Of a stretch of 64,000 bases of DNA, positions 1 through 64,000 are shown one piece after another. Both the position numbers and the translations under genes were made by a program. Below the pieces are notes generated by a model. It searched no databases. It was not told where the DNA came from and saw nothing but the letters and a program-made list of their open reading frames with translations. This DNA is from an uncultured Bacteroidales bacterium (GTDB taxonomy: Bacteria > Bacteroidota > Bacteroidia > Bacteroidales > UBA932), in NCBI GenBank assembly GCA_944323505.1, contig CALUST010000011.1, positions 81,106 through 145,105 of the forward strand. Reading direction: 5' to 3'. Positions within the stretch are counted from its first letter, which is position 1. Each line of letters opens with the position of its first letter.

Positions 1-639
1 GGACTTTATCTGAGAAAAACACTGGACAACAAGGCAGAGATTTCCGTGTGGAAGATTACCGAGACGGAGGACGAACTGATAAAACTGAGTTCCACCCCGA
101 CCGACGAGATGGAGGAGATCTCCCTCATAAGGAACGAGAACCTGCGAAAACAGAGGCTTGCTGTCAGGGCACTGCTGAACGAGGTGTTCGAGGACAAGGT
201 GTATCTGAGCCACCACGACAACGGCAAGCCGTTCCTCGAGAACTGCATAACCAACATCAGCATCACACATACAGACAGATATGTGGCCATCATCACCCAT
301 CAGGAGGAAGACCTCGGTATCGACATGGAGTGCATCGACAGGGACTTCACATCCGTCAGGGAAAAGGCTCTTTCGGAAGAGGAGAAGGAGGATCTTGACG
401 ATGATGACGAGAGGCTCAATGAGCAGCTCGCCCTCTATTGGTGCGCCAAGGAGGCCATCTTCAAGAGGATGTCCCAGAACAAGGTGGACTTCTCGGAGCA
501 GATCCACGTGGAGCATTTCAACCCCAAGGACGAAGGGGAACTCGAAGCCACATTCATACACAAGGACGGCTACGAGGAGGAATTCGAACTGGAATATATC
601 ACTTTCGACAGGCACGTCCTGGTGTGGGTCGTAGGCTGA
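1..639 (+). CDS. 4'-phosphopantetheinyl transferase superfamily protein (5' partial)
   Basis: Sfp-like phosphopantetheinyl transferase, which moves the 4'-phosphopantetheine arm of CoA onto a Ser of acyl or peptidyl carrier proteins. The family signature is visible as DLGIDMECI (the G-I-D-x-E magnesium/CoA motif) followed by YWCAKEAIFK, the W-x-x-K-E-A-x-x-K motif. The frame is open to base 1 and the first in-window GTG (46) sits inside recognisable family sequence (LRKTLDN...VWKITETE), so the true start lies upstream. The 3' end is complete and is followed by an AT-rich inverted repeat that may end the transcript. The carrier-protein partner is not in the window. Confidence 0.88.
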   Translation, partial: GLYLRKTLDNKAEISVWKITETEDELIKLSSTPTDEMEEISLIRNENLRKQRLAVRALLNEVFEDKVYLSHHDNGKPFLENCITNISITHTDRYVAIITHQEEDLGIDMECIDRDFTSVREKALSEEEKEDLDDDDERLNEQLALYWCAKEAIFKRMSQNKVDFSEQIHVEHFNPKDEGELEATFIHKDGYEEEFELEYITFDRHVLVWVVG

Positions 640-721
640 CGGGGATTCAGCCGCAGAGGGCAGCCACCGCAAAACAAAAGTGTTTCGGAAATTTGAAGGA
701 TTCAAATTTAGAATATATTGT

Positions 722-759
722 AATGACCTGTTAATAAATAATTTAACAGGTCATTTTCT
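722..759 (+). terminator. Perfect 13-bp inverted repeat, probable terminator
   Basis: The arms AATGACCTGTTAA (722-734) and TTAACAGGTCATT (743-755) are perfectly complementary around an 8-nt AT loop and run into TTTTCTC. It lies 80 bp after the phosphopantetheinyl transferase stop. The stem is AT-rich for a terminator, so an operator role upstream of the nrdD promoter is an alternative. Confidence 0.5.
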
Positions 760-786
760 CATATGTTGATAACTTTTCCGGGACCG

Positions 787-821
787 TTTCAGAAAAGGTA
801 CTGATATTTGGCCTATATTTG
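787..821 (+). promoter_or_regulatory. Putative nrdDG promoter
   Basis: TATATTTG at 814-821 matches the Bacteroidetes -7 consensus TAnnTTTG. The -33 region (GTTTC, 786-790) is a weak match. Transcription would begin near 828, giving a leader of about 120 nt before nrdD. Confidence 0.5.
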
Positions 822-827
822 TGGTCA

Positions 828-948
828 CAAGTCCCGGGGAGGGACTTCTTTCCGAATCAATCTAACAAATGCCGGGCAAGGATGCTGGAAGACATTCCGG
901 GGATACGGGGTGCCGGAGGCAAACTGCCGCCACAAATAAATTGTAGAA
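828..948 (+). other. Structured leader of nrdD, no assigned RNA family
   Basis: There is no gene between 640 and 948. The leader holds AAGTCCC-GGGGA-GGGACTT (7-bp stem, 5-nt loop, about 829-847) and a TCCGG/CCGGA pair further down. I compared it by eye with the cobalamin riboswitch core and found no convincing match. Whether it controls nrdD is unknown. Confidence 0.3.
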
Positions 949-3156
949 ATGGTCAAGTTCGTAATCAAGCGCGACGGCAGGATCGTCGACTTCGACAAGA
1001 GAAAAATCGTAGATGCCATCCTCAAGGCAATGAATGTCACAGATGCCGGAGAGGATATTGTCCTTGCTGCGGAAATTGCCGCGGCCATCTCCAGGATAGA
1101 GACCGAGAGCATGAGCGTCGAGGATATCCAGGATCATGTCGAGATGGAGCTGATGAACAGCCCGAGGAAAGAGGTCGCAAAGAAATACATTGCGTACCGC
1201 AACCAGAGGAACCTTGCCAGGAAGGCCAAGTCGCGCGAGATCTTCAAGGAAATCATCGAGGCCCAGGCGACCGATGTGACAAGGGAGAACGCCAACATGA
1301 ACGCGGACACCCCTGCCGGCATGATGATGAAGTTCGCCTCAGAGTCCACAAAGTCGTTCGTGGACGAGTGCCTGCTCTCTGAGGATGTCAAGGAAGCCGT
1401 GCAGAACTCCTATATCCACATCCATGACAAGGACTACTATCCTACAAAGAGCCTTACCTGCGTCCAGCACCCTCTCGACAAGATACTCAAGAACGGGTTC
1501 TTCGCAGGGCACGGCGAATCAAGGCCGGCAAAAAGAATCGAGACGGCAAGCATCCTGGGCTGCATATCCATGGAGACAGTGCAGAACGAGATGCACGGGG
1601 GACAGGCCATCCCGGCATTCGACTTCTACATGGCGCCTTTCGTCAGAAGGACATTCCATGAGGAGATCAACAACATCAGCGAGATGACAGGGAAGGACTA
1701 CAGCCATCTGAAGGACATCCCTATCGACGACTACATCAGACGCGACCTCATCGGCATCCAGGGAGAAGAAAGGGTCGTGCAGCACGCCATCAACATGACT
1801 GTAAGCAGAGTGCACCAGTCAATGGAGGCATTTGTGCACAACATGAACTCGATTCACTCACGTGGAGGCAACCAGGTGGTGTTCAGTTCCATAAACTACG
1901 GCACGGACACATCTGCCGAGGGTCGCTGCGTGATAAGGGAGATACTCAACACGACCTATGAAGGCGTGGGCAACGGCTCGACCGCCATCTTCCCGATACA
2001 GATATGGAAAAAGAAGAGAGGGGTAAGCTATCTGCCGGAAGACAAGAACTACGACCTCTACAAGTTTGCCTGCAAGGTGTCGGCAAGAAGGTTCTTCCCG
2101 AACTTCCTCAACCTTGATGCGACATTCAACCAGCACGAACTCTGGAAGGCTGATGACCCGGAAAGATACCAGTATGAGGTGGCGACAATGGGCTGCCGGA
2201 CAAGGGTGTTCGAGAACAGGTTCGGACCTAAGACCTCCATCGGGAGGGGCAATCTCTCGTTCACTACCATCAACCTTGTCCGTCTCGCCATCGAATGCAT
2301 GAACGAGCCGGATCAGAACGAGAAACTGAAGATGTTCTTCAACAAGCTCGACTGGGCTCTGGACATCACGGCAAAACAGCTCTGCGAGAGATATAACTTC
2401 CAGAAGACGGCTCTCAAGAAGCAGTTCCCGCTCCTCATGGGGGCACTCTGGCTCGGCAGCGAGAACCTTAAGGAGGATGACACCATCGAGTCCGTCATCA
2501 ACCAAGGCACGCTCGGCATGGGATTCATAGGGCTTGCAGAGGCATTGATAGCCCTCACAGGCAAGCACCACGGGGAATCGGAAGAGGCACAGCAGCTCGG
2601 TCTGAGGATAGTCACCTATATGAGGGACAAAGCCAACGAGTTCTCCGAGAAATACCAGCACAACTTCAGCGTCCTTGCCACCCCGGCCGAAGGACTTGCC
2701 GGCAAGTTCACCAAGGCCGACAGGAAGAAGTTCGGTGTGATTCCGGGCGTCACGGACAAGGAATACTACACCAACTCCAACCATGTGCCTGTGTACTACC
2801 ACTGCACTCCGAAGCACAAGGCAGAAGTCGAGGCCCCGTACCATGCCCTCACTACGGGAGGACACATATTCTATGTGGAGATAGACGGGGATGCGACCCA
2901 CAATCCTGAGGCAATCATGGCGATTGTCGACCTCATGGACAAATACAATATGGGGTACGGCTCTGTCAACCACAACAGGAACAGATGCATGGACTGCGGA
3001 TTAGAGAACGCCGACGAGGAACTTGACGAGTGCCCTAAATGCCACAGCCACAAGATTGACAGGCTGCAGCGCATCACAGGCTATCTCGTAGGTACCACAG
3101 ACAGATGGAACAACGCCAAACTGGCTGAGCTCAAGGACCGCGTTGTACACAAATAG
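949..3156 (+). CDS. nrdD: Anaerobic ribonucleoside-triphosphate reductase, class III
   Basis: Glycyl-radical enzyme that reduces ribonucleoside triphosphates to deoxyribonucleotides without oxygen. The N-terminus (VIKRDGRIVDFDKRKI) is an ATP-cone allosteric domain, roughly residues 1-95. The C-terminus carries the structural zinc site Cys680/Cys683/Cys695/Cys698 (CMDCGL and CPKCHSH). The glycyl-radical loop RITGYLVGTTDRW follows, with Gly715 the probable radical residue. At 735 aa it is of normal length. The activase gene nrdG follows after 7 bp, so the two are surely co-transcribed. Presence of this enzyme fits an anaerobic lifestyle. Confidence 0.96.
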   Translation: MVKFVIKRDGRIVDFDKRKIVDAILKAMNVTDAGEDIVLAAEIAAAISRIETESMSVEDIQDHVEMELMNSPRKEVAKKYIAYRNQRNLARKAKSREIFKEIIEAQATDVTRENANMNADTPAGMMMKFASESTKSFVDECLLSEDVKEAVQNSYIHIHDKDYYPTKSLTCVQHPLDKILKNGFFAGHGESRPAKRIETASILGCISMETVQNEMHGGQAIPAFDFYMAPFVRRTFHEEINNISEMTGKDYSHLKDIPIDDYIRRDLIGIQGEERVVQHAINMTVSRVHQSMEAFVHNMNSIHSRGGNQVVFSSINYGTDTSAEGRCVIREILNTTYEGVGNGSTAIFPIQIWKKKRGVSYLPEDKNYDLYKFACKVSARRFFPNFLNLDATFNQHELWKADDPERYQYEVATMGCRTRVFENRFGPKTSIGRGNLSFTTINLVRLAIECMNEPDQNEKLKMFFNKLDWALDITAKQLCERYNFQKTALKKQFPLLMGALWLGSENLKEDDTIESVINQGTLGMGFIGLAEALIALTGKHHGESEEAQQLGLRIVTYMRDKANEFSEKYQHNFSVLATPAEGLAGKFTKADRKKFGVIPGVTDKEYYTNSNHVPVYYHCTPKHKAEVEAPYHALTTGGHIFYVEIDGDATHNPEAIMAIVDLMDKYNMGYGSVNHNRNRCMDCGLENADEELDECPKCHSHKIDRLQRITGYLVGTTDRWNNAKLAELKDRVVHK

Positions 3157-3163
3157 CCGGGAA

Positions 3164-3667
3164 ATGGAGATCAGGGTACTGGACATATTGGAGGAGACCA
3201 TGGCCGACGGGCCTGGTCTCCGTATTTCAATATATTGTGCAGGATGCAAGCATCATTGCCCGGGCTGCCACAACCCGCAGTCATGGGACATGAACGGCGG
3301 AAGACCGATGGATACCGACGACATCCTGAAAATCATCCTTGATGATGAGTTCAGCAATGTCACGTTCACCGGCGGAGATCCTTTCTACCAGGTGGAGGCT
3401 TTCACGGAACTCGCAAGAAAGATAAAGGAACACTCGTCCAAGACCATCTGGTGCTACACAGGCTTCACTATTGAGGAAATCAGGGCAGACGAAAGACTGC
3501 CGATGATGCTCCCGTACCTGGACGTCGTGGTGGACGGGCCGTTCATAATGGAAAAAAGAGACACGGAACTGCTGTTCAGAGGCAGTTCAAACCAAAGAAT
3601 CATCTATCTCAACGGAAAAGAGGAAGACATCATTCCGGGTACTGTGCAGACAATACCTGTGAAATGA
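3164..3667 (+). CDS. nrdG: Anaerobic ribonucleotide reductase-activating protein (radical SAM)
   Basis: Radical SAM activase that installs the glycyl radical on NrdD. The C-x3-C-x2-C cluster motif is present as CKHHCPGC, followed by HNPQSWDMNGG. I chose ATG 3164 because the protein then begins MEIRVLDILEETMADGPG, the usual family start; an in-frame codon at 3143 would overlap nrdD. The product is 167 aa. Its 3' end overlaps the 3' end of the convergent epimerase gene by 38 bp. Confidence 0.95.
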   Translation: MEIRVLDILEETMADGPGLRISIYCAGCKHHCPGCHNPQSWDMNGGRPMDTDDILKIILDDEFSNVTFTGGDPFYQVEAFTELARKIKEHSSKTIWCYTGFTIEEIRADERLPMMLPYLDVVVDGPFIMEKRDTELLFRGSSNQRIIYLNGKEEDIIPGTVQTIPVK

Positions 3668-5087
3668 ACCTATTCCTGGATGTCACGGTCTTCCGGACAT
3701 TTGCCATGTCGCATTCCGTGCACCAGCCACCCCCAAGAAGGACATATTCAAGAGAGGCCGTGAAACGGTGACCGTGCTCGCATTCCCATTCGAAGACGGC
3801 ACCTCTCTTCCCTATGCTGTCAGCAGGCCCGATAAAATGTCCGCCACGGAACTCAGCCGCCGCCTCTATCTCGTCCTGAGTCAGCGACCATATCGGTCGG
3901 GAGACATCGTATCCCCTGTCAAGGACGACAACCTCTCCGGCAGCACGGGCCTTGTCCAGATTCTTCTCCAGAGGACGCGGACGCACACAACTCCAGGAGG
4001 TGATGCTCCTGTATTCCTCTTCGGAACCATAATATGCCTCCAACTTGTCCGGATCGTCAGTCACCCAAGTCTGGGTGCCTAAACCTTTCTCATACGCAAG
4101 AGGTCTCATGAATGCCTTTATGAGCGACGACGGCACAAGACGGGCAAGGGAATAATACCATGGCAGCCTGGAGACGAGATGCCTGAAATACTCATCAACC
4201 GGGATATTCGCCCTGAAATGCAGATACTTCTCAAGTTCATCGGCATCAGTGTACCACATCCCGTGGAAATTTCTCGTGGCAAACCACTGCGGCTCAAATA
4301 CTTTCTCGACAGAACTGATGCCAAGCGGGGCGAGAAGCCTGTTCTCGAACTCGTAGTTGCTCATCCTGTACTCCTCACCGCTGCTGATGTTGTAGAACCG
4401 GTTCCAGAACTCTTCCGGGACGTCTTCTTCACACACATTGGCAAGCAGCCTGCCGGAATCCTCGACAGTCGCCCACTCCAGCATCCCCTGTACCGGGACA
4501 TGAAGGGCGACAGGGTTAATCTGCCTGAATATGCCTGGATAGAGTATCCCTGACTGGCGTAGAGACACCCAATGTCTCAAGCCGGAATCAGCAAACAACT
4601 TCTCGGCAAGACATTTCGACACGGCATACATATCGTATGCACTGGCATATACAGGGTCTCCGGCACATCCCCAATGGACGGGATACAGCCTGTCCCCGCA
4701 CTGGGCAACGGACCCGATGTATACCACCTTGATATTGTCTCTGTTCTCCTGGGCAAGAACCGCCCGCACTACATTCTCAGCCGCCGACAGATTGACCTTC
4801 AGTGTCTTCTCGGGATAATAGTCCGCCTTAGGCGACACCATACCCCCGACATGAAGCACATAATCCGCCCCTGTCACCCCGGCCAGCACATCTTCATATA
4901 CTGTCAGGTCTCCCCATATTATCTCCACGTCAGGATCTCCTGAATAGTCTTTCAGCAGTCTGAGATTCTTCTTGCTGCGTCTTGCAAGAATCCGGAGCCT
5001 GAAGCGGTCCTTCCGCTTGTACAACTCCGTAAAACCTGCCCATCCCATATTACCGGTGGCACCGGTCAGAAAAACTGTCTTCTTCAT
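3630..5087 (-). CDS. NAD-dependent epimerase/dehydratase with C-terminal zinc-ribbon-like tail
   Basis: Extended short-chain dehydrogenase/reductase. The Rossmann motif TGATGNMG is at residues 8-15 and the catalytic Y-x-x-x-K appears as MYAVSK. The SDR core covers about residues 1-330. The rest is a less familiar domain ending with Cys436-x-His438-x-His440 and Cys456-x-x-Cys459, a spacing that resembles a metal-binding ribbon. The substrate cannot be named. It starts 25 bp after the EnvC-like gene and may be the last gene of that minus-strand operon. The 3' end runs 38 bp into nrdG on the opposite strand. Confidence 0.82.
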   Translation of the reverse strand: MKKTVFLTGATGNMGWAGFTELYKRKDRFRLRILARRSKKNLRLLKDYSGDPDVEIIWGDLTVYEDVLAGVTGADYVLHVGGMVSPKADYYPEKTLKVNLSAAENVVRAVLAQENRDNIKVVYIGSVAQCGDRLYPVHWGCAGDPVYASAYDMYAVSKCLAEKLFADSGLRHWVSLRQSGILYPGIFRQINPVALHVPVQGMLEWATVEDSGRLLANVCEEDVPEEFWNRFYNISSGEEYRMSNYEFENRLLAPLGISSVEKVFEPQWFATRNFHGMWYTDADELEKYLHFRANIPVDEYFRHLVSRLPWYYSLARLVPSSLIKAFMRPLAYEKGLGTQTWVTDDPDKLEAYYGSEEEYRSITSWSCVRPRPLEKNLDKARAAGEVVVLDRGYDVSRPIWSLTQDEIEAAAEFRGGHFIGPADSIGKRGAVFEWECEHGHRFTASLEYVLLGGGWCTECDMANVRKTVTSRNRFISQVLSAQYPE

Positions 5088-5112
5088 AAAAAATCTTATT
5101 CTGGGGATGCCG

Positions 5113-6303
5113 TCATTTCTTCCTGAGCCAGAGTTCAGGATTCTGCGGCGACTGGCCCTGCCATATTTGGAAATGCAGTCTCGTCTCCCCGTTGATCGTA
5201 TCGACAGTGCCTATCCGCTGCCCTGTCTTCACCTTGTCACCGGCCTTGACATCGGCAGTCTGCAACTTGCAATAGAATGAGAAATAATTGCCATGCTGCA
5301 CAAGCACACATATATTATATCCGGGCATCACGACAATCTGCTTGACAACGCCGTCAAAGACAGCACTGACGGCCGTCCCCGGTGACAATGCCACGTCTAT
5401 ACCATTGTTGAACGGCATCTTGAGCCTCGTGAACACAGGATGATACCGCTGACCGAATCCCTCGACGACAGGCCCGGCAGCCGGCCACGGCAGCCGCCCC
5501 TTGTTCCTGGAGAACTCGGATGCCAGTTTGTAGTCAATCTGCGGCTTGGCATCGCCTTTGGCGGCCGCAGCCTTCATGGCCTCCTCCACCAGACGCTCTA
5601 TCTCCTTGTTCAAGGCATCTACCTGCTTTTTCTTGGCAGCCAGCTGGCGCTGATACCTGGTCTTGTCCTTTTTCAGCTTGCTGACCATCTGCTCAGACTT
5701 GCTTTCATCAGCCTGGAGCGAGGCAAGTTCCGCCTTGCGCTGCAGCCTCACTTTCTCTGTCTCGGACTTGAGCTGCTGCAACCTTGACTTTTCTGCAGAC
5801 AGTTCAGCCTTGGCCTCGTCTATCGCCTCCGCCTGTCTCCTGATCTCGCCTGCAAGATTCTTGAAATAGCCGTATCTTCTGAACGCCTGCCCGAGATTGT
5901 CGCTTGCAAGAATGTACATATACCATATCTTGGCATCCCTGTTCTTGTATGCGCTCCGCACAAGCCTCCCGTAATGCGCGACGAGGGTGTCTATCCGTTC
6001 CTGGAGCCTGTTTATCTTCTTCTGGGTCGCGTAGATACCGTCAGAATACACCCGTATCTGCCGCTCTGCAGCAGATACAAGTTCCTTCCTGTTTGATATC
6101 TGCTTGCGTATGAGCGTCAGGTCCGAGAGCAGGTTGCGGCTCCTGGCCACATTGTCGGAAATCTGCCTGTCGAGAATCGCGATCTCCTTTTCCAGAGACG
6201 CCACTCTTGACTCATAAGCCGCCTTGTCCTGTGCATTCGCGGCACAAACCGCCAGAAATCCGCACAGGAAGACCGGGATTATTCTATACAGTAGATTACT
6301 CAT
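5113..6303 (-). CDS. EnvC-like murein hydrolase activator (coiled coil + degenerate M23/LytM)
   Basis: A signal peptide (cleavage near VCAANAQ) is followed by a long coiled coil over about residues 25-245, rich in Lys, Glu, Arg and Gln heptads. A LytM/M23 domain covers about residues 285-396. Active M23 enzymes carry H-x-x-x-D and H-x-H zinc ligands. Here the first His is Asn299 (N-N-G-I-D) and the second His of H-x-H is Gln379 (LHFQIW). Loss of the metal site is what is known for EnvC-type activators of cell-wall amidases, so regulation of cell separation is the likely role. The start overlaps the upstream TPR gene stop as ATGA. Length is 396 aa. Confidence 0.87.
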   Translation of the reverse strand: MSNLLYRIIPVFLCGFLAVCAANAQDKAAYESRVASLEKEIAILDRQISDNVARSRNLLSDLTLIRKQISNRKELVSAAERQIRVYSDGIYATQKKINRLQERIDTLVAHYGRLVRSAYKNRDAKIWYMYILASDNLGQAFRRYGYFKNLAGEIRRQAEAIDEAKAELSAEKSRLQQLKSETEKVRLQRKAELASLQADESKSEQMVSKLKKDKTRYQRQLAAKKKQVDALNKEIERLVEEAMKAAAAKGDAKPQIDYKLASEFSRNKGRLPWPAAGPVVEGFGQRYHPVFTRLKMPFNNGIDVALSPGTAVSAVFDGVVKQIVVMPGYNICVLVQHGNYFSFYCKLQTADVKAGDKVKTGQRIGTVDTINGETRLHFQIWQGQSPQNPELWLRKK

Positions 6304-8018
6304 TTCTCCATTTCTGACTTTCTCCGCATTATCTTCTCGTCAAGCCCTTCAATCTCCCCGTTATTCTTGCTCTTCGCCTGAGCCCAATAGACAAAGGCCA
6401 GATCATATTCCTTCAGGGCATACAGCACCTCTGCATAATGGTCAAGAATCACGACGCTGTCCTTTCCTCCATACAGCATCGCATGCTTGAAGAATGGCTT
6501 TGCCTCCAAAGCCTTGCCCTGCAGATAGAGAATCCAGCCGAAAGTATCGAGATACGTAGGGTTGTCCGGCTCCTTCTCCACCGTGATCTTGCTCATCGCA
6601 TAGGCCTTGTTGAGCCTCTTGCCCTCCATGCTGAGGAAATATGCATAGTTGTTGAGCACAGGGACATACGTCGGATCTATCTTCAATGCCGCATCGTATG
6701 CCTTATAGGCCTTGCTGTTCTCCCCCAGGATATGATACATGTCTCCCATCGTAGTATATGCGTTCAATGTCCTCAGGCTGTCGCCCCGGCTCACGGCAAG
6801 GACAGTATCGCAGATGCCAAGGACCTTGCGGTATTCCCCGAGATTGTAGTCGGCAAGGCTCGCCATCTCAAGAAATCCCGGCTCGGACGGGAACCTGCGG
6901 AATGCCCGCCTCCCTTCGACAGACAATTCTTCCCACTCATTGTTGTACATCAGCAGCTCGATATAGTTGGCCACGGCGGAGACACTATTAGGATACAGGT
7001 CCTTGTTTCTCCCGAACATGGCCTTGGCCTCGGCAGCACGCGAGGTACCATAATAATATATGCCGGCTGCCATAAGCAGGGAACTGTCCTGCGGATGCAT
7101 GGCAAGGCAATCTGTCACCAGCGAATCAATCTCCCCCGAGAACGTCCTCAGGAATACCGGGTCGGATCTCCGGAAAAGGCTGGTCAGATATTCCCCTTTC
7201 CCCTCAGGAGACACCGAGTCCGAAAGGATGAAACCGCGGACGGAAGAGAAATAGTCATTGTATCTCCTCGTGACACGGAACACCTCAGCCTTGCCCAGCA
7301 TGGCAGGGGCATAGTCCGGGGCGACGGCCAGCGCCTCGTCATACGACTTGAGCGCAAGCGAGTCATTGTACATCGACATCTGGTAATCCCCTATCATAGA
7401 CAGCACCTGCGGAGAAGACGCCTCGTCATTGAACTCCAGCAGAGCCGAATACGCCTCCTCATACCGGCCCTCCCTCCTGAGCAGGTCAAACCTCGTCAGC
7501 ACGGTCGGCTCGCTCTTGCCGAACACCGTATCTATCTGGTCAAGAGTCTCAAGGGCCTTGTCCGTCTGCCCCTGGGACTGGTACAGTTCTATGAGATTGT
7601 AATACAGTTCGCTTTTTTTCGGGAAGTCCTCCAGAAGTTCCTCAAGCATCGCCACCGTTAGTTCCTTGCGGTCGGTGGCGGAATAAAGCATCGCGAGACG
7701 GTAGCGGTACCAGAAATTGGACGGGTCGAGCCCGACAGCCGTCTCAAGTTCCTCAGCCGCCTCATCCATATTGCCGAGGCAGAACTCCGTCATCCCGAGA
7801 TAGAAATGTGCGGCATCGTTGTCAGGCGCCTCGGACACAATAGCCCCCAGCATCTGCGAAGCCTTGGAGAAATCCCTTTCATTGTATTTGGCTACAGCCG
7901 TAATTATCTTGTTCTCAATGAGTCTGTCATCTTTCTCCTGAGCATCGGATACCCCCTGCCAGCAAACTGACATGAAAGACCAGACACATATTATGGCTAT
8001 AAGTCTCATTTTCCTCAT
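6300..8018 (-). CDS. Secreted tetratricopeptide-repeat protein
   Basis: Periplasmic or surface-facing TPR protein. An N-terminal signal peptide (MRKMRLIAIICVWSF, cleavage near VSDAQ) is followed by TPR units throughout, for example AAHFYLGMTEFCLGNMDEAAE and AYKAYDAALKIDPTYVPVLN. The start at 8018 is preferred because the reading frame upstream (to 8060) gives a non-signal sequence and overlaps the promoter region. It is coupled to the EnvC-like gene by a 4-bp ATGA overlap, which suggests a shared envelope or divisome role. The precise partner is not evident. Length is about 572 aa. Confidence 0.85.
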   Translation of the reverse strand: MRKMRLIAIICVWSFMSVCWQGVSDAQEKDDRLIENKIITAVAKYNERDFSKASQMLGAIVSEAPDNDAAHFYLGMTEFCLGNMDEAAEELETAVGLDPSNFWYRYRLAMLYSATDRKELTVAMLEELLEDFPKKSELYYNLIELYQSQGQTDKALETLDQIDTVFGKSEPTVLTRFDLLRREGRYEEAYSALLEFNDEASSPQVLSMIGDYQMSMYNDSLALKSYDEALAVAPDYAPAMLGKAEVFRVTRRYNDYFSSVRGFILSDSVSPEGKGEYLTSLFRRSDPVFLRTFSGEIDSLVTDCLAMHPQDSSLLMAAGIYYYGTSRAAEAKAMFGRNKDLYPNSVSAVANYIELLMYNNEWEELSVEGRRAFRRFPSEPGFLEMASLADYNLGEYRKVLGICDTVLAVSRGDSLRTLNAYTTMGDMYHILGENSKAYKAYDAALKIDPTYVPVLNNYAYFLSMEGKRLNKAYAMSKITVEKEPDNPTYLDTFGWILYLQGKALEAKPFFKHAMLYGGKDSVVILDHYAEVLYALKEYDLAFVYWAQAKSKNNGEIEGLDEKIMRRKSEMEK

Positions 8019-8054
8019 AAAATCCGGAATTTTAGATACAACGATCCGGACGAA

Positions 8055-8086
8055 TTGCAAAAATAGTACAAAATCTTGTATATTTG
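8055..8086 (+). promoter_or_regulatory. Promoter of the sigma/anti-sigma pair
   Basis: TTG at 8055-8057 and TATATTTG at 8079-8086, 21 bp apart, fit the housekeeping Bacteroidetes consensus. Transcription would start near 8093, about 100 nt before the sigma gene. Confidence 0.55.
8058..8065 (-). promoter_or_regulatory. Putative -7 box for the TPR-EnvC-epimerase operon
   Basis: Read on the minus strand this is TATTTTTG, matching TAnnTTTG. No good -33 element is seen. It overlaps the plus-strand promoter of the sigma gene, so the two divergent units may compete. Confidence 0.4.
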
Positions 8087-8193
8087 CAGGACGCGTCTGA
8101 AAGAATTGTCAGGAAGAATGCAACATTCTGCAATGCGGTTGCATCTTTTATTTCGCGGTAGTGTATAAGAAACCTGTAATTGGAGACTGTACT

Positions 8194-8739
8194 GTGACCG
8201 AAGCCTCGGAGCAAGAACTGATTGATCTGTGCATAAAGGGAGACAGGATAGCTCAGAGGGCTTTATATGACCGGCTGGCTTCCCGTATGTTCCCGTTGTG
8301 CATCAGATATGTCGGGGAGAGGGACACAGCCGAAGACATCCTCCAGGACGGTTTCGTCACACTATTCTCAAGGCTTGACAGTTTCAAGGGGCACGGGTCC
8401 TTTGAAGGCTGGGCGAGAAAGATCTTTGTCAACACTGCACTCATGTACCTGAGGAAGAAAGATGCGCTGAAGATGAGCGACGAGATAGAGACGGCGCGCA
8501 ATCTCAGCACGGACATCACCTCACAGATGCAGAACATCGGTTACAAGGAACTGATGGGACTCATCACATCCCTGCCGCCCGGGTTCAGGACAGTCTTCAA
8601 CATGTATGTCATCGAAGGCTACTCACACAAGGAGATCGCCGACATGCTGAACATAACGGAGACCACATCAAGGACACAGTTGAGCAGGGCAAGGGCATGG
8701 CTGCAGAACAAGATTAAGGAAAACAGTAAAGATGCTTGA
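8194..8739 (+). CDS. ECF-type RNA polymerase sigma factor
   Basis: Sigma-70 family, extracytoplasmic function type, about 181 aa. Region 2 is seen as RALYDRLASRMFPLCIRYVG, ERDTAEDILQDGFVTLF and FEGWARKIFVNTALMYLRK. Region 4 carries a helix-turn-helix (GYSHKEIADMLNITETTSRTQLSRAR). I favour GTG 8194 (TEASEQELIDLCIKGD) because GGAG lies 8 nt upstream and family members start there; GTG 8161 in the same frame is the alternative. The next gene overlaps by 8 bp and encodes a protein with a cytoplasmic tail and a membrane helix, the normal position for an anti-sigma factor. Confidence 0.9.
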   Translation: MTEASEQELIDLCIKGDRIAQRALYDRLASRMFPLCIRYVGERDTAEDILQDGFVTLFSRLDSFKGHGSFEGWARKIFVNTALMYLRKKDALKMSDEIETARNLSTDITSQMQNIGYKELMGLITSLPPGFRTVFNMYVIEGYSHKEIADMLNITETTSRTQLSRARAWLQNKIKENSKDA

Positions 8740-10030
8740 CGACAGACAATTCGACCTGAAGATCCGTTCTATCATGGAAAACGGCGAGGAAGAGGTTCCT
8801 GAGCACATTTGGGATGCGGTACAGGAACGGCTTTCTGTTGCCGGGCACAGGAAGACGCGATTTCCGGTATGGTTGAGAAATACAGGGATAGGAATGGCGG
8901 CAGCCGCTGCGGCTGCTTTCGCCATGGTATTTCTGTGGAGAGCACCTGAAGACAGCACCAATGCACTGACCGCTGAAGTGACAGAAGCGGCAGTCTCGAC
9001 ACCCGGGACCGGCATGACGGGCATCGGCAACGACGCCACACCTGCTGCCGGAGACAAGGCCGACGGCAACGACACCACATCGGAGACCGGCATGACGGGC
9101 ATCGGCAACGACACCACTCAGGAAAGTGTACCGGCGGATGCAATCATCAAGACAAACAAGACAGACATGCGGGAGGCAGTGTCCGCGGATGGCGGACAAA
9201 AGGATGTCCATGTGACGGCAACAGAGGATGCCGCAGCCGGCATAGCGGAGACGGACACCGATTCCGCAGAGCAGGAAGTGGAGCCGGCGGCCACGGAAGA
9301 GAAAGACAGGTTTGATGTCATCAAGGACAACGGGCAGGTCCTGCTGGCGGATGCCGCCTTTGGCCTACCTGAAGAGGATGCCGCAGGAAGACGCCCCGGA
9401 ATATCCCTTGACATCTTCGGCAACGTGCTCAGCAACAATGCCGGCGACAGTCCTGCACGCCGGTCCGCACCGATGTACAGCGCAGGAGAGACCCCAAGAA
9501 ATATGCTATATGAGGAGAACGCCACATCATACGGCATCCCGGTATCGCTGGGAGCCGGTGTAAAGGTGTCCTTCACCCCAAGATGGTCGATAAGCGCGGG
9601 CGTCAACTGGACCATGCTCACCCGGACATTGTCCGGAGTCTATTACGATGCTGACGGCAATGACCATGCAGACCAGGACATCCGCAACAGCCAGCATTAT
9701 ATAGGTATCCCTGTCAATGTCTATTATAATATATTGGACGGAAGACATGTGAATTTCTATGCCTATGCAGGCGGCACAATCGAAAAATGCATCTCCGACA
9801 AATACCTGATAGACTCCCCGGAACAGCCGCTTACATACAAAGGCACAAGCAAGGGCGTCCAATTCTCGGCGAATATCGGTATAGGTGTCGAATTCATGGT
9901 GGCCGAGAGGCTGGGAATCTATATCGACCCGAGCGTGAGATACTACTTTGAAAGCAGCCAGCCGAAAAGCATAAGGACAGTGCAGCCGCTGATGCTGGGA
10001 TTCGAGGCAGGTCTGAGGGTAAGGCTCTGA
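8732..10030 (+). CDS. Dual membrane-spanning anti-sigma factor-like protein (TM + linker + beta-barrel)
   Basis: Residues 1-45 are a charged, probably cytoplasmic segment (VPEHIWDAVQERL, like small anti-sigma domains). A single Ala-rich membrane helix follows at about 47-69. Next is a low-complexity periplasmic linker of Thr, Asp, Ala and Glu (about 70-220), then a C-terminal porin-like beta-barrel (about 225-432) with alternating amphipathic strands and a final aromatic-poor strand ending GLRVRL. This layout matches the dual membrane-spanning anti-sigma factors (Dma with sigma partner Das) described in Bacteroides thetaiotaomicron, where they affect outer-membrane vesicle formation. Family assignment rests on architecture and on the 8-bp overlap with the ECF sigma gene. 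The linker contains a 28-bp direct repeat. Confidence 0.78.
   Translation: MLDDRQFDLKIRSIMENGEEEVPEHIWDAVQERLSVAGHRKTRFPVWLRNTGIGMAAAAAAAFAMVFLWRAPEDSTNALTAEVTEAAVSTPGTGMTGIGNDATPAAGDKADGNDTTSETGMTGIGNDTTQESVPADAIIKTNKTDMREAVSADGGQKDVHVTATEDAAAGIAETDTDSAEQEVEPAATEEKDRFDVIKDNGQVLLADAAFGLPEEDAAGRRPGISLDIFGNVLSNNAGDSPARRSAPMYSAGETPRNMLYEENATSYGIPVSLGAGVKVSFTPRWSISAGVNWTMLTRTLSGVYYDADGNDHADQDIRNSQHYIGIPVNVYYNILDGRHVNFYAYAGGTIEKCISDKYLIDSPEQPLTYKGTSKGVQFSANIGIGVEFMVAERLGIYIDPSVRYYFESSQPKSIRTVQPLMLGFEAGLRVRL
9007..9112 (+). repeat. 28-bp direct repeat in the linker of the anti-sigma-like protein
   Basis: Identical 28-bp copies at 9007-9034 and 9085-9112, offset 78 bp (26 codons), each encode TGMTGIGND. 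In-frame repeats of this kind can change the linker length by recombination or slippage. Confidence 0.8.
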
Positions 10031-10053
10031 CTTGCGCGGGCCCGGACAGGGTC

Positions 10054-10803
10054 TCAACCTCCGATTATGCGCCTTGCAAGGACATTCGCCCCTACAAACG
10101 TCCGGAGTTCCTGACAGTCGGTCCCCAAAATAGAATGCCTGTCTCCTTCCCACAATATCCTCCCTTCATAGATGAATTCTATCCTGTCCCCAATCTCAAG
10201 TATTGAGTTCATGTCATGCGTGTTGATGACTGTCGTGATGCCGTACTCCCTGGTGATACCGTGTATGAGCTTGTCAATCAGCCCTGACGTATAAGGGTCA
10301 AGTCCGGAGTTAGGCTCGTCGCAGAAAAGGTACTCGGGATTCATGGCAATGGCCCGCGCTATCCCGACACGCTTCTGCATACCGCCGCTGAGCTCGCTCG
10401 GATACTTGTCATCCGCATTCTTGACATTCACCCTGTCCAGGCAGAATCTCGCCCTCTCCATCTTCTGCTCCATGCTCCAGTCCGTGAAGAAATTCATCGG
10501 GAACATGACATTGCCGAGCACCGTCTCGAAATCAAACAGGGCACTCCCCTGGAACAGTACCCCGATATTCTGCCTCAGGCTCGACTTCTCCTCATAGCCC
10601 ATCTCCGAAAGCCTCTTGCCTCCGTACCATATCTCGCCGGAATCAGGCTCCATGAGCCCTATCAGGTTCTTGAGCAGGACAGTCTTCCCGGAGCCGCTCG
10701 CCCCGATTATCATGTTGCACATCCCGGGACGGAAGTCCGTGCTGATGTCCTTCAGCACATTGAAGTCCCCGAAACTCTTGCTGAGGTGCTCTACTTTTAT
10801 CAT
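10054..10803 (-). CDS. MlaF-type ABC transporter ATP-binding protein
   Basis: ATPase of a phospholipid/organic solvent ABC transporter (Mla-like). The Walker A GASGSGKT is at residues 34-41, the signature LSGGMQKR is present, and Walker B is YLFCDEPNSGLDP; the LSGGMQKRVGIARAIA and EPNSGLDP stretches are characteristic of MlaF. At 249 aa it is of normal length. It lies 9 bp after the MlaE-type permease and ends 23 bp from the convergent anti-sigma-like gene. No MCE-domain MlaD gene is next to it, so the substrate-binding partner must lie elsewhere. Confidence 0.9.
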   Translation of the reverse strand: MIKVEHLSKSFGDFNVLKDISTDFRPGMCNMIIGASGSGKTVLLKNLIGLMEPDSGEIWYGGKRLSEMGYEEKSSLRQNIGVLFQGSALFDFETVLGNVMFPMNFFTDWSMEQKMERARFCLDRVNVKNADDKYPSELSGGMQKRVGIARAIAMNPEYLFCDEPNSGLDPYTSGLIDKLIHGITREYGITTVINTHDMNSILEIGDRIEFIYEGRILWEGDRHSILGTDCQELRTFVGANVLARRIIGG

Positions 10804-10812
10804 GGCCTTGCT

Positions 10813-11559
10813 CTAATACAACATCAATTGCGTCACTATCAGGTCAAACAGCAGGATGAGGATGCTGGTGACCACTATCGACCTTGTGCTGGAAGCCCCT
10901 ACACCGAGAGAGCCGCCGTCTGCATAATAACCGTTATAGGCGGAGATGGATGAGATGAGGAAGCAGAACAGTGACATCTTGAACCCGCTGTAGAATACAT
11001 AGAAGCCGTTATAGGCATACTTGATGCCCGAAATATACTTCGCTGCAGGTATTATGTCCGTCATCTCCACCACGCACCATCCTCCAAGCAGCCCCAATGC
11101 GAAACTGAACAGCATGAGCAGCGGGCTGAGGAAAGTGGCTGACATGACCTTCGGCAGGACGAGAAAGCCTGCGGAATTGACTCCCATCATGTCCATCGCA
11201 TCAATCTGGCCGGAAATCCTCATGCTCCCGATCTCGGAGGCGATGTTCGAGCCCATCTTGCCGGCAAGGATGAGCGCCACCACAGTGGAGCAGAACTCCA
11301 GCACAAGAGTCTCCCTCACCATATATCCGACAAGCATCCTGTCCAGGACCGGATTGGACATGTTGGAAGCCGTCTGGATGACCAGCACTCCCCCGATGAA
11401 GACCGATATGACGCCGACTATCACGATGGAGGACAATATCAGCTTGTCAGTCTCCAGCACGAACTGCCTCCAGAAGATGCCCCACTTCTCCGGCCTGCGG
11501 AACACCATCTTCAGAAAAAGGCAGTATCTGCCTATCGGTTCTATAAATCTTTTTATCAT
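10813..11559 (-). CDS. MlaE-type ABC transporter permease
   Basis: Inner-membrane permease of the MlaE family, 248 aa, with five or six hydrophobic segments. The family core is seen as LILAGKMGSNIASEIGSMRISGQIDAMDMMGVN. Paired with the MlaF-type ATPase it should move phospholipids between inner and outer membranes. It is the first gene of a two-gene minus-strand unit with a putative -7 box at 11603-11610. Confidence 0.92.
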   Translation of the reverse strand: MIKRFIEPIGRYCLFLKMVFRRPEKWGIFWRQFVLETDKLILSSIVIVGVISVFIGGVLVIQTASNMSNPVLDRMLVGYMVRETLVLEFCSTVVALILAGKMGSNIASEIGSMRISGQIDAMDMMGVNSAGFLVLPKVMSATFLSPLLMLFSFALGLLGGWCVVEMTDIIPAAKYISGIKYAYNGFYVFYSGFKMSLFCFLISSISAYNGYYADGGSLGVGASSTRSIVVTSILILLFDLIVTQLMLY

Positions 11560-11602
11560 ATATCGTGGCTTCCGGCCCGGAAATACAGGCTGTCGGCGGT
11601 TA

Positions 11603-11610
11603 CAAATTTA
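11603..11610 (-). promoter_or_regulatory. Putative -7 box for mlaE-mlaF
   Basis: TAAATTTG on the minus strand matches TAnnTTTG. The -33 region is T/A-rich without a clear TTG. The segment 11560-11857 otherwise holds only homopolymeric T tracts and the divergent promoter below. Confidence 0.4.
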
Positions 11611-11785
11611 CTTATTTTTTCATTCCTTCGCATTTTTTTATTTTTCATCATTTTTTCTTTTTTGCTTACAGGAATCCGGAAGATGGGAGAAAATGACTTT
11701 CGGAATCAAAGCGCAGGCGCCACAATCCGCGCATCGGAGATATTGCAGCACAGGGCTTCCAATGCAATTTTTTCCTCTCAAATTA

Positions 11786-11815
11786 TTGTTTTTTTATCAT
11801 CAATAATTAACTTTG
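11786..11815 (+). promoter_or_regulatory. Promoter of the SusCD/protease locus
   Basis: TTG at 11786-11788 and TAACTTTG at 11808-11815 with a 19-bp spacer match the Bacteroidetes consensus. The start codon of the first lipoprotein is about 40 bp downstream. I see no comparably good promoter further down the locus, so this could drive up to seven genes. Confidence 0.6.
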
Positions 11816-11857
11816 TCCAGTTATACCAATATTAAAAATGTTTAACTCCCCATTTTT

Positions 11858-14233
11858 ATGAAAAGAAGTCATCTTAATCTACTGCTTTCGGTATCGGTGA
11901 TTCTGACCGGTCTTGCCGGTGCCGGAATGATGACATCCTGCAACCGCAACGATGTCATTCCGCCTGATCCAGGGAGGACGGGAAATTATCTGATTTACAA
12001 TGGCGGCGAGAGGATACCTATCGAGTCCGTGATATACACGATCGATGCTGAGAGGACCTACACCGCCTATTTCTCGCCTACAAAGGGTCTGACGACATTG
12101 GGCGCAATGGAACTTGCCGATGACTATCTGAAAATAGCGACGAAGACGCCTACGGGAAGCATCGACCTCCGTTCAGGGGAAAACACCCTGACATACGGGG
12201 AAATGTCGGTGACATCTGAGAACACGGACGCTGTGACAGCGAGCGAACTGACTCTCAACCTCCCGTCACAGACATCCCTCGAGATGAGTCTTCTGGCCAC
12301 TATTGACGGCAACACCATTGAAGCTAACTTCAACGGCCAGGTACGCCGCATCAGTACCATCACGTCAGATGACCTGCTCCTCGACAAACAGATATTCTTC
12401 TATTATATGGGAGATCCGACAAATGCAGGATCGAACGACTACTATCTGGCTGTCACCAACCTTGAGGAATGGTCAGGAACAATCGGACAGGATTTCACCT
12501 CATCAAGCAAGGGATACATCCTCACATTGGACTTCTACGGTGAAAAGAGTGCGGAATACAGACTCTTCCCTACCGGGAAATTCACAGAGAGCGACAGCCA
12601 TGCCCCTCAGACTTACTACAGTGCCTCGACCTACAGCGACGTCACTTATTCTGACGGGGAAGGCAATCTGGAAGAGATGCAGCTGACAGGTGAGCCTGTG
12701 ACCATCACCGACAACCAGGACGGGACATACACGATCACGGCCTATTTCTACGACATGAACGATGACAGACGCACCATCACGTACACTGGCGAACTTAACA
12801 TAATAGATGGCACGACCAGCATAACAAACCCTCAGTTGTACGAAGATGTGGAGTTTGACGGTATTTCAAGCAAAGACAGGCCTAACGGGTCTGGTACAGG
12901 GGTATATTCAGGCGACCTTCTCGGCACAGGCACAGGAATGATGGAAGTGCAGATGTATGACTATGCAGGAGCGAATGACCAGCCTAACGGCTCTGCCATA
13001 AGGCTTATGTTCTTCACCAAGACTTTCAATGACGATGACGACATCTATATAGAGGAAGGGACATACACGGTCAGCACGACCTACGAGCGCGGCACATTCC
13101 TGCCATGTGCTGAATTGAATATCATGGGAGGCATCCTGCCTTACGGCACATACCTCATGAAAGAGGTGGACGGCTCGGCTGTATATGCCTATGCGTCAGG
13201 CGGCTCGTTCACTGTCGAAAGGTGGGGGGACTATGAGTACACCATCACATTCGACCTCGTGACAGTCACCGGGCACAAGATAACAGGTGCATACTCGGGA
13301 CAGATTGTCATTGAGAACCAGGCTGAGGATGACGGCAACGACGGCACTTCAAACCTCGAGACCAAAGTGGAACTGGATCTCAGTTATCTGCCTACGGCAT
13401 CCTGCGAGCCACGCAGCCAGATCTATCTCGGAGGACTCGGCATGAGGCCTGTGACAGACATCTGGCAGGGAGACTTCACTCCTCTCGGGAAACCTTGCTC
13501 TTATCAGGTGATTGACATCGGAAAGGGCAGCGGATACTTCGCTGAGGATCCGATGTACCCTGAGACAGGCAAGCTGAAGACAGGTGACATATTCAGGATC
13601 GACCTCCTTGTAGAAGAAGGAAAGGACAATGTGATCACACCGGGCACATACAAAGTCACTACCACGAGGTATCCTCAGGAGATGAAGCCTGGAGTCTGCC
13701 TCCAGGGCTATGCAGGCACGGGAGGAAATGACGGTACCCGCTACTCAAAGGTAGCCGAGGCATTAGGAAACGGCTATCCTGACGGACTGGACGACAAGTA
13801 CAAGTATTTCGATGTATTCGGCAACCCTGTCGCAGAAATGAACGGTGTATGGAACCCGTACTTCCAGGTGAACGGACCGCTCAACAGGGCATCTCAGGAA
13901 CTCTTTGCATGCGTCTACTCCGGCAGCATAACCATCACAAAGGCTACTGCTCCGGCAGGTGAGAAAGACGAAGGCAACTGGTATACGTTTGACATCGACT
14001 GCAAGGATGTCACTCTGCACGACATCACCGGCACATGGACAGGACCTGTCTATCTCAATGGTGACACAAGCAGGCCTGCTCTCCCGAACGAGGGAGGAGA
14101 AGCGGCTGGTGGCGACGACTCCCAGAACGGGACGTCATCCGTGCTCAGGCAGCATCCATTCACTAAAGATCTCGGGGTTGATATCAAGTCTATAGGCATA
14201 TCATTCCCCGCCCCGGGATTCCTTCGCAGATAG
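11858..14233 (+). CDS. Multi-repeat surface lipoprotein, function unknown
   Basis: Predicted lipoprotein of 791 aa; the signal peptide ends at Cys28 (GMMTSC). An N-terminal domain (about residues 40-165) has YNGG, VIYTIDAERTYTAYFSP and DDYLKIA motifs and is clearly shared with the next gene. Behind it are three diverged copies of a beta-rich unit, roughly residues 194-315, 360-485 and 545-733. Each copy contains a GTYTV/GTYKV-type strand and ends with a Y-T-I/F strand and an I-T-G-x-x-x-G turn. No catalytic motif is seen. As the first gene of a SusCD locus it probably acts at the cell surface in ligand binding or scaffolding, but this is inference. Confidence 0.8.
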   Translation: MKRSHLNLLLSVSVILTGLAGAGMMTSCNRNDVIPPDPGRTGNYLIYNGGERIPIESVIYTIDAERTYTAYFSPTKGLTTLGAMELADDYLKIATKTPTGSIDLRSGENTLTYGEMSVTSENTDAVTASELTLNLPSQTSLEMSLLATIDGNTIEANFNGQVRRISTITSDDLLLDKQIFFYYMGDPTNAGSNDYYLAVTNLEEWSGTIGQDFTSSSKGYILTLDFYGEKSAEYRLFPTGKFTESDSHAPQTYYSASTYSDVTYSDGEGNLEEMQLTGEPVTITDNQDGTYTITAYFYDMNDDRRTITYTGELNIIDGTTSITNPQLYEDVEFDGISSKDRPNGSGTGVYSGDLLGTGTGMMEVQMYDYAGANDQPNGSAIRLMFFTKTFNDDDDIYIEEGTYTVSTTYERGTFLPCAELNIMGGILPYGTYLMKEVDGSAVYAYASGGSFTVERWGDYEYTITFDLVTVTGHKITGAYSGQIVIENQAEDDGNDGTSNLETKVELDLSYLPTASCEPRSQIYLGGLGMRPVTDIWQGDFTPLGKPCSYQVIDIGKGSGYFAEDPMYPETGKLKTGDIFRIDLLVEEGKDNVITPGTYKVTTTRYPQEMKPGVCLQGYAGTGGNDGTRYSKVAEALGNGYPDGLDDKYKYFDVFGNPVAEMNGVWNPYFQVNGPLNRASQELFACVYSGSITITKATAPAGEKDEGNWYTFDIDCKDVTLHDITGTWTGPVYLNGDTSRPALPNEGGEAAGGDDSQNGTSSVLRQHPFTKDLGVDIKSIGISFPAPGFLRR

Positions 14234-14241
14234 CACTGACC

Positions 14242-14269
14242 GAAGACCGGGCGAGACAGTCCGGTCTTC
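14242..14269 (+). other. Intergenic hairpin between the two paralogous lipoprotein genes
   Basis: GAAGACCGG (14242-14250) pairs perfectly with CCGGTCTTC (14261-14269) across a 10-nt loop. No T tract follows, so it is not a classical terminator. It may tune mRNA stability or partial termination. Confidence 0.45.
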
Positions 14270-14309
14270 TGACTGAAGTATTTGTCAACTGAAAAATTCA
14301 GATCAGAAA

Positions 14310-15725
14310 ATGAACCGTTTCAGAATGAATTCAGTCAGGTTCGCGCTCACAGCCGTTGCAATATGCGGACTCTCCGTATCTTGCGACAAACACGAGCCGG
14401 AACCGGCACCTGATCCTGACGGGGGCAATCCGCAGGTCCTGCAAAATCAGATACAGTACAATGGCGGGGCACTTACAGACATCAAGTCCGCCATATATAC
14501 TGCAGATGATGACGATACCTATACATTCTATTTCTCACCGGAAGCCGGCATCACAAAAGTGTCGGCGATGGAAGCGACCGACGACTACCTGCTCGTAGCA
14601 GTCAGGAATCCTGACGGGGAAATAGACACGGCTCTTGACAAGTTCTCCATAAGATACAAGAACCTGTCAGTGTCCTACGGACAGATGGACGGAGTCAAAA
14701 GGCTGTCCCTGTCTGCAGATTTCGATACAGAAAGCAAGACACTGGACCTGTCTCTTGAAATGGAATTCAAAGCCGCAGAGGGAGAAGAGACCGGTGCTGT
14801 CCTGAAAGCAGGCTACAGCAATACAGTCACAAAGGCCGAACATGAAGGACCGGCAGACCTTGAGAACCAGTATGAAGTGGACGGCTCGGAGATAAAGGCA
14901 CTCGCGAGTGCAGTAGGACAGAGGAACAGGGCGGAAAGCACTGTCACCTGGTATCTGTACGAGACTGCCGGCCAGACTGAAGCAGATGCGGAGGCATCCG
15001 CCATTGTCATCACTCTTACCGGAGGGCTTGAAACGGCAAGAAGTCTCGACCTTTCAGGCGAAGATGCCGCCAATGTCAAGATCACTTGTGGAGAGATTAC
15101 CAGCGGCGAAGGCACGACAGGGACGCTGAGCCTGGATGCCGGGAAGAAATCCGGCGAGGACTGGCTCGAACTGACCCTTGACATGAAGACCGCCGAGGGA
15201 AAGAGCCTGCGCGCAGACCTCGTCCTCCTGTACACTCCTGCCTACATAGCCACCAACAAGATAAAGGTGACTCCTGCAGGAGAGGATGCGGAAACGACGG
15301 AAGCCGCACTCGGCAAAGTGTTCAAATATGAGTCGGAGAATACAAGTTCCCTCATGTTCGGGACAGTCCAGAATCCGACAGATGCTTCAAGCCTGAAAGC
15401 GGAAGGAGGCTATGCGATACGCGTCAACATGACAACCGAGGACTACACGGACGGAAGCACTGATGAGTTCGACCTTGCGACCAACAGAGTCGGGGTGTAT
15501 CTGTATGACTACGTACAGGACAAAGAACTTGTGTCCGGAGACGAAGACTCCCAGGTAAGCAATGCCACCGGTACTGTATTCAAGGACCTGAAAGGTGAGA
15601 ATCTCTATCTGTACGTCAATATCACGTACTCGGACGGGACTGTGGCTGAAGCCGAATGGCTCGGGCCTGTGACTGTCTCCGAGAATGACGCATACCTTTC
15701 AGTAAGCGAACCTTCCGAGGACTGA
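14310..15725 (+). CDS. Surface lipoprotein, paralogue of the upstream gene
   Basis: Predicted lipoprotein of 471 aa with Cys at SVSC in the signal peptide. The N-terminal domain repeats the features of its neighbour: YNGG, AIYTADDDDTYTFYFSP and TDDYLLVA. Two further beta-rich segments follow, both ending in strands like those of the upstream protein. No enzyme motif is visible. The shared domain and tandem placement point to gene duplication. The role is unknown; surface ligand binding is the simplest guess from context. Confidence 0.78.
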   Translation: MNRFRMNSVRFALTAVAICGLSVSCDKHEPEPAPDPDGGNPQVLQNQIQYNGGALTDIKSAIYTADDDDTYTFYFSPEAGITKVSAMEATDDYLLVAVRNPDGEIDTALDKFSIRYKNLSVSYGQMDGVKRLSLSADFDTESKTLDLSLEMEFKAAEGEETGAVLKAGYSNTVTKAEHEGPADLENQYEVDGSEIKALASAVGQRNRAESTVTWYLYETAGQTEADAEASAIVITLTGGLETARSLDLSGEDAANVKITCGEITSGEGTTGTLSLDAGKKSGEDWLELTLDMKTAEGKSLRADLVLLYTPAYIATNKIKVTPAGEDAETTEAALGKVFKYESENTSSLMFGTVQNPTDASSLKAEGGYAIRVNMTTEDYTDGSTDEFDLATNRVGVYLYDYVQDKELVSGDEDSQVSNATGTVFKDLKGENLYLYVNITYSDGTVAEAEWLGPVTVSENDAYLSVSEPSED

Positions 15726-15820
15726 TTGCAGCCAATGCTGTTTTAATAATCATGGGACTGCATCAGGTATCTATGACAATTATCAACCTGAAGACGCCGG
15801 AGACGGCTGACAGATGACAA

Positions 15821-15867
15821 CTCATGCCTCCTGGTACCAGGATACGGTATCAGGAGGATTATATGAG
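15821..15867 (+). promoter_or_regulatory. Leader hairpin upstream of susC
   Basis: CCTCCTGGTACC (15827-15838) pairs with GGTATCAGGAGG (15846-15857) over a 7-nt loop, with one G-U pair. CTCAT/ATGAG (15821-15825/15863-15867) extends it below an internal loop. It lies about 57 nt before the susC start and has no T tail, so a post-transcriptional control element is more likely than a terminator. No known RNA family is recognised. Confidence 0.5.
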
Positions 15868-15924
15868 CCTGCACGAAGTCAGAGCGGCTCTTCAAAACAT
15901 ATTTTTTGTATAATTCAATATTTT

Positions 15925-18900
15925 ATGTTCAAAAAACTACTCATTGTGCTGACGGTTGCACTATGTGCAGGTTTCGAGGCCTTGGCCCAGGATCACAAAG
16001 TGACCGGTACAGTAACTGACCAGACCGGACTGCCCGTGATCGGAGCGGTCATCCAGGTTGTCGGAGGCACATCCGGGACAACAACAGACGTGGATGGAAC
16101 ATACTCCATCGAAGTCCCTGCCGATGGCACACTTTCGGTATCCATCATCGGATACAAACAGCAGGAAATGCCTGTTAACGGACGTGCGACAATAAATTTT
16201 GTCCTCGAAGAAGACACACAGCTGCTCGATGAAGTCATCGTCGTGGCATTCGGTACCGCCAAGAAAGAGGCGTTCACCGGTTCCGCTACAGTCATCAAGT
16301 CTGATGACATAGCCAAGACACAGCAATCCAACGTTGCCCAGTCTCTGGCAGGTAAGGTGGCCGGTGTGCAGATCACCAACTCATCCGGACAGCCGGGTTC
16401 AAGCCCGACAATCCGAATCAGGGGTTTCAGTTCCCTCAACGCAGGTAACGACCCTCTGTGGATTGTGGACGGTATGCCGTATTCCGGTGACCTCAACAAC
16501 ATCAATCCGAGCGATATCGAGAGCATGACAGTCCTCAAGGACGCCGCATCCAACGCCCTCTATGGAGCGCGTGGTGCGAACGGAGTCGTGATGATTACCA
16601 CCAAGAAGGCCAAATCCAGGGAGGCTGTCATCAATTTTGACGCGAAGTGGGGTGTGAACTCCCGTGCAGCCCAGGACTATGAGTACATCACCAGCCCGGC
16701 ACAGTTCTACGAGACTCATTACACTGCCCTCAAGAACTATTATCTCGATTCGGACATGAGTGAGACAGAGGCACACAACAATGCGAACCTCAACCTGACA
16801 AGGCCGGCAAGTGAAGGAGGTCTCGGCTACCAGGTATACACCGTACCTGAGGGACAGCAGTTCATCGGAATCAACGGTAAGGTCAATCCTGCAGCCACCC
16901 TCGGACGCAAGGTCGTATATGACGGAGAAGAATACTATATCCAGCCTGACAACTGGATTGACGAGGCTTTCCGCAACTCTTTCCGTCATGAATACAACCT
17001 CAGCATAGGAGGCTCCTCTGAGAAGACATCTGTATATGCATCTCTCGGCTACCTCGGCAACCAGGGTATCGTTGACAACTCCGACATGGAGAGGATCACA
17101 GCCCGCGTCAAAGTGGACTACGATGCAAAGAGCTGGCTGAAGATGGGTATCAACGCCACATACACAAGGTTCAAATACAATCAGATCGATGACAGCGGTG
17201 CGAGCGGTAGTTCAGGAAACATATTTGCCTACACCTCCACTATAGGACCTATCTACCCTCTGTACATGAGAGGCGGTGACGGGCAGTTCCTCTACACCGA
17301 AGAAGGCATCCAGAGATATGACTACGGTAACTATGCAGGCATGCAGCGTGCTCTGTTCACCGACAGCAACGCCGTATCGGAGAACCAGTTGAACACCCAG
17401 TCTTCAGAAGGAAACGCCTTCAACGGCACAGGATATTTCGACATCACATTCCTCAAGGACTTCAAGTTCACCATCAACGCCGGTGTATCCCTTGACGAGA
17501 CCAGGTCCACGACCATCAAGAATCCGTACTTCGGACAATTCGCCAGCGAGGAGGGACTCATCTCCAAGGGGCATTCACGCCAGCTGGACTTCAACTCACA
17601 GCAGATTCTCAACTACAACAAGAGAATCATGAGGCATAACATCAACGTGATGATCGGTCACGAATACTACAGTTCGACAGGATACGCCCTGTCCGGTACC
17701 AAGAACCACATGCTCACACAGGACAATGACGAACTTGCTGGAGCCATCATCGACGGCCAGCAGGCGACCTCATACAGGAGCGAGTACTTCAACGAAGGTT
17801 ACTTCGCACGTGTGATGTATGACTGGGCAGACAAGTACTTCTTCTCCGCATCATTCCGTCGAGACGCATCATCGAGGTTCCACCGCGACCACCGCTGGGG
17901 TAACTTCTGGTCCGTCGGAGGTGCATGGAACATCACATCCGAGCCGTTCATGGAGAGCACAAGAGACTGGCTTGACAACCTCAAGTTCAAAGCATCCATC
18001 GGTTCCCAGGGTAACGACAACATCGGTAACTTCCGTTACATCGACACATACCTTATCCAGAACGCCAACGGTGAGGTGTCAACAGTGTTCAACGGCAAAG
18101 GTAGCGAGACCATCACATGGGAGACCAACTCCAACTTCAACACAGGTTTCGAGTTCGGCTTCCTCCAGGGCAAGATATTCGGAGGCATCGAGTACTTCTA
18201 CCGTAAGACTACGGACATGCTCTTCTCGTTCCCTGTAGCACCTTCAATGGGTTACTCTTCATACTATGCCAACGTCGGCGACATGCGCAACAGCGGTATC
18301 GAGATCGAACTCAACTTCACGCCTATCCGTACCGACAGGCTCCAGTGGGACATCAATCTCAACATGACGCACCTGCGCAACAAGATCACAATGCTCCCTG
18401 AGGAGCGCCGCACCAAGGAAGTCGAAGGCTACTACGGATATGTCAGCGGGACCAACTTCTACGGTGAAGATCTCCCGATGTACACATTCTACATGAAGAA
18501 ATACGCCGGAGTGAATGAGGAAGGTCTGGCAATGTGGTATATGGATGAACTTGACGCAAATGACCAGCCTACCGGAAGACGCGTCACCACCACAGAATAC
18601 GAGCAGGCCACAGACTACCTCTGCGGAAACCCTATTCCTGACCTGTATGGAGGATTCGGGACAAGCCTCAACTTCTACGGATTTGACTTCAGCATAGCAT
18701 TCACCTACCAGATAGGCGGACTTGCCTACGACTCAGGCTATGCGTCATCAATGTACTCACCGGCCAACAGAAGCACCGGTATGAACTGGCACAAGGACAT
18801 ACTGAACGCGTGGAGCCCTACAAACACGTCTTCAGACATCCCTCGCCTCCAGTATGAGGACCAGAACCAGAATGCGACTTCTGACAGATTCCTCATGGAT

Positions 18901-19128
18901 GCCAGCTACCTCAACCTCCAGAATATCAACTTCGGTTATACGATTCCTGCAAAATGGACCAGGAAATGCAAGATTGAAAGACTCCGCGTCTATCTCGCCT
19001 GCGAGAATGTGTACTACTGGTCAAGGAGAAAGGGATTCGACCCAAGATACTCCTACAGCGGAGCCACGACCCAGGCCGGCTACTCTCCTGTAAGGACAAT
19101 ATCCGGAGGTATAAATATCCAGTTCTAA
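15925..19128 (+). CDS. SusC/RagA-family TonB-dependent outer-membrane transporter
   Basis: 1067-aa TonB-dependent transporter. A signal peptide (MFKKLLIVLTVALCAGFEALAQ, cleaved after ALAQ) precedes a carboxypeptidase-regulatory-like beta-sandwich (VTGTVTDQTGLPVIGAVI). The plug domain follows, with the SusC signature QSLAGKVAGVQI, IRIRGFSS and DPLWIVDGMPY. The 22-strand barrel ends in GGINIQF, the usual C-terminus. ATG 15925 is chosen because the signal peptide begins there; the frame extends upstream to 15814 without a sensible N-terminus. The SusD partner follows after 27 bp. With a protease in the locus, imported oligopeptides are more likely than glycans, as for the RagAB pair. Confidence 0.96.
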   Translation: MFKKLLIVLTVALCAGFEALAQDHKVTGTVTDQTGLPVIGAVIQVVGGTSGTTTDVDGTYSIEVPADGTLSVSIIGYKQQEMPVNGRATINFVLEEDTQLLDEVIVVAFGTAKKEAFTGSATVIKSDDIAKTQQSNVAQSLAGKVAGVQITNSSGQPGSSPTIRIRGFSSLNAGNDPLWIVDGMPYSGDLNNINPSDIESMTVLKDAASNALYGARGANGVVMITTKKAKSREAVINFDAKWGVNSRAAQDYEYITSPAQFYETHYTALKNYYLDSDMSETEAHNNANLNLTRPASEGGLGYQVYTVPEGQQFIGINGKVNPAATLGRKVVYDGEEYYIQPDNWIDEAFRNSFRHEYNLSIGGSSEKTSVYASLGYLGNQGIVDNSDMERITARVKVDYDAKSWLKMGINATYTRFKYNQIDDSGASGSSGNIFAYTSTIGPIYPLYMRGGDGQFLYTEEGIQRYDYGNYAGMQRALFTDSNAVSENQLNTQSSEGNAFNGTGYFDITFLKDFKFTINAGVSLDETRSTTIKNPYFGQFASEEGLISKGHSRQLDFNSQQILNYNKRIMRHNINVMIGHEYYSSTGYALSGTKNHMLTQDNDELAGAIIDGQQATSYRSEYFNEGYFARVMYDWADKYFFSASFRRDASSRFHRDHRWGNFWSVGGAWNITSEPFMESTRDWLDNLKFKASIGSQGNDNIGNFRYIDTYLIQNANGEVSTVFNGKGSETITWETNSNFNTGFEFGFLQGKIFGGIEYFYRKTTDMLFSFPVAPSMGYSSYYANVGDMRNSGIEIELNFTPIRTDRLQWDINLNMTHLRNKITMLPEERRTKEVEGYYGYVSGTNFYGEDLPMYTFYMKKYAGVNEEGLAMWYMDELDANDQPTGRRVTTTEYEQATDYLCGNPIPDLYGGFGTSLNFYGFDFSIAFTYQIGGLAYDSGYASSMYSPANRSTGMNWHKDILNAWSPTNTSSDIPRLQYEDQNQNATSDRFLMDASYLNLQNINFGYTIPAKWTRKCKIERLRVYLACENVYYWSRRKGFDPRYSYSGATTQAGYSPVRTISGGINIQF

Positions 19129-19155
19129 TAATTTAAATGAATCTGCATATATAAC

Positions 19156-20817
19156 ATGAAGAATATTTTGAAAATAACGGCTGTTGCAGCAGCATCTGTA
19201 CTGACTGTCTGCTGTATCCAGGAGGCTACCCCGACGGATGTCGCGACAAAAGACCAGGTCTCTCTGGAAACCACCATCCGTGGTATACCGGCAGCCCTCG
19301 TACAGGCAGGCTCCACAGGCTACGCAAACCAGGGTGCGGCATGGGACTTCGCCCTTCCGGCAATACACCTTGCAACCGAATCCATGACAGGAGACGTGAT
19401 AGTGACGGGAAACATAGGATATGACTGGTTCACCCAGTGGGGGACAAACGTATCCCTCGGCTCCGACTATGCCGTAGGCGCCCTGACATGGGACAACTAC
19501 TACACCTGGATAATGATGGCCAACAGTGTCATCAGCCAGATTGACGCATCTGACCTCAGCAGTCTTGACGAGACTGAAAGATCATATCTCGGCTTTGCAT
19601 ATACATACCGTGCAATGTTCTACTTCGACCTTGTAAGGCTCTATGAATGCAAGGATGTGAAAGGGGTCGACGGCTACACTGTGCCGGAGAGCATCAAGGG
19701 ACTCGGAGTGCCGATCGTACTTCCGGGAACTACCGAGGCCCAGGCAAAGAACAATCCGCGTGCTACGGTCGACGAGGTATATGACACTGTCATATTCCCT
19801 GACCTTGACATGGCAGAGGAACTCCTCTCCACATTCACGGCCCCGGACAAATACACCATCAGCCTGGGACTCGTATACGGCATGAAGGCCCGTGCATGGC
19901 TTGAGCGCGGAACCGCCTATGCAGAGAAAGGTGACGATGCAGCATCAGTGCAGGCATTCAAAGATGCTGCCGAATATGCAAGGCTCGCCATCACCACAAG
20001 CGGAAGGACTCCGCTCACTCAGGACCAGTGGGAGGACCCTACAAACGGATTCAACAATGCCAACTCCAACAACGCCTGGATCTGGGGACTGTCCCTCCCG
20101 AGCGAGAGCGTATCGAACCTGTTCTGCTTCACTGCCCACATGGCTTGCGAGAACGAATGGTCCGAATACCACACAGGACGAGGCATCAACCGCAACACGT
20201 ACAACAGTATAAACATGTACGACTTCCGCCGTCATTCATGGCTTGATCCTGAGCGCAACAGCTACGACTACAAGAGCTGCCGCGACGATGCCGACGAGTA
20301 CTTTGCAAACCAGCTTGCCGACTATGCCAACATCAAGTTCCGCCCGGCTCAGGGTGCGTATGAGAACTACGCTACCGGAGGTGCCGCAGACCACTGCTGC
20401 ATGAGGGTCGAGGAGATGTACTTCATCGAGGCGGAGGCAGTTGCCCAGGCCGGAGACCTCAACGAGGGCATCAGGCTCCTCAATGAGTTCATGACCAACT
20501 ACAGGATGACCAACGGAGTGCAATATGACTGTACTGCAAGGGCTACAACCCTTCAGAGCTTCCTCAACGAAATGATGCTCCAGAAGAGAATCGAATTCTG
20601 GGGAGAAGGCATCGTGATGTTTGACATGAAACGTCTGAACATGTCTGTCAAGAGAGGATACGTAGGAACAAATGCCCCTGCATCCTACAGACTGAATGTG
20701 GACGGACGCGCCCCATACTGGAACATAGTCATCACACGCGGTGAGACACAGAACAACCCTGTCATTGCGACACAGAACAATCCGGATCCGTCAGGTCTTG
20801 TGGATCTGTGGAAATAG
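19156..20817 (+). CDS. SusD/RagB-family nutrient-binding lipoprotein
   Basis: 553-aa surface lipoprotein that forms the lid of the SusC transporter. The lipobox is LTVCC (Cys19 or Cys20). The family pattern YRAMFYFDLVRLYE in the helical TPR-like region and RVEEMYFIEAEAVAQAGD near the end are typical. The C-terminal MLQKRIEFWGEGIVMFDMKRLN is also characteristic of RagB/SusD. Immediate linkage to susC is standard. No residue pattern indicates the ligand. Confidence 0.95.
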   Translation: MKNILKITAVAAASVLTVCCIQEATPTDVATKDQVSLETTIRGIPAALVQAGSTGYANQGAAWDFALPAIHLATESMTGDVIVTGNIGYDWFTQWGTNVSLGSDYAVGALTWDNYYTWIMMANSVISQIDASDLSSLDETERSYLGFAYTYRAMFYFDLVRLYECKDVKGVDGYTVPESIKGLGVPIVLPGTTEAQAKNNPRATVDEVYDTVIFPDLDMAEELLSTFTAPDKYTISLGLVYGMKARAWLERGTAYAEKGDDAASVQAFKDAAEYARLAITTSGRTPLTQDQWEDPTNGFNNANSNNAWIWGLSLPSESVSNLFCFTAHMACENEWSEYHTGRGINRNTYNSINMYDFRRHSWLDPERNSYDYKSCRDDADEYFANQLADYANIKFRPAQGAYENYATGGAADHCCMRVEEMYFIEAEAVAQAGDLNEGIRLLNEFMTNYRMTNGVQYDCTARATTLQSFLNEMMLQKRIEFWGEGIVMFDMKRLNMSVKRGYVGTNAPASYRLNVDGRAPYWNIVITRGETQNNPVIATQNNPDPSGLVDLWK

Positions 20818-20841
20818 TAAGGACATTAAAACCTATTCAAA

Positions 20842-23334
20842 ATGAGTATCGTGAAGACTCTTAAATATATTCTGCCTGTCATTGCGACGGCAATAATGGC
20901 TGCAGGATGTGCCGAGGAGGAACTGTACACACCTGGTCTGTCTGATACAGAGAACAACTACGGTGTCTACTTCCCGAGCCAGACATCCCCGACGCAGCTC
21001 GACCTCGACCCATCCGATGAGACTGAAGTGACATACACAGTCCGCAGGGAAAGAGGAGAAGAAGCCATCACAGTACCTGTGGTGGTGGAAGCCAGTGAAG
21101 AAGGCATATTCGACATCGACCCTATCGTATTCGGACCGGGCGAGAGCGAGACAGAATTCACTGTATCATTCCCTACTGCCGAAAGAGGCGTGGAATATAC
21201 CTGCAACATCCGTATAGAGGACACCAGATACATCTCCCTGTACGGAACCCACTCGACAACACTGTCCCTGTCCCTCATCCGTGCAGGATGGCTCCCGGTA
21301 ACAGGACCTAACGGCGAGACAAAAGGAAAATGGCGTGACAACGTCATAGGAAACATCTACTCTATCGATGTCGACGGCTACAACCCTTACCCTGAAGTAG
21401 AAGTCGAAATCTATGAGCGTGAAGACCTGCCGGGCTTCTACAGGATGAAAGTCTATGGGGATGCGCTGATGCAGGCTCTCGTGCCTGGACGCCAGCTCTC
21501 ATATACAGGCCGTAACCTGTGGACGACCATCGATGCCAGCGACCCTAATAAGGTCTACATACCTTATCAGTCGATAGGGATCACCCTCGTGGCAGAGGAC
21601 GGAGAGATGAGAATCGCCTCAAATGTATCCGAGAACTTCTCAATGGACGAATCCACAAGCCAGTACGGAACTCTTAAGGACGGGGTCATCACATTCCCGC
21701 AGCAGAGCGTGATGTGCGAACTGAGCAACAACAGCGGCTCATTCTTCTACTGCAACATGCAGGGAATGCTCCGCATCATGATGCCGGGTGTGGCAGAGAA
21801 GGATTACTCTGCAAGTCTCACCAGCAATGAATGCAAGGACGGTGTAGTGGAAGTCTCAGCAACTATCGGAGCGGATGTCGAGAAATTCGGCTACAGCATT
21901 TTCGAAGGCTCGCTTGACGAAGGTGCAGCAAGCCTCCAGGCACAGACCCTCGATGAGAGCAGGGATTTCGACGGCACTATTGACGGGACTACTGCAGAAA
22001 GCCCTGTAACCATCAAGATAGAGAATCTTGAAAAGACAGGCAAGTATACAATCATCGGCTGTGCATACAACGATGAGGATGCAATGCAGACCTACGCATA
22101 CGCCAACTTCGGATACGTGAAGAAAGGCGAGAGCAAGCCTATAATACTGACAATCGGTCTTGAGGCTACTGACGAATATGCAGGACAGGGCATCAACACT
22201 GACAATTCAGCCAAGTTCTATGCCTACGGTTCGGAAATCGAATCCCTGACCTACGGTCTGTTCAGGACGAGCCGTCTTGAGGGCGTAGACAAGGAAGCCG
22301 CCCTTGACAGCCAGGGGACCAAGTTCACTTCCGAAGAACTCGAGAAACTGAACGACGGTCATTTCAGCGTAATGCTCAAAGGTCTCAACGGAGACAGCGA
22401 ATACACTCTCCTCGTGAGGGCATCGAACGGATATGTCACAGAGACCAAGGAGGCCAAAATCAAGACGACCGGTGTATTCGACCCTGCAATGGAGATATTC
22501 TACTATGACGAATTCCTCCCTAAAGACAAGCAGCCTTCTGTTGAAGAACTGATAAATACCGAATGGGACTACTACGCCGTGAACTATATGGATGATGAGG
22601 CCGTGCGCAGGAAAATCGGCACTGTCACCATGACAAAGAATGAGGAGATGTCTGCCGAATCCGATGTCACATTCGTGAACATAAAGGGTATGTCAGGTCT
22701 TGAATTCGAGTCAGGCGGAGAACTTATCGGAGCATACATGCCTGATGCATCAATGTTCGCCGACTATGTGGGCGCCCTCGGAATCTATGTCCAGACAGAC
22801 CTCACAAGAGGTATCTACCAGGGTGAGGAGACGACCCTCGGATTCATCCCTGATGACTTCTCCGGCATCTACACCCAGGGCTACTGTATGTTCATGGGAG
22901 CTGTCCAGGACGGATATCTGTACTGTGTAGGCTCACCGGTGGCTGAAGAGCAGGGCTACAACTTCATGTTCCTGTTCACCGGTACTCCGAACACAATATT
23001 CAGCCTCCTGTCTGAAATGATGCTTGTAAATCCGGATAAGGATGTGCACAATACTTCAGGTGCGGCACTTTCAAAGATTGCAGAGATAAAGAAGGCTGCC
23101 CTCAGCGGCTTCGCTCCTCGCAACTTCGTCGAGCGCCCTGAATTCAGCAGAATGCCTGAAAACTGGTACGCTTCAGACTCTGAGAGGATGCCTGTAAACC
23201 TCGTGTACGACCCTATGCCTGCTTCTGCACCGGCTCTGACCAAAGCCAAGGCAGACATCCAGGTTGTCCCTGGCAAGACAGGATCCAACACCGGAGCCAT
23301 CGTAAGGACAGGCATTGAAGCCAAGACACTGTAA
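20842..23334 (+). CDS. SusE/F-position surface lipoprotein with beta-sandwich repeats
   Basis: 830-aa lipoprotein; Cys of AAGC ends the signal peptide. An N-terminal domain (about residues 35-150, VTYTVRRERGEEAITVPVVVEAS) resembles Calx-beta/DUF4843-like sandwich domains. Two central FN3-like segments (FGYSIFEGS...GKYTIIGCAYNDE and LTYGLFRTS...EYTLLVRASNG) follow. The C-terminal third, after about residue 550, is unassigned. In many SusCD loci the gene after susD encodes a surface ligand-binding lipoprotein, which is the best guess here. No catalytic motif is seen. Confidence 0.75.
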   Translation: MSIVKTLKYILPVIATAIMAAGCAEEELYTPGLSDTENNYGVYFPSQTSPTQLDLDPSDETEVTYTVRRERGEEAITVPVVVEASEEGIFDIDPIVFGPGESETEFTVSFPTAERGVEYTCNIRIEDTRYISLYGTHSTTLSLSLIRAGWLPVTGPNGETKGKWRDNVIGNIYSIDVDGYNPYPEVEVEIYEREDLPGFYRMKVYGDALMQALVPGRQLSYTGRNLWTTIDASDPNKVYIPYQSIGITLVAEDGEMRIASNVSENFSMDESTSQYGTLKDGVITFPQQSVMCELSNNSGSFFYCNMQGMLRIMMPGVAEKDYSASLTSNECKDGVVEVSATIGADVEKFGYSIFEGSLDEGAASLQAQTLDESRDFDGTIDGTTAESPVTIKIENLEKTGKYTIIGCAYNDEDAMQTYAYANFGYVKKGESKPIILTIGLEATDEYAGQGINTDNSAKFYAYGSEIESLTYGLFRTSRLEGVDKEAALDSQGTKFTSEELEKLNDGHFSVMLKGLNGDSEYTLLVRASNGYVTETKEAKIKTTGVFDPAMEIFYYDEFLPKDKQPSVEELINTEWDYYAVNYMDDEAVRRKIGTVTMTKNEEMSAESDVTFVNIKGMSGLEFESGGELIGAYMPDASMFADYVGALGIYVQTDLTRGIYQGEETTLGFIPDDFSGIYTQGYCMFMGAVQDGYLYCVGSPVAEEQGYNFMFLFTGTPNTIFSLLSEMMLVNPDKDVHNTSGAALSKIAEIKKAALSGFAPRNFVERPEFSRMPENWYASDSERMPVNLVYDPMPASAPALTKAKADIQVVPGKTGSNTGAIVRTGIEAKTL

Positions 23335-23359
23335 TGAATAATTATCCAACGAAAATAAT

Positions 23360-25378
23360 ATGAAATACAAAAACAGATTTCTGACTCTGGCTGCGGTCCT
23401 GCTTGTTTCGTGTTCGGTAGAACCGTTGAATGAGCCTGCCGTCACTGAAGAAGTGCAGGAGCAGATGTCGGAAAAGATTTGCAATACATCACGCAACGCG
23501 ATCAAGGGGACTTTGATAGCAAAGTTCAATGAGGATGCGATTCCATATATCGAGGAGGCTGCCAGCCTGGCTACAAAGTCAGGCGGCGTTGCCACCCGTT
23601 CAGGAATCCTGTCTGTAGACGAGGTCTTTGCAAGACTTGATGTGAAGTCATTTGAGAGGATATTCCCTGCAATAGACGAATTTGAAGAGAATACAAGGGC
23701 TGCCGGACTTCACAGATGGTATCAGGTGACATTTGATGAGAGCCAGAACCTCGATGAGGCTGCCAAACTGCTTGCGAATATCGCCGAGATCTCTACAATC
23801 CAGTTCAGCACACCACGCTACAAGACATTCTCCGGAGAGGCTATTCCTCTCACGGAGACTGTCCCTGCCCCTGCCACCAAGGGCATCGTCAAAGCGGACT
23901 TCAACGACCCTGACCTCTATATGCAATGGCACTACATCAACAATGCAGACATGGCAGTGTCATCCGAGGCCAAGGTGGGCGCGGACATCAATGTCGTTGA
24001 TGTCTGGAAAGAGACCGGAGGAGACAACAGTGTCATAGTCGCCATAGTCGATGAGGGTGTCAAATACACTCACCCTGACCTTGCCGCCAACATGTGGACC
24101 AATCCGTCCCCTTCAGAGGAATATGACAACCAGGACATCCATGGATGGAACTTTGTGGACAACTGTCCTATCTCATGGGACAAGAAGACCACCAATGCCT
24201 ACGGACAGGAGAGCACTGACAGCGGTCACGGCACGCACGTGGCCGGGACAGTGGCGGCTGTCAACAACAACGGCATCGGAGTGGCCGGAGTAGCCGGAGG
24301 GACAGGAAAGGGAGACGGTGTGAAACTCATGTCATGCCAGGTGTTCTCTGCAGGAATGTCATCTACGGACGTCTCTGTCAGCAAGGCCATCAAATATGCG
24401 GCTGACCACGGAGCGGTGATTCTCCAGTGCTCATACGGAAGCGAGAGGAGCGAGGTGTCCTCCCCAAGGGAATACAAGACCCACGCTCCGCTTGAAAGAG
24501 AGGCACTCGACTACTTCATGTCTCCGGAATACAACCGGAACAAAATCCTCGACGGCGGTGTGGCAATCTACGCAGCAGGTAACGAGGGTCTTTCACACTC
24601 CAACTTCCCTGGCGGTTATGAAGACTGCATCTCTGTCACTGCCATTGCCCCTGACTTCCTGCCGGCAAACTATACCAACTACGGCGGAGGATGTAATATC
24701 GCAGCCCCTGGCGGAGAGACAAGCGGACACACCGGCGGAGAAAAAGCCGGCATCCTCTCCACTCTCGTATCGGAAGTCAACGGCGGGGACTACGGCTATA
24801 TGCAGGGGACATCAATGGCCTGCCCTCATGTGTCAGGTGTCGCTGCCCTTGGGCTCTCGTATGCCCTTCAGCATGACATCAAACTCACAAGAGAGGAATT
24901 CATAGCCAAGCTGCTCACGTCTGTCAATGACCTCGAGTCAAAACTTGACGGCAACAAGGTGAGTGTCGGAGGCATGAATCTGGAGGAATACAAAGGGAAG
25001 ATGGGAACCGGACTTATCGATGCATACCAGCTGATAATGCAGATAGAAGGGACTCCTTGCCTCAAAATCGGCACAGACAGGCTCGAATCAGTATCGCTGA
25101 CCCAGTTCTTCGGAGCAGGCGCGGAATATCTGACATATACAGGAGTCACTGTCTCTGACGTGGACATGGACAAGTTGTCAATGCCGACAAGGCCTGTGAT
25201 GGAAAACGGCCAGTTGAAAATAAGATGCAACAGGCCAGGTGTTGCCCACATCAAAGTCACCGCGATTGCAGGAGGTTCAAAGCCCGGCTCTGAAACTATA
25301 ATGGGAGGTATGGTGATTTCAAAGGAATTTGCCGTGATTGCCCGTGACAACGGTGCCTCTAACGGAGGTTGGTTATAA
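23360..25378 (+). CDS. Subtilisin-like (S8) serine protease lipoprotein
   Basis: 672-aa secreted lipoprotein with Cys18 in LLVSC. Residues 40-160 look like an inhibitory pro-region (ending around FSTPRYKTF). The catalytic domain has Asp231 (AIVDEGV), His290 (SGHGTHVAG) and Ser485 (GTSMACPHVSG), the complete S8 triad. The last 110 residues form a beta-rich C-terminal domain. Its place directly behind SusC, SusD and a binding lipoprotein suggests it cuts proteins at the cell surface to feed the transporter. Substrate specificity is not evident. Confidence 0.93.
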   Translation: MKYKNRFLTLAAVLLVSCSVEPLNEPAVTEEVQEQMSEKICNTSRNAIKGTLIAKFNEDAIPYIEEAASLATKSGGVATRSGILSVDEVFARLDVKSFERIFPAIDEFEENTRAAGLHRWYQVTFDESQNLDEAAKLLANIAEISTIQFSTPRYKTFSGEAIPLTETVPAPATKGIVKADFNDPDLYMQWHYINNADMAVSSEAKVGADINVVDVWKETGGDNSVIVAIVDEGVKYTHPDLAANMWTNPSPSEEYDNQDIHGWNFVDNCPISWDKKTTNAYGQESTDSGHGTHVAGTVAAVNNNGIGVAGVAGGTGKGDGVKLMSCQVFSAGMSSTDVSVSKAIKYAADHGAVILQCSYGSERSEVSSPREYKTHAPLEREALDYFMSPEYNRNKILDGGVAIYAAGNEGLSHSNFPGGYEDCISVTAIAPDFLPANYTNYGGGCNIAAPGGETSGHTGGEKAGILSTLVSEVNGGDYGYMQGTSMACPHVSGVAALGLSYALQHDIKLTREEFIAKLLTSVNDLESKLDGNKVSVGGMNLEEYKGKMGTGLIDAYQLIMQIEGTPCLKIGTDRLESVSLTQFFGAGAEYLTYTGVTVSDVDMDKLSMPTRPVMENGQLKIRCNRPGVAHIKVTAIAGGSKPGSETIMGGMVISKEFAVIARDNGASNGGWL

Positions 25379-25397
25379 AACATTCAAATAGAATCAG

Positions 25398-25856
25398 ATG
25401 AAAAAAATTATATATATTCTGTTGGCGGCAGCCGGACTGGCTGCCTGCTGGAGCTGTTCAAAAGAGGAGGCTCCGGCAGTAGAGCAGGGAATTACCGGAG
25501 AATGGCATCTGGAGACATGGAACGACAATGCCACAGGAGAGGATTTCGACTTATACCTCGAACTGGGAGCGGACGGAAGTTTCAATTCCTTTGAACGAAT
25601 AGTGACATCTGTTTTTGTGAGATACAGCGGTACATATACGGCTACCGGCGGTGTCATCACCGGCACGTACAGTGACGGGGAGCTGTGGGCTACATACTCA
25701 TACGAACTCTCAGACGGAGACAAGACGTTGACACTGACGTCTAATGGCAAAGAAAAGGATGTGCATGTCTTCTCACGGACAGACATCCCTGGTGAAGTCC
25801 GGGATGCTGCAGACGCCCTCACAAAGAGCGGCTCGGCTCCGGCCAAGTTCTTCTGA
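25398..25856 (+). CDS. Small lipocalin-like lipoprotein
   Basis: 152 aa with a lipoprotein signal (Cys17 of LAAC or Cys20 of WSC). The body (GITGEWHLETWN...DLYLELGADGSF...YSGTYTATGGVITGTYSDGELW...YSYELSDGDKTLTLTS) has the strand pattern of the lipocalin-like domains common in Bacteroidetes lipoproteins. It is the last gene of the SusCD/protease locus and is followed by a strong terminator. It could be a binding accessory or an immunity-like inhibitor of the protease; neither can be decided from sequence. Confidence 0.7.
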   Translation: MKKIIYILLAAAGLAACWSCSKEEAPAVEQGITGEWHLETWNDNATGEDFDLYLELGADGSFNSFERIVTSVFVRYSGTYTATGGVITGTYSDGELWATYSYELSDGDKTLTLTSNGKEKDVHVFSRTDIPGEVRDAADALTKSGSAPAKFF

Positions 25857-25887
25857 TAACCAGTCAGGCTGATGCCTGCTGAACCAT

Positions 25888-25930
25888 AAAGAGGGGATGA
25901 CTTTCACTTTTGAGTCATCCCCTCTTTCAT
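25888..25930 (+). terminator. Intrinsic terminator of the SusCD/protease locus
   Basis: A perfect 15-bp stem, AAAGAGGGGATGACT (25888-25902) and AGTCATCCCCTCTTT (25913-25927), with a 10-nt loop. The T run of the right arm forms the tail. Confidence 0.85.
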
Positions 25931-26096
25931 TGTTTTTACGCGAGGTCAAACTCGGTTCTTCATTCGGATATTCGATTCTCAAAGAGATATAAAAACTTCT
26001 TGGTCACCTCCGTTTCTGCGGATAGACAAAAAAATCTGCCACATATTTCTGTTTTTGACGGTTTTTTCTTTTTGCTCTGCCGACATTTACAGAAAA

Positions 26097-27632
26097 ATGC
26101 TTGCAGACATCCATGGAGCAAGGTGTATCGGGATCAAGGCCATCCCGGTCACCGTAGAAGTCGACATGACTTCAGGAATCGGGATTCATCTTGTCGGACT
26201 GGCTGACACAGCCGTAAAGGAAAGCCTGTTGAGGACAATATCGGCACTGCAGTTCCTGCAATACAGGATACCTGGAAAGAAGATAGTCATCAATCTCGCT
26301 CCTGCTGACATAAAGAAAAAAGGCAGCGGATACGACGTCCCTATCGCCATCGGCATAATAGCGGCCTCTGCGCAGGAGACAATGCCGGACGCGGGACGGT
26401 ATGTGATGATGGGCGAACTCGGGCTTGACGGGAGTGTCCGTAAAGTCCCGGGGGCACTGCCTGCGGTGGAGATGGCGGCAGACCTCGGATTCAAAGGCTG
26501 TATCCTGCCGGAGGAATCTGCGGCAGAAGCCATAGAATTCGGGCGGATTCCGGTCTATGGGGTAAAGACCCTTGATGAGGTCATAAGCATCATATCAGGC
26601 AAGCCGTGCAGTCATCTGCTCGCAGAAAACATAAAGATGACACACCGGAATGATACAGCAGATGACATACCGGATTTCGCATACATCATAGGCCAGGACG
26701 GGGCGAAAAGAGGACTTGAAATAGCAGCCGCAGGAGGGCACAATGTAATAATGATAGGGCCTCCCGGCTCAGGGAAAAGCACTTTGGCCAAGGCTCTGCC
26801 GGGGATATTGCCCCCGATGGATATACAGGAGGCAATCCAGACAAGCAAGATATATTCAGTGGCAGGGAAAGGCAATCCGGGAGGGGGTCTTATAAGGCAA
26901 AGGCCGTTCCGTGCACCGCACTACAGCACATCGCTGCCTGCCATGATAGGCGGCGGTTCGGAATTTGTCCTGCCGGGAGAAATTTCTCTTGCGCACAACG
27001 GGGTGCTTTTCCTCGATGAATTCCTTGAAGCCCCGAAAAGAGTGCTGGAAGCGTTGCGAGGACCTCTTGAAGACAGGAAAGTGACAATATCAAGACTCCG
27101 GACAAAAGTCGACTTCCCGGCGTCATTCATGCTTGTCGCCGCCACGAATCCATGTCCTTGCGGCTATTTCGGTGAAGGAGACAAATGCACCTGCACCCCA
27201 TCCAAACGCCAGGCCTATCTCTCCAGACTGTCCGGTCCCATGATGGACCGGCTCGACATACATCTCTGGATGCATCCTGTGAGTCCGGAAAAACTCGTCG
27301 CAAGGAAGATGAGCGAGCCAAGCGCAGAGATTGCGGCCAGGACAGCCGCGGCAAAAGAAATCCAGAAAAGACGCTTTGCTTCGGAAGGGATATGCTGCAA
27401 TGCGGAAATGTCCATCAGGCAGACTGAAAAATACTGCAGACTCGATGCCCCTTCCGGCAGTTTTTTCGGAAGGATGATAGAACAGATGGGATTCTCTGCC
27501 CGTGCCTGCTCCAAAATACTCAAAATCGCAAGAACCATTGCCGACCTCGAATGCGTCGACAAGATAAGCGTAAGCCACCTGTCCGAGGCGGCAGGATACA
27601 GATTCCTTGACAAGAATGACCTGTTCATCTGA
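26097..27632 (+). CDS. YifB/ComM-family Mg-chelatase-like AAA ATPase
   Basis: 511-aa AAA+ ATPase. An N-terminal Lon-protease-like domain (about 1-170; SGIGIHLVGLADTAVKESLLR) precedes the Mg-chelatase-type ATPase with Walker A GPPGSGKS and Walker B NGVLFLDEF. The C-terminal Mg_chelatase_C helices end in LSEAAGYRFLD. In transformable bacteria ComM is a helicase for branch migration of incoming DNA; in others its role is open. ATG 26097 is preferred, giving MLADIHGARCIGIKA, the usual start. The frame reaches upstream to 26055. Confidence 0.9.
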   Translation: MLADIHGARCIGIKAIPVTVEVDMTSGIGIHLVGLADTAVKESLLRTISALQFLQYRIPGKKIVINLAPADIKKKGSGYDVPIAIGIIAASAQETMPDAGRYVMMGELGLDGSVRKVPGALPAVEMAADLGFKGCILPEESAAEAIEFGRIPVYGVKTLDEVISIISGKPCSHLLAENIKMTHRNDTADDIPDFAYIIGQDGAKRGLEIAAAGGHNVIMIGPPGSGKSTLAKALPGILPPMDIQEAIQTSKIYSVAGKGNPGGGLIRQRPFRAPHYSTSLPAMIGGGSEFVLPGEISLAHNGVLFLDEFLEAPKRVLEALRGPLEDRKVTISRLRTKVDFPASFMLVAATNPCPCGYFGEGDKCTCTPSKRQAYLSRLSGPMMDRLDIHLWMHPVSPEKLVARKMSEPSAEIAARTAAAKEIQKRRFASEGICCNAEMSIRQTEKYCRLDAPSGSFFGRMIEQMGFSARACSKILKIARTIADLECVDKISVSHLSEAAGYRFLDKNDLFI

Positions 27633-27640
27633 ATATATTG

Positions 27641-27648
27641 TATATTTG
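27641..27648 (+). promoter_or_regulatory. Putative -7 box before tsaE
   Basis: TATATTTG matches the Bacteroidetes consensus and lies about 54 bp before tsaE. The -33 region overlaps the comM-like 3' end and is weak. Confidence 0.4.
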
Positions 27649-27701
27649 CAGTCCCGGAGACTCTCTGACTCGAATCCGGGACCAGCAAAACCAGGACAGG
27701 G

Positions 27702-28124
27702 ATGAAACATGAAGTGACCATCAAAGACCTGCACGATCTGGATCGTGCAGCCGGAGAATTCCTCAGCAAGACAGGAGAGCACAGGATCATCGCCTTTTTT
27801 GCTCCGATGGGAGCAGGAAAGACGACATTCACGACCGCCATCTGCAACCGGCTCGGTGTAGGAGACGCTGTATGCTCCCCTACATTCACAATCATCAACG
27901 AATACCGGACTTCAGACGGAGAACCTCTGTTCCATTTCGACTTCTACAGGATAAACCGGCTCGCTGAAGCCATAGACCTCGGCCTTGATGACTATTTCTA
28001 CAGCGGGGCACTCTGCATCATCGAATGGCCTGAAAATATCGAGGAACTGCTTCCTGAGGAGACCCTGAGAGTCAGCATAAGGGTGAACGGGGACCAGTCC
28101 CGCACCGTCTGCTGGGAAGACTGA
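27702..28124 (+). CDS. tsaE: tRNA threonylcarbamoyladenosine biosynthesis ATPase TsaE
   Basis: 140-aa P-loop ATPase needed for the t6A modification at position 37 of ANN-decoding tRNAs, working with TsaB, TsaC and TsaD. Walker A is MGAGKTTF, followed by SPTFTIINEY and HFDFYRI, both typical of TsaE; IIEWPENI near the end is also conserved. Length is normal. It ends 12 bp from the convergent lipoprotein gene. The other tsa genes are not in the window. Confidence 0.94.
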   Translation: MKHEVTIKDLHDLDRAAGEFLSKTGEHRIIAFFAPMGAGKTTFTTAICNRLGVGDAVCSPTFTIINEYRTSDGEPLFHFDFYRINRLAEAIDLGLDDYFYSGALCIIEWPENIEELLPEETLRVSIRVNGDQSRTVCWED

Positions 28125-28136
28125 CAGGGAGTATCC

Positions 28137-29396
28137 TCACCAGACTGAGACAGATGTGAAATAGCCGTTGAAATCATATTTCTCCGGTACACCGTCCTTA
28201 ACAATGACAGGTGGGTCACCTGCCTTGGCCGGGTGCAACGCCACATAAAGATGTCCCGAATGCGCACATCCGCAGGCATTGCCAAGAAAAGTGCAGGCGT
28301 CCAGTCCTTCAGAATCCAGATCCACATACGCGGTCTTGTCGAATATCCTCAGCCTGGGCGTACCGTCAGACCTGTCTGTCAGCACATAACTGAGAGCATC
28401 CCCGTCCGCATAGCAGCTGTGCAATGTGACTGATGACTGATAATTTTTCATCAGGGCATAATCTTTCCACAGTGTCCACATGTCCCCTGACGTATCATAA
28501 TGCTTGATGCCCGAGACATAGATGACGTCGCCTCCGTCATAATGTATCCTGCACCCGGAAGTATAGGCCGCACTGCCGGCATCCAGCAAGGCTGATTCCT
28601 CGTCTTTGAATATGGTATGGGTGTCAAGTCCTTCAAGCAAGGCCGCATAGTACACCACCCCGTCATAAAGGAGGATATCTTCTATCTTCTTCATGTCCGG
28701 ACGTGCCCCCACCGGCTCCGCCTTGTCCCCACGCACAAGATAATAACGTTCCAGAACGCCGTCACCTGCACTTATCTGTTCGACATAAGCGAACCACAGC
28801 ACCCCGTCGTCCTGCGCCAGGGGAGACAGCACATACCCGGATGTCTTGACAAGCACCATCTTGCCGTTCTTTCTCAATGTCCATCCGTCCCCTATCCTTG
28901 GCACCCCGAGCGTGTAGATATCGTCTCCGACGACCTCCAGCCCTACAATCATCTCCCTGTCAGGATAGCGGAAGAGTTCCGTACCATCCCTCTTTATGAC
29001 AGTCTCCGTCTCGGTGGAGTAATCGGTGTACAGATGCCCTCCATAGCACCTGTGCATATCGGCATCGGAAGCGACCATCTCATTCCCGTCCACGTCCAGC
29101 TCCACTATCCGCTCCCCGTCTTTCATCAGAAACACGGTACAGGCCACATTTCCATACTCGGTATCAGTCTTCCAGTCATATCCGTCTGAATATTCCACGC
29201 CCGTCACATATAGAGAGCCCGTACCCCCGGGCGTCGGCAAAGGCACAGAGTCATTTGCATGATGTCCCATACCGCCGGTATCTGGACGCTCGAGCTCCAC
29301 AGTCCCGCAGGACAAAGATATGCCTGCTGTCGCCGACAGGATGATGACGGCAATGCCGCACCTCCGCAGTCTCCCGATCAAAGAATCCGTTTCCAT
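28137..29396 (-). CDS. Predicted lipoprotein, possibly beta-propeller, unknown function
   Basis: 419 aa with a hydrophobic N-terminal segment ending in SLSC (Cys30). The body shows recurring short strands of the kind DGERIVELDVDGNEM, DGTELFRYPD and NGKMVLVKTSG spaced about 40-50 residues apart, which suggests a propeller-like fold. There are no catalytic motifs. It stands apart from the ispE/suf cluster, separated by a hairpin terminator. I do not recognise a named family. Confidence 0.6.
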   Translation of the reverse strand: METDSLIGRLRRCGIAVIILSATAGISLSCGTVELERPDTGGMGHHANDSVPLPTPGGTGSLYVTGVEYSDGYDWKTDTEYGNVACTVFLMKDGERIVELDVDGNEMVASDADMHRCYGGHLYTDYSTETETVIKRDGTELFRYPDREMIVGLEVVGDDIYTLGVPRIGDGWTLRKNGKMVLVKTSGYVLSPLAQDDGVLWFAYVEQISAGDGVLERYYLVRGDKAEPVGARPDMKKIEDILLYDGVVYYAALLEGLDTHTIFKDEESALLDAGSAAYTSGCRIHYDGGDVIYVSGIKHYDTSGDMWTLWKDYALMKNYQSSVTLHSCYADGDALSYVLTDRSDGTPRLRIFDKTAYVDLDSEGLDACTFLGNACGCAHSGHLYVALHPAKAGDPPVIVKDGVPEKYDFNGYFTSVSVW

Positions 29397-29446
29397 TTCC
29401 CAAAAAATCTTATCTTATTGTCGGGACAAATAACGCCATAAACAGA

Positions 29447-29484
29447 AAAGGCGTGAAATCTTTCACCACAGATTCCACGCCTTT
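29447..29484 (-). terminator. Terminator after ispE
   Basis: AAAGGCGTGAAATCT (29447-29461) pairs with AGATTCCACGCCTTT (29470-29484), 15 bp with one mismatch and an 8-nt loop. T-rich flanks on both strands mean it could work in either direction; the gene it would end is ispE on the minus strand. Confidence 0.7.
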
Positions 29485-29501
29485 GCCACAGTTTTCTTTT
29501 T

Positions 29502-30398
29502 TTATATGGAATTTCTCTTTTTTTCATATAGCGCGAAGAGCGCGGAACCGCTTCCGGACATGGAGGCATAGACAGCCCCGGAGTCATACAGGGACTGTTT
29601 GACAGCCGACAAACCGGGGTATCTGAGAAATACAGTGTCTTCAAAGTCGTTTCTAAGCAGTTCCCGCCACTCTCCGACAGACCTGCCCAGTACATCACGC
29701 AACGGCATGTCCGGAATACGCGGCACTATCCCCTTATATGCGTCTGCCGTGGATACGGATACGCCTTCAGGCACGACTATCTTCAGTTCGTACCTGTCCA
29801 GGCACGGCATAGGAAAATCAGTAAGGATCTCTCCCCTGCCCTCGCCGAACATCGGTCTGCCGTAGACAAAAAATGGACAGTCGCTGCCGAGACGGGCGGC
29901 ATAGCCTGCCATGCTGCCGTCATCAAGTCCCAATGAGAAAAGACTGTCAAGCATCCTTATAGCAGCGGCTGCATCCGAAGAGCCTCCGCCAAGACCTGCT
30001 CCGACAGGCGAAAGTTTCTCGAGAAATATCTTCACCGGGGGAAGAGAGAAATCCTTGTCCAGCATAAAATAGGCCTTTGCACACAGGTCGTGCAGAGGCT
30101 CCCAGTCCACGCCCTCCTTCCTCGCGATGGTCATCATCAGCTTCCCGTCTTCGGATATGGCCTGGACAAGCCTCGGAAACCCTCCATCCCCGTTACCGGA
30201 CATGGAGGAAGCCCCTCCTCCGTACCTGGAGAACAACGAGGCGGACGTCCTGCTCCAGTCATCCCCTGCTATAATCTCAAGCACATCATGATATTCCCCG
30301 GAAGGCACAAAAAGTGTCTCAAGGTCATGGTAGCCGTCAGCCCTCTTGCGGAGCACATTCAGCCCGAGATTGATTTTGACACACGGATTCGTTATCAT
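29502..30398 (-). CDS. ispE: 4-diphosphocytidyl-2-C-methyl-D-erythritol kinase
   Basis: GHMP-family kinase of the MEP isoprenoid pathway; it phosphorylates CDP-ME at the 2-hydroxyl. The start CVKINLGLNVLRKRADGYHDLETLF and the ATP loop PVGAGLGGGSSDAAAAIRM are diagnostic. 298 aa is normal length, although the internal stretch around residues 50-85 is longer than in many homologues. It is 7 bp downstream of sufD, probably as the last gene of the suf transcript. The Fe-S enzymes IspG and IspH act later in the same pathway, a possible reason for the linkage. Confidence 0.94.
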   Translation of the reverse strand: MITNPCVKINLGLNVLRKRADGYHDLETLFVPSGEYHDVLEIIAGDDWSRTSASLFSRYGGGASSMSGNGDGGFPRLVQAISEDGKLMMTIARKEGVDWEPLHDLCAKAYFMLDKDFSLPPVKIFLEKLSPVGAGLGGGSSDAAAAIRMLDSLFSLGLDDGSMAGYAARLGSDCPFFVYGRPMFGEGRGEILTDFPMPCLDRYELKIVVPEGVSVSTADAYKGIVPRIPDMPLRDVLGRSVGEWRELLRNDFEDTVFLRYPGLSAVKQSLYDSGAVYASMSGSGSALFALYEKKRNSI

Positions 30399-30405
30399 GT
30401 TATGG

Positions 30406-31068
30406 TCAGAGTCTTCTTATTGCCTGCTCTATCTCGTTCTCCATGTCATCCTTCGCAGCCGATTCGGGGATGTGGCTGAATACAGGGGACACGAACGACA
30501 GCATCTGCAGGACTTTCGCCTCCTGCAGAGTTATCCCTCTGGAACGCATATAGAACTGTTCCTCCTCATTCAGCCTGCCGACAGTCGCCCCGTGCGAACA
30601 CTTCACGTCATCGGCATATATCTCAAGCTGCGGACGCGTATTCACCTTAGCATCATCCGACAGGAGCAGATTGTGGTTCTCCTGGTACGCCTCTGTCATC
30701 TGCGCGTCCTCTGCCACTATTATCTTCCCGAAGAAATCCACTCGTGAAGAGCCGCCGGCAATGCCTTTGAACAACTGCCGCGACGAACAATGAGGCACAT
30801 TGTGGTTCATGTCCACTGTTATCCTCACGTCCTCATCAGAGGTACACAAATATACCCCCTGCACAGAGCAGCTGGCACCCTGCCCGTCCATATCGACAGC
30901 CAGACGGACATCACAGCTGACTCCCGGCATCACCACGATGGTGATATCAGCCGCCGAACCCGCCTCCAGCACTATGTGCTCCACAGGCAGAGATGCAGAG
31001 TCACGGAGCATGAATACCCTCTGCAGGCTGTCTCCGGAAGCGACTTTCATTACCCGTTTCTCTTCCAT
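30406..31068 (-). CDS. sufD: Short SufD-like Fe-S assembly scaffold subunit
   Basis: Core SufBD domain, about 220 aa from the ATG at 31068. Family motifs include LKVNTRPQLEIYADDVKCSHGATVG-type sequence (here NTRPQLEIYADDV and CSHGATVG) and FYMRSRGI. SufD is usually 400 aa or more, so the N-terminal half is missing. The frame can be read up to 31098, overlapping sufC, but that adds nothing recognisable. It should pair with SufB and SufC in the SufBCD complex. Whether the short form is normal for this lineage cannot be told from one genome. Confidence 0.85.
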   Translation of the reverse strand: MEEKRVMKVASGDSLQRVFMLRDSASLPVEHIVLEAGSAADITIVVMPGVSCDVRLAVDMDGQGASCSVQGVYLCTSDEDVRITVDMNHNVPHCSSRQLFKGIAGGSSRVDFFGKIIVAEDAQMTEAYQENHNLLLSDDAKVNTRPQLEIYADDVKCSHGATVGRLNEEEQFYMRSRGITLQEAKVLQMLSFVSPVFSHIPESAAKDDMENEIEQAIRRL

Positions 31069-31081
31069 ATCAGCCTCTCCA

Positions 31082-31852
<771 letters not shown>

Positions 31853-31862
31853 TATATTCTCG

Positions 31863-32522
31863 TCAGGCTTTTTTCTGATACAGTCTGTACCAACTGTACA
31901 GCGAGGCCAGTCCGTTGATGAGATAAAGGCCTGACACTATAGGCATGAACACGTGCCCTACTGATATGTGCAGCATCATCTGTGTGACATTCACCAGCAG
32001 CCATGCTATCCAGCAATCCCATTTCTTCAGTGCCGACAGGAACTGGGCAACAAGAATCAGCACTGTCACGCAGGCATCAAGATAAGGTATGGGGTCTGAC
32101 GGGAACAGCCCGACACACCACTTGTTGCCCAGCTGGCTCAGGAGCCACCCCCAAAGCCATGCGATGACGAAGACCGACACGATTGCCGCACCCCGCTGAG
32201 GCCATGTGAGCATAGACACCTTCAATGCGCTGTGGTCCTGCGAGCTCTCCTCAGTCTTCTTCGGATGCGTCCATCTGTAATGTCCCAGAATATTTATCCC
32301 CAATGATATCGGCTGGAGAAGAAGGCTGGCATACAGGTTCTTGTTCCAGAACATGAGGAAAAGGGCGACAGTGTACAGATATCCCACCCAGAAATTGTAT
32401 TTGCTGTTCCGTCCTGCCAGGAATACACAGGTCAGACCCAACACGGATGTAATCAGGTCTATAAGCAGCACAGGCGTATCCGCGCCTATGGTAAACAATG
32501 AGTAGTTGAGAAATTCCTTCAT
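31863..32522 (-). CDS. pnuC: PnuC-family vitamin transporter
   Basis: 219-aa membrane protein with six or seven hydrophobic segments and the PnuC pattern (GRNSKYNFWVGYLYTVALFLMFW, KKWDCWIAWLLVNV). PnuC proteins facilitate uptake of nicotinamide riboside; relatives PnuT and PnuX take up thiamine and riboflavin, and the substrate here is not decided by the sequence. It sits 10 bp upstream of sufC and 24 bp downstream of sufB, thus inside the suf cluster. No riboswitch precedes it. Confidence 0.88.
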   Translation of the reverse strand: MKEFLNYSLFTIGADTPVLLIDLITSVLGLTCVFLAGRNSKYNFWVGYLYTVALFLMFWNKNLYASLLLQPISLGINILGHYRWTHPKKTEESSQDHSALKVSMLTWPQRGAAIVSVFVIAWLWGWLLSQLGNKWCVGLFPSDPIPYLDACVTVLILVAQFLSALKKWDCWIAWLLVNVTQMMLHISVGHVFMPIVSGLYLINGLASLYSWYRLYQKKA

Positions 32523-32546
32523 ATCCTTCGTATTCTCTTACGGCAA

Positions 32547-34001
32547 TCATCCTACAGAGCCTTCAAGCGACACCTGCAGAAGTTTCTGGGCCTCTACGGC
32601 AAACTCCATCGGGAGTTTGGACAGGACCTCCCTGGCATATCCGTTCACTATCAGACCGACAGCCTCTTCGGGACCTATCCCGCGCTGGTTGCAGTAGAAC
32701 AGCTGGTCTTCGCTTATCTTTGAGGTCGTGGCCTCATGCTCCACGATTGCCGACCTGTTGGAGTTGCGTATATCCGGAAAGGTGTGCGCCCCGCACTTGT
32801 CCCCGATAAGGAGGCTGTCGCACTGCGAATAATTGCGGGCGTTGTCAGCCCCGGGCTGCATCATCACAAGACCCCGGTAACTGTTCTGGCTGTGTCCTGC
32901 CGATATTCCCTTGCTGATGATACGGCTGCGGGTGTTCCTGCCGATATGTATCATCTTGGTGCCGGTATCGGCCTGCTGCATGTTGTTGGTCACTGCCACG
33001 GAATAGAATTCCGATGATGAATTGTCCCCTTTGAGTATGGTGCTCGGGTATTTCCATGTGATGGCCGAGCCAGTCTCCACCTGGGTCCACGAGAGATGAC
33101 TCCCGCTTCCCTTGCATATCCCTCTCTTGGTGACGAAGTTGAATATGCCGCCCCTGCCCTGCGCGTCACCGGGATACCAGTTCTGGACAGTGGAATATTT
33201 GACCTCTGCATCTTTCTCCACCACTATCTCCACGACAGCCGCATGCAACTGGTTCTCATCCCTCATCGGGGCCGTGCACCCCTCCATATAACTCACATAA
33301 GAGCCTTCGTCCGCCACAATCAGAGTCCTCTCGAACTGCCCTGTCCCCTTGGCGTTGATGCGGAAATAGCTGGAAAGCTCCATCGGGCACCTCACTCCTT
33401 TGGGTATGTAGCAGAACGAGCCGTCACTGAACACTGCCGAATTGAGGGCAGCATAGAAATTGTCCCCCACAGGGACTACCGAGGCGAGGTATTTTCTTAC
33501 GAGATCGGGATGCTCACGGACCGCCTCCGAAAAAGAGCAGAAAATGATGCCCTTGTCTGCCAAGGCCTTCCGGAATGTCGTGGTGACGGAGACCGAATCG
33601 AATACGGCATCGACAGCCACCCCGGCGAGTGCCGCCCGTTCATTCAGAGGTATCCCGAGCTTGTCAAAAGTCTTTTCAAGTTCAGGGTCGATCTCCTTCG
33701 GCCTGTCGCTGTCTTTCTTCGGTGCGGCATAGTAGATGATGTCCTGGAAATCGATTTCAGGAATCTGCAGATGCGCCCATGTCGGCATCTTCATCTTCTG
33801 CCAACGCCTGAACGCATCAAGCCTGAACTCCAGCAGCCACTCAGGCTCCTGTTTCTTGGAGGATATCAGCCTTATTATGTCCTCATTGAGCCCCTTCGGG
33901 ATGAACTCCTGCTCCACATCAGTGACAAAGCCGTGCTCATACTCCTGATTGGCGATATCCTGCAATATATCTTTCTCTGTCTTCTCGTCCATATTCTCCA
34001 T
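32547..34001 (-). CDS. sufB: Fe-S cluster assembly protein SufB
   Basis: 484-aa scaffold subunit of SufBCD on which Fe-S clusters are assembled. Recognisable stretches include [63 protein letters not shown] and [17 protein letters not shown]. Start is ATG 34001 or 33992. A -7 box (34069-34076, minus) lies just upstream. The cysteine desulfurase sufS and sufU/E are not in this window. Confidence 0.96.
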
Positions 34002-34068
34002 CTTTGCCTCCGGCGGAGCAGGTCAGACGGCACATATCCCGCCCTGCACAATCGCCCCGCCGAATCTG

Positions 34069-34076
34069 CAAAGATA
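34069..34076 (-). promoter_or_regulatory. Putative -7 box of the suf operon
   Basis: Minus-strand TATCTTTG matches TAnnTTTG, about 70 bp before sufB. The -33 position overlaps the hppA 3' end and shows only a weak element. It would separate suf from hppA transcription. Confidence 0.5.
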
Positions 34077-34095
34077 GTAATATTTATTTATATTG

Positions 34096-36294
34096 TCAGT
34101 GAATCCACACTGTGAGTCCGGCCATTACTATGGACACCATGCTCATCAGTTTGACAAGGATATTCAGTGAAGGCCCGGACGTGTCCTTGAACGGGTCGCC
34201 GACCGTATCGCCTACCACTGTGGCCTTGTGGCACTCGGAATTCTTGCCCCCGAGATTTCCCTCCTCGACATATTTCTTGGCATTGTCCCATGCCCCGCCC
34301 GAATTGGCCATGAAGATGGCAAGTACGAAGCCCGAGCCGAGACCGCCGATGAGCAGGCCCATCACCCCGGCGACTCCGAGGACAAGACCCACCACGACAG
34401 GCACAATGATGGCAATCAGGGACGGCAGCAGCATCTCATGCTGGGCGCCCTTTGTGGAAATCTCCACACAGCGGGCATAGTCAGGCACAGCCTCTTTGGT
34501 GAGTATGCCCTTAATCTCACGGAACTGTCGGCGCACCTCCTCGACCATCTTCTGGGCGGCACGTCCTACGGCATTCATGGTCAGACCGCAGAACAGGAAC
34601 GACATCATGGCCCCGATGAACACTCCGACAAGGACAGTCGGATTCATAAGATCGACATTATAATGGGCCATCAGGTCTGGAATCGTGGCCTTTGCCGCCT
34701 CAACGGCCTCTCCGGCAGCCCCGGTAATAAATTCTCCTGTCCGCCCAAGGGCAATCTTGATCTCCTCCATGTAGGAGGCAAGAAGAGCAAGGGCCGTCAG
34801 GGCGGCTGAACCTATGGCAAAGCCCTTCCCGGTAGCGGCAGTCGTGTTGCCGAGAGCATCCAGGATGTCCGTACGCCGCCGTACCTCCGGGTCAAGTTCG
34901 CTCATCTGGGCATTCCCTCCGGCATTGTCCGCGATAGGACCGTAGGCATCTGTGGCAAGGGTGATACCGAGTGTGGACAGCATCCCGACGGCAGCGATTC
35001 CTATGCCGTAAAGACCTATGCTCAGATTCTGCGCCGACAGCATGTTCGCCATGTCAAAATTGATGGCGCAGAGATAAGACAGCAGTATGGCCACTGCTAT
35101 GGTGACGACAGGTATCGCCGTGGAAATCATTCCGAGCCCAACCCCCGAGATGATGACAGTGGCGGGTCCCGTCTTGGAACTCTCCGCAAGTTTCTGTGTA
35201 GGCTTGTACGAATGGGACGTATAATATTCTGTAGACTGGCCGATGATGACACCTGCAAGCAGACCTACAATCACTGAGAACGAGATTCCGAGCCAGTTGT
35301 CAAGCTGCAGAAGCCAGAGCACAAGGAAGGTGGCGACAGCTATCAGCACGGCACTGAGATTGGTCCCGAACCCGAGAGACTTCAGCAGCTGGCTCATCCC
35401 GGCCTTCTCATTTGTCCTGACAGTGTAGATACCTATGATAGAAAGGGCGACACCGACAGCCGCTATAATCATAGGCGCGAACACTGCCCTCATCTGCATA
35501 TCCTCTCCGAAGGCATAGAAAGCAGAAGCCCCCAGAGCGGCTGCGGCAAGAATCGACCCGCAATACGACTCGTAGAGATCCGCCCCCATTCCTGCCACAT
35601 CACCGACATTGTCACCGACATTGTCCGCAATCGTAGCCGGGTTGCGGGGATCATCCTCAGGGATACCGGCCTCGACCTTTCCGACAAGATCCGCCCCGAC
35701 ATCAGCCGCCTTGGTATAGATGCCGCCTCCCACGCGGGCGAAAAGAGCCTGGGTGGATGCGCCCATGCCGAATGTCAGCATCGTGGTGGTGATAGTCACC
35801 AGTTTCTGAGGTCCTGTGGCATCAATGAAACAGTCGAGGATGAGATACCACAGTGAGATGTCGAGAAGCCCCAGACCGACTACGGTCAGACCCATGACGG
35901 CCCCGGAACGGAATGCGAGCTTAAGCCCCGAATTAAGGGAGCGCATAGCGGCATTGGCCGTCCTTGCCGAGGCATAGGTGGCTGTCTTCATGCCTATGAA
36001 GCCTGCAAGACCAGAGAAGAAGCCTCCGGTGAGAAACGCGAACGGCACCCAATGGTTCTGGACATTGAACCCGTATGCGAGGACAGCGAAGAATACGGCG
36101 AGTATCACAAAGACTATTGTGACCACCTTGTACTGCTGTTTGAGATAAGCCATTGCCCCTTTCCTGACATAGAGGGCAATCTCTTTCATTGTAGCGGAAC
36201 CTTCGCTCTCCTTCATCATCTGACGGAAGAAGAGCCAGGCAAAAAACAGTGCCGCCACAGCTGCGGCAGGCACCAGCCAGAATAGGTTTGTCAT
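34096..36294 (-). CDS. hppA: Membrane-bound ion-translocating pyrophosphatase
   Basis: 732-aa, roughly 16-helix pump that couples pyrophosphate hydrolysis to H+ or Na+ export. The substrate loop DVGADLVGKVE and the pyrophosphate-binding DNVGDNVGD are present. At 34811-34861 the sequence GNTTAATGKG has Ala and Gly where K+-independent enzymes have Lys and Thr, so it belongs to the K+-dependent subfamily. H+ against Na+ specificity cannot be settled by eye. The start MTNLFWLVPAAAVAALF at 36294 is chosen because the transmembrane segment begins there. Confidence 0.95.
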   Translation of the reverse strand: MTNLFWLVPAAAVAALFFAWLFFRQMMKESEGSATMKEIALYVRKGAMAYLKQQYKVVTIVFVILAVFFAVLAYGFNVQNHWVPFAFLTGGFFSGLAGFIGMKTATYASARTANAAMRSLNSGLKLAFRSGAVMGLTVVGLGLLDISLWYLILDCFIDATGPQKLVTITTTMLTFGMGASTQALFARVGGGIYTKAADVGADLVGKVEAGIPEDDPRNPATIADNVGDNVGDVAGMGADLYESYCGSILAAAALGASAFYAFGEDMQMRAVFAPMIIAAVGVALSIIGIYTVRTNEKAGMSQLLKSLGFGTNLSAVLIAVATFLVLWLLQLDNWLGISFSVIVGLLAGVIIGQSTEYYTSHSYKPTQKLAESSKTGPATVIISGVGLGMISTAIPVVTIAVAILLSYLCAINFDMANMLSAQNLSIGLYGIGIAAVGMLSTLGITLATDAYGPIADNAGGNAQMSELDPEVRRRTDILDALGNTTAATGKGFAIGSAALTALALLASYMEEIKIALGRTGEFITGAAGEAVEAAKATIPDLMAHYNVDLMNPTVLVGVFIGAMMSFLFCGLTMNAVGRAAQKMVEEVRRQFREIKGILTKEAVPDYARCVEISTKGAQHEMLLPSLIAIIVPVVVGLVLGVAGVMGLLIGGLGSGFVLAIFMANSGGAWDNAKKYVEEGNLGGKNSECHKATVVGDTVGDPFKDTSGPSLNILVKLMSMVSIVMAGLTVWIH

Positions 36295-36508
36295 ATAAAA
36301 ACTTATTGGTTTATAATTGGTTATGGTTATATTCCATTCTTTTCGGGGCACTCTCCGGCAAGTGCGGTTGTAAATTTAACATTTTTGTCCAAAGTCTGAA
36401 AATTTTTCAAAAACAAGATTGCAGACATAGGAATTCAGAATAAAAATATCATTATTGGATATATTTTTTTCATAATTCTCTATAAGAGATGTCAAATTTC
36501 AAATCAAG

Positions 36509-36532
36509 CGATGATATTTTTACAATTCATCG
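36509..36532 (+). promoter_or_regulatory. Candidate operator dyad in front of the amino-sugar cluster
   Basis: CGATGA and TCATCG, 12 bp apart, lie over the expected -33 region of the promoter whose -7 box is at 36543-36550. This position suits a repressor, but half-sites of 6 bp can arise by chance. Confidence 0.3.
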
Positions 36533-36542
36533 ATAATATGAG

Positions 36543-36550
36543 TATCTTTG
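36543..36550 (+). promoter_or_regulatory. -7 box of the amino-sugar/sulfatase cluster
   Basis: TATCTTTG matches TAnnTTTG. Because it covers the first possible TTG start (36548), translation must begin later, supporting ATG 36590. Confidence 0.5.
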
Positions 36551-36589
36551 TTCAATGTGTCTGAAAAAATCAAATATGATCCATATAAT

Positions 36590-38506
36590 ATGAAACACTT
36601 TTCCTTACCGAAAGACGGCGGGCTGATTGAGACCGGCCTGCCGAAAGACATTATCCACAGTTATGAGAAAATCCCGGCCGAAATCTATGACACGGCCGAA
36701 AATGCCTGCACAAAACTCGCCGACATCATCATATCCTCAATAAAAGGGCACAAGGGCGGGACATTCAGGCTCGGACTGAGCACCGGCACGACACCAGTGA
36801 CCCTGTACCGCGAACTCGTGAAAAGATACAAGGCAGGTGAGATTTCATTCGCCGATGTCAAGATATTCAGCATAGACGAATACTACCCTACCGGATCAGG
36901 GGAGAAGCAGAGCAGGAACTTCCGCCTCTATGACGAGTTCCTCGACCTGGTGGACGTGAAGAAGGAGAACATCATCATCCCTGACGGGCACGTGGACAGA
37001 GACAAGGTCACTGAATACTGCGCATGGTATGACAAGGAGGCATCAGGGCTTGACCTGCTGGTGGTCGGTGTCGGAGAGCAGGGACAGATCGGATTCAACG
37101 AGAGCGGCTCCTCCGTGAAGAGCCGCACAAGGACGGTGCTCCTCTCCTACAAGTCCAGGAAAGCGCAGTCAAGGAACTTCAACGGCAACATCAGCGACAC
37201 TCCGAAGACCGCCATCACCATCGGCATCTCTACCATCCTGAGCGCGAAAAGAATCATTCTGATGGCTTGGGGGGAAGACAAGGCGCAGGCAGTCAAGGAA
37301 ATTGTGGAAGGGCCTGTGACAGCCTCTTGCCCGGCCTCATTCCTCCAGAGGCACGAAAACATCTGCTTCTTCACTGACGACAATTCCGGAAGCATGCTCA
37401 CAAGGGTTGTGGCCCCATGGCTCGTCGGCCCGTGCGACTGGACTCCGAAATTCATAAGGAAGGCCGTGGTATGGCTTTGCCAGACAGTGCACAAGCCGAT
37501 TCTCAAGCTCACCCATCAGGACTATATCGAAAACTCCCTCGGGGAACTCCTTGAGAAGAAGGGCCCGTATGACAAGATCAACATAGACGTATTCAACGAC
37601 CTCCAGCATACCATCAGCGGATGGCCGGGAGGAAAGCCTAATGCGGACGACTCCACAAGACCGGTATCATCCAAGCCGTTCCCGAAGAGAGTCGTGGTAT
37701 TCTCCCCTCATCCTGACGATGACGTGATATCGATGGGCGGTACGTTCATCCGTCTGGTAGAACAGGGACACGATGTACATGTCGCCTACGAGACATCCGG
37801 CAACGTGGCCGTCCATGACGACGTCGTGCTCCAGCACATGGACACCGCCCACGAACTGGGGTTCGCGGACAAGTTCGATGAGGTCAAGGCGCTTGTGGAC
37901 AGCAAGAGGCCGGGAGAGCCGGAGCCGCGTCCGCTCCTTGACATCAAGGCGGCCATCCGCCGTGCGGAAGCCCGCGCAGCAGTCCGTTCATTCGGCCTGA
38001 ACGAGAACACCAACGCCCACTTCCTCAACCTGCCGTTCTATGAGACCGGAGGCATCAAGAAAGGAGAGAGGACCCAGAAGGACATCGACATCATCATCAG
38101 CCTCCTCCGGCAGGTAAAGCCGCATCAGATCTACCTCGCAGGCGACCTTGCCGACCCTCACGGCACGCACCGCGTATGTACCGAGGCCGTGCTTGAGGCT
38201 CTTGACCAGCTGAAGGACGAGGCATGGCTCAAGGAATGCCACGTATGGCTGTACAGAGGCGCATGGATGGAGTGGGAGCTCGGCAAGGTGGACATGGCGG
38301 TACCGCTCAGTCCGGACGAGGTGATAAAGAAACGCCATGCCATCTACAGGCACGTCTCACAGAAGGACATAGTACCTTTCCCAGGAGACGACTCACGAGA
38401 GTTCTGGCAGAGGGCCGAAGACCGCACACAGAATACAGCAAGGCTGTATAACGACCTCGGAATGGCTGAATATCAGGCTATCGAGGTATTCGTGAAACTG
38501 TTCTGA
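36590..38506 (+). CDS. NagB-like domain fused to PIG-L deacetylase
   Basis: 638-aa two-domain protein. Residues about 1-290 form a glucosamine-6-phosphate isomerase/deaminase-like domain (RLGLSTGTTPVTLYREL, FSIDEYY, GFNESGSS). The last 280 residues form a PIG-L/LmbE deacetylase domain with zinc motif FSPHPDDDVIS and DPHGTHRVC. In active NagB the motif is G-E-D-G-H-x-x-F-N-E; here it reads GEQGQIGFNE, so the catalytic Asp and His positions are Gln164 and Gln166. The deaminase half may therefore be a sensor or work differently. A canonical nagB follows. The fused architecture is seen in Bacteroidetes. A likely role is deacetylation and turnover of amino-sugar derivatives. Confidence 0.88.
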   Translation: MKHFSLPKDGGLIETGLPKDIIHSYEKIPAEIYDTAENACTKLADIIISSIKGHKGGTFRLGLSTGTTPVTLYRELVKRYKAGEISFADVKIFSIDEYYPTGSGEKQSRNFRLYDEFLDLVDVKKENIIIPDGHVDRDKVTEYCAWYDKEASGLDLLVVGVGEQGQIGFNESGSSVKSRTRTVLLSYKSRKAQSRNFNGNISDTPKTAITIGISTILSAKRIILMAWGEDKAQAVKEIVEGPVTASCPASFLQRHENICFFTDDNSGSMLTRVVAPWLVGPCDWTPKFIRKAVVWLCQTVHKPILKLTHQDYIENSLGELLEKKGPYDKINIDVFNDLQHTISGWPGGKPNADDSTRPVSSKPFPKRVVVFSPHPDDDVISMGGTFIRLVEQGHDVHVAYETSGNVAVHDDVVLQHMDTAHELGFADKFDEVKALVDSKRPGEPEPRPLLDIKAAIRRAEARAAVRSFGLNENTNAHFLNLPFYETGGIKKGERTQKDIDIIISLLRQVKPHQIYLAGDLADPHGTHRVCTEAVLEALDQLKDEAWLKECHVWLYRGAWMEWELGKVDMAVPLSPDEVIKKRHAIYRHVSQKDIVPFPGDDSREFWQRAEDRTQNTARLYNDLGMAEYQAIEVFVKLF

Positions 38507-38554
38507 CCCGGCATGGGCGACAGACCGCAGACACAAACAGAAAAAAAACAGACA

Positions 38555-39346
38555 ATGAGACTTATAATAGAAAACGACGACAAGAAAGGCTCAGTATGGG
38601 CCGCCAGATACATTGTTTCACGCATAAAGGCAAAGGCTGCCGTCACCGACAGGCCTTTCGTGCTCGGGCTGCCGACAGGGTCGACCCCGATAGGGACATA
38701 CAAGGAACTCATCAGGATGTACGAGGCCGGCGAGGTCTCTTTCAGGAATGTCATAACATTCAATATGGACGAATATGTCGGGCTGCCGGAATCCCACCCT
38801 GAGAGTTACCACTCATTCATGGCCAGGAATTTCTTCAACCACGTGGATGTCCCTAAGGAGAACATAAACATCCTCAACGGCAACGCCCCTGACCTTGCTG
38901 CCGAATGCGCATCATACGAAGCAAGAATCGAGGCTGCCGGGGGCATCGACCTGTTCATGGGCGGCGTCGGGGAAGACGGGCACCTCGCATTCAACGAGCC
39001 GTTCTCCTCACTTGTGTCAAGGACCCGCGTGAAGACCCTCACATACGACACAAGGGTGGTCAATTCGAGATTCTTCGACAACGACATCGACAAGGTGCCG
39101 GCCCTCGCGCTCACAGTAGGCGTCGGGACAGTGATGTCTGCCAAGGAAGTGCTTGTCCTCGCATTCGGGCACAAGAAGGCACGTGCACTCCAGCAGGCGG
39201 TGGAAGGGGCATATTCACAGTCCTGCACCCTCTCTGCCCTCCAGGCACATCCGCACGGTATCATCGTATGCGACGAACTCGCCGTAGGGGAGTTGAAAGT
39301 GGACACATACAGATATTTCAAGGACATAGAGAAAGCCAATCTCTGA
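38555..39346 (+). CDS. nagB: Glucosamine-6-phosphate deaminase
   Basis: 263-aa enzyme converting glucosamine-6-phosphate to fructose-6-phosphate and ammonia. ATG 38555 gives [17 protein letters not shown], the normal family start and length. FNMDEYVGL and [17 protein letters not shown] carry the intact catalytic Asp, His and Glu, unlike the fusion protein upstream. It is the second gene of the cluster, between the fusion gene and the sulfatase, consistent with final catabolism of GlcNAc released from host or dietary glycans. Confidence 0.95.
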
Positions 39347-39389
39347 CAAGGTCCGGGACACGAAGGCATAAACTTAATAACTGATATTC

Positions 39390-40964
39390 ATGACAAGACT
39401 GCAAATGATTTATCCTGTTGCAGGGACTGTGGTGCTCGGCATGACCTGCATCGCCTGCCAGCAGAAGACAAGCAAGGACGGGCCGTACAACATAGTGTAC
39501 ATCATGACCGATGACCACACGGCACAGATGATGAGCTGCTACGACACCCGCTATATCGAGACGCCGAATCTCGACCGTATCGCGGCGGACGGGGTCAGGT
39601 TCACCAACAGTTTTGTAGCCAACTCCCTGAGCGGGCCGAGCAGGGCGTGCATGCTGACAGGAAAGCATTCCTGCGCAAACAGATTCTTCGACAATACCAC
39701 CTGCGTATTCGACGGGTCACAGCAGACTTTCCCGAAACTGCTCAGAGAGGCGGGATACCAGACCGCTCTTGTGGGGAAATGGCATCTTGAGAGCCTGCCG
39801 ACAGGATTTGACTATTGGGAGGTGGTGCCCGGACAGGGAGACTATTACAATCCGGACTTCATCACCCAGCAGAACGACACCATCCAAAAGCACGGCTACA
39901 TCACGGACATCATAACAAATGATGCCATAGACTGGTTAGAGAACAAGAGGGACGAGAAAAAACCGTTCTGCCTGCTCATACACCACAAGGCCATACACAG
40001 GAACTGGATGGCTGACACCACCGACCTCGCCCTGTACGAGGACAAGGACTTCCCTCTGCCTGAGACCTTCTACGATGACTACAAGGGACGCCCTGCCGCC
40101 GCAGCCCAGGAGATGAGCATTGCAAAGGACATGGACCTCATCTATGACCTGAAGATGCTTGCCCCTGGCAAGGACTCAAGGCTGAAAGAGACTTACGAGA
40201 AGTTCATCGGAAGGATGGACGAGAAGCAGAGAGCCGCATGGGACAGGTTCTACGGGCCGATAATCGAGGACTTCATCAGGAAGAACCCTCAGGGGAAGGA
40301 ACTCGCGGAATGGAAGTTCCAGAGATACATCAAGGACTACATGAAGACGGTGAAGTCCCTTGACGACAATGTAGGCGTGGTGCTCGACTACCTTGACAGT
40401 AAAGGGCTGCTGGAGAATACGCTTGTGGTATACACTTCAGACCAGGGCTTCTACATGGGAGAGCACGGATGGTTCGACAAGAGGTTCATGTACGAGGAAT
40501 CAATGAGGACACCTCTGATAATGAGGCTTCCGGACGGGTTTGACAGGAGAGGCGACATCACCGAACTGGTACAGAACATCGACTATGCACCGACATTCCT
40601 CGAACTTGCCGGGGCGGAGATTCCGGACGACATCCACGGCGTCTCTCTGGTGCCTCTTCTCAGAGGCGAGCACCCGGAGGACTGGCGCACCTCTCTCTAC
40701 TATCATTTCTATGAATACCCTGCGGAGCACATGGTCAAGAGGCATTACGGCATCCGCACAGACAGATACAAACTCATCCATTTCTACAACGACATAGACG
40801 AGTGGGAGCTGTTCGACATGCAGAACGACCCTAATGAGCTGCACAATCTCTATGGGGAGAAAGGCTATGAAGAGATTACTGCCGACCTGAAGGAGCAGAT
40901 GCTTGCCCTGCAGGAGCAATATGACGACCCTGTACGTTTCTCTCCGGACAGGGACAGGGAATAA
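39390..40964 (+). CDS. Serine-type sulfatase lipoprotein, likely GlcNAc-6-sulfatase-like
   Basis: 524-aa alkaline-phosphatase-fold sulfatase (family S1). The formylglycine motif is S-G-P-S-R at residues 81-85, so Ser81 must be oxidised by an anaerobic sulfatase-maturating enzyme, which is not in this window. Metal ligands are visible in IMTDDH (Asp41, Asp42). The signal peptide ends near Cys20/Cys23. The neighbours nagB and beta-galactosidase suggest 6-O-sulfated N-acetylglucosamine in mucin or keratan-type chains. The exact subfamily was not tested. Confidence 0.9.
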   Translation: MTRLQMIYPVAGTVVLGMTCIACQQKTSKDGPYNIVYIMTDDHTAQMMSCYDTRYIETPNLDRIAADGVRFTNSFVANSLSGPSRACMLTGKHSCANRFFDNTTCVFDGSQQTFPKLLREAGYQTALVGKWHLESLPTGFDYWEVVPGQGDYYNPDFITQQNDTIQKHGYITDIITNDAIDWLENKRDEKKPFCLLIHHKAIHRNWMADTTDLALYEDKDFPLPETFYDDYKGRPAAAAQEMSIAKDMDLIYDLKMLAPGKDSRLKETYEKFIGRMDEKQRAAWDRFYGPIIEDFIRKNPQGKELAEWKFQRYIKDYMKTVKSLDDNVGVVLDYLDSKGLLENTLVVYTSDQGFYMGEHGWFDKRFMYEESMRTPLIMRLPDGFDRRGDITELVQNIDYAPTFLELAGAEIPDDIHGVSLVPLLRGEHPEDWRTSLYYHFYEYPAEHMVKRHYGIRTDRYKLIHFYNDIDEWELFDMQNDPNELHNLYGEKGYEEITADLKEQMLALQEQYDDPVRFSPDRDRE

Positions 40965-44564
<3,600 letters not shown>

Positions 44565-44578
44565 GACTAAGACATACG

Positions 44579-44617
44579 AAAAAGAGAGCCTGGTCGCGAT
44601 GACCAGGCTCTCTTTTT
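44579..44617. terminator. Bidirectional terminator between beta-galactosidase and tRNA-Leu
   Basis: A perfect 17-bp stem (44579-44595 with 44601-44617), core AGAGAGCCTGGTC/GACCAGGCTCTCT, 5-nt loop, A run before and T run after. It would stop the plus-strand glycan operon and the minus-strand tRNA transcript. Confidence 0.9.
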
Positions 44618-44618
44618 G

Positions 44619-44704
44619 TGGTGCGGATGGCGAGAGTCGAACTCGCACAGGCTTACGCCCACCACCCCCTCAAAGTGGCGTGTCTACCATTTCACCACAT
44701 CCGC
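44619..44704 (-). tRNA. tRNA-Leu (anticodon GAG)
   Basis: On the minus strand the acceptor arm GCGGATG/CATCCGC closes the molecule, discriminator A and encoded CCA follow. The anticodon arm is CCACT-TTGAGGG-GGTGG, giving GAG, which reads leucine CUC/CUU. A class II long variable arm (TGGGCGTAAGCCTGT) and the T arm GCGAG-TTCGACT-CTCGC confirm it. Confidence 0.96.
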
Positions 44705-44773
44705 TTTTGGTTTGGGACTGCAAAGATACATCGAATTTGTCAAAATACAAATTTTTTTTCGATTATCCGCATT

Positions 44774-45229
44774 TTATTCAATCTTGTCCCAATAGACCGT
44801 CTGCGAAATCCCCAGCAGGGAGCCTCTGACCCTCAGACGTCCGTCAGGCTCAAAGTCACATACGACATTGGCACGGAGTCCCCTGGTCGGGTCATATATC
44901 TTGCCGCCTGACCACCTCTCCTTGGAGGAATCATACTTCAGACCGTTGATTATCACAATCCTGTTGCACGGGACATTCCGAAGAGACCTGTCGGGATTCT
45001 TCTCGTCAAGGCGGAGCCGCCCGTTGCGGTCAAGGCTGTCCTTTATCCACAGCACCTGCGCAGAATATGTGTCATCAGGCTGCCTGTAAATCCGCACCTT
45101 GCTCTCCTCATCCTGATGCCTCACATAATAGACTCCGGTAATGTCGTCAGGCTCTTCCCGGGCAGACAGGGGCTGCACGATCATGATAGCGGCAGAAAAC
45201 AATGCAAAATGGAATAAAAATCTGTTCAT
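44774..45229 (-). CDS. DUF2147-family secreted protein
   Basis: 151 aa with a signal peptide (cleavage near PLSA-REE). The body (DDITGVYYVRHQDEESKVRIYRQPDDTYSAQVLWIKD, KERWSGGKIYDPTRG) matches the DUF2147 lipocalin-like family, whose function is unknown. Its promoter overlaps that of rpsP on the other strand (45258-45265). No operon partner is apparent. Confidence 0.82.
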   Translation of the reverse strand: MNRFLFHFALFSAAIMIVQPLSAREEPDDITGVYYVRHQDEESKVRIYRQPDDTYSAQVLWIKDSLDRNGRLRLDEKNPDRSLRNVPCNRIVIINGLKYDSSKERWSGGKIYDPTRGLRANVVCDFEPDGRLRVRGSLLGISQTVYWDKIE

Positions 45230-45254
45230 TCTGGATAAATCGGTTTTGTGTGCG

Positions 45255-45285
45255 TTGCAAATATACTGAATTATATCTATATTTG
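45255..45285 (+). promoter_or_regulatory. rpsP-rimM promoter
   Basis: TTG at 45255-45257 and TATATTTG at 45278-45285, spacer 20 bp, a textbook Bacteroidetes promoter for a ribosomal operon. About 55 nt of leader remain before rpsP. Confidence 0.7.
45258..45265 (-). promoter_or_regulatory. Putative -7 box for the DUF2147 gene
   Basis: Minus-strand TATATTTG lies inside the spacer of the rpsP promoter; its -33 region is weak. The two promoters face away from each other and overlap. Confidence 0.4.
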
Positions 45286-45345
45286 CGCCGTTTCTCTCGA
45301 GAAGGGGAACAAGGTATCAACATTAATTTATAAAACAGATTAACA

Positions 45346-45921
45346 ATGGCTGTTAAAATTCGTTTGCAGCGCCACGGAAAGAAGAATTTCGCATTCTTCC
45401 ACATTGTTGTGGCCGACACTCGCGCACCTCGCGATGGACGTTACATTGAGCAGATCGGCTCATACAACCCTAACACAGACCCTGCAACCATCGTTCTCAA
45501 CGCAGAACGTGCACTTGCATGGCTCAATGTCGGAGCCGAGACATCTCTCGTTGTCCGCCGTATCCTCTCTTACGAAGGAGTACTCCTCAGGAAACACCTC
45601 CAGTGCGGTGTAGCCAAGGGTGCCATCACACAGGAGCAGGCTGACAAGAAATTCGCCGACTGGAAGGCTCAGAGAGACGCCAAGATCAACGCCAAGAAAG
45701 AAGGTATCGCCAAGGCTGCCGCCGACAAGTCAAAAGCCGCAGCAGAAGCCGAGGCAAAGGTAAATCAGGAGAGAGCAGAGGCTCTTGCCAAGAAGAAAGC
45801 AGAGGCAGAAGAGGCTGCAAGAGCAGCAGCTGAGGCCGCAGCCGCAGAAAAGGCCGCTCAGGAAGCAGCCGCTGCAGAGGCTGAGACAGCAGAGGCTCCT
45901 GCCGAGAATCCTGAGGCGTAA
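45346..45921 (+). CDS. rpsP: 30S ribosomal protein S16 with long C-terminal extension
   Basis: Residues 1-85 are S16 (MAVKIRLQRHGKKNFAFFHIVVADTRAPRDGRYIEQIGSYNP). The remaining about 105 residues are an Ala/Glu/Lys-rich segment likely to form a long helix, ending AEAPAENPEA. Extended S16 tails are known in Bacteroidetes; this one lacks a recognised domain. The stop codon overlaps the rimM start (TAATG). Confidence 0.96.
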   Translation: MAVKIRLQRHGKKNFAFFHIVVADTRAPRDGRYIEQIGSYNPNTDPATIVLNAERALAWLNVGAETSLVVRRILSYEGVLLRKHLQCGVAKGAITQEQADKKFADWKAQRDAKINAKKEGIAKAAADKSKAAAEAEAKVNQERAEALAKKKAEAEEAARAAAEAAAAEKAAQEAAAAEAETAEAPAENPEA

Positions 45922-46436
45922 TGTCTGAAGCAGACAGACATAATCTGCTGCAGATAGCCCAGGTATTGAAATCAAACGGTACCGATGGCGAACTCGTTCT
46001 CGGGTTCCGCAACATCGCTCCTGAAGATATCAACACTGAAGAACCGGTATTCATCTTTTTTGATGGATTGCCGGTTCCTTTTTTTATCGAATCATTCTCA
46101 AGAAGAGGCAACAACAAGGCTCTCGTCAGGATGACCGGCATCGACAACCTCACAGATGCTGACGAGGTATCGGGCAAAGCGGTCTATATCAAGGCCTCAG
46201 AAGATGAACAGTTCAGCATGGACGATCTCTCGATGCTCATAGGATGGACCCTGATGGATGCAAGCAACAATGAAGTGGGGATAATCTCCGACTTTTTCGA
46301 CATTCCCGGTAATCCGTGCATTGAAGTCGGCACTGTATCCGGCACTGCCATGATACCATTGAATGAGAACCTCATCATCTCCGTTGACGAAGACAACAAG
46401 ATCCTCACTATGACTGTCCCTGAAGGGCTTGTCTGA
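45921..46436 (+). CDS. rimM: Ribosome maturation factor RimM
   Basis: 171-aa factor for 16S rRNA 3'-domain processing and 30S maturation; it binds S19. The N-terminal RimM barrel (IAQVLKSNGTDGELVLGF) and the C-terminal PRC-barrel half (LIGWTLMDASNNEVGIISDF...MIPLNENLIISVDEDNKILTMTVPEGLV) are clear. Overlaps rpsP by one base. The usual downstream trmD is absent; a minus-strand lipoprotein gene ends 7 bp away. Confidence 0.94.
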   Translation: MSEADRHNLLQIAQVLKSNGTDGELVLGFRNIAPEDINTEEPVFIFFDGLPVPFFIESFSRRGNNKALVRMTGIDNLTDADEVSGKAVYIKASEDEQFSMDDLSMLIGWTLMDASNNEVGIISDFFDIPGNPCIEVGTVSGTAMIPLNENLIISVDEDNKILTMTVPEGLV

Positions 46437-46443
46437 AAACTGT

Positions 46444-47238
46444 CTATTGCTGCTGCTTGATGTGGATGGAGGCTGAGAAGTTGTCCATGCAGAAATAGTT
46501 CAGATCCGGCATGGTCGCAGCATCCGCTCCGGCATAATTCACATCAATGCTGAAATCCACATACTGGACATTGCCGAGTCCGCTCAGATCCCAATATTCC
46601 CATTCCGTCACAGGCTCGTCAAGTTTGGAGCCGGACCTGTAATCCAGCAGATAGAAATCCGATGTCCCGGTAACCTGCTCTCCCATGTATCCCGTGGCTG
46701 TCAGCATGATATAACTGCCGTCCCCCGGCTCAAGCCCGAGAGACTCCGCATATATCAGGGCATTCAGGATGTTGTTGACCCTGCATCCGGTAGGCGTGCA
46801 CGTCCCTACGGCATAGGAAAGGAAGCCGAAGTCGTGCTCCGGCATCAAGGACTCATCCGCCTGATGGAATATCATATAAGTACTGTCCCCATAGGCTGTG
46901 GAGTCACAGACACAATACGGGGCAATCTCCTTGTCCATATCCTCCTCAGACCTGTTTCTCCAGTCCTCGATGTCCCAATTGCCTGTAGACAGGGCAAAAC
47001 CTCCTGTGAACTTCCTGTCGCTGTCTGCTGCGGCAAAGAATGCAAGATCCCCATATTGTATCGGAAGCACAGACTCCGACTCATCAGGGAAATTTATTAC
47101 GAGAGAGTCATCGGCAAACAGGTCCGGATTGGTATAATTGAAAGTGGCGAGCAATGTGTATGTCGCCTCATAACCTACATCCTTGAAACACGAGACCGCC
47201 ATGAGCGCGGCCGCAATGCAAAACAGAATCTTTTTCAT
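46444..47238 (-). CDS. DUF4465-like lipoprotein
   Basis: 264 aa from ATG 47238, where a lipoprotein signal begins (MKKILFCIAAALMAVSC). The domain after residue 40 (GFALSTGNWDIEDWRNRSEEDMDKEIAPYCV, VNYAGADAATMPDLNYFCMDNFSASI) matches the DUF4465 pattern of secreted Bacteroidetes proteins. Function unknown. It is 22 bp downstream of dapF and may be read through from the lysine operon, but has no evident link to lysine. Confidence 0.72.
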   Translation of the reverse strand: MKKILFCIAAALMAVSCFKDVGYEATYTLLATFNYTNPDLFADDSLVINFPDESESVLPIQYGDLAFFAAADSDRKFTGGFALSTGNWDIEDWRNRSEEDMDKEIAPYCVCDSTAYGDSTYMIFHQADESLMPEHDFGFLSYAVGTCTPTGCRVNNILNALIYAESLGLEPGDGSYIMLTATGYMGEQVTGTSDFYLLDYRSGSKLDEPVTEWEYWDLSGLGNVQYVDFSIDVNYAGADAATMPDLNYFCMDNFSASIHIKQQQ

Positions 47239-47260
47239 CGTCTGAATCTTTTCATTATTA

Positions 47261-48091
47261 TCATAATATGATCTTTGCCACATATTCCGCCGGACCGGTA
47301 AGCCATACATCGGAAAACCTGCAGTTCTCCTCATTGCCGCACAGGGCAGGGATGAAATCCACCGCAAGGAGATCCTTCTTCGCCGACACCTCATACCTGA
47401 CGGCACTATCAGGCTTGTGTCCCTCATAACTGTGGCAGAAAGAGGCAATCGCAGAAGCCACTATCCCCGTCCCGCAGGCATAAGTCTCATCCTCCACCCC
47501 TTTCTCGTAGGTCCTCACCCTTATGGATCTGACGCTCTCGGTGAGGTCTTCACCTTTTTGTGCAGAGACAAAATTGACATTGGTCCCGACCGGCGCGAAT
47601 TCCGGGAGATAACGGATACGCCTTCCCTCTCCGACCACATCGCAATCATCCACGTCATGCACAAATCGCACCAGATGCCTTGTGCCGGTGTCAAGAAAAT
47701 ATGAATCCCCGTCTATGACATGAAAGCCTGAGACATCCTTCATTTTGAGCCTGACGGTCTTCTTCCTGCCGTCATCCTCTACAATATCAGCCGTATGGAA
47801 ACCGTCGGCAGCCTCAAAATCAAAATGCCCATATCCCAAGTCTGCGGCAAACGCCACGATACACCGCCCGCCGTTCCCGCACATCATGCCTCCGGAGCCG
47901 TCGGCATTGTAATAGACCATCCTGAAATCATGGTCTCCGCTGTTCTCAAGCAGCATCAGTCCGTCAGCCCCGACTCCGTAGCGACGGTCACAAAGTCTTT
48001 CTATCTCATCCCGGGAGAAGAATATGCCTCCGCTGCGGTTGTCCGCAATGAGGAAGTCGTTCCCTGCCCCCTGATATTTGTACAATTCCAT
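47261..48091 (-). CDS. dapF: Diaminopimelate epimerase
   Basis: 276-aa cofactor-free racemase that turns LL- into meso-diaminopimelate. The two catalytic cysteines are in MCGNGGRC and YACGTGIVASA. ATG 48091 gives MELYKYQGAGNDFLIADN, the family N-terminus. It is at the end of a run of lysine-pathway genes on the minus strand, 39 bp after the aminotransferase. Confidence 0.95.
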   Translation of the reverse strand: MELYKYQGAGNDFLIADNRSGGIFFSRDEIERLCDRRYGVGADGLMLLENSGDHDFRMVYYNADGSGGMMCGNGGRCIVAFAADLGYGHFDFEAADGFHTADIVEDDGRKKTVRLKMKDVSGFHVIDGDSYFLDTGTRHLVRFVHDVDDCDVVGEGRRIRYLPEFAPVGTNVNFVSAQKGEDLTESVRSIRVRTYEKGVEDETYACGTGIVASAIASFCHSYEGHKPDSAVRYEVSAKKDLLAVDFIPALCGNEENCRFSDVWLTGPAEYVAKIIL

Positions 48092-48130
48092 GCAAATGTC
48101 GATTAATTGCCTCCGCACTCCGTCTGAAAG

Positions 48131-49327
48131 CTATGCAAGAGCCTTCTTCAGCAGAGATGCGAGCAGGATTATGCCCTCTTTGATACGTTCAGGCGTCATG
48201 AACGAGAAATTGAGCCTCATGGTGTTGCGTCCGCCGCCGTCCGTATGGAAGAACGACCCTGCGACATACGCGACACCGTTATCAAGGGCAGTATCATAGA
48301 ACGCCACGGAATCAAAACCTTCCGGCATGGTGAGGAAGAGGAAAAGACCTCCTTCCGGATGTGTCCAGCTGATGCCTTCCGGCATATATTCATCAAGCAG
48401 GGACAGCATGAGATCACGCTTGCCTCTATAGAGGTCTATGCTCTTGGCAAGATTCCTGTCCAGGTCCCCGGAGCCCATGAATTCTGCGGCCACATACTGG
48501 TCGAATACAGGAGGGCACAAGTCCAGAGACTGCTTGCATACATATATCTTGTCCAACACCTCAGGATTGCCGAAGATCCAGCCGAGCCTGAATCCCGGGG
48601 CGAAAATCTTCGAGAACGAGCCGAGATGCAATACGATGTCCGGATCAAGCGAATATATCGTAGGCACAGGGGTGCCGCTGTACCGCAGTTCCCGGTAAGG
48701 GCTGTCCTCGACTATCAGGAATCCGTATTCCCTTGCCAGCTCCACGAGAATCTTCCTTTCATCCAGGGAGAGCGTCTCTCCCGACGGATTCTGGAAATCC
48801 GGAATCATGTACAGGAACTTTATCTTCTTACCCCTCTCCAGACAATCCTCTATCGCAGACCTGTAGACCTGTCTGAAATGCTCCGGACTGTCCTCATGCG
48901 GGACTCCGACCACATCCGCCCTGTAGGACCTGAACGACTGGAGCGCCCCGAGATATGAAGGGTCGGAAGTGAGCACCACATCTCCCGGATCGGCAAGAAT
49001 CCTGGTGCACACATCTATCCCCTGCTGCGAGGACGACGTGATCTGGACCCTCTCCACAGGCACCCCGTATCGTGCCGAAAGCACTTCCCTCAACTCTGTC
49101 ACTCCCTGTGTCGCCCCGTACTGGAACGCCTTGCCGCCATATTTGTCTATCACAGCGGCCATTGTGGACTTGAACACCTCCAGTGGGAAAGTCTCCGCAG
49201 ACGGATAGCCTCCCGCAAACGAATGTATAGCATTGAGATCCACCCGCTTGAAGATGTCCCTGACAGGAGATCTGAAAAAAGAGAAGGTATCCTCAGAAAA
49301 CAGCCTTCCGTAATCAATATCACGCAT
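48131..49327 (-). CDS. PLP-dependent aminotransferase, probable N-succinyl-LL-DAP aminotransferase
   Basis: 398-aa fold-type I aminotransferase of the LysN/2-aminoadipate-type group. FQYGATQGVTELREVLSARYGV, NPSGETLSLDERK and the PLP-lysine region LGSFSKIFAPGFRLGWI are seen. Between dapD and dapF it fills the one missing step of the succinylase route (DapC role). That function is inferred from position; the fold also includes enzymes for other amino acids. It ends 4 bp from the dapD stop region on the same strand order. Confidence 0.8.
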   Translation of the reverse strand: MRDIDYGRLFSEDTFSFFRSPVRDIFKRVDLNAIHSFAGGYPSAETFPLEVFKSTMAAVIDKYGGKAFQYGATQGVTELREVLSARYGVPVERVQITSSSQQGIDVCTRILADPGDVVLTSDPSYLGALQSFRSYRADVVGVPHEDSPEHFRQVYRSAIEDCLERGKKIKFLYMIPDFQNPSGETLSLDERKILVELAREYGFLIVEDSPYRELRYSGTPVPTIYSLDPDIVLHLGSFSKIFAPGFRLGWIFGNPEVLDKIYVCKQSLDLCPPVFDQYVAAEFMGSGDLDRNLAKSIDLYRGKRDLMLSLLDEYMPEGISWTHPEGGLFLFLTMPEGFDSVAFYDTALDNGVAYVAGSFFHTDGGGRNTMRLNFSFMTPERIKEGIILLASLLKKALA

Positions 49328-49330
49328 AAG

Positions 49331-50116
49331 TCAGTCTCTCAGAAGATCTTCAAGGACAACAGAAGCATCCGTCTTGCTGTCCCTGTATTTCACTATCACA
49401 GGAGTGTAGAGATGTATTCCTTTCGCGGCTCCCGGACCTTTTGACACAGGTCTGCTTCCTGCCACGACGACAGCGCCGGCCGGCACCACAATCTGCCCTT
49501 TTTCATTTGCACGGATGTACTCTCCGGTAGTCGCATCGAAAAGAGCCGTCGACGAATTGATGATGACTCCTGTCCCTATCACCGCGTTCTCCCTCACGAT
49601 TGTCCCTTCATAGATGCCGCAGTTGCCGCCTATGAACACATTGTCCTCTATGATTACAGGCAATGCCCCGACAGGCTCCAGCACCCCGCCCAACTGCGAT
49701 GCCGCAGAAAGATGGACATGCCTGCCCACCTGCGCACACGATCCGACAAGCGCGTGTGAATCTATCATGGTGTCTGCATCGACATAAGCCCCTATATTGA
49801 CATAGGCCGGCGGCATCATTATCACTGACGGTGCGAGATATGCACCACGGCGTACAGCAGAGCCTCCCGGCACGATACGCACCCCGTCCTCTGCCGTGAA
49901 AGTCCTGACCGGGATGGTATCCTTGTCAAAAAACGGGAAACATCCCTGGCTCATGTCAGTCAGTCTGCCGTAGCGGAAACCAGACAGTATCACCTCCTTG
50001 ACCCAGGAATTCACCTTCCACTCCCCGTCTGTCTTCTCAGCCACACGGACCTTGCCGCTCTCAAGGTCGCGGCACACCTCGTAAAATCTTTCCAGTTCCT
50101 TTTCCATATCTGTCAT
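49331..50116 (-). CDS. dapD: Tetrahydrodipicolinate N-succinyltransferase
   Basis: 261-aa hexapeptide-repeat (left-handed beta-helix) enzyme that succinylates tetrahydrodipicolinate using succinyl-CoA. Typical stretches: [49 protein letters not shown] and [23 protein letters not shown]. Presence of dapD with dapE marks the succinylase branch rather than the direct LL-DAP aminotransferase branch. It directly follows dapA with 2 bp between. Confidence 0.94.
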
Positions 50117-50118
50117 CT

Positions 50119-51000
50119 TCAGAGAAGTCCGAGATCCTTTACAGTATCCCTCATCAGTCCGTAAGTCTTCCTTGTGCCCGGTACAAGCGGCAGCCTGTAC
50201 TCCTCGGCAATCAGTCCCATGGCGGAGAGAGCCGCCTTGACTGGCACAGGATTGCTCTCCACAAAACAGTTCCTGAACAGAGGGAAAAGCCTGTGATGCA
50301 GTTCCCTTGCCTTGTCCATATCATTGCGCTGCAGAGCCTCGACAAGCTCCGTCATCATCCCCGGGGCGATGTTGGATGCCACGCTTATGACACCGTCAGC
50401 ACCTGTCGCCATGAGAGACAGAGTCTCGTCATCATTGCCGCTCAGCACCGAGAAGCCCTCCGGCGCATTCCTTATGATTTCCGATATCTGGGCATAATTG
50501 CCGGACGCCTCCTTCACTGCGACGATATTCTCTATCTCGGCAAGTCTGAGAGCAGTCTCAGCCGTCATATTGACCCCTGTCCTCGAAGGGACATTGTACA
50601 TCACCACAGGCTTGGAGGACGCATCGGCGACAGCCTTGAAATATTCATATATCCCCTCCTGTGTCGGCTTATTGTAGTAAGGCACGACCACGAGGAAAGC
50701 GTCTGCCCCGTAAGGCTCAAGAACCCTCATGCTCTTGATTGTCTGCACGAGAGAATTGGTGCCGCCTCCTGCCACGACCGGCTTCCCTGCACATTTCTCC
50801 TTTGTCATCTCAAGGACCCTTATCCTCTCGGATTCGTCAAGGCAAGGGGTCTCACCCGTCGTCCCGAGCGGGACAAGAAAATGCACACCGGCAGCCATCT
50901 GTCTGTCCAGCAGGGCGGAAAACGCCGCATAGTCGACCTCTCCGTCCCTGAACGGTGTCACCAGGGCCGTTCCGCAGCCCGACAAAGTCAATTTTTTCAT
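50119..51000 (-). CDS. dapA: 4-hydroxy-tetrahydrodipicolinate synthase
   Basis: 293-aa class I aldolase-fold enzyme condensing pyruvate with aspartate semialdehyde. [15 protein letters not shown] is the family N-terminal motif, [10 protein letters not shown] contains the catalytic Tyr, and the Schiff-base Lys is in VAVKEASGN. It overlaps dapB by 4 bp. Confidence 0.96.
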
Positions 51001-51683
51001 ATCTTTCCTCCTATCTTTTCAAAAAGAAGATCCCTGAACTCATGGACACCTTCCAGTCCTTCTGTCATAAGCGCGGCGTCGACGGCTCCGGATGCGAAGC
51101 CCTCTCTCGAAAAAGCCTCGTGACGGAGTGTAATCCTGTCAACCGCTCCCTCGAATCCGACAGTATGTATCCCGGGTATCTCCCCGCAACGGACAGCCTG
51201 CACATCGGCCTTGACTCCCATATTCCTGTCCACGATGGCCTCCAGGCTCTTGGCCGTACCGCTCGGGGCATCCAGCTTGTGGCAATGATGCATCTCCAGG
51301 ATATAAGGGCTGTACCCGCCGGCCTTGCCCAGCATCGATGAGAGATAGTCGGCTGCAGCAAAAAGGACATTCACTCCTACAGAGAAGTTGGACGCATATA
51401 TCATCGGTGTGCCGCATTTCTCAAAATATCCGCACACCTCGTCCTTGATGTCCCCCCAGCCGGTAGTCCCGACAACGACTGCCTTGAAATTCTCGGCAAG
51501 GAACCTGTAGTTGGCCCTGAAGGCGTCAGGCACAGTGAAATCTATACATACGCACTCCCTGGCAAGAGCCTTGTCGAACTCCTGTATGTTCTCGCTTCTT
51601 CCGGCACATACGATGCCTCTTTCGGAAAGGACCCTGTCAACCATCCTTCCCATTTTCCCGTAACCGCTTATTACTATCTTCAT
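50997..51683 (-). CDS. dapB: 4-hydroxy-tetrahydrodipicolinate reductase
   Basis: 228-aa NAD(P)H-dependent reductase. The Rossmann motif GYGKMGRMVDRV is at the N-terminus, VVGTTGW is the cofactor loop and HHCHKLDAPSGTAKSL is the substrate/catalytic motif. At 228 aa it is shorter than the E. coli enzyme (273), as is common for Bacteroidetes. Its 5' end is 6 bp after lysC. Confidence 0.94.
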   Translation of the reverse strand: MKIVISGYGKMGRMVDRVLSERGIVCAGRSENIQEFDKALARECVCIDFTVPDAFRANYRFLAENFKAVVVGTTGWGDIKDEVCGYFEKCGTPMIYASNFSVGVNVLFAAADYLSSMLGKAGGYSPYILEMHHCHKLDAPSGTAKSLEAIVDRNMGVKADVQAVRCGEIPGIHTVGFEGAVDRITLRHEAFSREGFASGAVDAALMTEGLEGVHEFRDLLFEKIGGKI

Positions 51684-51689
51684 GATAAC

Positions 51690-53045
51690 CTATTTCTCAA
51701 ACAGATATTTGTGTATCTGCTGTACTACGTCATTGAGCACGGTCCTGTCGACCACGAAACTGATGTTGACATACGATGCCCCCTGCGAGATCATGTATAT
51801 CTTGCACTCCCTCAGCGGGGCGAAAGTCTGCTCCAGCAGTCCTTTCAGATTGATGATGTTCTTGCCTATGACGGAGACCTGCGACTTGTCGCTGTCCACA
51901 TATACGTCAGCGAACTCCGACAATGCGGCGACCACGGCATCAATATTCTGCGAAGAGTCCACAGTCACCGAGATGTTGGCCTCTGACGTACTGATGAGAT
52001 CTACCGAGACCTTGTACTCGCTGAATATCTCGAACACCCTCTTGAGGAATCCCGAAGTATTGATCATCTTGGTCGAGAAAATGTTGATGACAAAGATGTT
52101 CTCCTTGCAGGACACTGATTTGACCCCGTCCTCGATGAACGAATTCTGAAGGATTGCCGTACCGCGGCCCTCCGGATTCATGGAGTTGAGCACATAGATC
52201 GGGATATTCTTCCTGACCGCAGGCTCTATGGTGAGCGGGTGCAGCACCTTCGCACCGAAATGAGCCATCTCGGCCGCCTCCTCAAACGAGATCTTGTCAA
52301 GGCTTCTTGTATTCATGACCCTGCGCGGATCGGCAGTCTTGACCCCGTCCACATCTGTCCATATCTCTATCCTCGTGGCGTCAACTGCCATACCTATCAG
52401 AGAGGCCGAATAGTCCGACCCTCCTCTTCCGAGCACTGTCGGTTCTCCTGCCGCCGTGGCGGAGACGAAACCCTGCGTAATGACCGCATCAGCCCCTTCG
52501 TATGCCGCCGACACGATTCCTGGCACCCTTTCCGCAATGACATTCATGTCCGGCTCGCCCTTGAGATAGTCATCGTCTGTGACTATCATCTTCCTGGCAT
52601 CCATAAAACCAGTACGGATACCCGAGGCGTTCATGGCATAACATATTATATTGGAAGAAAGGTACTCTCCGTTTGAAATGATTATGGCCTTGCTCCTTGC
52701 CGAGAGTTCCCCCACTGCGCATACAGCAGAGACAAAAGACTCGAGTTCATCGCATATAGCATTCACCTTGTCGCAGGCCTGTCCGCAGAGGACACTGTTG
52801 TCCGGCATGAGTTCCTTTGCGAGGGAGATATGCCTCTCGCGAAGCTGTGAAAGCAGATCCATGGCATCTTTCATGTCCCGTGCGGCAGCCTCGTCCGCTA
52901 TCTTGTACAACAGGTCCGTGACCTTGGACAAGGCCGAGACCACCACAACCGGCTTCTCGCCGAGCCTCCCGCGCACAATGGAGATCATACGGGTAATGGC
53001 ATCATAATTGGCGACTGATGTGCCGCCGAACTTCATCACTATCAT
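51690..53045 (-). CDS. lysC: Aspartate kinase (monofunctional, lysine branch)
   Basis: 451-aa kinase for the first step of the aspartate pathway. MKFGGTSVANYDAI is the N-terminal signature; GFVSATAAGEPTVLGRGGSDYSA is the ATP/aspartate loop. The C-terminal 150 residues contain two ACT regulatory domains (IFVINIFSTKMINTSGFLKRVFEIF, KSQVSVIGKNIINLKGLLEQTF). No homoserine dehydrogenase is fused. The start overlaps the dapE-like stop (ATGA), which points to coupled translation. Feedback inhibition by lysine is likely from the context but not proven. Confidence 0.94.
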   Translation of the reverse strand: MIVMKFGGTSVANYDAITRMISIVRGRLGEKPVVVVSALSKVTDLLYKIADEAAARDMKDAMDLLSQLRERHISLAKELMPDNSVLCGQACDKVNAICDELESFVSAVCAVGELSARSKAIIISNGEYLSSNIICYAMNASGIRTGFMDARKMIVTDDDYLKGEPDMNVIAERVPGIVSAAYEGADAVITQGFVSATAAGEPTVLGRGGSDYSASLIGMAVDATRIEIWTDVDGVKTADPRRVMNTRSLDKISFEEAAEMAHFGAKVLHPLTIEPAVRKNIPIYVLNSMNPEGRGTAILQNSFIEDGVKSVSCKENIFVINIFSTKMINTSGFLKRVFEIFSEYKVSVDLISTSEANISVTVDSSQNIDAVVAALSEFADVYVDSDKSQVSVIGKNIINLKGLLEQTFAPLRECKIYMISQGASYVNISFVVDRTVLNDVVQQIHKYLFEK

Positions 53046-54049
53046 GATTTCTTCTCTTTTTTCAGAATTTTGTACATTTTCACATAATTGTCCACGGCCT
53101 TGTCGATATCCTCCATGAGCACATGTTCAGAAGGCGTATGCGCTACAAGTATCGAGCCCGGACCGCAAAGTATCCTGTTCTCAAAGTTTGTCAGTTGCGG
53201 GGCATCGCTGCCGAAAGCCACCGTCTTGGTCTCGAACCCGTCCAGAACGAGATACCTGGAAGGGGCATCTCCCCCGAAAGACTTTATCCCGGTAAAACTG
53301 TTGGCAAAGCCCTGCATCATCTCCTGCACCATGGCATCCGTCGCGAACGTCGTCCTGAAATAGATGCGGAACGTGAGCCGCTCACTCAGCACATTCTGCG
53401 GATTGGCACTTTCGAGCCTGCCTATGTTGTAAGTGGTGTCACCGAGATCCGGGTCAGAAGGGAAATCCGTCATCCTGAGCCTGTTGACAAAATCCACGAA
53501 AAGATCTACCGCGCTCGTGCCGTACTGCGGATAACCGGAGTGCGAACTCCTGCCTGTCAATGTCACCTCAAAAGACTTCGTCCCTTTGCTTGCCGAGACC
53601 ATGCAGTTGTCCGTCGGTTCCCCGACTATGACATAGCGGCCGCCCGGGTGGACATCCCTGAAACTCTTTGCCCCGAACGAACCTGTCTCCTCTCCGGCAA
53701 GAAGCAGCAGCCCGAAGCCGTCATATCCCTCGTCCGCAAGTCTGATGCAGGCGTTGTACATGGAGAAAATCTGCCCTTTGGCATCACAGGAGCCACGCCC
53801 CCTCATGACAGCACCGTCAAATTCGGGAGCGATATAGGGAGGCACCGTATCAAGATGCGTACAAAAGACTATATCCGGTATCCCCCACGAGAAAAGAATG
53901 TTCTCTGTGCCGTCCCCGACTTCAAAAGATTCCACCTTACATCTTCCGTCAGGAAGCCTGTCCTTCAGAAATGAGGAAAAAGCGCGTTCGCGGGATGACG
54001 TGGAGTCAACGCCCAGCATCTCAAGAAACAAATCTATATTCTTCTCCAT
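53042..54049 (-). CDS. dapE: M20-family deacylase, probable succinyl-diaminopimelate desuccinylase
   Basis: 335-aa zinc amidohydrolase. CTHLDTVPPY carries the first His/Asp pair, GRGSCDAKGQI the bridging Asp and LLLLAGEETGSFGAKSF the catalytic Glu-Glu. ATG 54049 (MEKNIDLFLEML) is preferred; the frame extends upstream to 54109 through the promoter. Similar proteins include acetylornithine deacetylase, but its place as first gene of a lysine operon containing dapD makes the DapE role most likely. Confidence 0.85.
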   Translation of the reverse strand: MEKNIDLFLEMLGVDSTSSRERAFSSFLKDRLPDGRCKVESFEVGDGTENILFSWGIPDIVFCTHLDTVPPYIAPEFDGAVMRGRGSCDAKGQIFSMYNACIRLADEGYDGFGLLLLAGEETGSFGAKSFRDVHPGGRYVIVGEPTDNCMVSASKGTKSFEVTLTGRSSHSGYPQYGTSAVDLFVDFVNRLRMTDFPSDPDLGDTTYNIGRLESANPQNVLSERLTFRIYFRTTFATDAMVQEMMQGFANSFTGIKSFGGDAPSRYLVLDGFETKTVAFGSDAPQLTNFENRILCGPGSILVAHTPSEHVLMEDIDKAVDNYVKMYKILKKEKKS

Positions 54050-54106
54050 ATCAAAGAAATACAACTTTTCGCATGTACTGCTCTGTCCGTCGGATAACAG
54101 AACCTG

Positions 54107-54136
54107 CAAAAATACGGATAATTATTGAACGTACAA
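54107..54136 (-). promoter_or_regulatory. Promoter of the lysine/DAP operon
   Basis: On the minus strand TTG (54136-54134) and TATTTTTG (54114-54107) are separated by 19 bp. The leader to dapE is about 50 nt, too short for a lysine riboswitch. Confidence 0.65.
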
Positions 54137-54162
54137 GCGGATAAGTATTAAAGTAATATTGT

Positions 54163-54170
54163 TATTTTTG
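54163..54170 (+). promoter_or_regulatory. Putative -7 box of the alpha-2-macroglobulin/PBP1C operon
   Basis: TATTTTTG matches TAnnTTTG and is 28 bp before the start codon; the -33 region is not convincing. Confidence 0.45.
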
Positions 54171-54197
54171 AAGAAATGTTCAATTTATTCTGACACA

Positions 54198-57100
54198 ATG
54201 AAGATTTCCGGCATTTTTTTCAAGGCAATGCTGATGCTTGCGGCCATTTCCGCTGCCGTATGCTGCAGCCGCTCTTCAGAAGAGCCTTCTCCTGAGTTAT
54301 CAAAATGGGTAAAAGCCTATTCCGGCGGCATCATTGACAACGGGTCGACAATCAAGATAATGCTCACCGCCCCGATGGACAAAGATGCGGACATCTCCGG
54401 ACTTGAGGACTCATTCTCGTTCTCCCCTGACCTGAAGGGAGACGTCAGGGTATCCGCGGAGAGAGATGTCATCGAATTCATCCCGGAAGACGGGGCTTTC
54501 AGGCCGGGGACAAGGTATGATGTCTCATTCCGGCTGTCTGCCGCCGTCAAAGACATAGACCGAGGGATGGAAGTGTTCCGGTTCTCCTTCATGACGAAAG
54601 AAAAGACCGCGACAGTCTCGGTGACCGGCATAAGGATACCGTCAGGACAGCCGGAAGAAGTGGAGGTCTCAGGGATTGTCGAGTTCAGCGTCCCGTCAGA
54701 TGCCGATGCAGCCGGGATGCTTTCCTGCAGGCTTGACGGACAGGAGCCGGAGATTGCTGTCGGACAGGCTACAGGGGCAAACGTCCCGTTCAAGGTGACA
54801 GGCATCCGCAGGGGCTCTGAAGACACGAAGCTCGAGATAACCTTTGACGGGAGGGAAGACGGCTACAGGCCTGTCGTCAGGAAGACCGTAAGAATCCCCC
54901 GCTCAGGGCTGTTCGAAGTGATGTCCGCCGACATTGCCGGAGGCGAATCGCCTTATGTTGATGTCATATTCTCCATGCCTCTTGACAGGACATCTGATCC
55001 GGAAGGGCTCATCGTGCTCGAAAATGCAGGAAGGACACATATCAGAATCAATGACAACATCGCCAGAATATACTATGAGAAACCGGGCACAGGAGATAAA
55101 GTCCTGAAAGCCGATGCCGGTGTGAGAAGCGAAGACGGGCAGAGACTCGGAAGTGCGTTCACAAAAGAGTTCAGGAACGACACCCCGAAGCCTGCCGTGG
55201 AACTTCTGCTCAAAGGCAACATCCTTCCTGACGGCTCGGAACTGGTCCTGCCTTTCAAGGCAGTCAACCTTTCCGCCGTGGATGTCACGGTAATCCGGAT
55301 TTTTGAAGACAACATCCCCGCATTTCTACAGGAAAACGACATTGACGGGGACAGCGGACTGAGACGGGCAGGAAGACTCGTGGCAAGGAAGACGGTCAGG
55401 CTCGACACCGACCCCGGGAAAGACCTCCGCAGATGGCAGGACTTCGCAGTAGACCTGTCCGGACTGTTCCGCCAGGAGCCGGGGTCAATCTACCGTATCA
55501 GGCTATCATTCAAGCAGGAATATTCGCTGTACGGGAAAACCGCTGACGGACAGGAGGCCGGGATGATCAGTCTCGGGCAGGACGGTGTGACGGCAGAAGA
55601 TGAGACCGTATGGGACACCCCGGCGCCGTATTATTACGAGAATTTCTACGATTGGGACAAATATGACTGGAACCGGAGGGACGACCCAGGCGACCCGACA
55701 TATTATATGATGGAAACACGCTTCCCAGTGTGCAATCTCCTGTCTACAAGACTCGGAGTAATGGCAAAATCATCCGGCTCCGGAACATTGTGGGTGACAG
55801 TCAACGACATACTTACGGCCAGGCCTGTCAAGGATGCCGAAGTGACAGTCTGCAACTATCAGCTGCAGCCGGTAGGGAAAGTCTCGACAGACAAGGACGG
55901 GTTTGCCGAGATTTCCCTTGAAGGGAAGCCGTTCGTCGTCAAGGTCTCCGACAACGGGGAGACGACATATCTGAAAGTCACCGACGGCAACGAGATATCA
56001 TTGAGCAGGTTCGATACAGGAGGGACAGTGCGGGAGCACGGGCTGAAGGCGTTCATCTACGGGGACAGGGGCGTCTGGAGACCGGGCGACACTCTCCACG
56101 TGACCATGATTGTAGAGGACAGGGACAATCCCGTGCCGGACTCACATCCCGTGACAATGGAACTCTACACCCCTCAGGGGCAGTTCCATTCAAGACTGAC
56201 CGACACAGACGGCATGAACGGGTTTCATGTATTCCATATCCCGACAGCACCGGCTGATCCTACAGGGACATGGAACGCCTATTTCAAAATAGGAGGCTCC
56301 ACATTCCACAAGCCGCTCATGATAGAGAGCATCAAGCCCAACAGACTCAAAATCAATCTTGACACGGACACCCCTGTCCTGCACGGAGGGACAGACACCA
56401 GGTTTGAACTGTCGGCAGCATGGCTGACAGGGCCTGCAGCCTCCGGTCTGGAGGGGAAAGTGGAAATGTCCCTTGTCCCGGGAGGCAGGACATTCAAAGG
56501 ATATGACGGATACGTATTCTCCGACCCTACATCATCCTTTACAACGGCAGAAATGCCGTTGTTCGGCAAGACATTGGACAAGAACGGGAAAGCCGCAGCC
56601 ACGGTCAGCCTCCCTACACTCGAAAAGGCACCCGGAATGCTGCAGGCCCGTCTCATATCAAGAGTCTCCGAGCGGGGAGGGGATGAGAGCGTCATCTCGA
56701 AGACAATGCTGTTCTCCCCTTATGAGGCATACGTCGGCATACGGCTGCCTGAGACGGATGGAGGATATATTGAGACCGATACGGAGCACCGTTTCCCTGT
56801 GATAGTGACTGACGCTGACGGGAAGCCTGTGAGCGGGCACCGCATAGAATACCGCATCTTCAGACTCGACTGGTCATGGTGGTGGGAAAGCAAGGCGGAG
56901 GGACTTGACTCCTATGTCAACGGCACAGCGGCAGAGCCATACAGCAGCGGGACGCTGGTATCATCTGACAAGCCGGTGGAAATACCTTTCAGACTCGACT
57001 ATCCGGAATGGGGGCGGTTCCTCGTATATGTCAAGGACGTGACAGGAGGGCATTCCACCGGGGGAATCATCCTGGCAGACTGGCCGGCATACCGGGGGAG

Positions 57101-59717
57101 ATCCGACAAGCGTGACCCGGATGCGCTGACCATGCTCACTTTCTCTACCGGCAAGAAAGAATATGAAGTCGGGGAGACAGCGACAGTGTACGTCCCTGCC
57201 GCCAGGAACGGTCTCGCCCTTGTATCTCTGGAAAACGCGACAAAAGTCATCAGCAGGTCATGGGTCAGGACATCTCCCGACTCTGACACTCCGTTCCGTT
57301 TCACTGCCACAGAAGACATGGCACCTGATTTCTATGTCCATATATCCCTGCTCCGCAGACACAGCGACACAGAAGGAGGGCTGCCGTCAAGGATGTACGG
57401 AGTACAGCCTGTCATGGTGCTTGACAAGGATTCGCATCTTTACCCACAACTCTCTATGCCGGACGAAGTTCGTCCACTGGAAGAGTTCACTGTCACTGTC
57501 AGCGAAAGGGACAACAGGGAAATGACCTATACTCTGGCCATTGTGGACGAAGGTCTGCTTGACCTGACGGCATTCAGGACCCCTGACCCGTGGTCATCAA
57601 TGTATGCAAGAGAGGCGTTGGGCGTCAGGACCTGGGATATGTATGATGAGATAATCGGGGCATTCGGAGGAAGATTCGTCCCTGTATCCGCCATCGGAGG
57701 CGACCAGACCATAAACAAGGAAGCCAGGACCGACAACAGGTTCAATCCTGTCGTAAGATTCATGGGGCCTTTCACTCTGAAAGGCAAGTCCGCCTGCCAT
57801 AAAGTGACTCTTCCGATGTATGTCGGCTCGGTAAGGGTAATGCTCGTGGCCGGGAAAGACGGGGCATACGGGAACGCGGAAAAGACAGTACCGGTCAGGA
57901 CACCGCTCATGGTGCTGCCTACGCTTCCGCGCACCCTTTCTGACGGAGACAAGGTGGTTCTGCCGGTGAACGTATTCGCCATGGAGAAAGGGCTTGGCAG
58001 GACAGACGTGTCTGTCAAGGTTGAAGGTGCGGCATCGGTCTCTGGACCGCACACCGTATCCGTCAATATGGAGCAACCGGGCGACACCCTTGTACGGTTC
58101 TCGCTGTCGGCCGCAGGAGAAGGGACGGCCAAAGTGACGGTCACAGCATCCGGAGGCGGATATCAGGCTACCGAGACAGTTTCTGTCCCTGTCCGCAATC
58201 CGAATCCTGACATCACATCTGTCACACACGCCACAGTCTCACCGGGAGAGAGTCATACGTTCTCCTGGAAGCCGTCATCCGAAGAATGCCGCACGACAAT
58301 GGAACTGGCCGGATTCCCTGCTATCGACTTCAACTCCTGCTTCAATTTCCTGCAGGACTACGGTCATGAATGCTCAGAACAATTGTCAGCCGCAGGGATA
58401 ACCATCGCCTCAACCATGGGATTCCTCTCGGATGACAATTACGCAAAGGCAAAAGGGCTGGTGCCAGGGCTGCTGTCGGACCTGTATTCACGACAATTGC
58501 CTGACGGCGGATTTGCCACATGGCCCGGACAGGCATCGGCAGACGAATGGACGACATCCATGGCAGGGCATTTCATGATACTCGCATCGGATCTCGGATA
58601 TGAGGTGAACAGCGGGGTACTCTCTGCATGGAAGAATTTCCAGAGACGCTGTGTGCGCAACTGGAGACATTCCAGGTTAAACGATTTCTATGATCTTGTA
58701 CAGGCATACCGGCTGTACACGCTCGCCCTTGCAGGCTCCCCGGAGCAAGGGGCGATGAACAGGATGAAAGAGTCAGAAGGACTGTCCGTACAGGCAAGAT
58801 GGGAACTTGCAGCTGCGTATGCTGTTTCAGGCAAGGAGAGGATTGCCTCGGAGATGACAGACGGTCTGCAGACCGATATCAGAGACTATTCACCGTCCAA
58901 TATCACCTACGGTTCAGCCCTCAGGGACAAGGCAATGATTCTGGAGGTACTTGTACTTACTGACAGGATGTCCGAGGCCATGAGACTTGCGGAAGACGTG
59001 GCTGGACAATTCTCCGGCAACGGGTGGTACACCACACAACTGACCGCCTTCACGGCATCCGCAATGGCAAGGCTTGCCGGGCGCCTCAATACTGGAGCCA
59101 TCATAGCCGACATCTCGCAAGAGACAGCAGACAGGGAAGAGACAGTCAGGATAGAGAAAGCAGCAGCGGCAGAGACTGTGGTACTGGAGCCGCAATCAGG
59201 CAAGGCGGAAGTGACCAACCTTTCCGAAGGTCCTCTGTACGTATCAGTTTCCGCCACATACCGGCCAGACAGCATGACCCGGATAGAGCCGTCCGCATCA
59301 GGGATTGAACTGAACGTATCCTGGTCCGACCCTGACGGCAATCCTGTCAATCCGCATAAACTGATGCAGGGAACGGATGTCCTGGCCACATTGACCGTCT
59401 CGGACATCACCGGGGTGAGAGACCATAGCGGGCTGGCACTTACATTCCCTGTGCCTTCCGGCTGGGAAATATCCAATGAACGGACATTCTCGGAGGGTTC
59501 ATCCTCCACCCCTTCCGACCCGTATACCTATATGGACATACGGGATGACAAAGTGATGATATACTTTGACCTTTCCCACGGGACCAGAAAGAAGTTCAGA
59601 ATACGGCTAAGGGCGGCTTATAAGGGGACATTCATATTCCCGTCCGCAGTCTGCGAAGCCATGTACGACCCGGAGACATGTTCAAGGACGGCTTCGGGCA
59701 CTGCCGAGGTGCTGTAA
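54198..59717 (+). CDS. Bacterial alpha-2-macroglobulin lipoprotein
   Basis: 1839-aa lipoprotein (signal ending AAVCCS) made of MG domains, a bait region and a thioester domain. GTRYDVSFRLSAAVKD and the MG2-type GLKAFIYGDRGVWRPGDTLHV segment are typical. The thioester motif is CSEQ at Cys1392-Gln1395, in DYGHECSEQL. Bacterial A2Ms trap attacking proteases, and pairing with PBP1C suggests they guard the cell wall. The start is ATG 54198, where the signal peptide begins. pbpC follows after 21 bp. Confidence 0.94.
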   Translation: MKISGIFFKAMLMLAAISAAVCCSRSSEEPSPELSKWVKAYSGGIIDNGSTIKIMLTAPMDKDADISGLEDSFSFSPDLKGDVRVSAERDVIEFIPEDGAFRPGTRYDVSFRLSAAVKDIDRGMEVFRFSFMTKEKTATVSVTGIRIPSGQPEEVEVSGIVEFSVPSDADAAGMLSCRLDGQEPEIAVGQATGANVPFKVTGIRRGSEDTKLEITFDGREDGYRPVVRKTVRIPRSGLFEVMSADIAGGESPYVDVIFSMPLDRTSDPEGLIVLENAGRTHIRINDNIARIYYEKPGTGDKVLKADAGVRSEDGQRLGSAFTKEFRNDTPKPAVELLLKGNILPDGSELVLPFKAVNLSAVDVTVIRIFEDNIPAFLQENDIDGDSGLRRAGRLVARKTVRLDTDPGKDLRRWQDFAVDLSGLFRQEPGSIYRIRLSFKQEYSLYGKTADGQEAGMISLGQDGVTAEDETVWDTPAPYYYENFYDWDKYDWNRRDDPGDPTYYMMETRFPVCNLLSTRLGVMAKSSGSGTLWVTVNDILTARPVKDAEVTVCNYQLQPVGKVSTDKDGFAEISLEGKPFVVKVSDNGETTYLKVTDGNEISLSRFDTGGTVREHGLKAFIYGDRGVWRPGDTLHVTMIVEDRDNPVPDSHPVTMELYTPQGQFHSRLTDTDGMNGFHVFHIPTAPADPTGTWNAYFKIGGSTFHKPLMIESIKPNRLKINLDTDTPVLHGGTDTRFELSAAWLTGPAASGLEGKVEMSLVPGGRTFKGYDGYVFSDPTSSFTTAEMPLFGKTLDKNGKAAATVSLPTLEKAPGMLQARLISRVSERGGDESVISKTMLFSPYEAYVGIRLPETDGGYIETDTEHRFPVIVTDADGKPVSGHRIEYRIFRLDWSWWWESKAEGLDSYVNGTAAEPYSSGTLVSSDKPVEIPFRLDYPEWGRFLVYVKDVTGGHSTGGIILADWPAYRGRSDKRDPDALTMLTFSTGKKEYEVGETATVYVPAARNGLALVSLENATKVISRSWVRTSPDSDTPFRFTATEDMAPDFYVHISLLRRHSDTEGGLPSRMYGVQPVMVLDKDSHLYPQLSMPDEVRPLEEFTVTVSERDNREMTYTLAIVDEGLLDLTAFRTPDPWSSMYAREALGVRTWDMYDEIIGAFGGRFVPVSAIGGDQTINKEARTDNRFNPVVRFMGPFTLKGKSACHKVTLPMYVGSVRVMLVAGKDGAYGNAEKTVPVRTPLMVLPTLPRTLSDGDKVVLPVNVFAMEKGLGRTDVSVKVEGAASVSGPHTVSVNMEQPGDTLVRFSLSAAGEGTAKVTVTASGGGYQATETVSVPVRNPNPDITSVTHATVSPGESHTFSWKPSSEECRTTMELAGFPAIDFNSCFNFLQDYGHECSEQLSAAGITIASTMGFLSDDNYAKAKGLVPGLLSDLYSRQLPDGGFATWPGQASADEWTTSMAGHFMILASDLGYEVNSGVLSAWKNFQRRCVRNWRHSRLNDFYDLVQAYRLYTLALAGSPEQGAMNRMKESEGLSVQARWELAAAYAVSGKERIASEMTDGLQTDIRDYSPSNITYGSALRDKAMILEVLVLTDRMSEAMRLAEDVAGQFSGNGWYTTQLTAFTASAMARLAGRLNTGAIIADISQETADREETVRIEKAAAAETVVLEPQSGKAEVTNLSEGPLYVSVSATYRPDSMTRIEPSASGIELNVSWSDPDGNPVNPHKLMQGTDVLATLTVSDITGVRDHSGLALTFPVPSGWEISNERTFSEGSSSTPSDPYTYMDIRDDKVMIYFDLSHGTRKKFRIRLRAAYKGTFIFPSAVCEAMYDPETCSRTASGTAEVL

Positions 59718-59738
59718 ACCTGTCACGCGGGACTGCAG

Positions 59739-62081
59739 ATGTGGGACAAAAGACATAGAGCATCCATTATCTCCTGCGGGCTGATACTGTCCGCAGGATT
59801 GCTGTGGTACCTGCTGTGCCTTCCGGAAGATCTTTTCAGAGGCACATGCTACTCGGATGTCATGACGGACAGGAACGGGGAACTCCTCGGAGCAAGGACC
59901 GCAGAGGACGGGCAATGGCGTTTCCCCGCATCTGAGCCTGTCCCGGACAAATTTGCAGCAGCCATCATTACTTTTGAGGACAGATACTTCAGGTCTCACC
60001 CCGGAGTCAATCCGGTATCTTTGGCAAAAGCCGCATTCAGAAACATAAAGGCAGGCCATGTCGTAAGCGGAGGAAGCACCATAACGATGCAAGTGATACG
60101 GCTGTCACGGCAGAAAGAGAGGACAGTCATGCAGAAAATCATCGAATGCATTCTTGCCACAAGGCTTGAGATGAGATGCAGTAAAGATGAGATTCTGGCA
60201 CTCTATGCTGCACACGCCCCATTCGGCGGCAATGTAGTGGGGCTGGAGGCTGCATCCTGGAGATATTTCGGACGTCCTGCAGACGGACTGTCCTGGGGCG
60301 AGACCGCCACACTCGCGGTACTGCCCAATGCCCCGTCAATGATACACCCCGGGAAGAACAGGGAACTGCTGAAAGATAAGCGGGACAGGCTGCTCACAAG
60401 ACTTGAAGAAAGAGGCATCATCGATTCCGTGACATGCGCACTCGCCTGCTCTGAACCGTTGCCGGACAAGCCGCTGCCAATGCCGCAATATGCACCTCAC
60501 CTCATGGATATGTATGCCAATGCGGGATACCGGCATGTCGGATACATACGGACTTCTATCGACATCGCCCTGCAACAGAGAGCCGATGCCGTGCTTGAGC
60601 GGTGGAACAGGGAATTCTCCACAAAGAGTATCAGAGACCTTGCGGCCGTGATCATGGACACCAGGACCGGGGAGACCATAGCCTATTGCGGCAATACGGG
60701 ATACGGGTCAGGGAGAGAAGGATGCCAGGTGGACATACTGCAGGCGAAAAGAAGTACCGGGAGTATCCTCAAGCCCATCCTCTACTGCGCACTGCTCCAG
60801 GACGGGACAATACTGCCGAACACCCTGCTGCCTGACATCCCCGTCAATATCAACGGGTTCTCTCCACAGAATTATGACCTGCAGTTTTATGGGGCAGTCC
60901 CGGCTTCCGAGGCCTTGGCCAGATCCCTGAATGTCCCGGCTGTCCATGCGCTGAGACAATACGGAGTCCCCAAATTCATGGAACTCCTTGAGGAGGCAGG
61001 ACTGAACACACTTGACAGGACGGCTGACGACTACGGGCTTTCACTCATCCTCGGAGGAGCGGAAGGACGGCTTTATGAGATAACATCAGCCTATGCCCGT
61101 CTTGCTGCCACTCTCCAATACGGCAATGCCGCGCATCCCACGACTGTACATGGCATGAAATCCCGCGAAGATGACAGGTTCCCTCTCACGGACAAGGTCG
61201 CAATCTGGTGGACTATGGATGCCCTCAAGGAAGTGAACAGGCCGGATGAGATGGACTGGAGACTGATGCCGTCAGTGCGGAAAGTGGCATGGAAGACCGG
61301 GACAAGCTACGGGTTCAGGGATGCATGGGCTGTCGGGGTGACGCCGGAATATGCTGTCGGAGTCTGGGCCGGTAATGCCGACGGGAAAGGTGTCCCCGGA
61401 CTGAGCGGGGCGACTGTTGCCGGTCCTGTCATGTTTGACCTGTTCAATCTGCTGCCGCAGACTGGCTGGTTCAGGGAGCCTGTCTACGGAGAATACCTTG
61501 AGGCGGAAGTATGCAGGCAGTCAGGACACCTCAAGAGCATTCACTGCGAAGACATTGACACTCTGCATCTTCCTCTCAATGCTTTGAGAAGTGCCCCTTG
61601 CCCATATCACCACAGCGTCAGGCTGACTTCAGACATGAGATACAGGACAAATGCGGATGACGCGGACTCCCGGCCGATGAATATGTTCCTGCTGCCTCCT
61701 GCCATGGAATGGTATTACCGACGTCATCATCCGGAATACCTGAGCCTCCCGCCTGTCAGACCGGGAGTCGCGGCAAAAGACGGTTTCGTGCCTATGGAGT
61801 TCATATATCCGGAATCAGGCAGTTCGGTGGAAATCCCGGGACAACTTGACGGCTCGGTCAAAGGGATTGTATGCAGTCTCGCCCACAGCAACCCGGATGC
61901 AACCGTCTACTGGCATCTTGACGGCTCATATCTCGGCTGCACAAAATACGTGCACAGTATGACCGTCAACCCTGAACCCGGACCTCACACCATCACCGCC
62001 GTAGACTCAGACGGCAACACCCTCTCAACAGGCATTATAGTCGAAACCACTTTTGGCCCACCCTCAAACGTCTTTCTTTGA
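59739..62081 (+). CDS. pbpC: Penicillin-binding protein 1C
   Basis: 780-aa class A penicillin-binding protein. A membrane anchor is at about residues 8-27. The GT51 glycosyltransferase domain has its catalytic Glu80 in ITFEDRYFRSHPGV and GGSTITMQVIRL. The transpeptidase has S-I-L-K at Ser342-Lys345 (STGSILKP), SLN and KTGTS. The C-terminal 90 residues (VPMEFIYPESGSSVEIPGQLDG) are the BiPBP_C beta-domain typical of PBP1C. Linkage with an alpha-2-macroglobulin is the same as in Escherichia coli yfhM-pbpC. Confidence 0.95.
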   Translation: MWDKRHRASIISCGLILSAGLLWYLLCLPEDLFRGTCYSDVMTDRNGELLGARTAEDGQWRFPASEPVPDKFAAAIITFEDRYFRSHPGVNPVSLAKAAFRNIKAGHVVSGGSTITMQVIRLSRQKERTVMQKIIECILATRLEMRCSKDEILALYAAHAPFGGNVVGLEAASWRYFGRPADGLSWGETATLAVLPNAPSMIHPGKNRELLKDKRDRLLTRLEERGIIDSVTCALACSEPLPDKPLPMPQYAPHLMDMYANAGYRHVGYIRTSIDIALQQRADAVLERWNREFSTKSIRDLAAVIMDTRTGETIAYCGNTGYGSGREGCQVDILQAKRSTGSILKPILYCALLQDGTILPNTLLPDIPVNINGFSPQNYDLQFYGAVPASEALARSLNVPAVHALRQYGVPKFMELLEEAGLNTLDRTADDYGLSLILGGAEGRLYEITSAYARLAATLQYGNAAHPTTVHGMKSREDDRFPLTDKVAIWWTMDALKEVNRPDEMDWRLMPSVRKVAWKTGTSYGFRDAWAVGVTPEYAVGVWAGNADGKGVPGLSGATVAGPVMFDLFNLLPQTGWFREPVYGEYLEAEVCRQSGHLKSIHCEDIDTLHLPLNALRSAPCPYHHSVRLTSDMRYRTNADDADSRPMNMFLLPPAMEWYYRRHHPEYLSLPPVRPGVAAKDGFVPMEFIYPESGSSVEIPGQLDGSVKGIVCSLAHSNPDATVYWHLDGSYLGCTKYVHSMTVNPEPGPHTITAVDSDGNTLSTGIIVETTFGPPSNVFL

Positions 62082-62126
62082 AAGACTGGACCCGTCTAAA
62101 CCTTCCCGCGTATATGCCTGTCGGTA

Positions 62127-64000
<1,874 letters not shown>

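What the first reader, a model, noticed from the sequence alone, without database searches (positions are those of the whole stretch)
8194..10030. ECF sigma factor overlapping a probable dual membrane-spanning anti-sigma factor
The second protein has a cytoplasmic tail, one membrane helix (about residues 47-69), a long disordered linker and a C-terminal outer-membrane barrel, and its gene overlaps the sigma gene by 8 bp. This is the layout of the Dma/Das systems of Bacteroides thetaiotaomicron, which let the cell sense outer-membrane state without a regulated proteolysis cascade. The regulon of this copy is unknown.
Basis: partly seen in the sequence, partly recalled or inferred. Interest (0 to 1): 0.7.

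Follow-up and report, generated by a model that had tools for sequence, protein, structure and literature searches.

The report
Two-membrane stress sensor with RNA arm
A bacterium related to common gut Bacteroides carries a gene switch whose control protein appears to reach from the cell interior through both membranes, and the switch seems to turn on itself, a tiny RNA and a tiny membrane peptide, much as the outer-membrane stress response of E. coli does.

Summary
An ECF sigma gene (8194-8739) overlaps by 8 bp a 432-aa anti-sigma gene (8732-10030). AlphaFold2 gives two N-terminal helices, a membrane helix at 47-69, a disordered linker and a confident barrel. A profile from this clade alone recognises Bacteroidales Reo/Dma-type proteins through N-terminus and barrel, so Dma-family layout and membership hold; ECF21 assignment of the sigma and sigma binding were not tested. 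It is not an ortholog of EcfO/Das1- or Das2-type pairs: it forms its own clade, found in 48 of 61 sampled genomes of its genus. New here: the sigma genes of the clade share a two-box promoter (28 of 28 congeneric loci at <=3 mismatches; 0 of 41 other Dma loci). The same promoter precedes an RNA gene with a nearly invariant 21-nt 5' end and a covarying terminator hairpin (49 of 61 genomes), and, in six genomes including this one, a 29-aa membrane peptide. I propose a Dma-type envelope sigma with a noncoding arm, functionally like sigmaE with MicA/RybB. Expression, sigma dependence, signal and RNA targets are inferred. No RNA arm of a Dma system turned up in the held library, though one putative RNA with an ECF-type promoter is listed for Flavobacterium psychrophilum.

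The parts
8119..8146 (+). Predicted autoregulatory promoter, TGCAAC-N15-TGCATCT, 0 mismatches to the clade motif
   Evidence: 28 of 28 congeneric orthologous loci (window included) at <=3 mismatches; shuffled regions have a median best of 6
8194..8739 (+). ECF sigma factor gene (Das-type), GTG start
   Evidence: Pfam sigma regions 2 and 4; own clade among Dma-linked sigma factors
8732..10030 (+). [quoted passage not shown] overlaps the sigma gene by 8 bp
8732..8869 (+). Residues 1-46: predicted cytoplasmic, sigma-binding part with two helices
   Evidence: 38% mean pairwise identity against 17% for the linker, 27 proteins
8870..8938 (+). Residues 47-69: inner-membrane helix
8939..9505 (+). Residues 70-258: disordered acidic periplasmic linker
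   Evidence: 130-211 aa in 27 aligned proteins, 15% mean identity to the window, net charge -24 in the window (residues 71-255)
9506..10021 (+). Residues 259-430: outer-membrane-type beta-barrel, read as eight strands
6300..8060 (-). Divergent neighbour: TPR-repeat protein gene
   Evidence: homolog near the pair in 27 of 27 congeneric loci
5113..6303 (-). Divergent neighbour: EnvC-like M23 peptidase gene
   Evidence: homolog near the pair in 27 of 27 congeneric loci

Best explanation
The pair is a Dma-type envelope sensor. The anti-sigma holds the ECF sigma at the cytoplasmic face of the inner membrane (inferred) and is tethered by a disordered linker to its own barrel in the outer membrane (domains predicted). 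A disturbance of the outer membrane or of barrel assembly changes the tethered protein and frees the sigma (inferred). Free sigma reads TGMAACDTT-N12-NGCATCT promoters (inferred from footprinting) at its own operon, at a gene for an RNA of roughly 60 nt elsewhere in the genome (G000:C32, promoter 8674-8701), and in this and five related genomes at a 29-aa membrane-peptide gene. The RNA has a nearly invariant 21-nt 5' end and an intrinsic terminator and most likely represses envelope-protein mRNAs by base pairing (inferred by analogy with sigmaE sRNAs).
For: Domain layout and family. Conserved pair and neighbourhood. Own clade: (0.975 for the genus group, 0.987 with one locus of another family). 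Promoter at 28 of 28 congeneric orthologs with <=3 mismatches and at 0 of 41 other Dma loci. This genome, <=2 mismatches: 10 matches, reversed control 0. Genus scan, <=1 mismatch: 151 matches against 15 for the reversed control in 61 genomes. RNA element, found by its 21-mer alone: 49 of 61 genus genomes, reversed control 0. All 52 fetched RNA loci carry both promoter boxes, spacer 15 in 45 and 14 in 7; 50 of 52 at the same distance to the 21-mer. Covariation on 28 of the 52: 83.9% of cells paired against 69.5% in shuffles, 41 cells changed on both sides against 14.8, 0 of 500 shuffles as high; 8 of 8 pairs changed on both sides, reached by 17 of 500 shuffles. Sigma and RNA co-occur: 44 both, 4 sigma only, 5 RNA only, 8 neither of 61, p 1.5e-4; in the 26 best genomes 22, 1, 0, 3, p 0.0015. 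Peptide: 6 of 61 genomes, 6 of 6 with the promoter at <=1 mismatch.
Against: No expression data. The pattern was first read by eye from these sigma loci, so its presence there is partly by construction; the sigma locus itself also lifts the match count of genomes that have the sigma. The RNA promoter of this genome has one mismatch, and its hairpin alone does not beat shuffles (z -1.13; five relatives z -2.5 to -5.1); the terminator scan did not report it. Each consensus pair is broken in 2-8 of 28 sequences. Five genomes have the RNA although no sigma of this clade was found; all are 85% complete or less. Four have the sigma but no RNA, one of them (G019) 91% complete, and a covariance-model search did not find it there. 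G075 has 3 promoter matches but neither sigma nor RNA. In the order sample the reversed 21-mer matched 3 genomes, as against 4 for the real one. No mRNA target was found. Related genomes are not independent, so the p-values are optimistic. Sensing by the barrel and release without proteolysis are untested.
Confidence: 0.72

Rival explanations
1. It is simply the local ortholog of EcfO-Reo / Das1-Dma1 and controls NigD-type lipoproteins; the RNA belongs to another regulator.
For: Same architecture; sigma 44% identical over 174 residues to a B. finegoldii copy that sits beside a nigD-like gene. The upstream regions of that Bacteroides group have a similar two-box site, TGCA[AG][CT]-N14-[TC]GCAT, in 49 of 80 against 2 of 1600 shuffled regions (the 80 are related, and the pattern was read from some of them).
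Against: The tree separates the clades, and the same genome holds a second pair on contig C7 that groups with the EcfO/Das1/Das2 side. This clade's motif is absent (4 or more mismatches) at 41 of 41 other Dma loci, in 6 of which no separate sigma gene was located.
Confidence: 0.1
2. The 21-nt element is not a trans-acting RNA but a conserved DNA site or the leader of whatever gene lies downstream.
For: No expression data; short; several loci are followed by a protease-like ORF within about 100-200 nt, and in this genome an M6 peptidase gene starts about 1.1 kb downstream.
Against: Downstream genes differ between genomes, while each of the 52 loci folds into a hairpin after the 21-mer with a T-rich stretch behind, and the stems covary. 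Upstream, homologs of ribosomal protein L25 and peptidyl-tRNA hydrolase genes are shared by 22 and 23 of 33 loci with enough flank, own locus included, so the element keeps its place.
Confidence: 0.15
3. Sigma is released by regulated proteolysis as in RseA, and the barrel domain is a separate outer-membrane product after cleavage.
For: Long disordered acidic linkers are easy protease targets; nothing tested here excludes cleavage.
Against: N-terminal part and barrel are kept in one reading frame in most family proteins (80 and 82 of 84) although the linker between them is poorly conserved. Published Reo and Dma work describes proteins reaching from cytoplasm to outer membrane (passages).
Confidence: 0.25
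4. The protein is an ordinary outer-membrane barrel with an unusual signal peptide and no sigma-binding role.
For: The helix is alanine-rich and only moderately hydrophobic (best 19-residue mean 1.78); no signal-peptide predictor was run.
Against: 46 conserved residues with two predicted helices precede the helix. The gene follows a sigma gene in the loci examined (30 of 31 by script), and fused sigma-barrel proteins occur in the same genus.
Confidence: 0.04

Closest known systems
Dma1/Das1 and Dma2/Das2 (BT_1558/BT_1559) of Bacteroides thetaiotaomicron
   Same: ECF sigma followed by an anti-sigma with N-terminal binding part, membrane helix, disordered tether and C-terminal barrel (PMC13088901: abstract, introduction, one results section, discussion and passages). 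That Das1/Dma1 are BT_4720/BT_4721 is recalled; PMC10861873 (passage) calls these an ECF sigma and likely anti-sigma
   Different: Separate sigma clade, different promoter motif, RNA and peptide as predicted targets; NigD1 and vesiculation are the reported Dma1 outputs
EcfO-Reo of Phocaeicola vulgatus and Bacteroides fragilis
   Same: Anti-sigma predicted to span periplasm and outer membrane; regulon induced by antibacterial toxins thought to cause envelope stress (PMC9308784 and PMC13114119, passages)
   Different: Not the same clade; the P. vulgatus mutant had 15 changed genes, and nigD genes belong to the regulon; no RNA in the passages seen
Dma3 (sigma domain fused to the barrel protein; PMC13088901, discussion)
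   Same: Barrel protein of the same family
   Different: Sigma and anti-sigma in one polypeptide; here two overlapping genes
sigmaE noncoding arm: MicA and RybB in Enterobacteria; FoxI and FoxJ in Fusobacterium nucleatum
   Same: Envelope ECF sigma driving small RNAs (PMC11005410: abstract and one section read). A short RNA with a conserved 5' end and terminator is recalled for RybB
   Different: Different phylum, dual-membrane anti-sigma instead of RseA, targets here unknown; RNA sequences were not compared
Rfp11 of Flavobacterium psychrophilum
   Same: Putative regulatory RNA listed with a promoter (motif SM6) that the authors attribute to an ECF sigma; an ECF sigma/anti-sigma pair is in the same list (PMC9723704, section 15 read, passages)
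   Different: SM6 has a CGT box at -10; the responsible sigma is undetermined there; no Dma protein is mentioned in what I read; sequences not compared
BatR and BTnc353 RNAs of B. thetaiotaomicron
   Same: Bacteroidota small RNAs linked to the cell surface; BTnc353 is predicted to act on BT_4721 (PMC10861873, passages)
   Different: BatR is reported with a -7 promoter box, not an ECF-type site; control runs the other way for BTnc353

Membership tests
Dma (dual membrane-spanning anti-sigma) family | N-terminal cytoplasmic sigma-binding domain | tested here: inconclusive
   Conserved two-helix N-terminus, found in 80 of 84 family proteins by a clade-only profile; binding itself not testable
Dma (dual membrane-spanning anti-sigma) family | Single transmembrane helix | tested here: met
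   Helix 47-69; best hydrophobic window 51-69
Dma (dual membrane-spanning anti-sigma) family | Long disordered tether | tested here: met
   Residues 74-114, 116-247, 250-253 below pLDDT 50
Dma (dual membrane-spanning anti-sigma) family | C-terminal beta-barrel | tested here: met
   Barrel strands, Pfam OMP_b-brl, outer-membrane barrels as top structural hits
Dma (dual membrane-spanning anti-sigma) family | Adjacent cognate ECF sigma gene (except the fused Dma3) | tested here: met
   8-bp overlap; same order in the genus
Dma (dual membrane-spanning anti-sigma) family | Cognate sigma belongs to ECF21 | not tested
   No ECF classifier was run; the tree joins it with Bacteroides Das-type sigma factors against four other ECFs of this genome, support 0.741
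EcfO-Reo / Das1-Dma1 orthologs | Same sigma clade | tested here: not met
   Separate clade, support 0.987; the C7 pair of the same genome groups with the other side
EcfO-Reo / Das1-Dma1 orthologs | nigD gene beside the pair or in the regulon | tested here: inconclusive
   Neighbours are TPR, EnvC-like and MlaFE genes; nigD was not searched genome-wide
Envelope ECF-dependent small RNA (sigmaE type) | Promoter of the ECF sigma at the RNA gene | tested here: inconclusive
   52 of 52 RNA loci carry both boxes, but recognition by this sigma is not shown
Envelope ECF-dependent small RNA (sigmaE type) | Conserved 5' seed and intrinsic terminator | tested here: met
   21-mer: 48 loci with 0, 3 with 1, 1 with 2 mismatches of 52; covarying hairpin; the hairpin of this genome is weak on its own
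Envelope ECF-dependent small RNA (sigmaE type) | Expression and base-pairing with envelope mRNAs | not testable with these tools
   No targets found in limited searches

The most novel reading that the evidence does not exclude
A Bacteroidota envelope-stress sigma, sensed by a two-membrane anti-sigma, has its own noncoding arm: an RNA with a nearly invariant 21-nt 5' end, joined in this and five related genomes by a 29-aa membrane peptide. This would be an independent counterpart of sigmaE with MicA/RybB, with a wholly different sensor.
Probability: 0.7. Interest if true: 0.8.

Novelty: new variant of a known kind. Interest (0 to 1): 0.68.

Why it matters
How Bacteroidota, dominant gut bacteria, monitor their outer membrane is an open question; Dma proteins were described recently and their direct regulons are poorly known. 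Here comparative genomics gives an exact promoter, a short predicted regulon and a small RNA for a further clade of Dma pairs. If right, an ECF-driven RNA arm is tied to a very different kind of membrane sensor. Each link can be tested with standard reporters, deletions and RNA blots.

Tried and rejected
Search of genome contigs with the window protein: 51 pattern matches, none a relative. Plasmid search: 3 records, barrel region only. Rfam: nothing at a gathering score at the RNA locus; four sub-threshold hits to snoRNA/lncRNA families, E 0.38-4.2, treated as chance; only the tRNA in the window. Covariance-model search of 61 genomes: 28 genus genomes at E <= 1.4e-7; matches outside the genus have E 0.008 or worse and are treated as chance; G008, G015, G019 and G031, which have the sigma but no 21-mer, stayed negative (run with stricter filters). 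Antisense targets by 16-mer: 77 matches, 49 of them the RNA gene, 28 others against 103 for the reversed control; the genes at the 28 were not identified. Duplex energies at 43 window gene starts: mean -13.6 against -13.3 for shuffles. MlaFE (10054-11559) was dropped as part of the system: it lies beside the pair only in the window and in 3 of 27 relatives, though some contigs end too early to tell. Weak promoter matches in this genome (2 mismatches, or inside genes) were not counted as regulon; a DUF5722 gene (C14, 65 nt downstream of a site with 2 mismatches) and an lpxD-like gene (C8, 251 nt downstream of a site with 1) are mentioned as uncertain. The terminator scan of L307:1600-1850 found one stem, over the second promoter box, not the proposed terminator. 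Peptide search: two more weak hits (G027 E 0.19, and G000:C6 E 0.23) were not counted. The script stopped at its last line after printing the counts used; the missing count was rerun. On rechecking I found Rfp11 in PMC9723704; it removes any claim to a first ECF-linked RNA in the phylum, and I lowered two interest scores slightly.
Full report
WHAT IS THERE. The sigma gene runs from GTG 8194 (an in-frame GTG lies at 8161) to 8739, and the anti-sigma gene from 8732 to 10030, overlapping by 8 bp. Pfam finds sigma regions 2 and 4 in the first protein and an outer-membrane barrel domain in the second. AlphaFold2, run on the window protein aligned with 49 Reo/Dma-type proteins from public contigs (17-24% identical to it), gives helices 4-16 and 24-36, a helix at 47-69, a linker mostly below pLDDT 50 and nine strand segments between 259 and 430 that I read as eight strands; mean pLDDT is 64.6 and pTM 0.48 because of the linker. 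The top Foldseek hits are outer-membrane barrels, with modest E-values (best 2.4e-4, 4 of 886 at E <= 0.001). The linker varies from 130 to 211 residues in 27 aligned orthologs and is 15% identical to the window's on average, the barrel 45%: the two ends are conserved and the tether is not.

FAMILY. 43 of 61 genomes of genus and order (own included) match the window protein at E <= 0.001. Independently, a search with a Bacteroides sigma gave 80 loci, of which 77 hold a complete Dma-like ORF after it; the other 3 do not show a complete one and lie on short or cut contigs. A profile from 27 proteins of this clade finds the N-terminus in 80 and the barrel in 82 of 84 proteins (those 77, six more from Bacteroides species, and the C7 copy of this genome), with no reversed decoy; the 77 had been picked with a broader profile. 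With the window protein alone BLASTP aligns only the barrel (31% over 162 residues), so the N-terminal relationship rests on profiles. The published Dma layout (PMC13088901, passage; introduction, one results section and discussion read) is met. The PNAS paper that founded the family is not held. Fused sigma-barrel proteins like the published Dma3 occur in the same genus (L164, L174) and in B. faecis (L120, L125).

NOT AN ORTHOLOG OF THE KNOWN PAIRS. In a sigma tree of 72 sequences the window and its congeners form one clade (0.975; 0.987 with a locus of another family), apart from the clade holding the Bacteroides EcfO/Das1-type and second-copy (Das2-like) sigma factors; the second pair of this genome, on contig C7, falls on the latter side. 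Which Bacteroides copy is Das1 or Das2 is inferred from neighbours, not from a name in a record. By identity (55% or more) 48 of 61 sampled genus genomes, own included, have a sigma of this clade; for the 24 genomes G066-G089 that is by identity alone, not by tree. Congeneric orthologs keep a TPR gene and an EnvC-like M23 gene in 27 of 27 loci, divergent in 26 and rearranged in L139.

PROMOTER. I read a two-box motif by eye from the sigma upstream regions and then scored it. With the pattern TGCAACNTT-N12-TGCATCT, 27 of 28 congeneric loci (window included) have <=2 mismatches and the 28th has 3; base-shuffled regions have a median best of 6 and a lowest best of 3-5. The locus from another family (L183) has 5. 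None of 41 other Dma loci has fewer than 4; in 6 of these no separate sigma gene was located. In the window the site at 8119-8146 has 0 mismatches; two other sites have 3, with 1.65 matches expected by chance at that level. Bacteroides EcfO-type loci show a related site with spacer 14 in 49 of 80 upstream regions, against 2 of 1600 shuffled ones, so this promoter type may be old in Dma-linked sigma factors.

REGULON. In this genome, up to 2 mismatches give 10 matches, reversed control 0. With a degenerate pattern and one mismatch, 61 genus genomes give 151 matches against 15 for the reversed pattern. The 48 genomes with the sigma average 2.8 and the other 13 average 1.2 (p 0.0016), part of which is the sigma's own site; of the 8 genomes with neither sigma nor RNA, 7 have no match and G075 has 3. 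I fetched 40 stretches, most of them at matches away from a sigma gene; 25 of them share one element.

THE RNA. Six bases after the promoter comes AGGTTTAGGTTTTAGTACACG, then a hairpin of varying sequence and a T-rich stretch. Searched by the 21-mer alone, with up to 2 mismatches, it is in 49 of 61 genus genomes, 47 at 0 and 2 at 1 mismatch, with no reversed-control match; two of the 49 have a second match at 2 mismatches, which I did not fetch. In a sample of 295 genomes of the order it occurs in 4, all of the same family, including two other genera; the reversed control matches 3 there. The 52 loci fetched (the 49, one more congener, two other genera) all carry TG[AC]AAC and GCATC boxes, spacer 15 in 45 and 14 in 7, at the same distance in 50. 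A script placed the transcript end at 58-99 nt (median 70.5), 61 nt in this genome; by eye the first T-run usually gives about 60 nt. On 28 of the 52, 83.9% of pair cells are standard pairs against 69.5% in shuffles, and 41 cells changed on both sides against 14.8, with 0 of 500 shuffles as high; sliding the partners lowers both. Folding z-scores for 6 of the 52 are -1.13 (this genome) and -2.5 to -5.1. Homologs of the L25 and peptidyl-tRNA hydrolase genes lie upstream in 22 and 23 of 33 loci with enough flank. Sigma and RNA co-occur: 44 both, 4 sigma only, 5 RNA only, 8 neither of 61, p 1.5e-4; in the 26 genomes at least 90% complete and at most 5% contaminated 22, 1, 0, 3, p 0.0015. These tests treat genomes as independent, which they are not. 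Rfam has no match at a gathering score. In this genome the promoter is at G000:C32:8674-8701 and the 21-mer at 8709-8729; neither is in the window.

THE PEPTIDE AND OTHER SITES. A second site in this genome (C5:417-445, minus strand) lies 43 nt before a 29-codon ORF with a hydrophobic C-terminal half (by eye). Homologs at E <= 7.3e-7 occur in 6 of 61 genomes: this one and the five whose sigma scores best against it. All 6 have the promoter with at most one mismatch, 32-43 nt before the ATG; in G081 an upstream ATG at 25 nt would give 33 aa. In two relatives the motif precedes a gene with a PagL (lipid A deacylase) domain, which suits an outer-membrane role but is not shown for this genome.

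HOW IT MOST LIKELY WORKS. Shown by sequence: gene order, domains, motif, RNA element, association. Inferred: the barrel sits in the outer membrane; its state is passed through the tether; sigma is freed and reads the motif; the RNA base-pairs with envelope mRNAs. Published supports: Reo is predicted to reach the outer membrane and its regulon is induced by toxins thought to stress the envelope (PMC9308784, PMC13114119, passages); sigmaE sRNAs repress major envelope proteins in Proteobacteria and Fusobacteriota (PMC11005410, abstract and one section).

NOVELTY. Searches of the held library, and term searches within PMC13088901, PMC12596196, PMC10861873 and PMC7366714, showed no RNA arm of a Dma system; most listed papers were seen as listings only. 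An ECF-linked RNA in the phylum is not wholly new: Rfp11 of Flavobacterium psychrophilum is listed with a promoter motif (SM6, CGT box) attributed to an ECF sigma that was not determined, and Rfp36 with a sigma54 motif (PMC9723704, section 15 and passages). BTnc353 is predicted to act on BT_4721 (PMC10861873, passage), the reverse direction of control. Papers outside the held library may differ.

Noticed in passing
window 9007-9120: A direct repeat inside the linker coding region (two copies of GMTGIGND with flanking Thr/Asp), seen by eye; it looks like a recent duplication that lengthened the tether.
   Followed up: no
G000:C7:54458-56211 (L002, L180): A second sigma/barrel anti-sigma pair in the same genome, closer to the EcfO/Das1 side of the tree and lacking this clade's promoter.
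   Followed up: partly
L164, L174 (same genus): Single proteins with an N-terminal ECF sigma domain and a C-terminal Dma-type barrel, like published Dma3.
   Followed up: partly
L121:98-1920 (B. xylanisolvens XB1A, second copy): Sigma and anti-sigma N-terminus lie in one frame and the barrel in another; error or real change not resolved.
   Followed up: no
L237:537-1895 +, L241:2192-3496 -: In two relatives the promoter motif stands upstream of genes with a PagL lipid A deacylase domain (Pfam E 6e-7 and 2e-8).
   Followed up: partly
window 15814-25378: SusC/SusD-like pair followed by an 830-aa protein without Pfam match and an S8 peptidase.
   Followed up: no
window 54159-62081: Bacterial alpha-2-macroglobulin gene followed by a penicillin-binding protein gene with transglycosylase, transpeptidase and BiPBP_C domains.
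   Followed up: no
window 62127-63830: Predicted 567-aa protein with a collagen-like repeat (Pfam Collagen E 2e-11).
   Followed up: no
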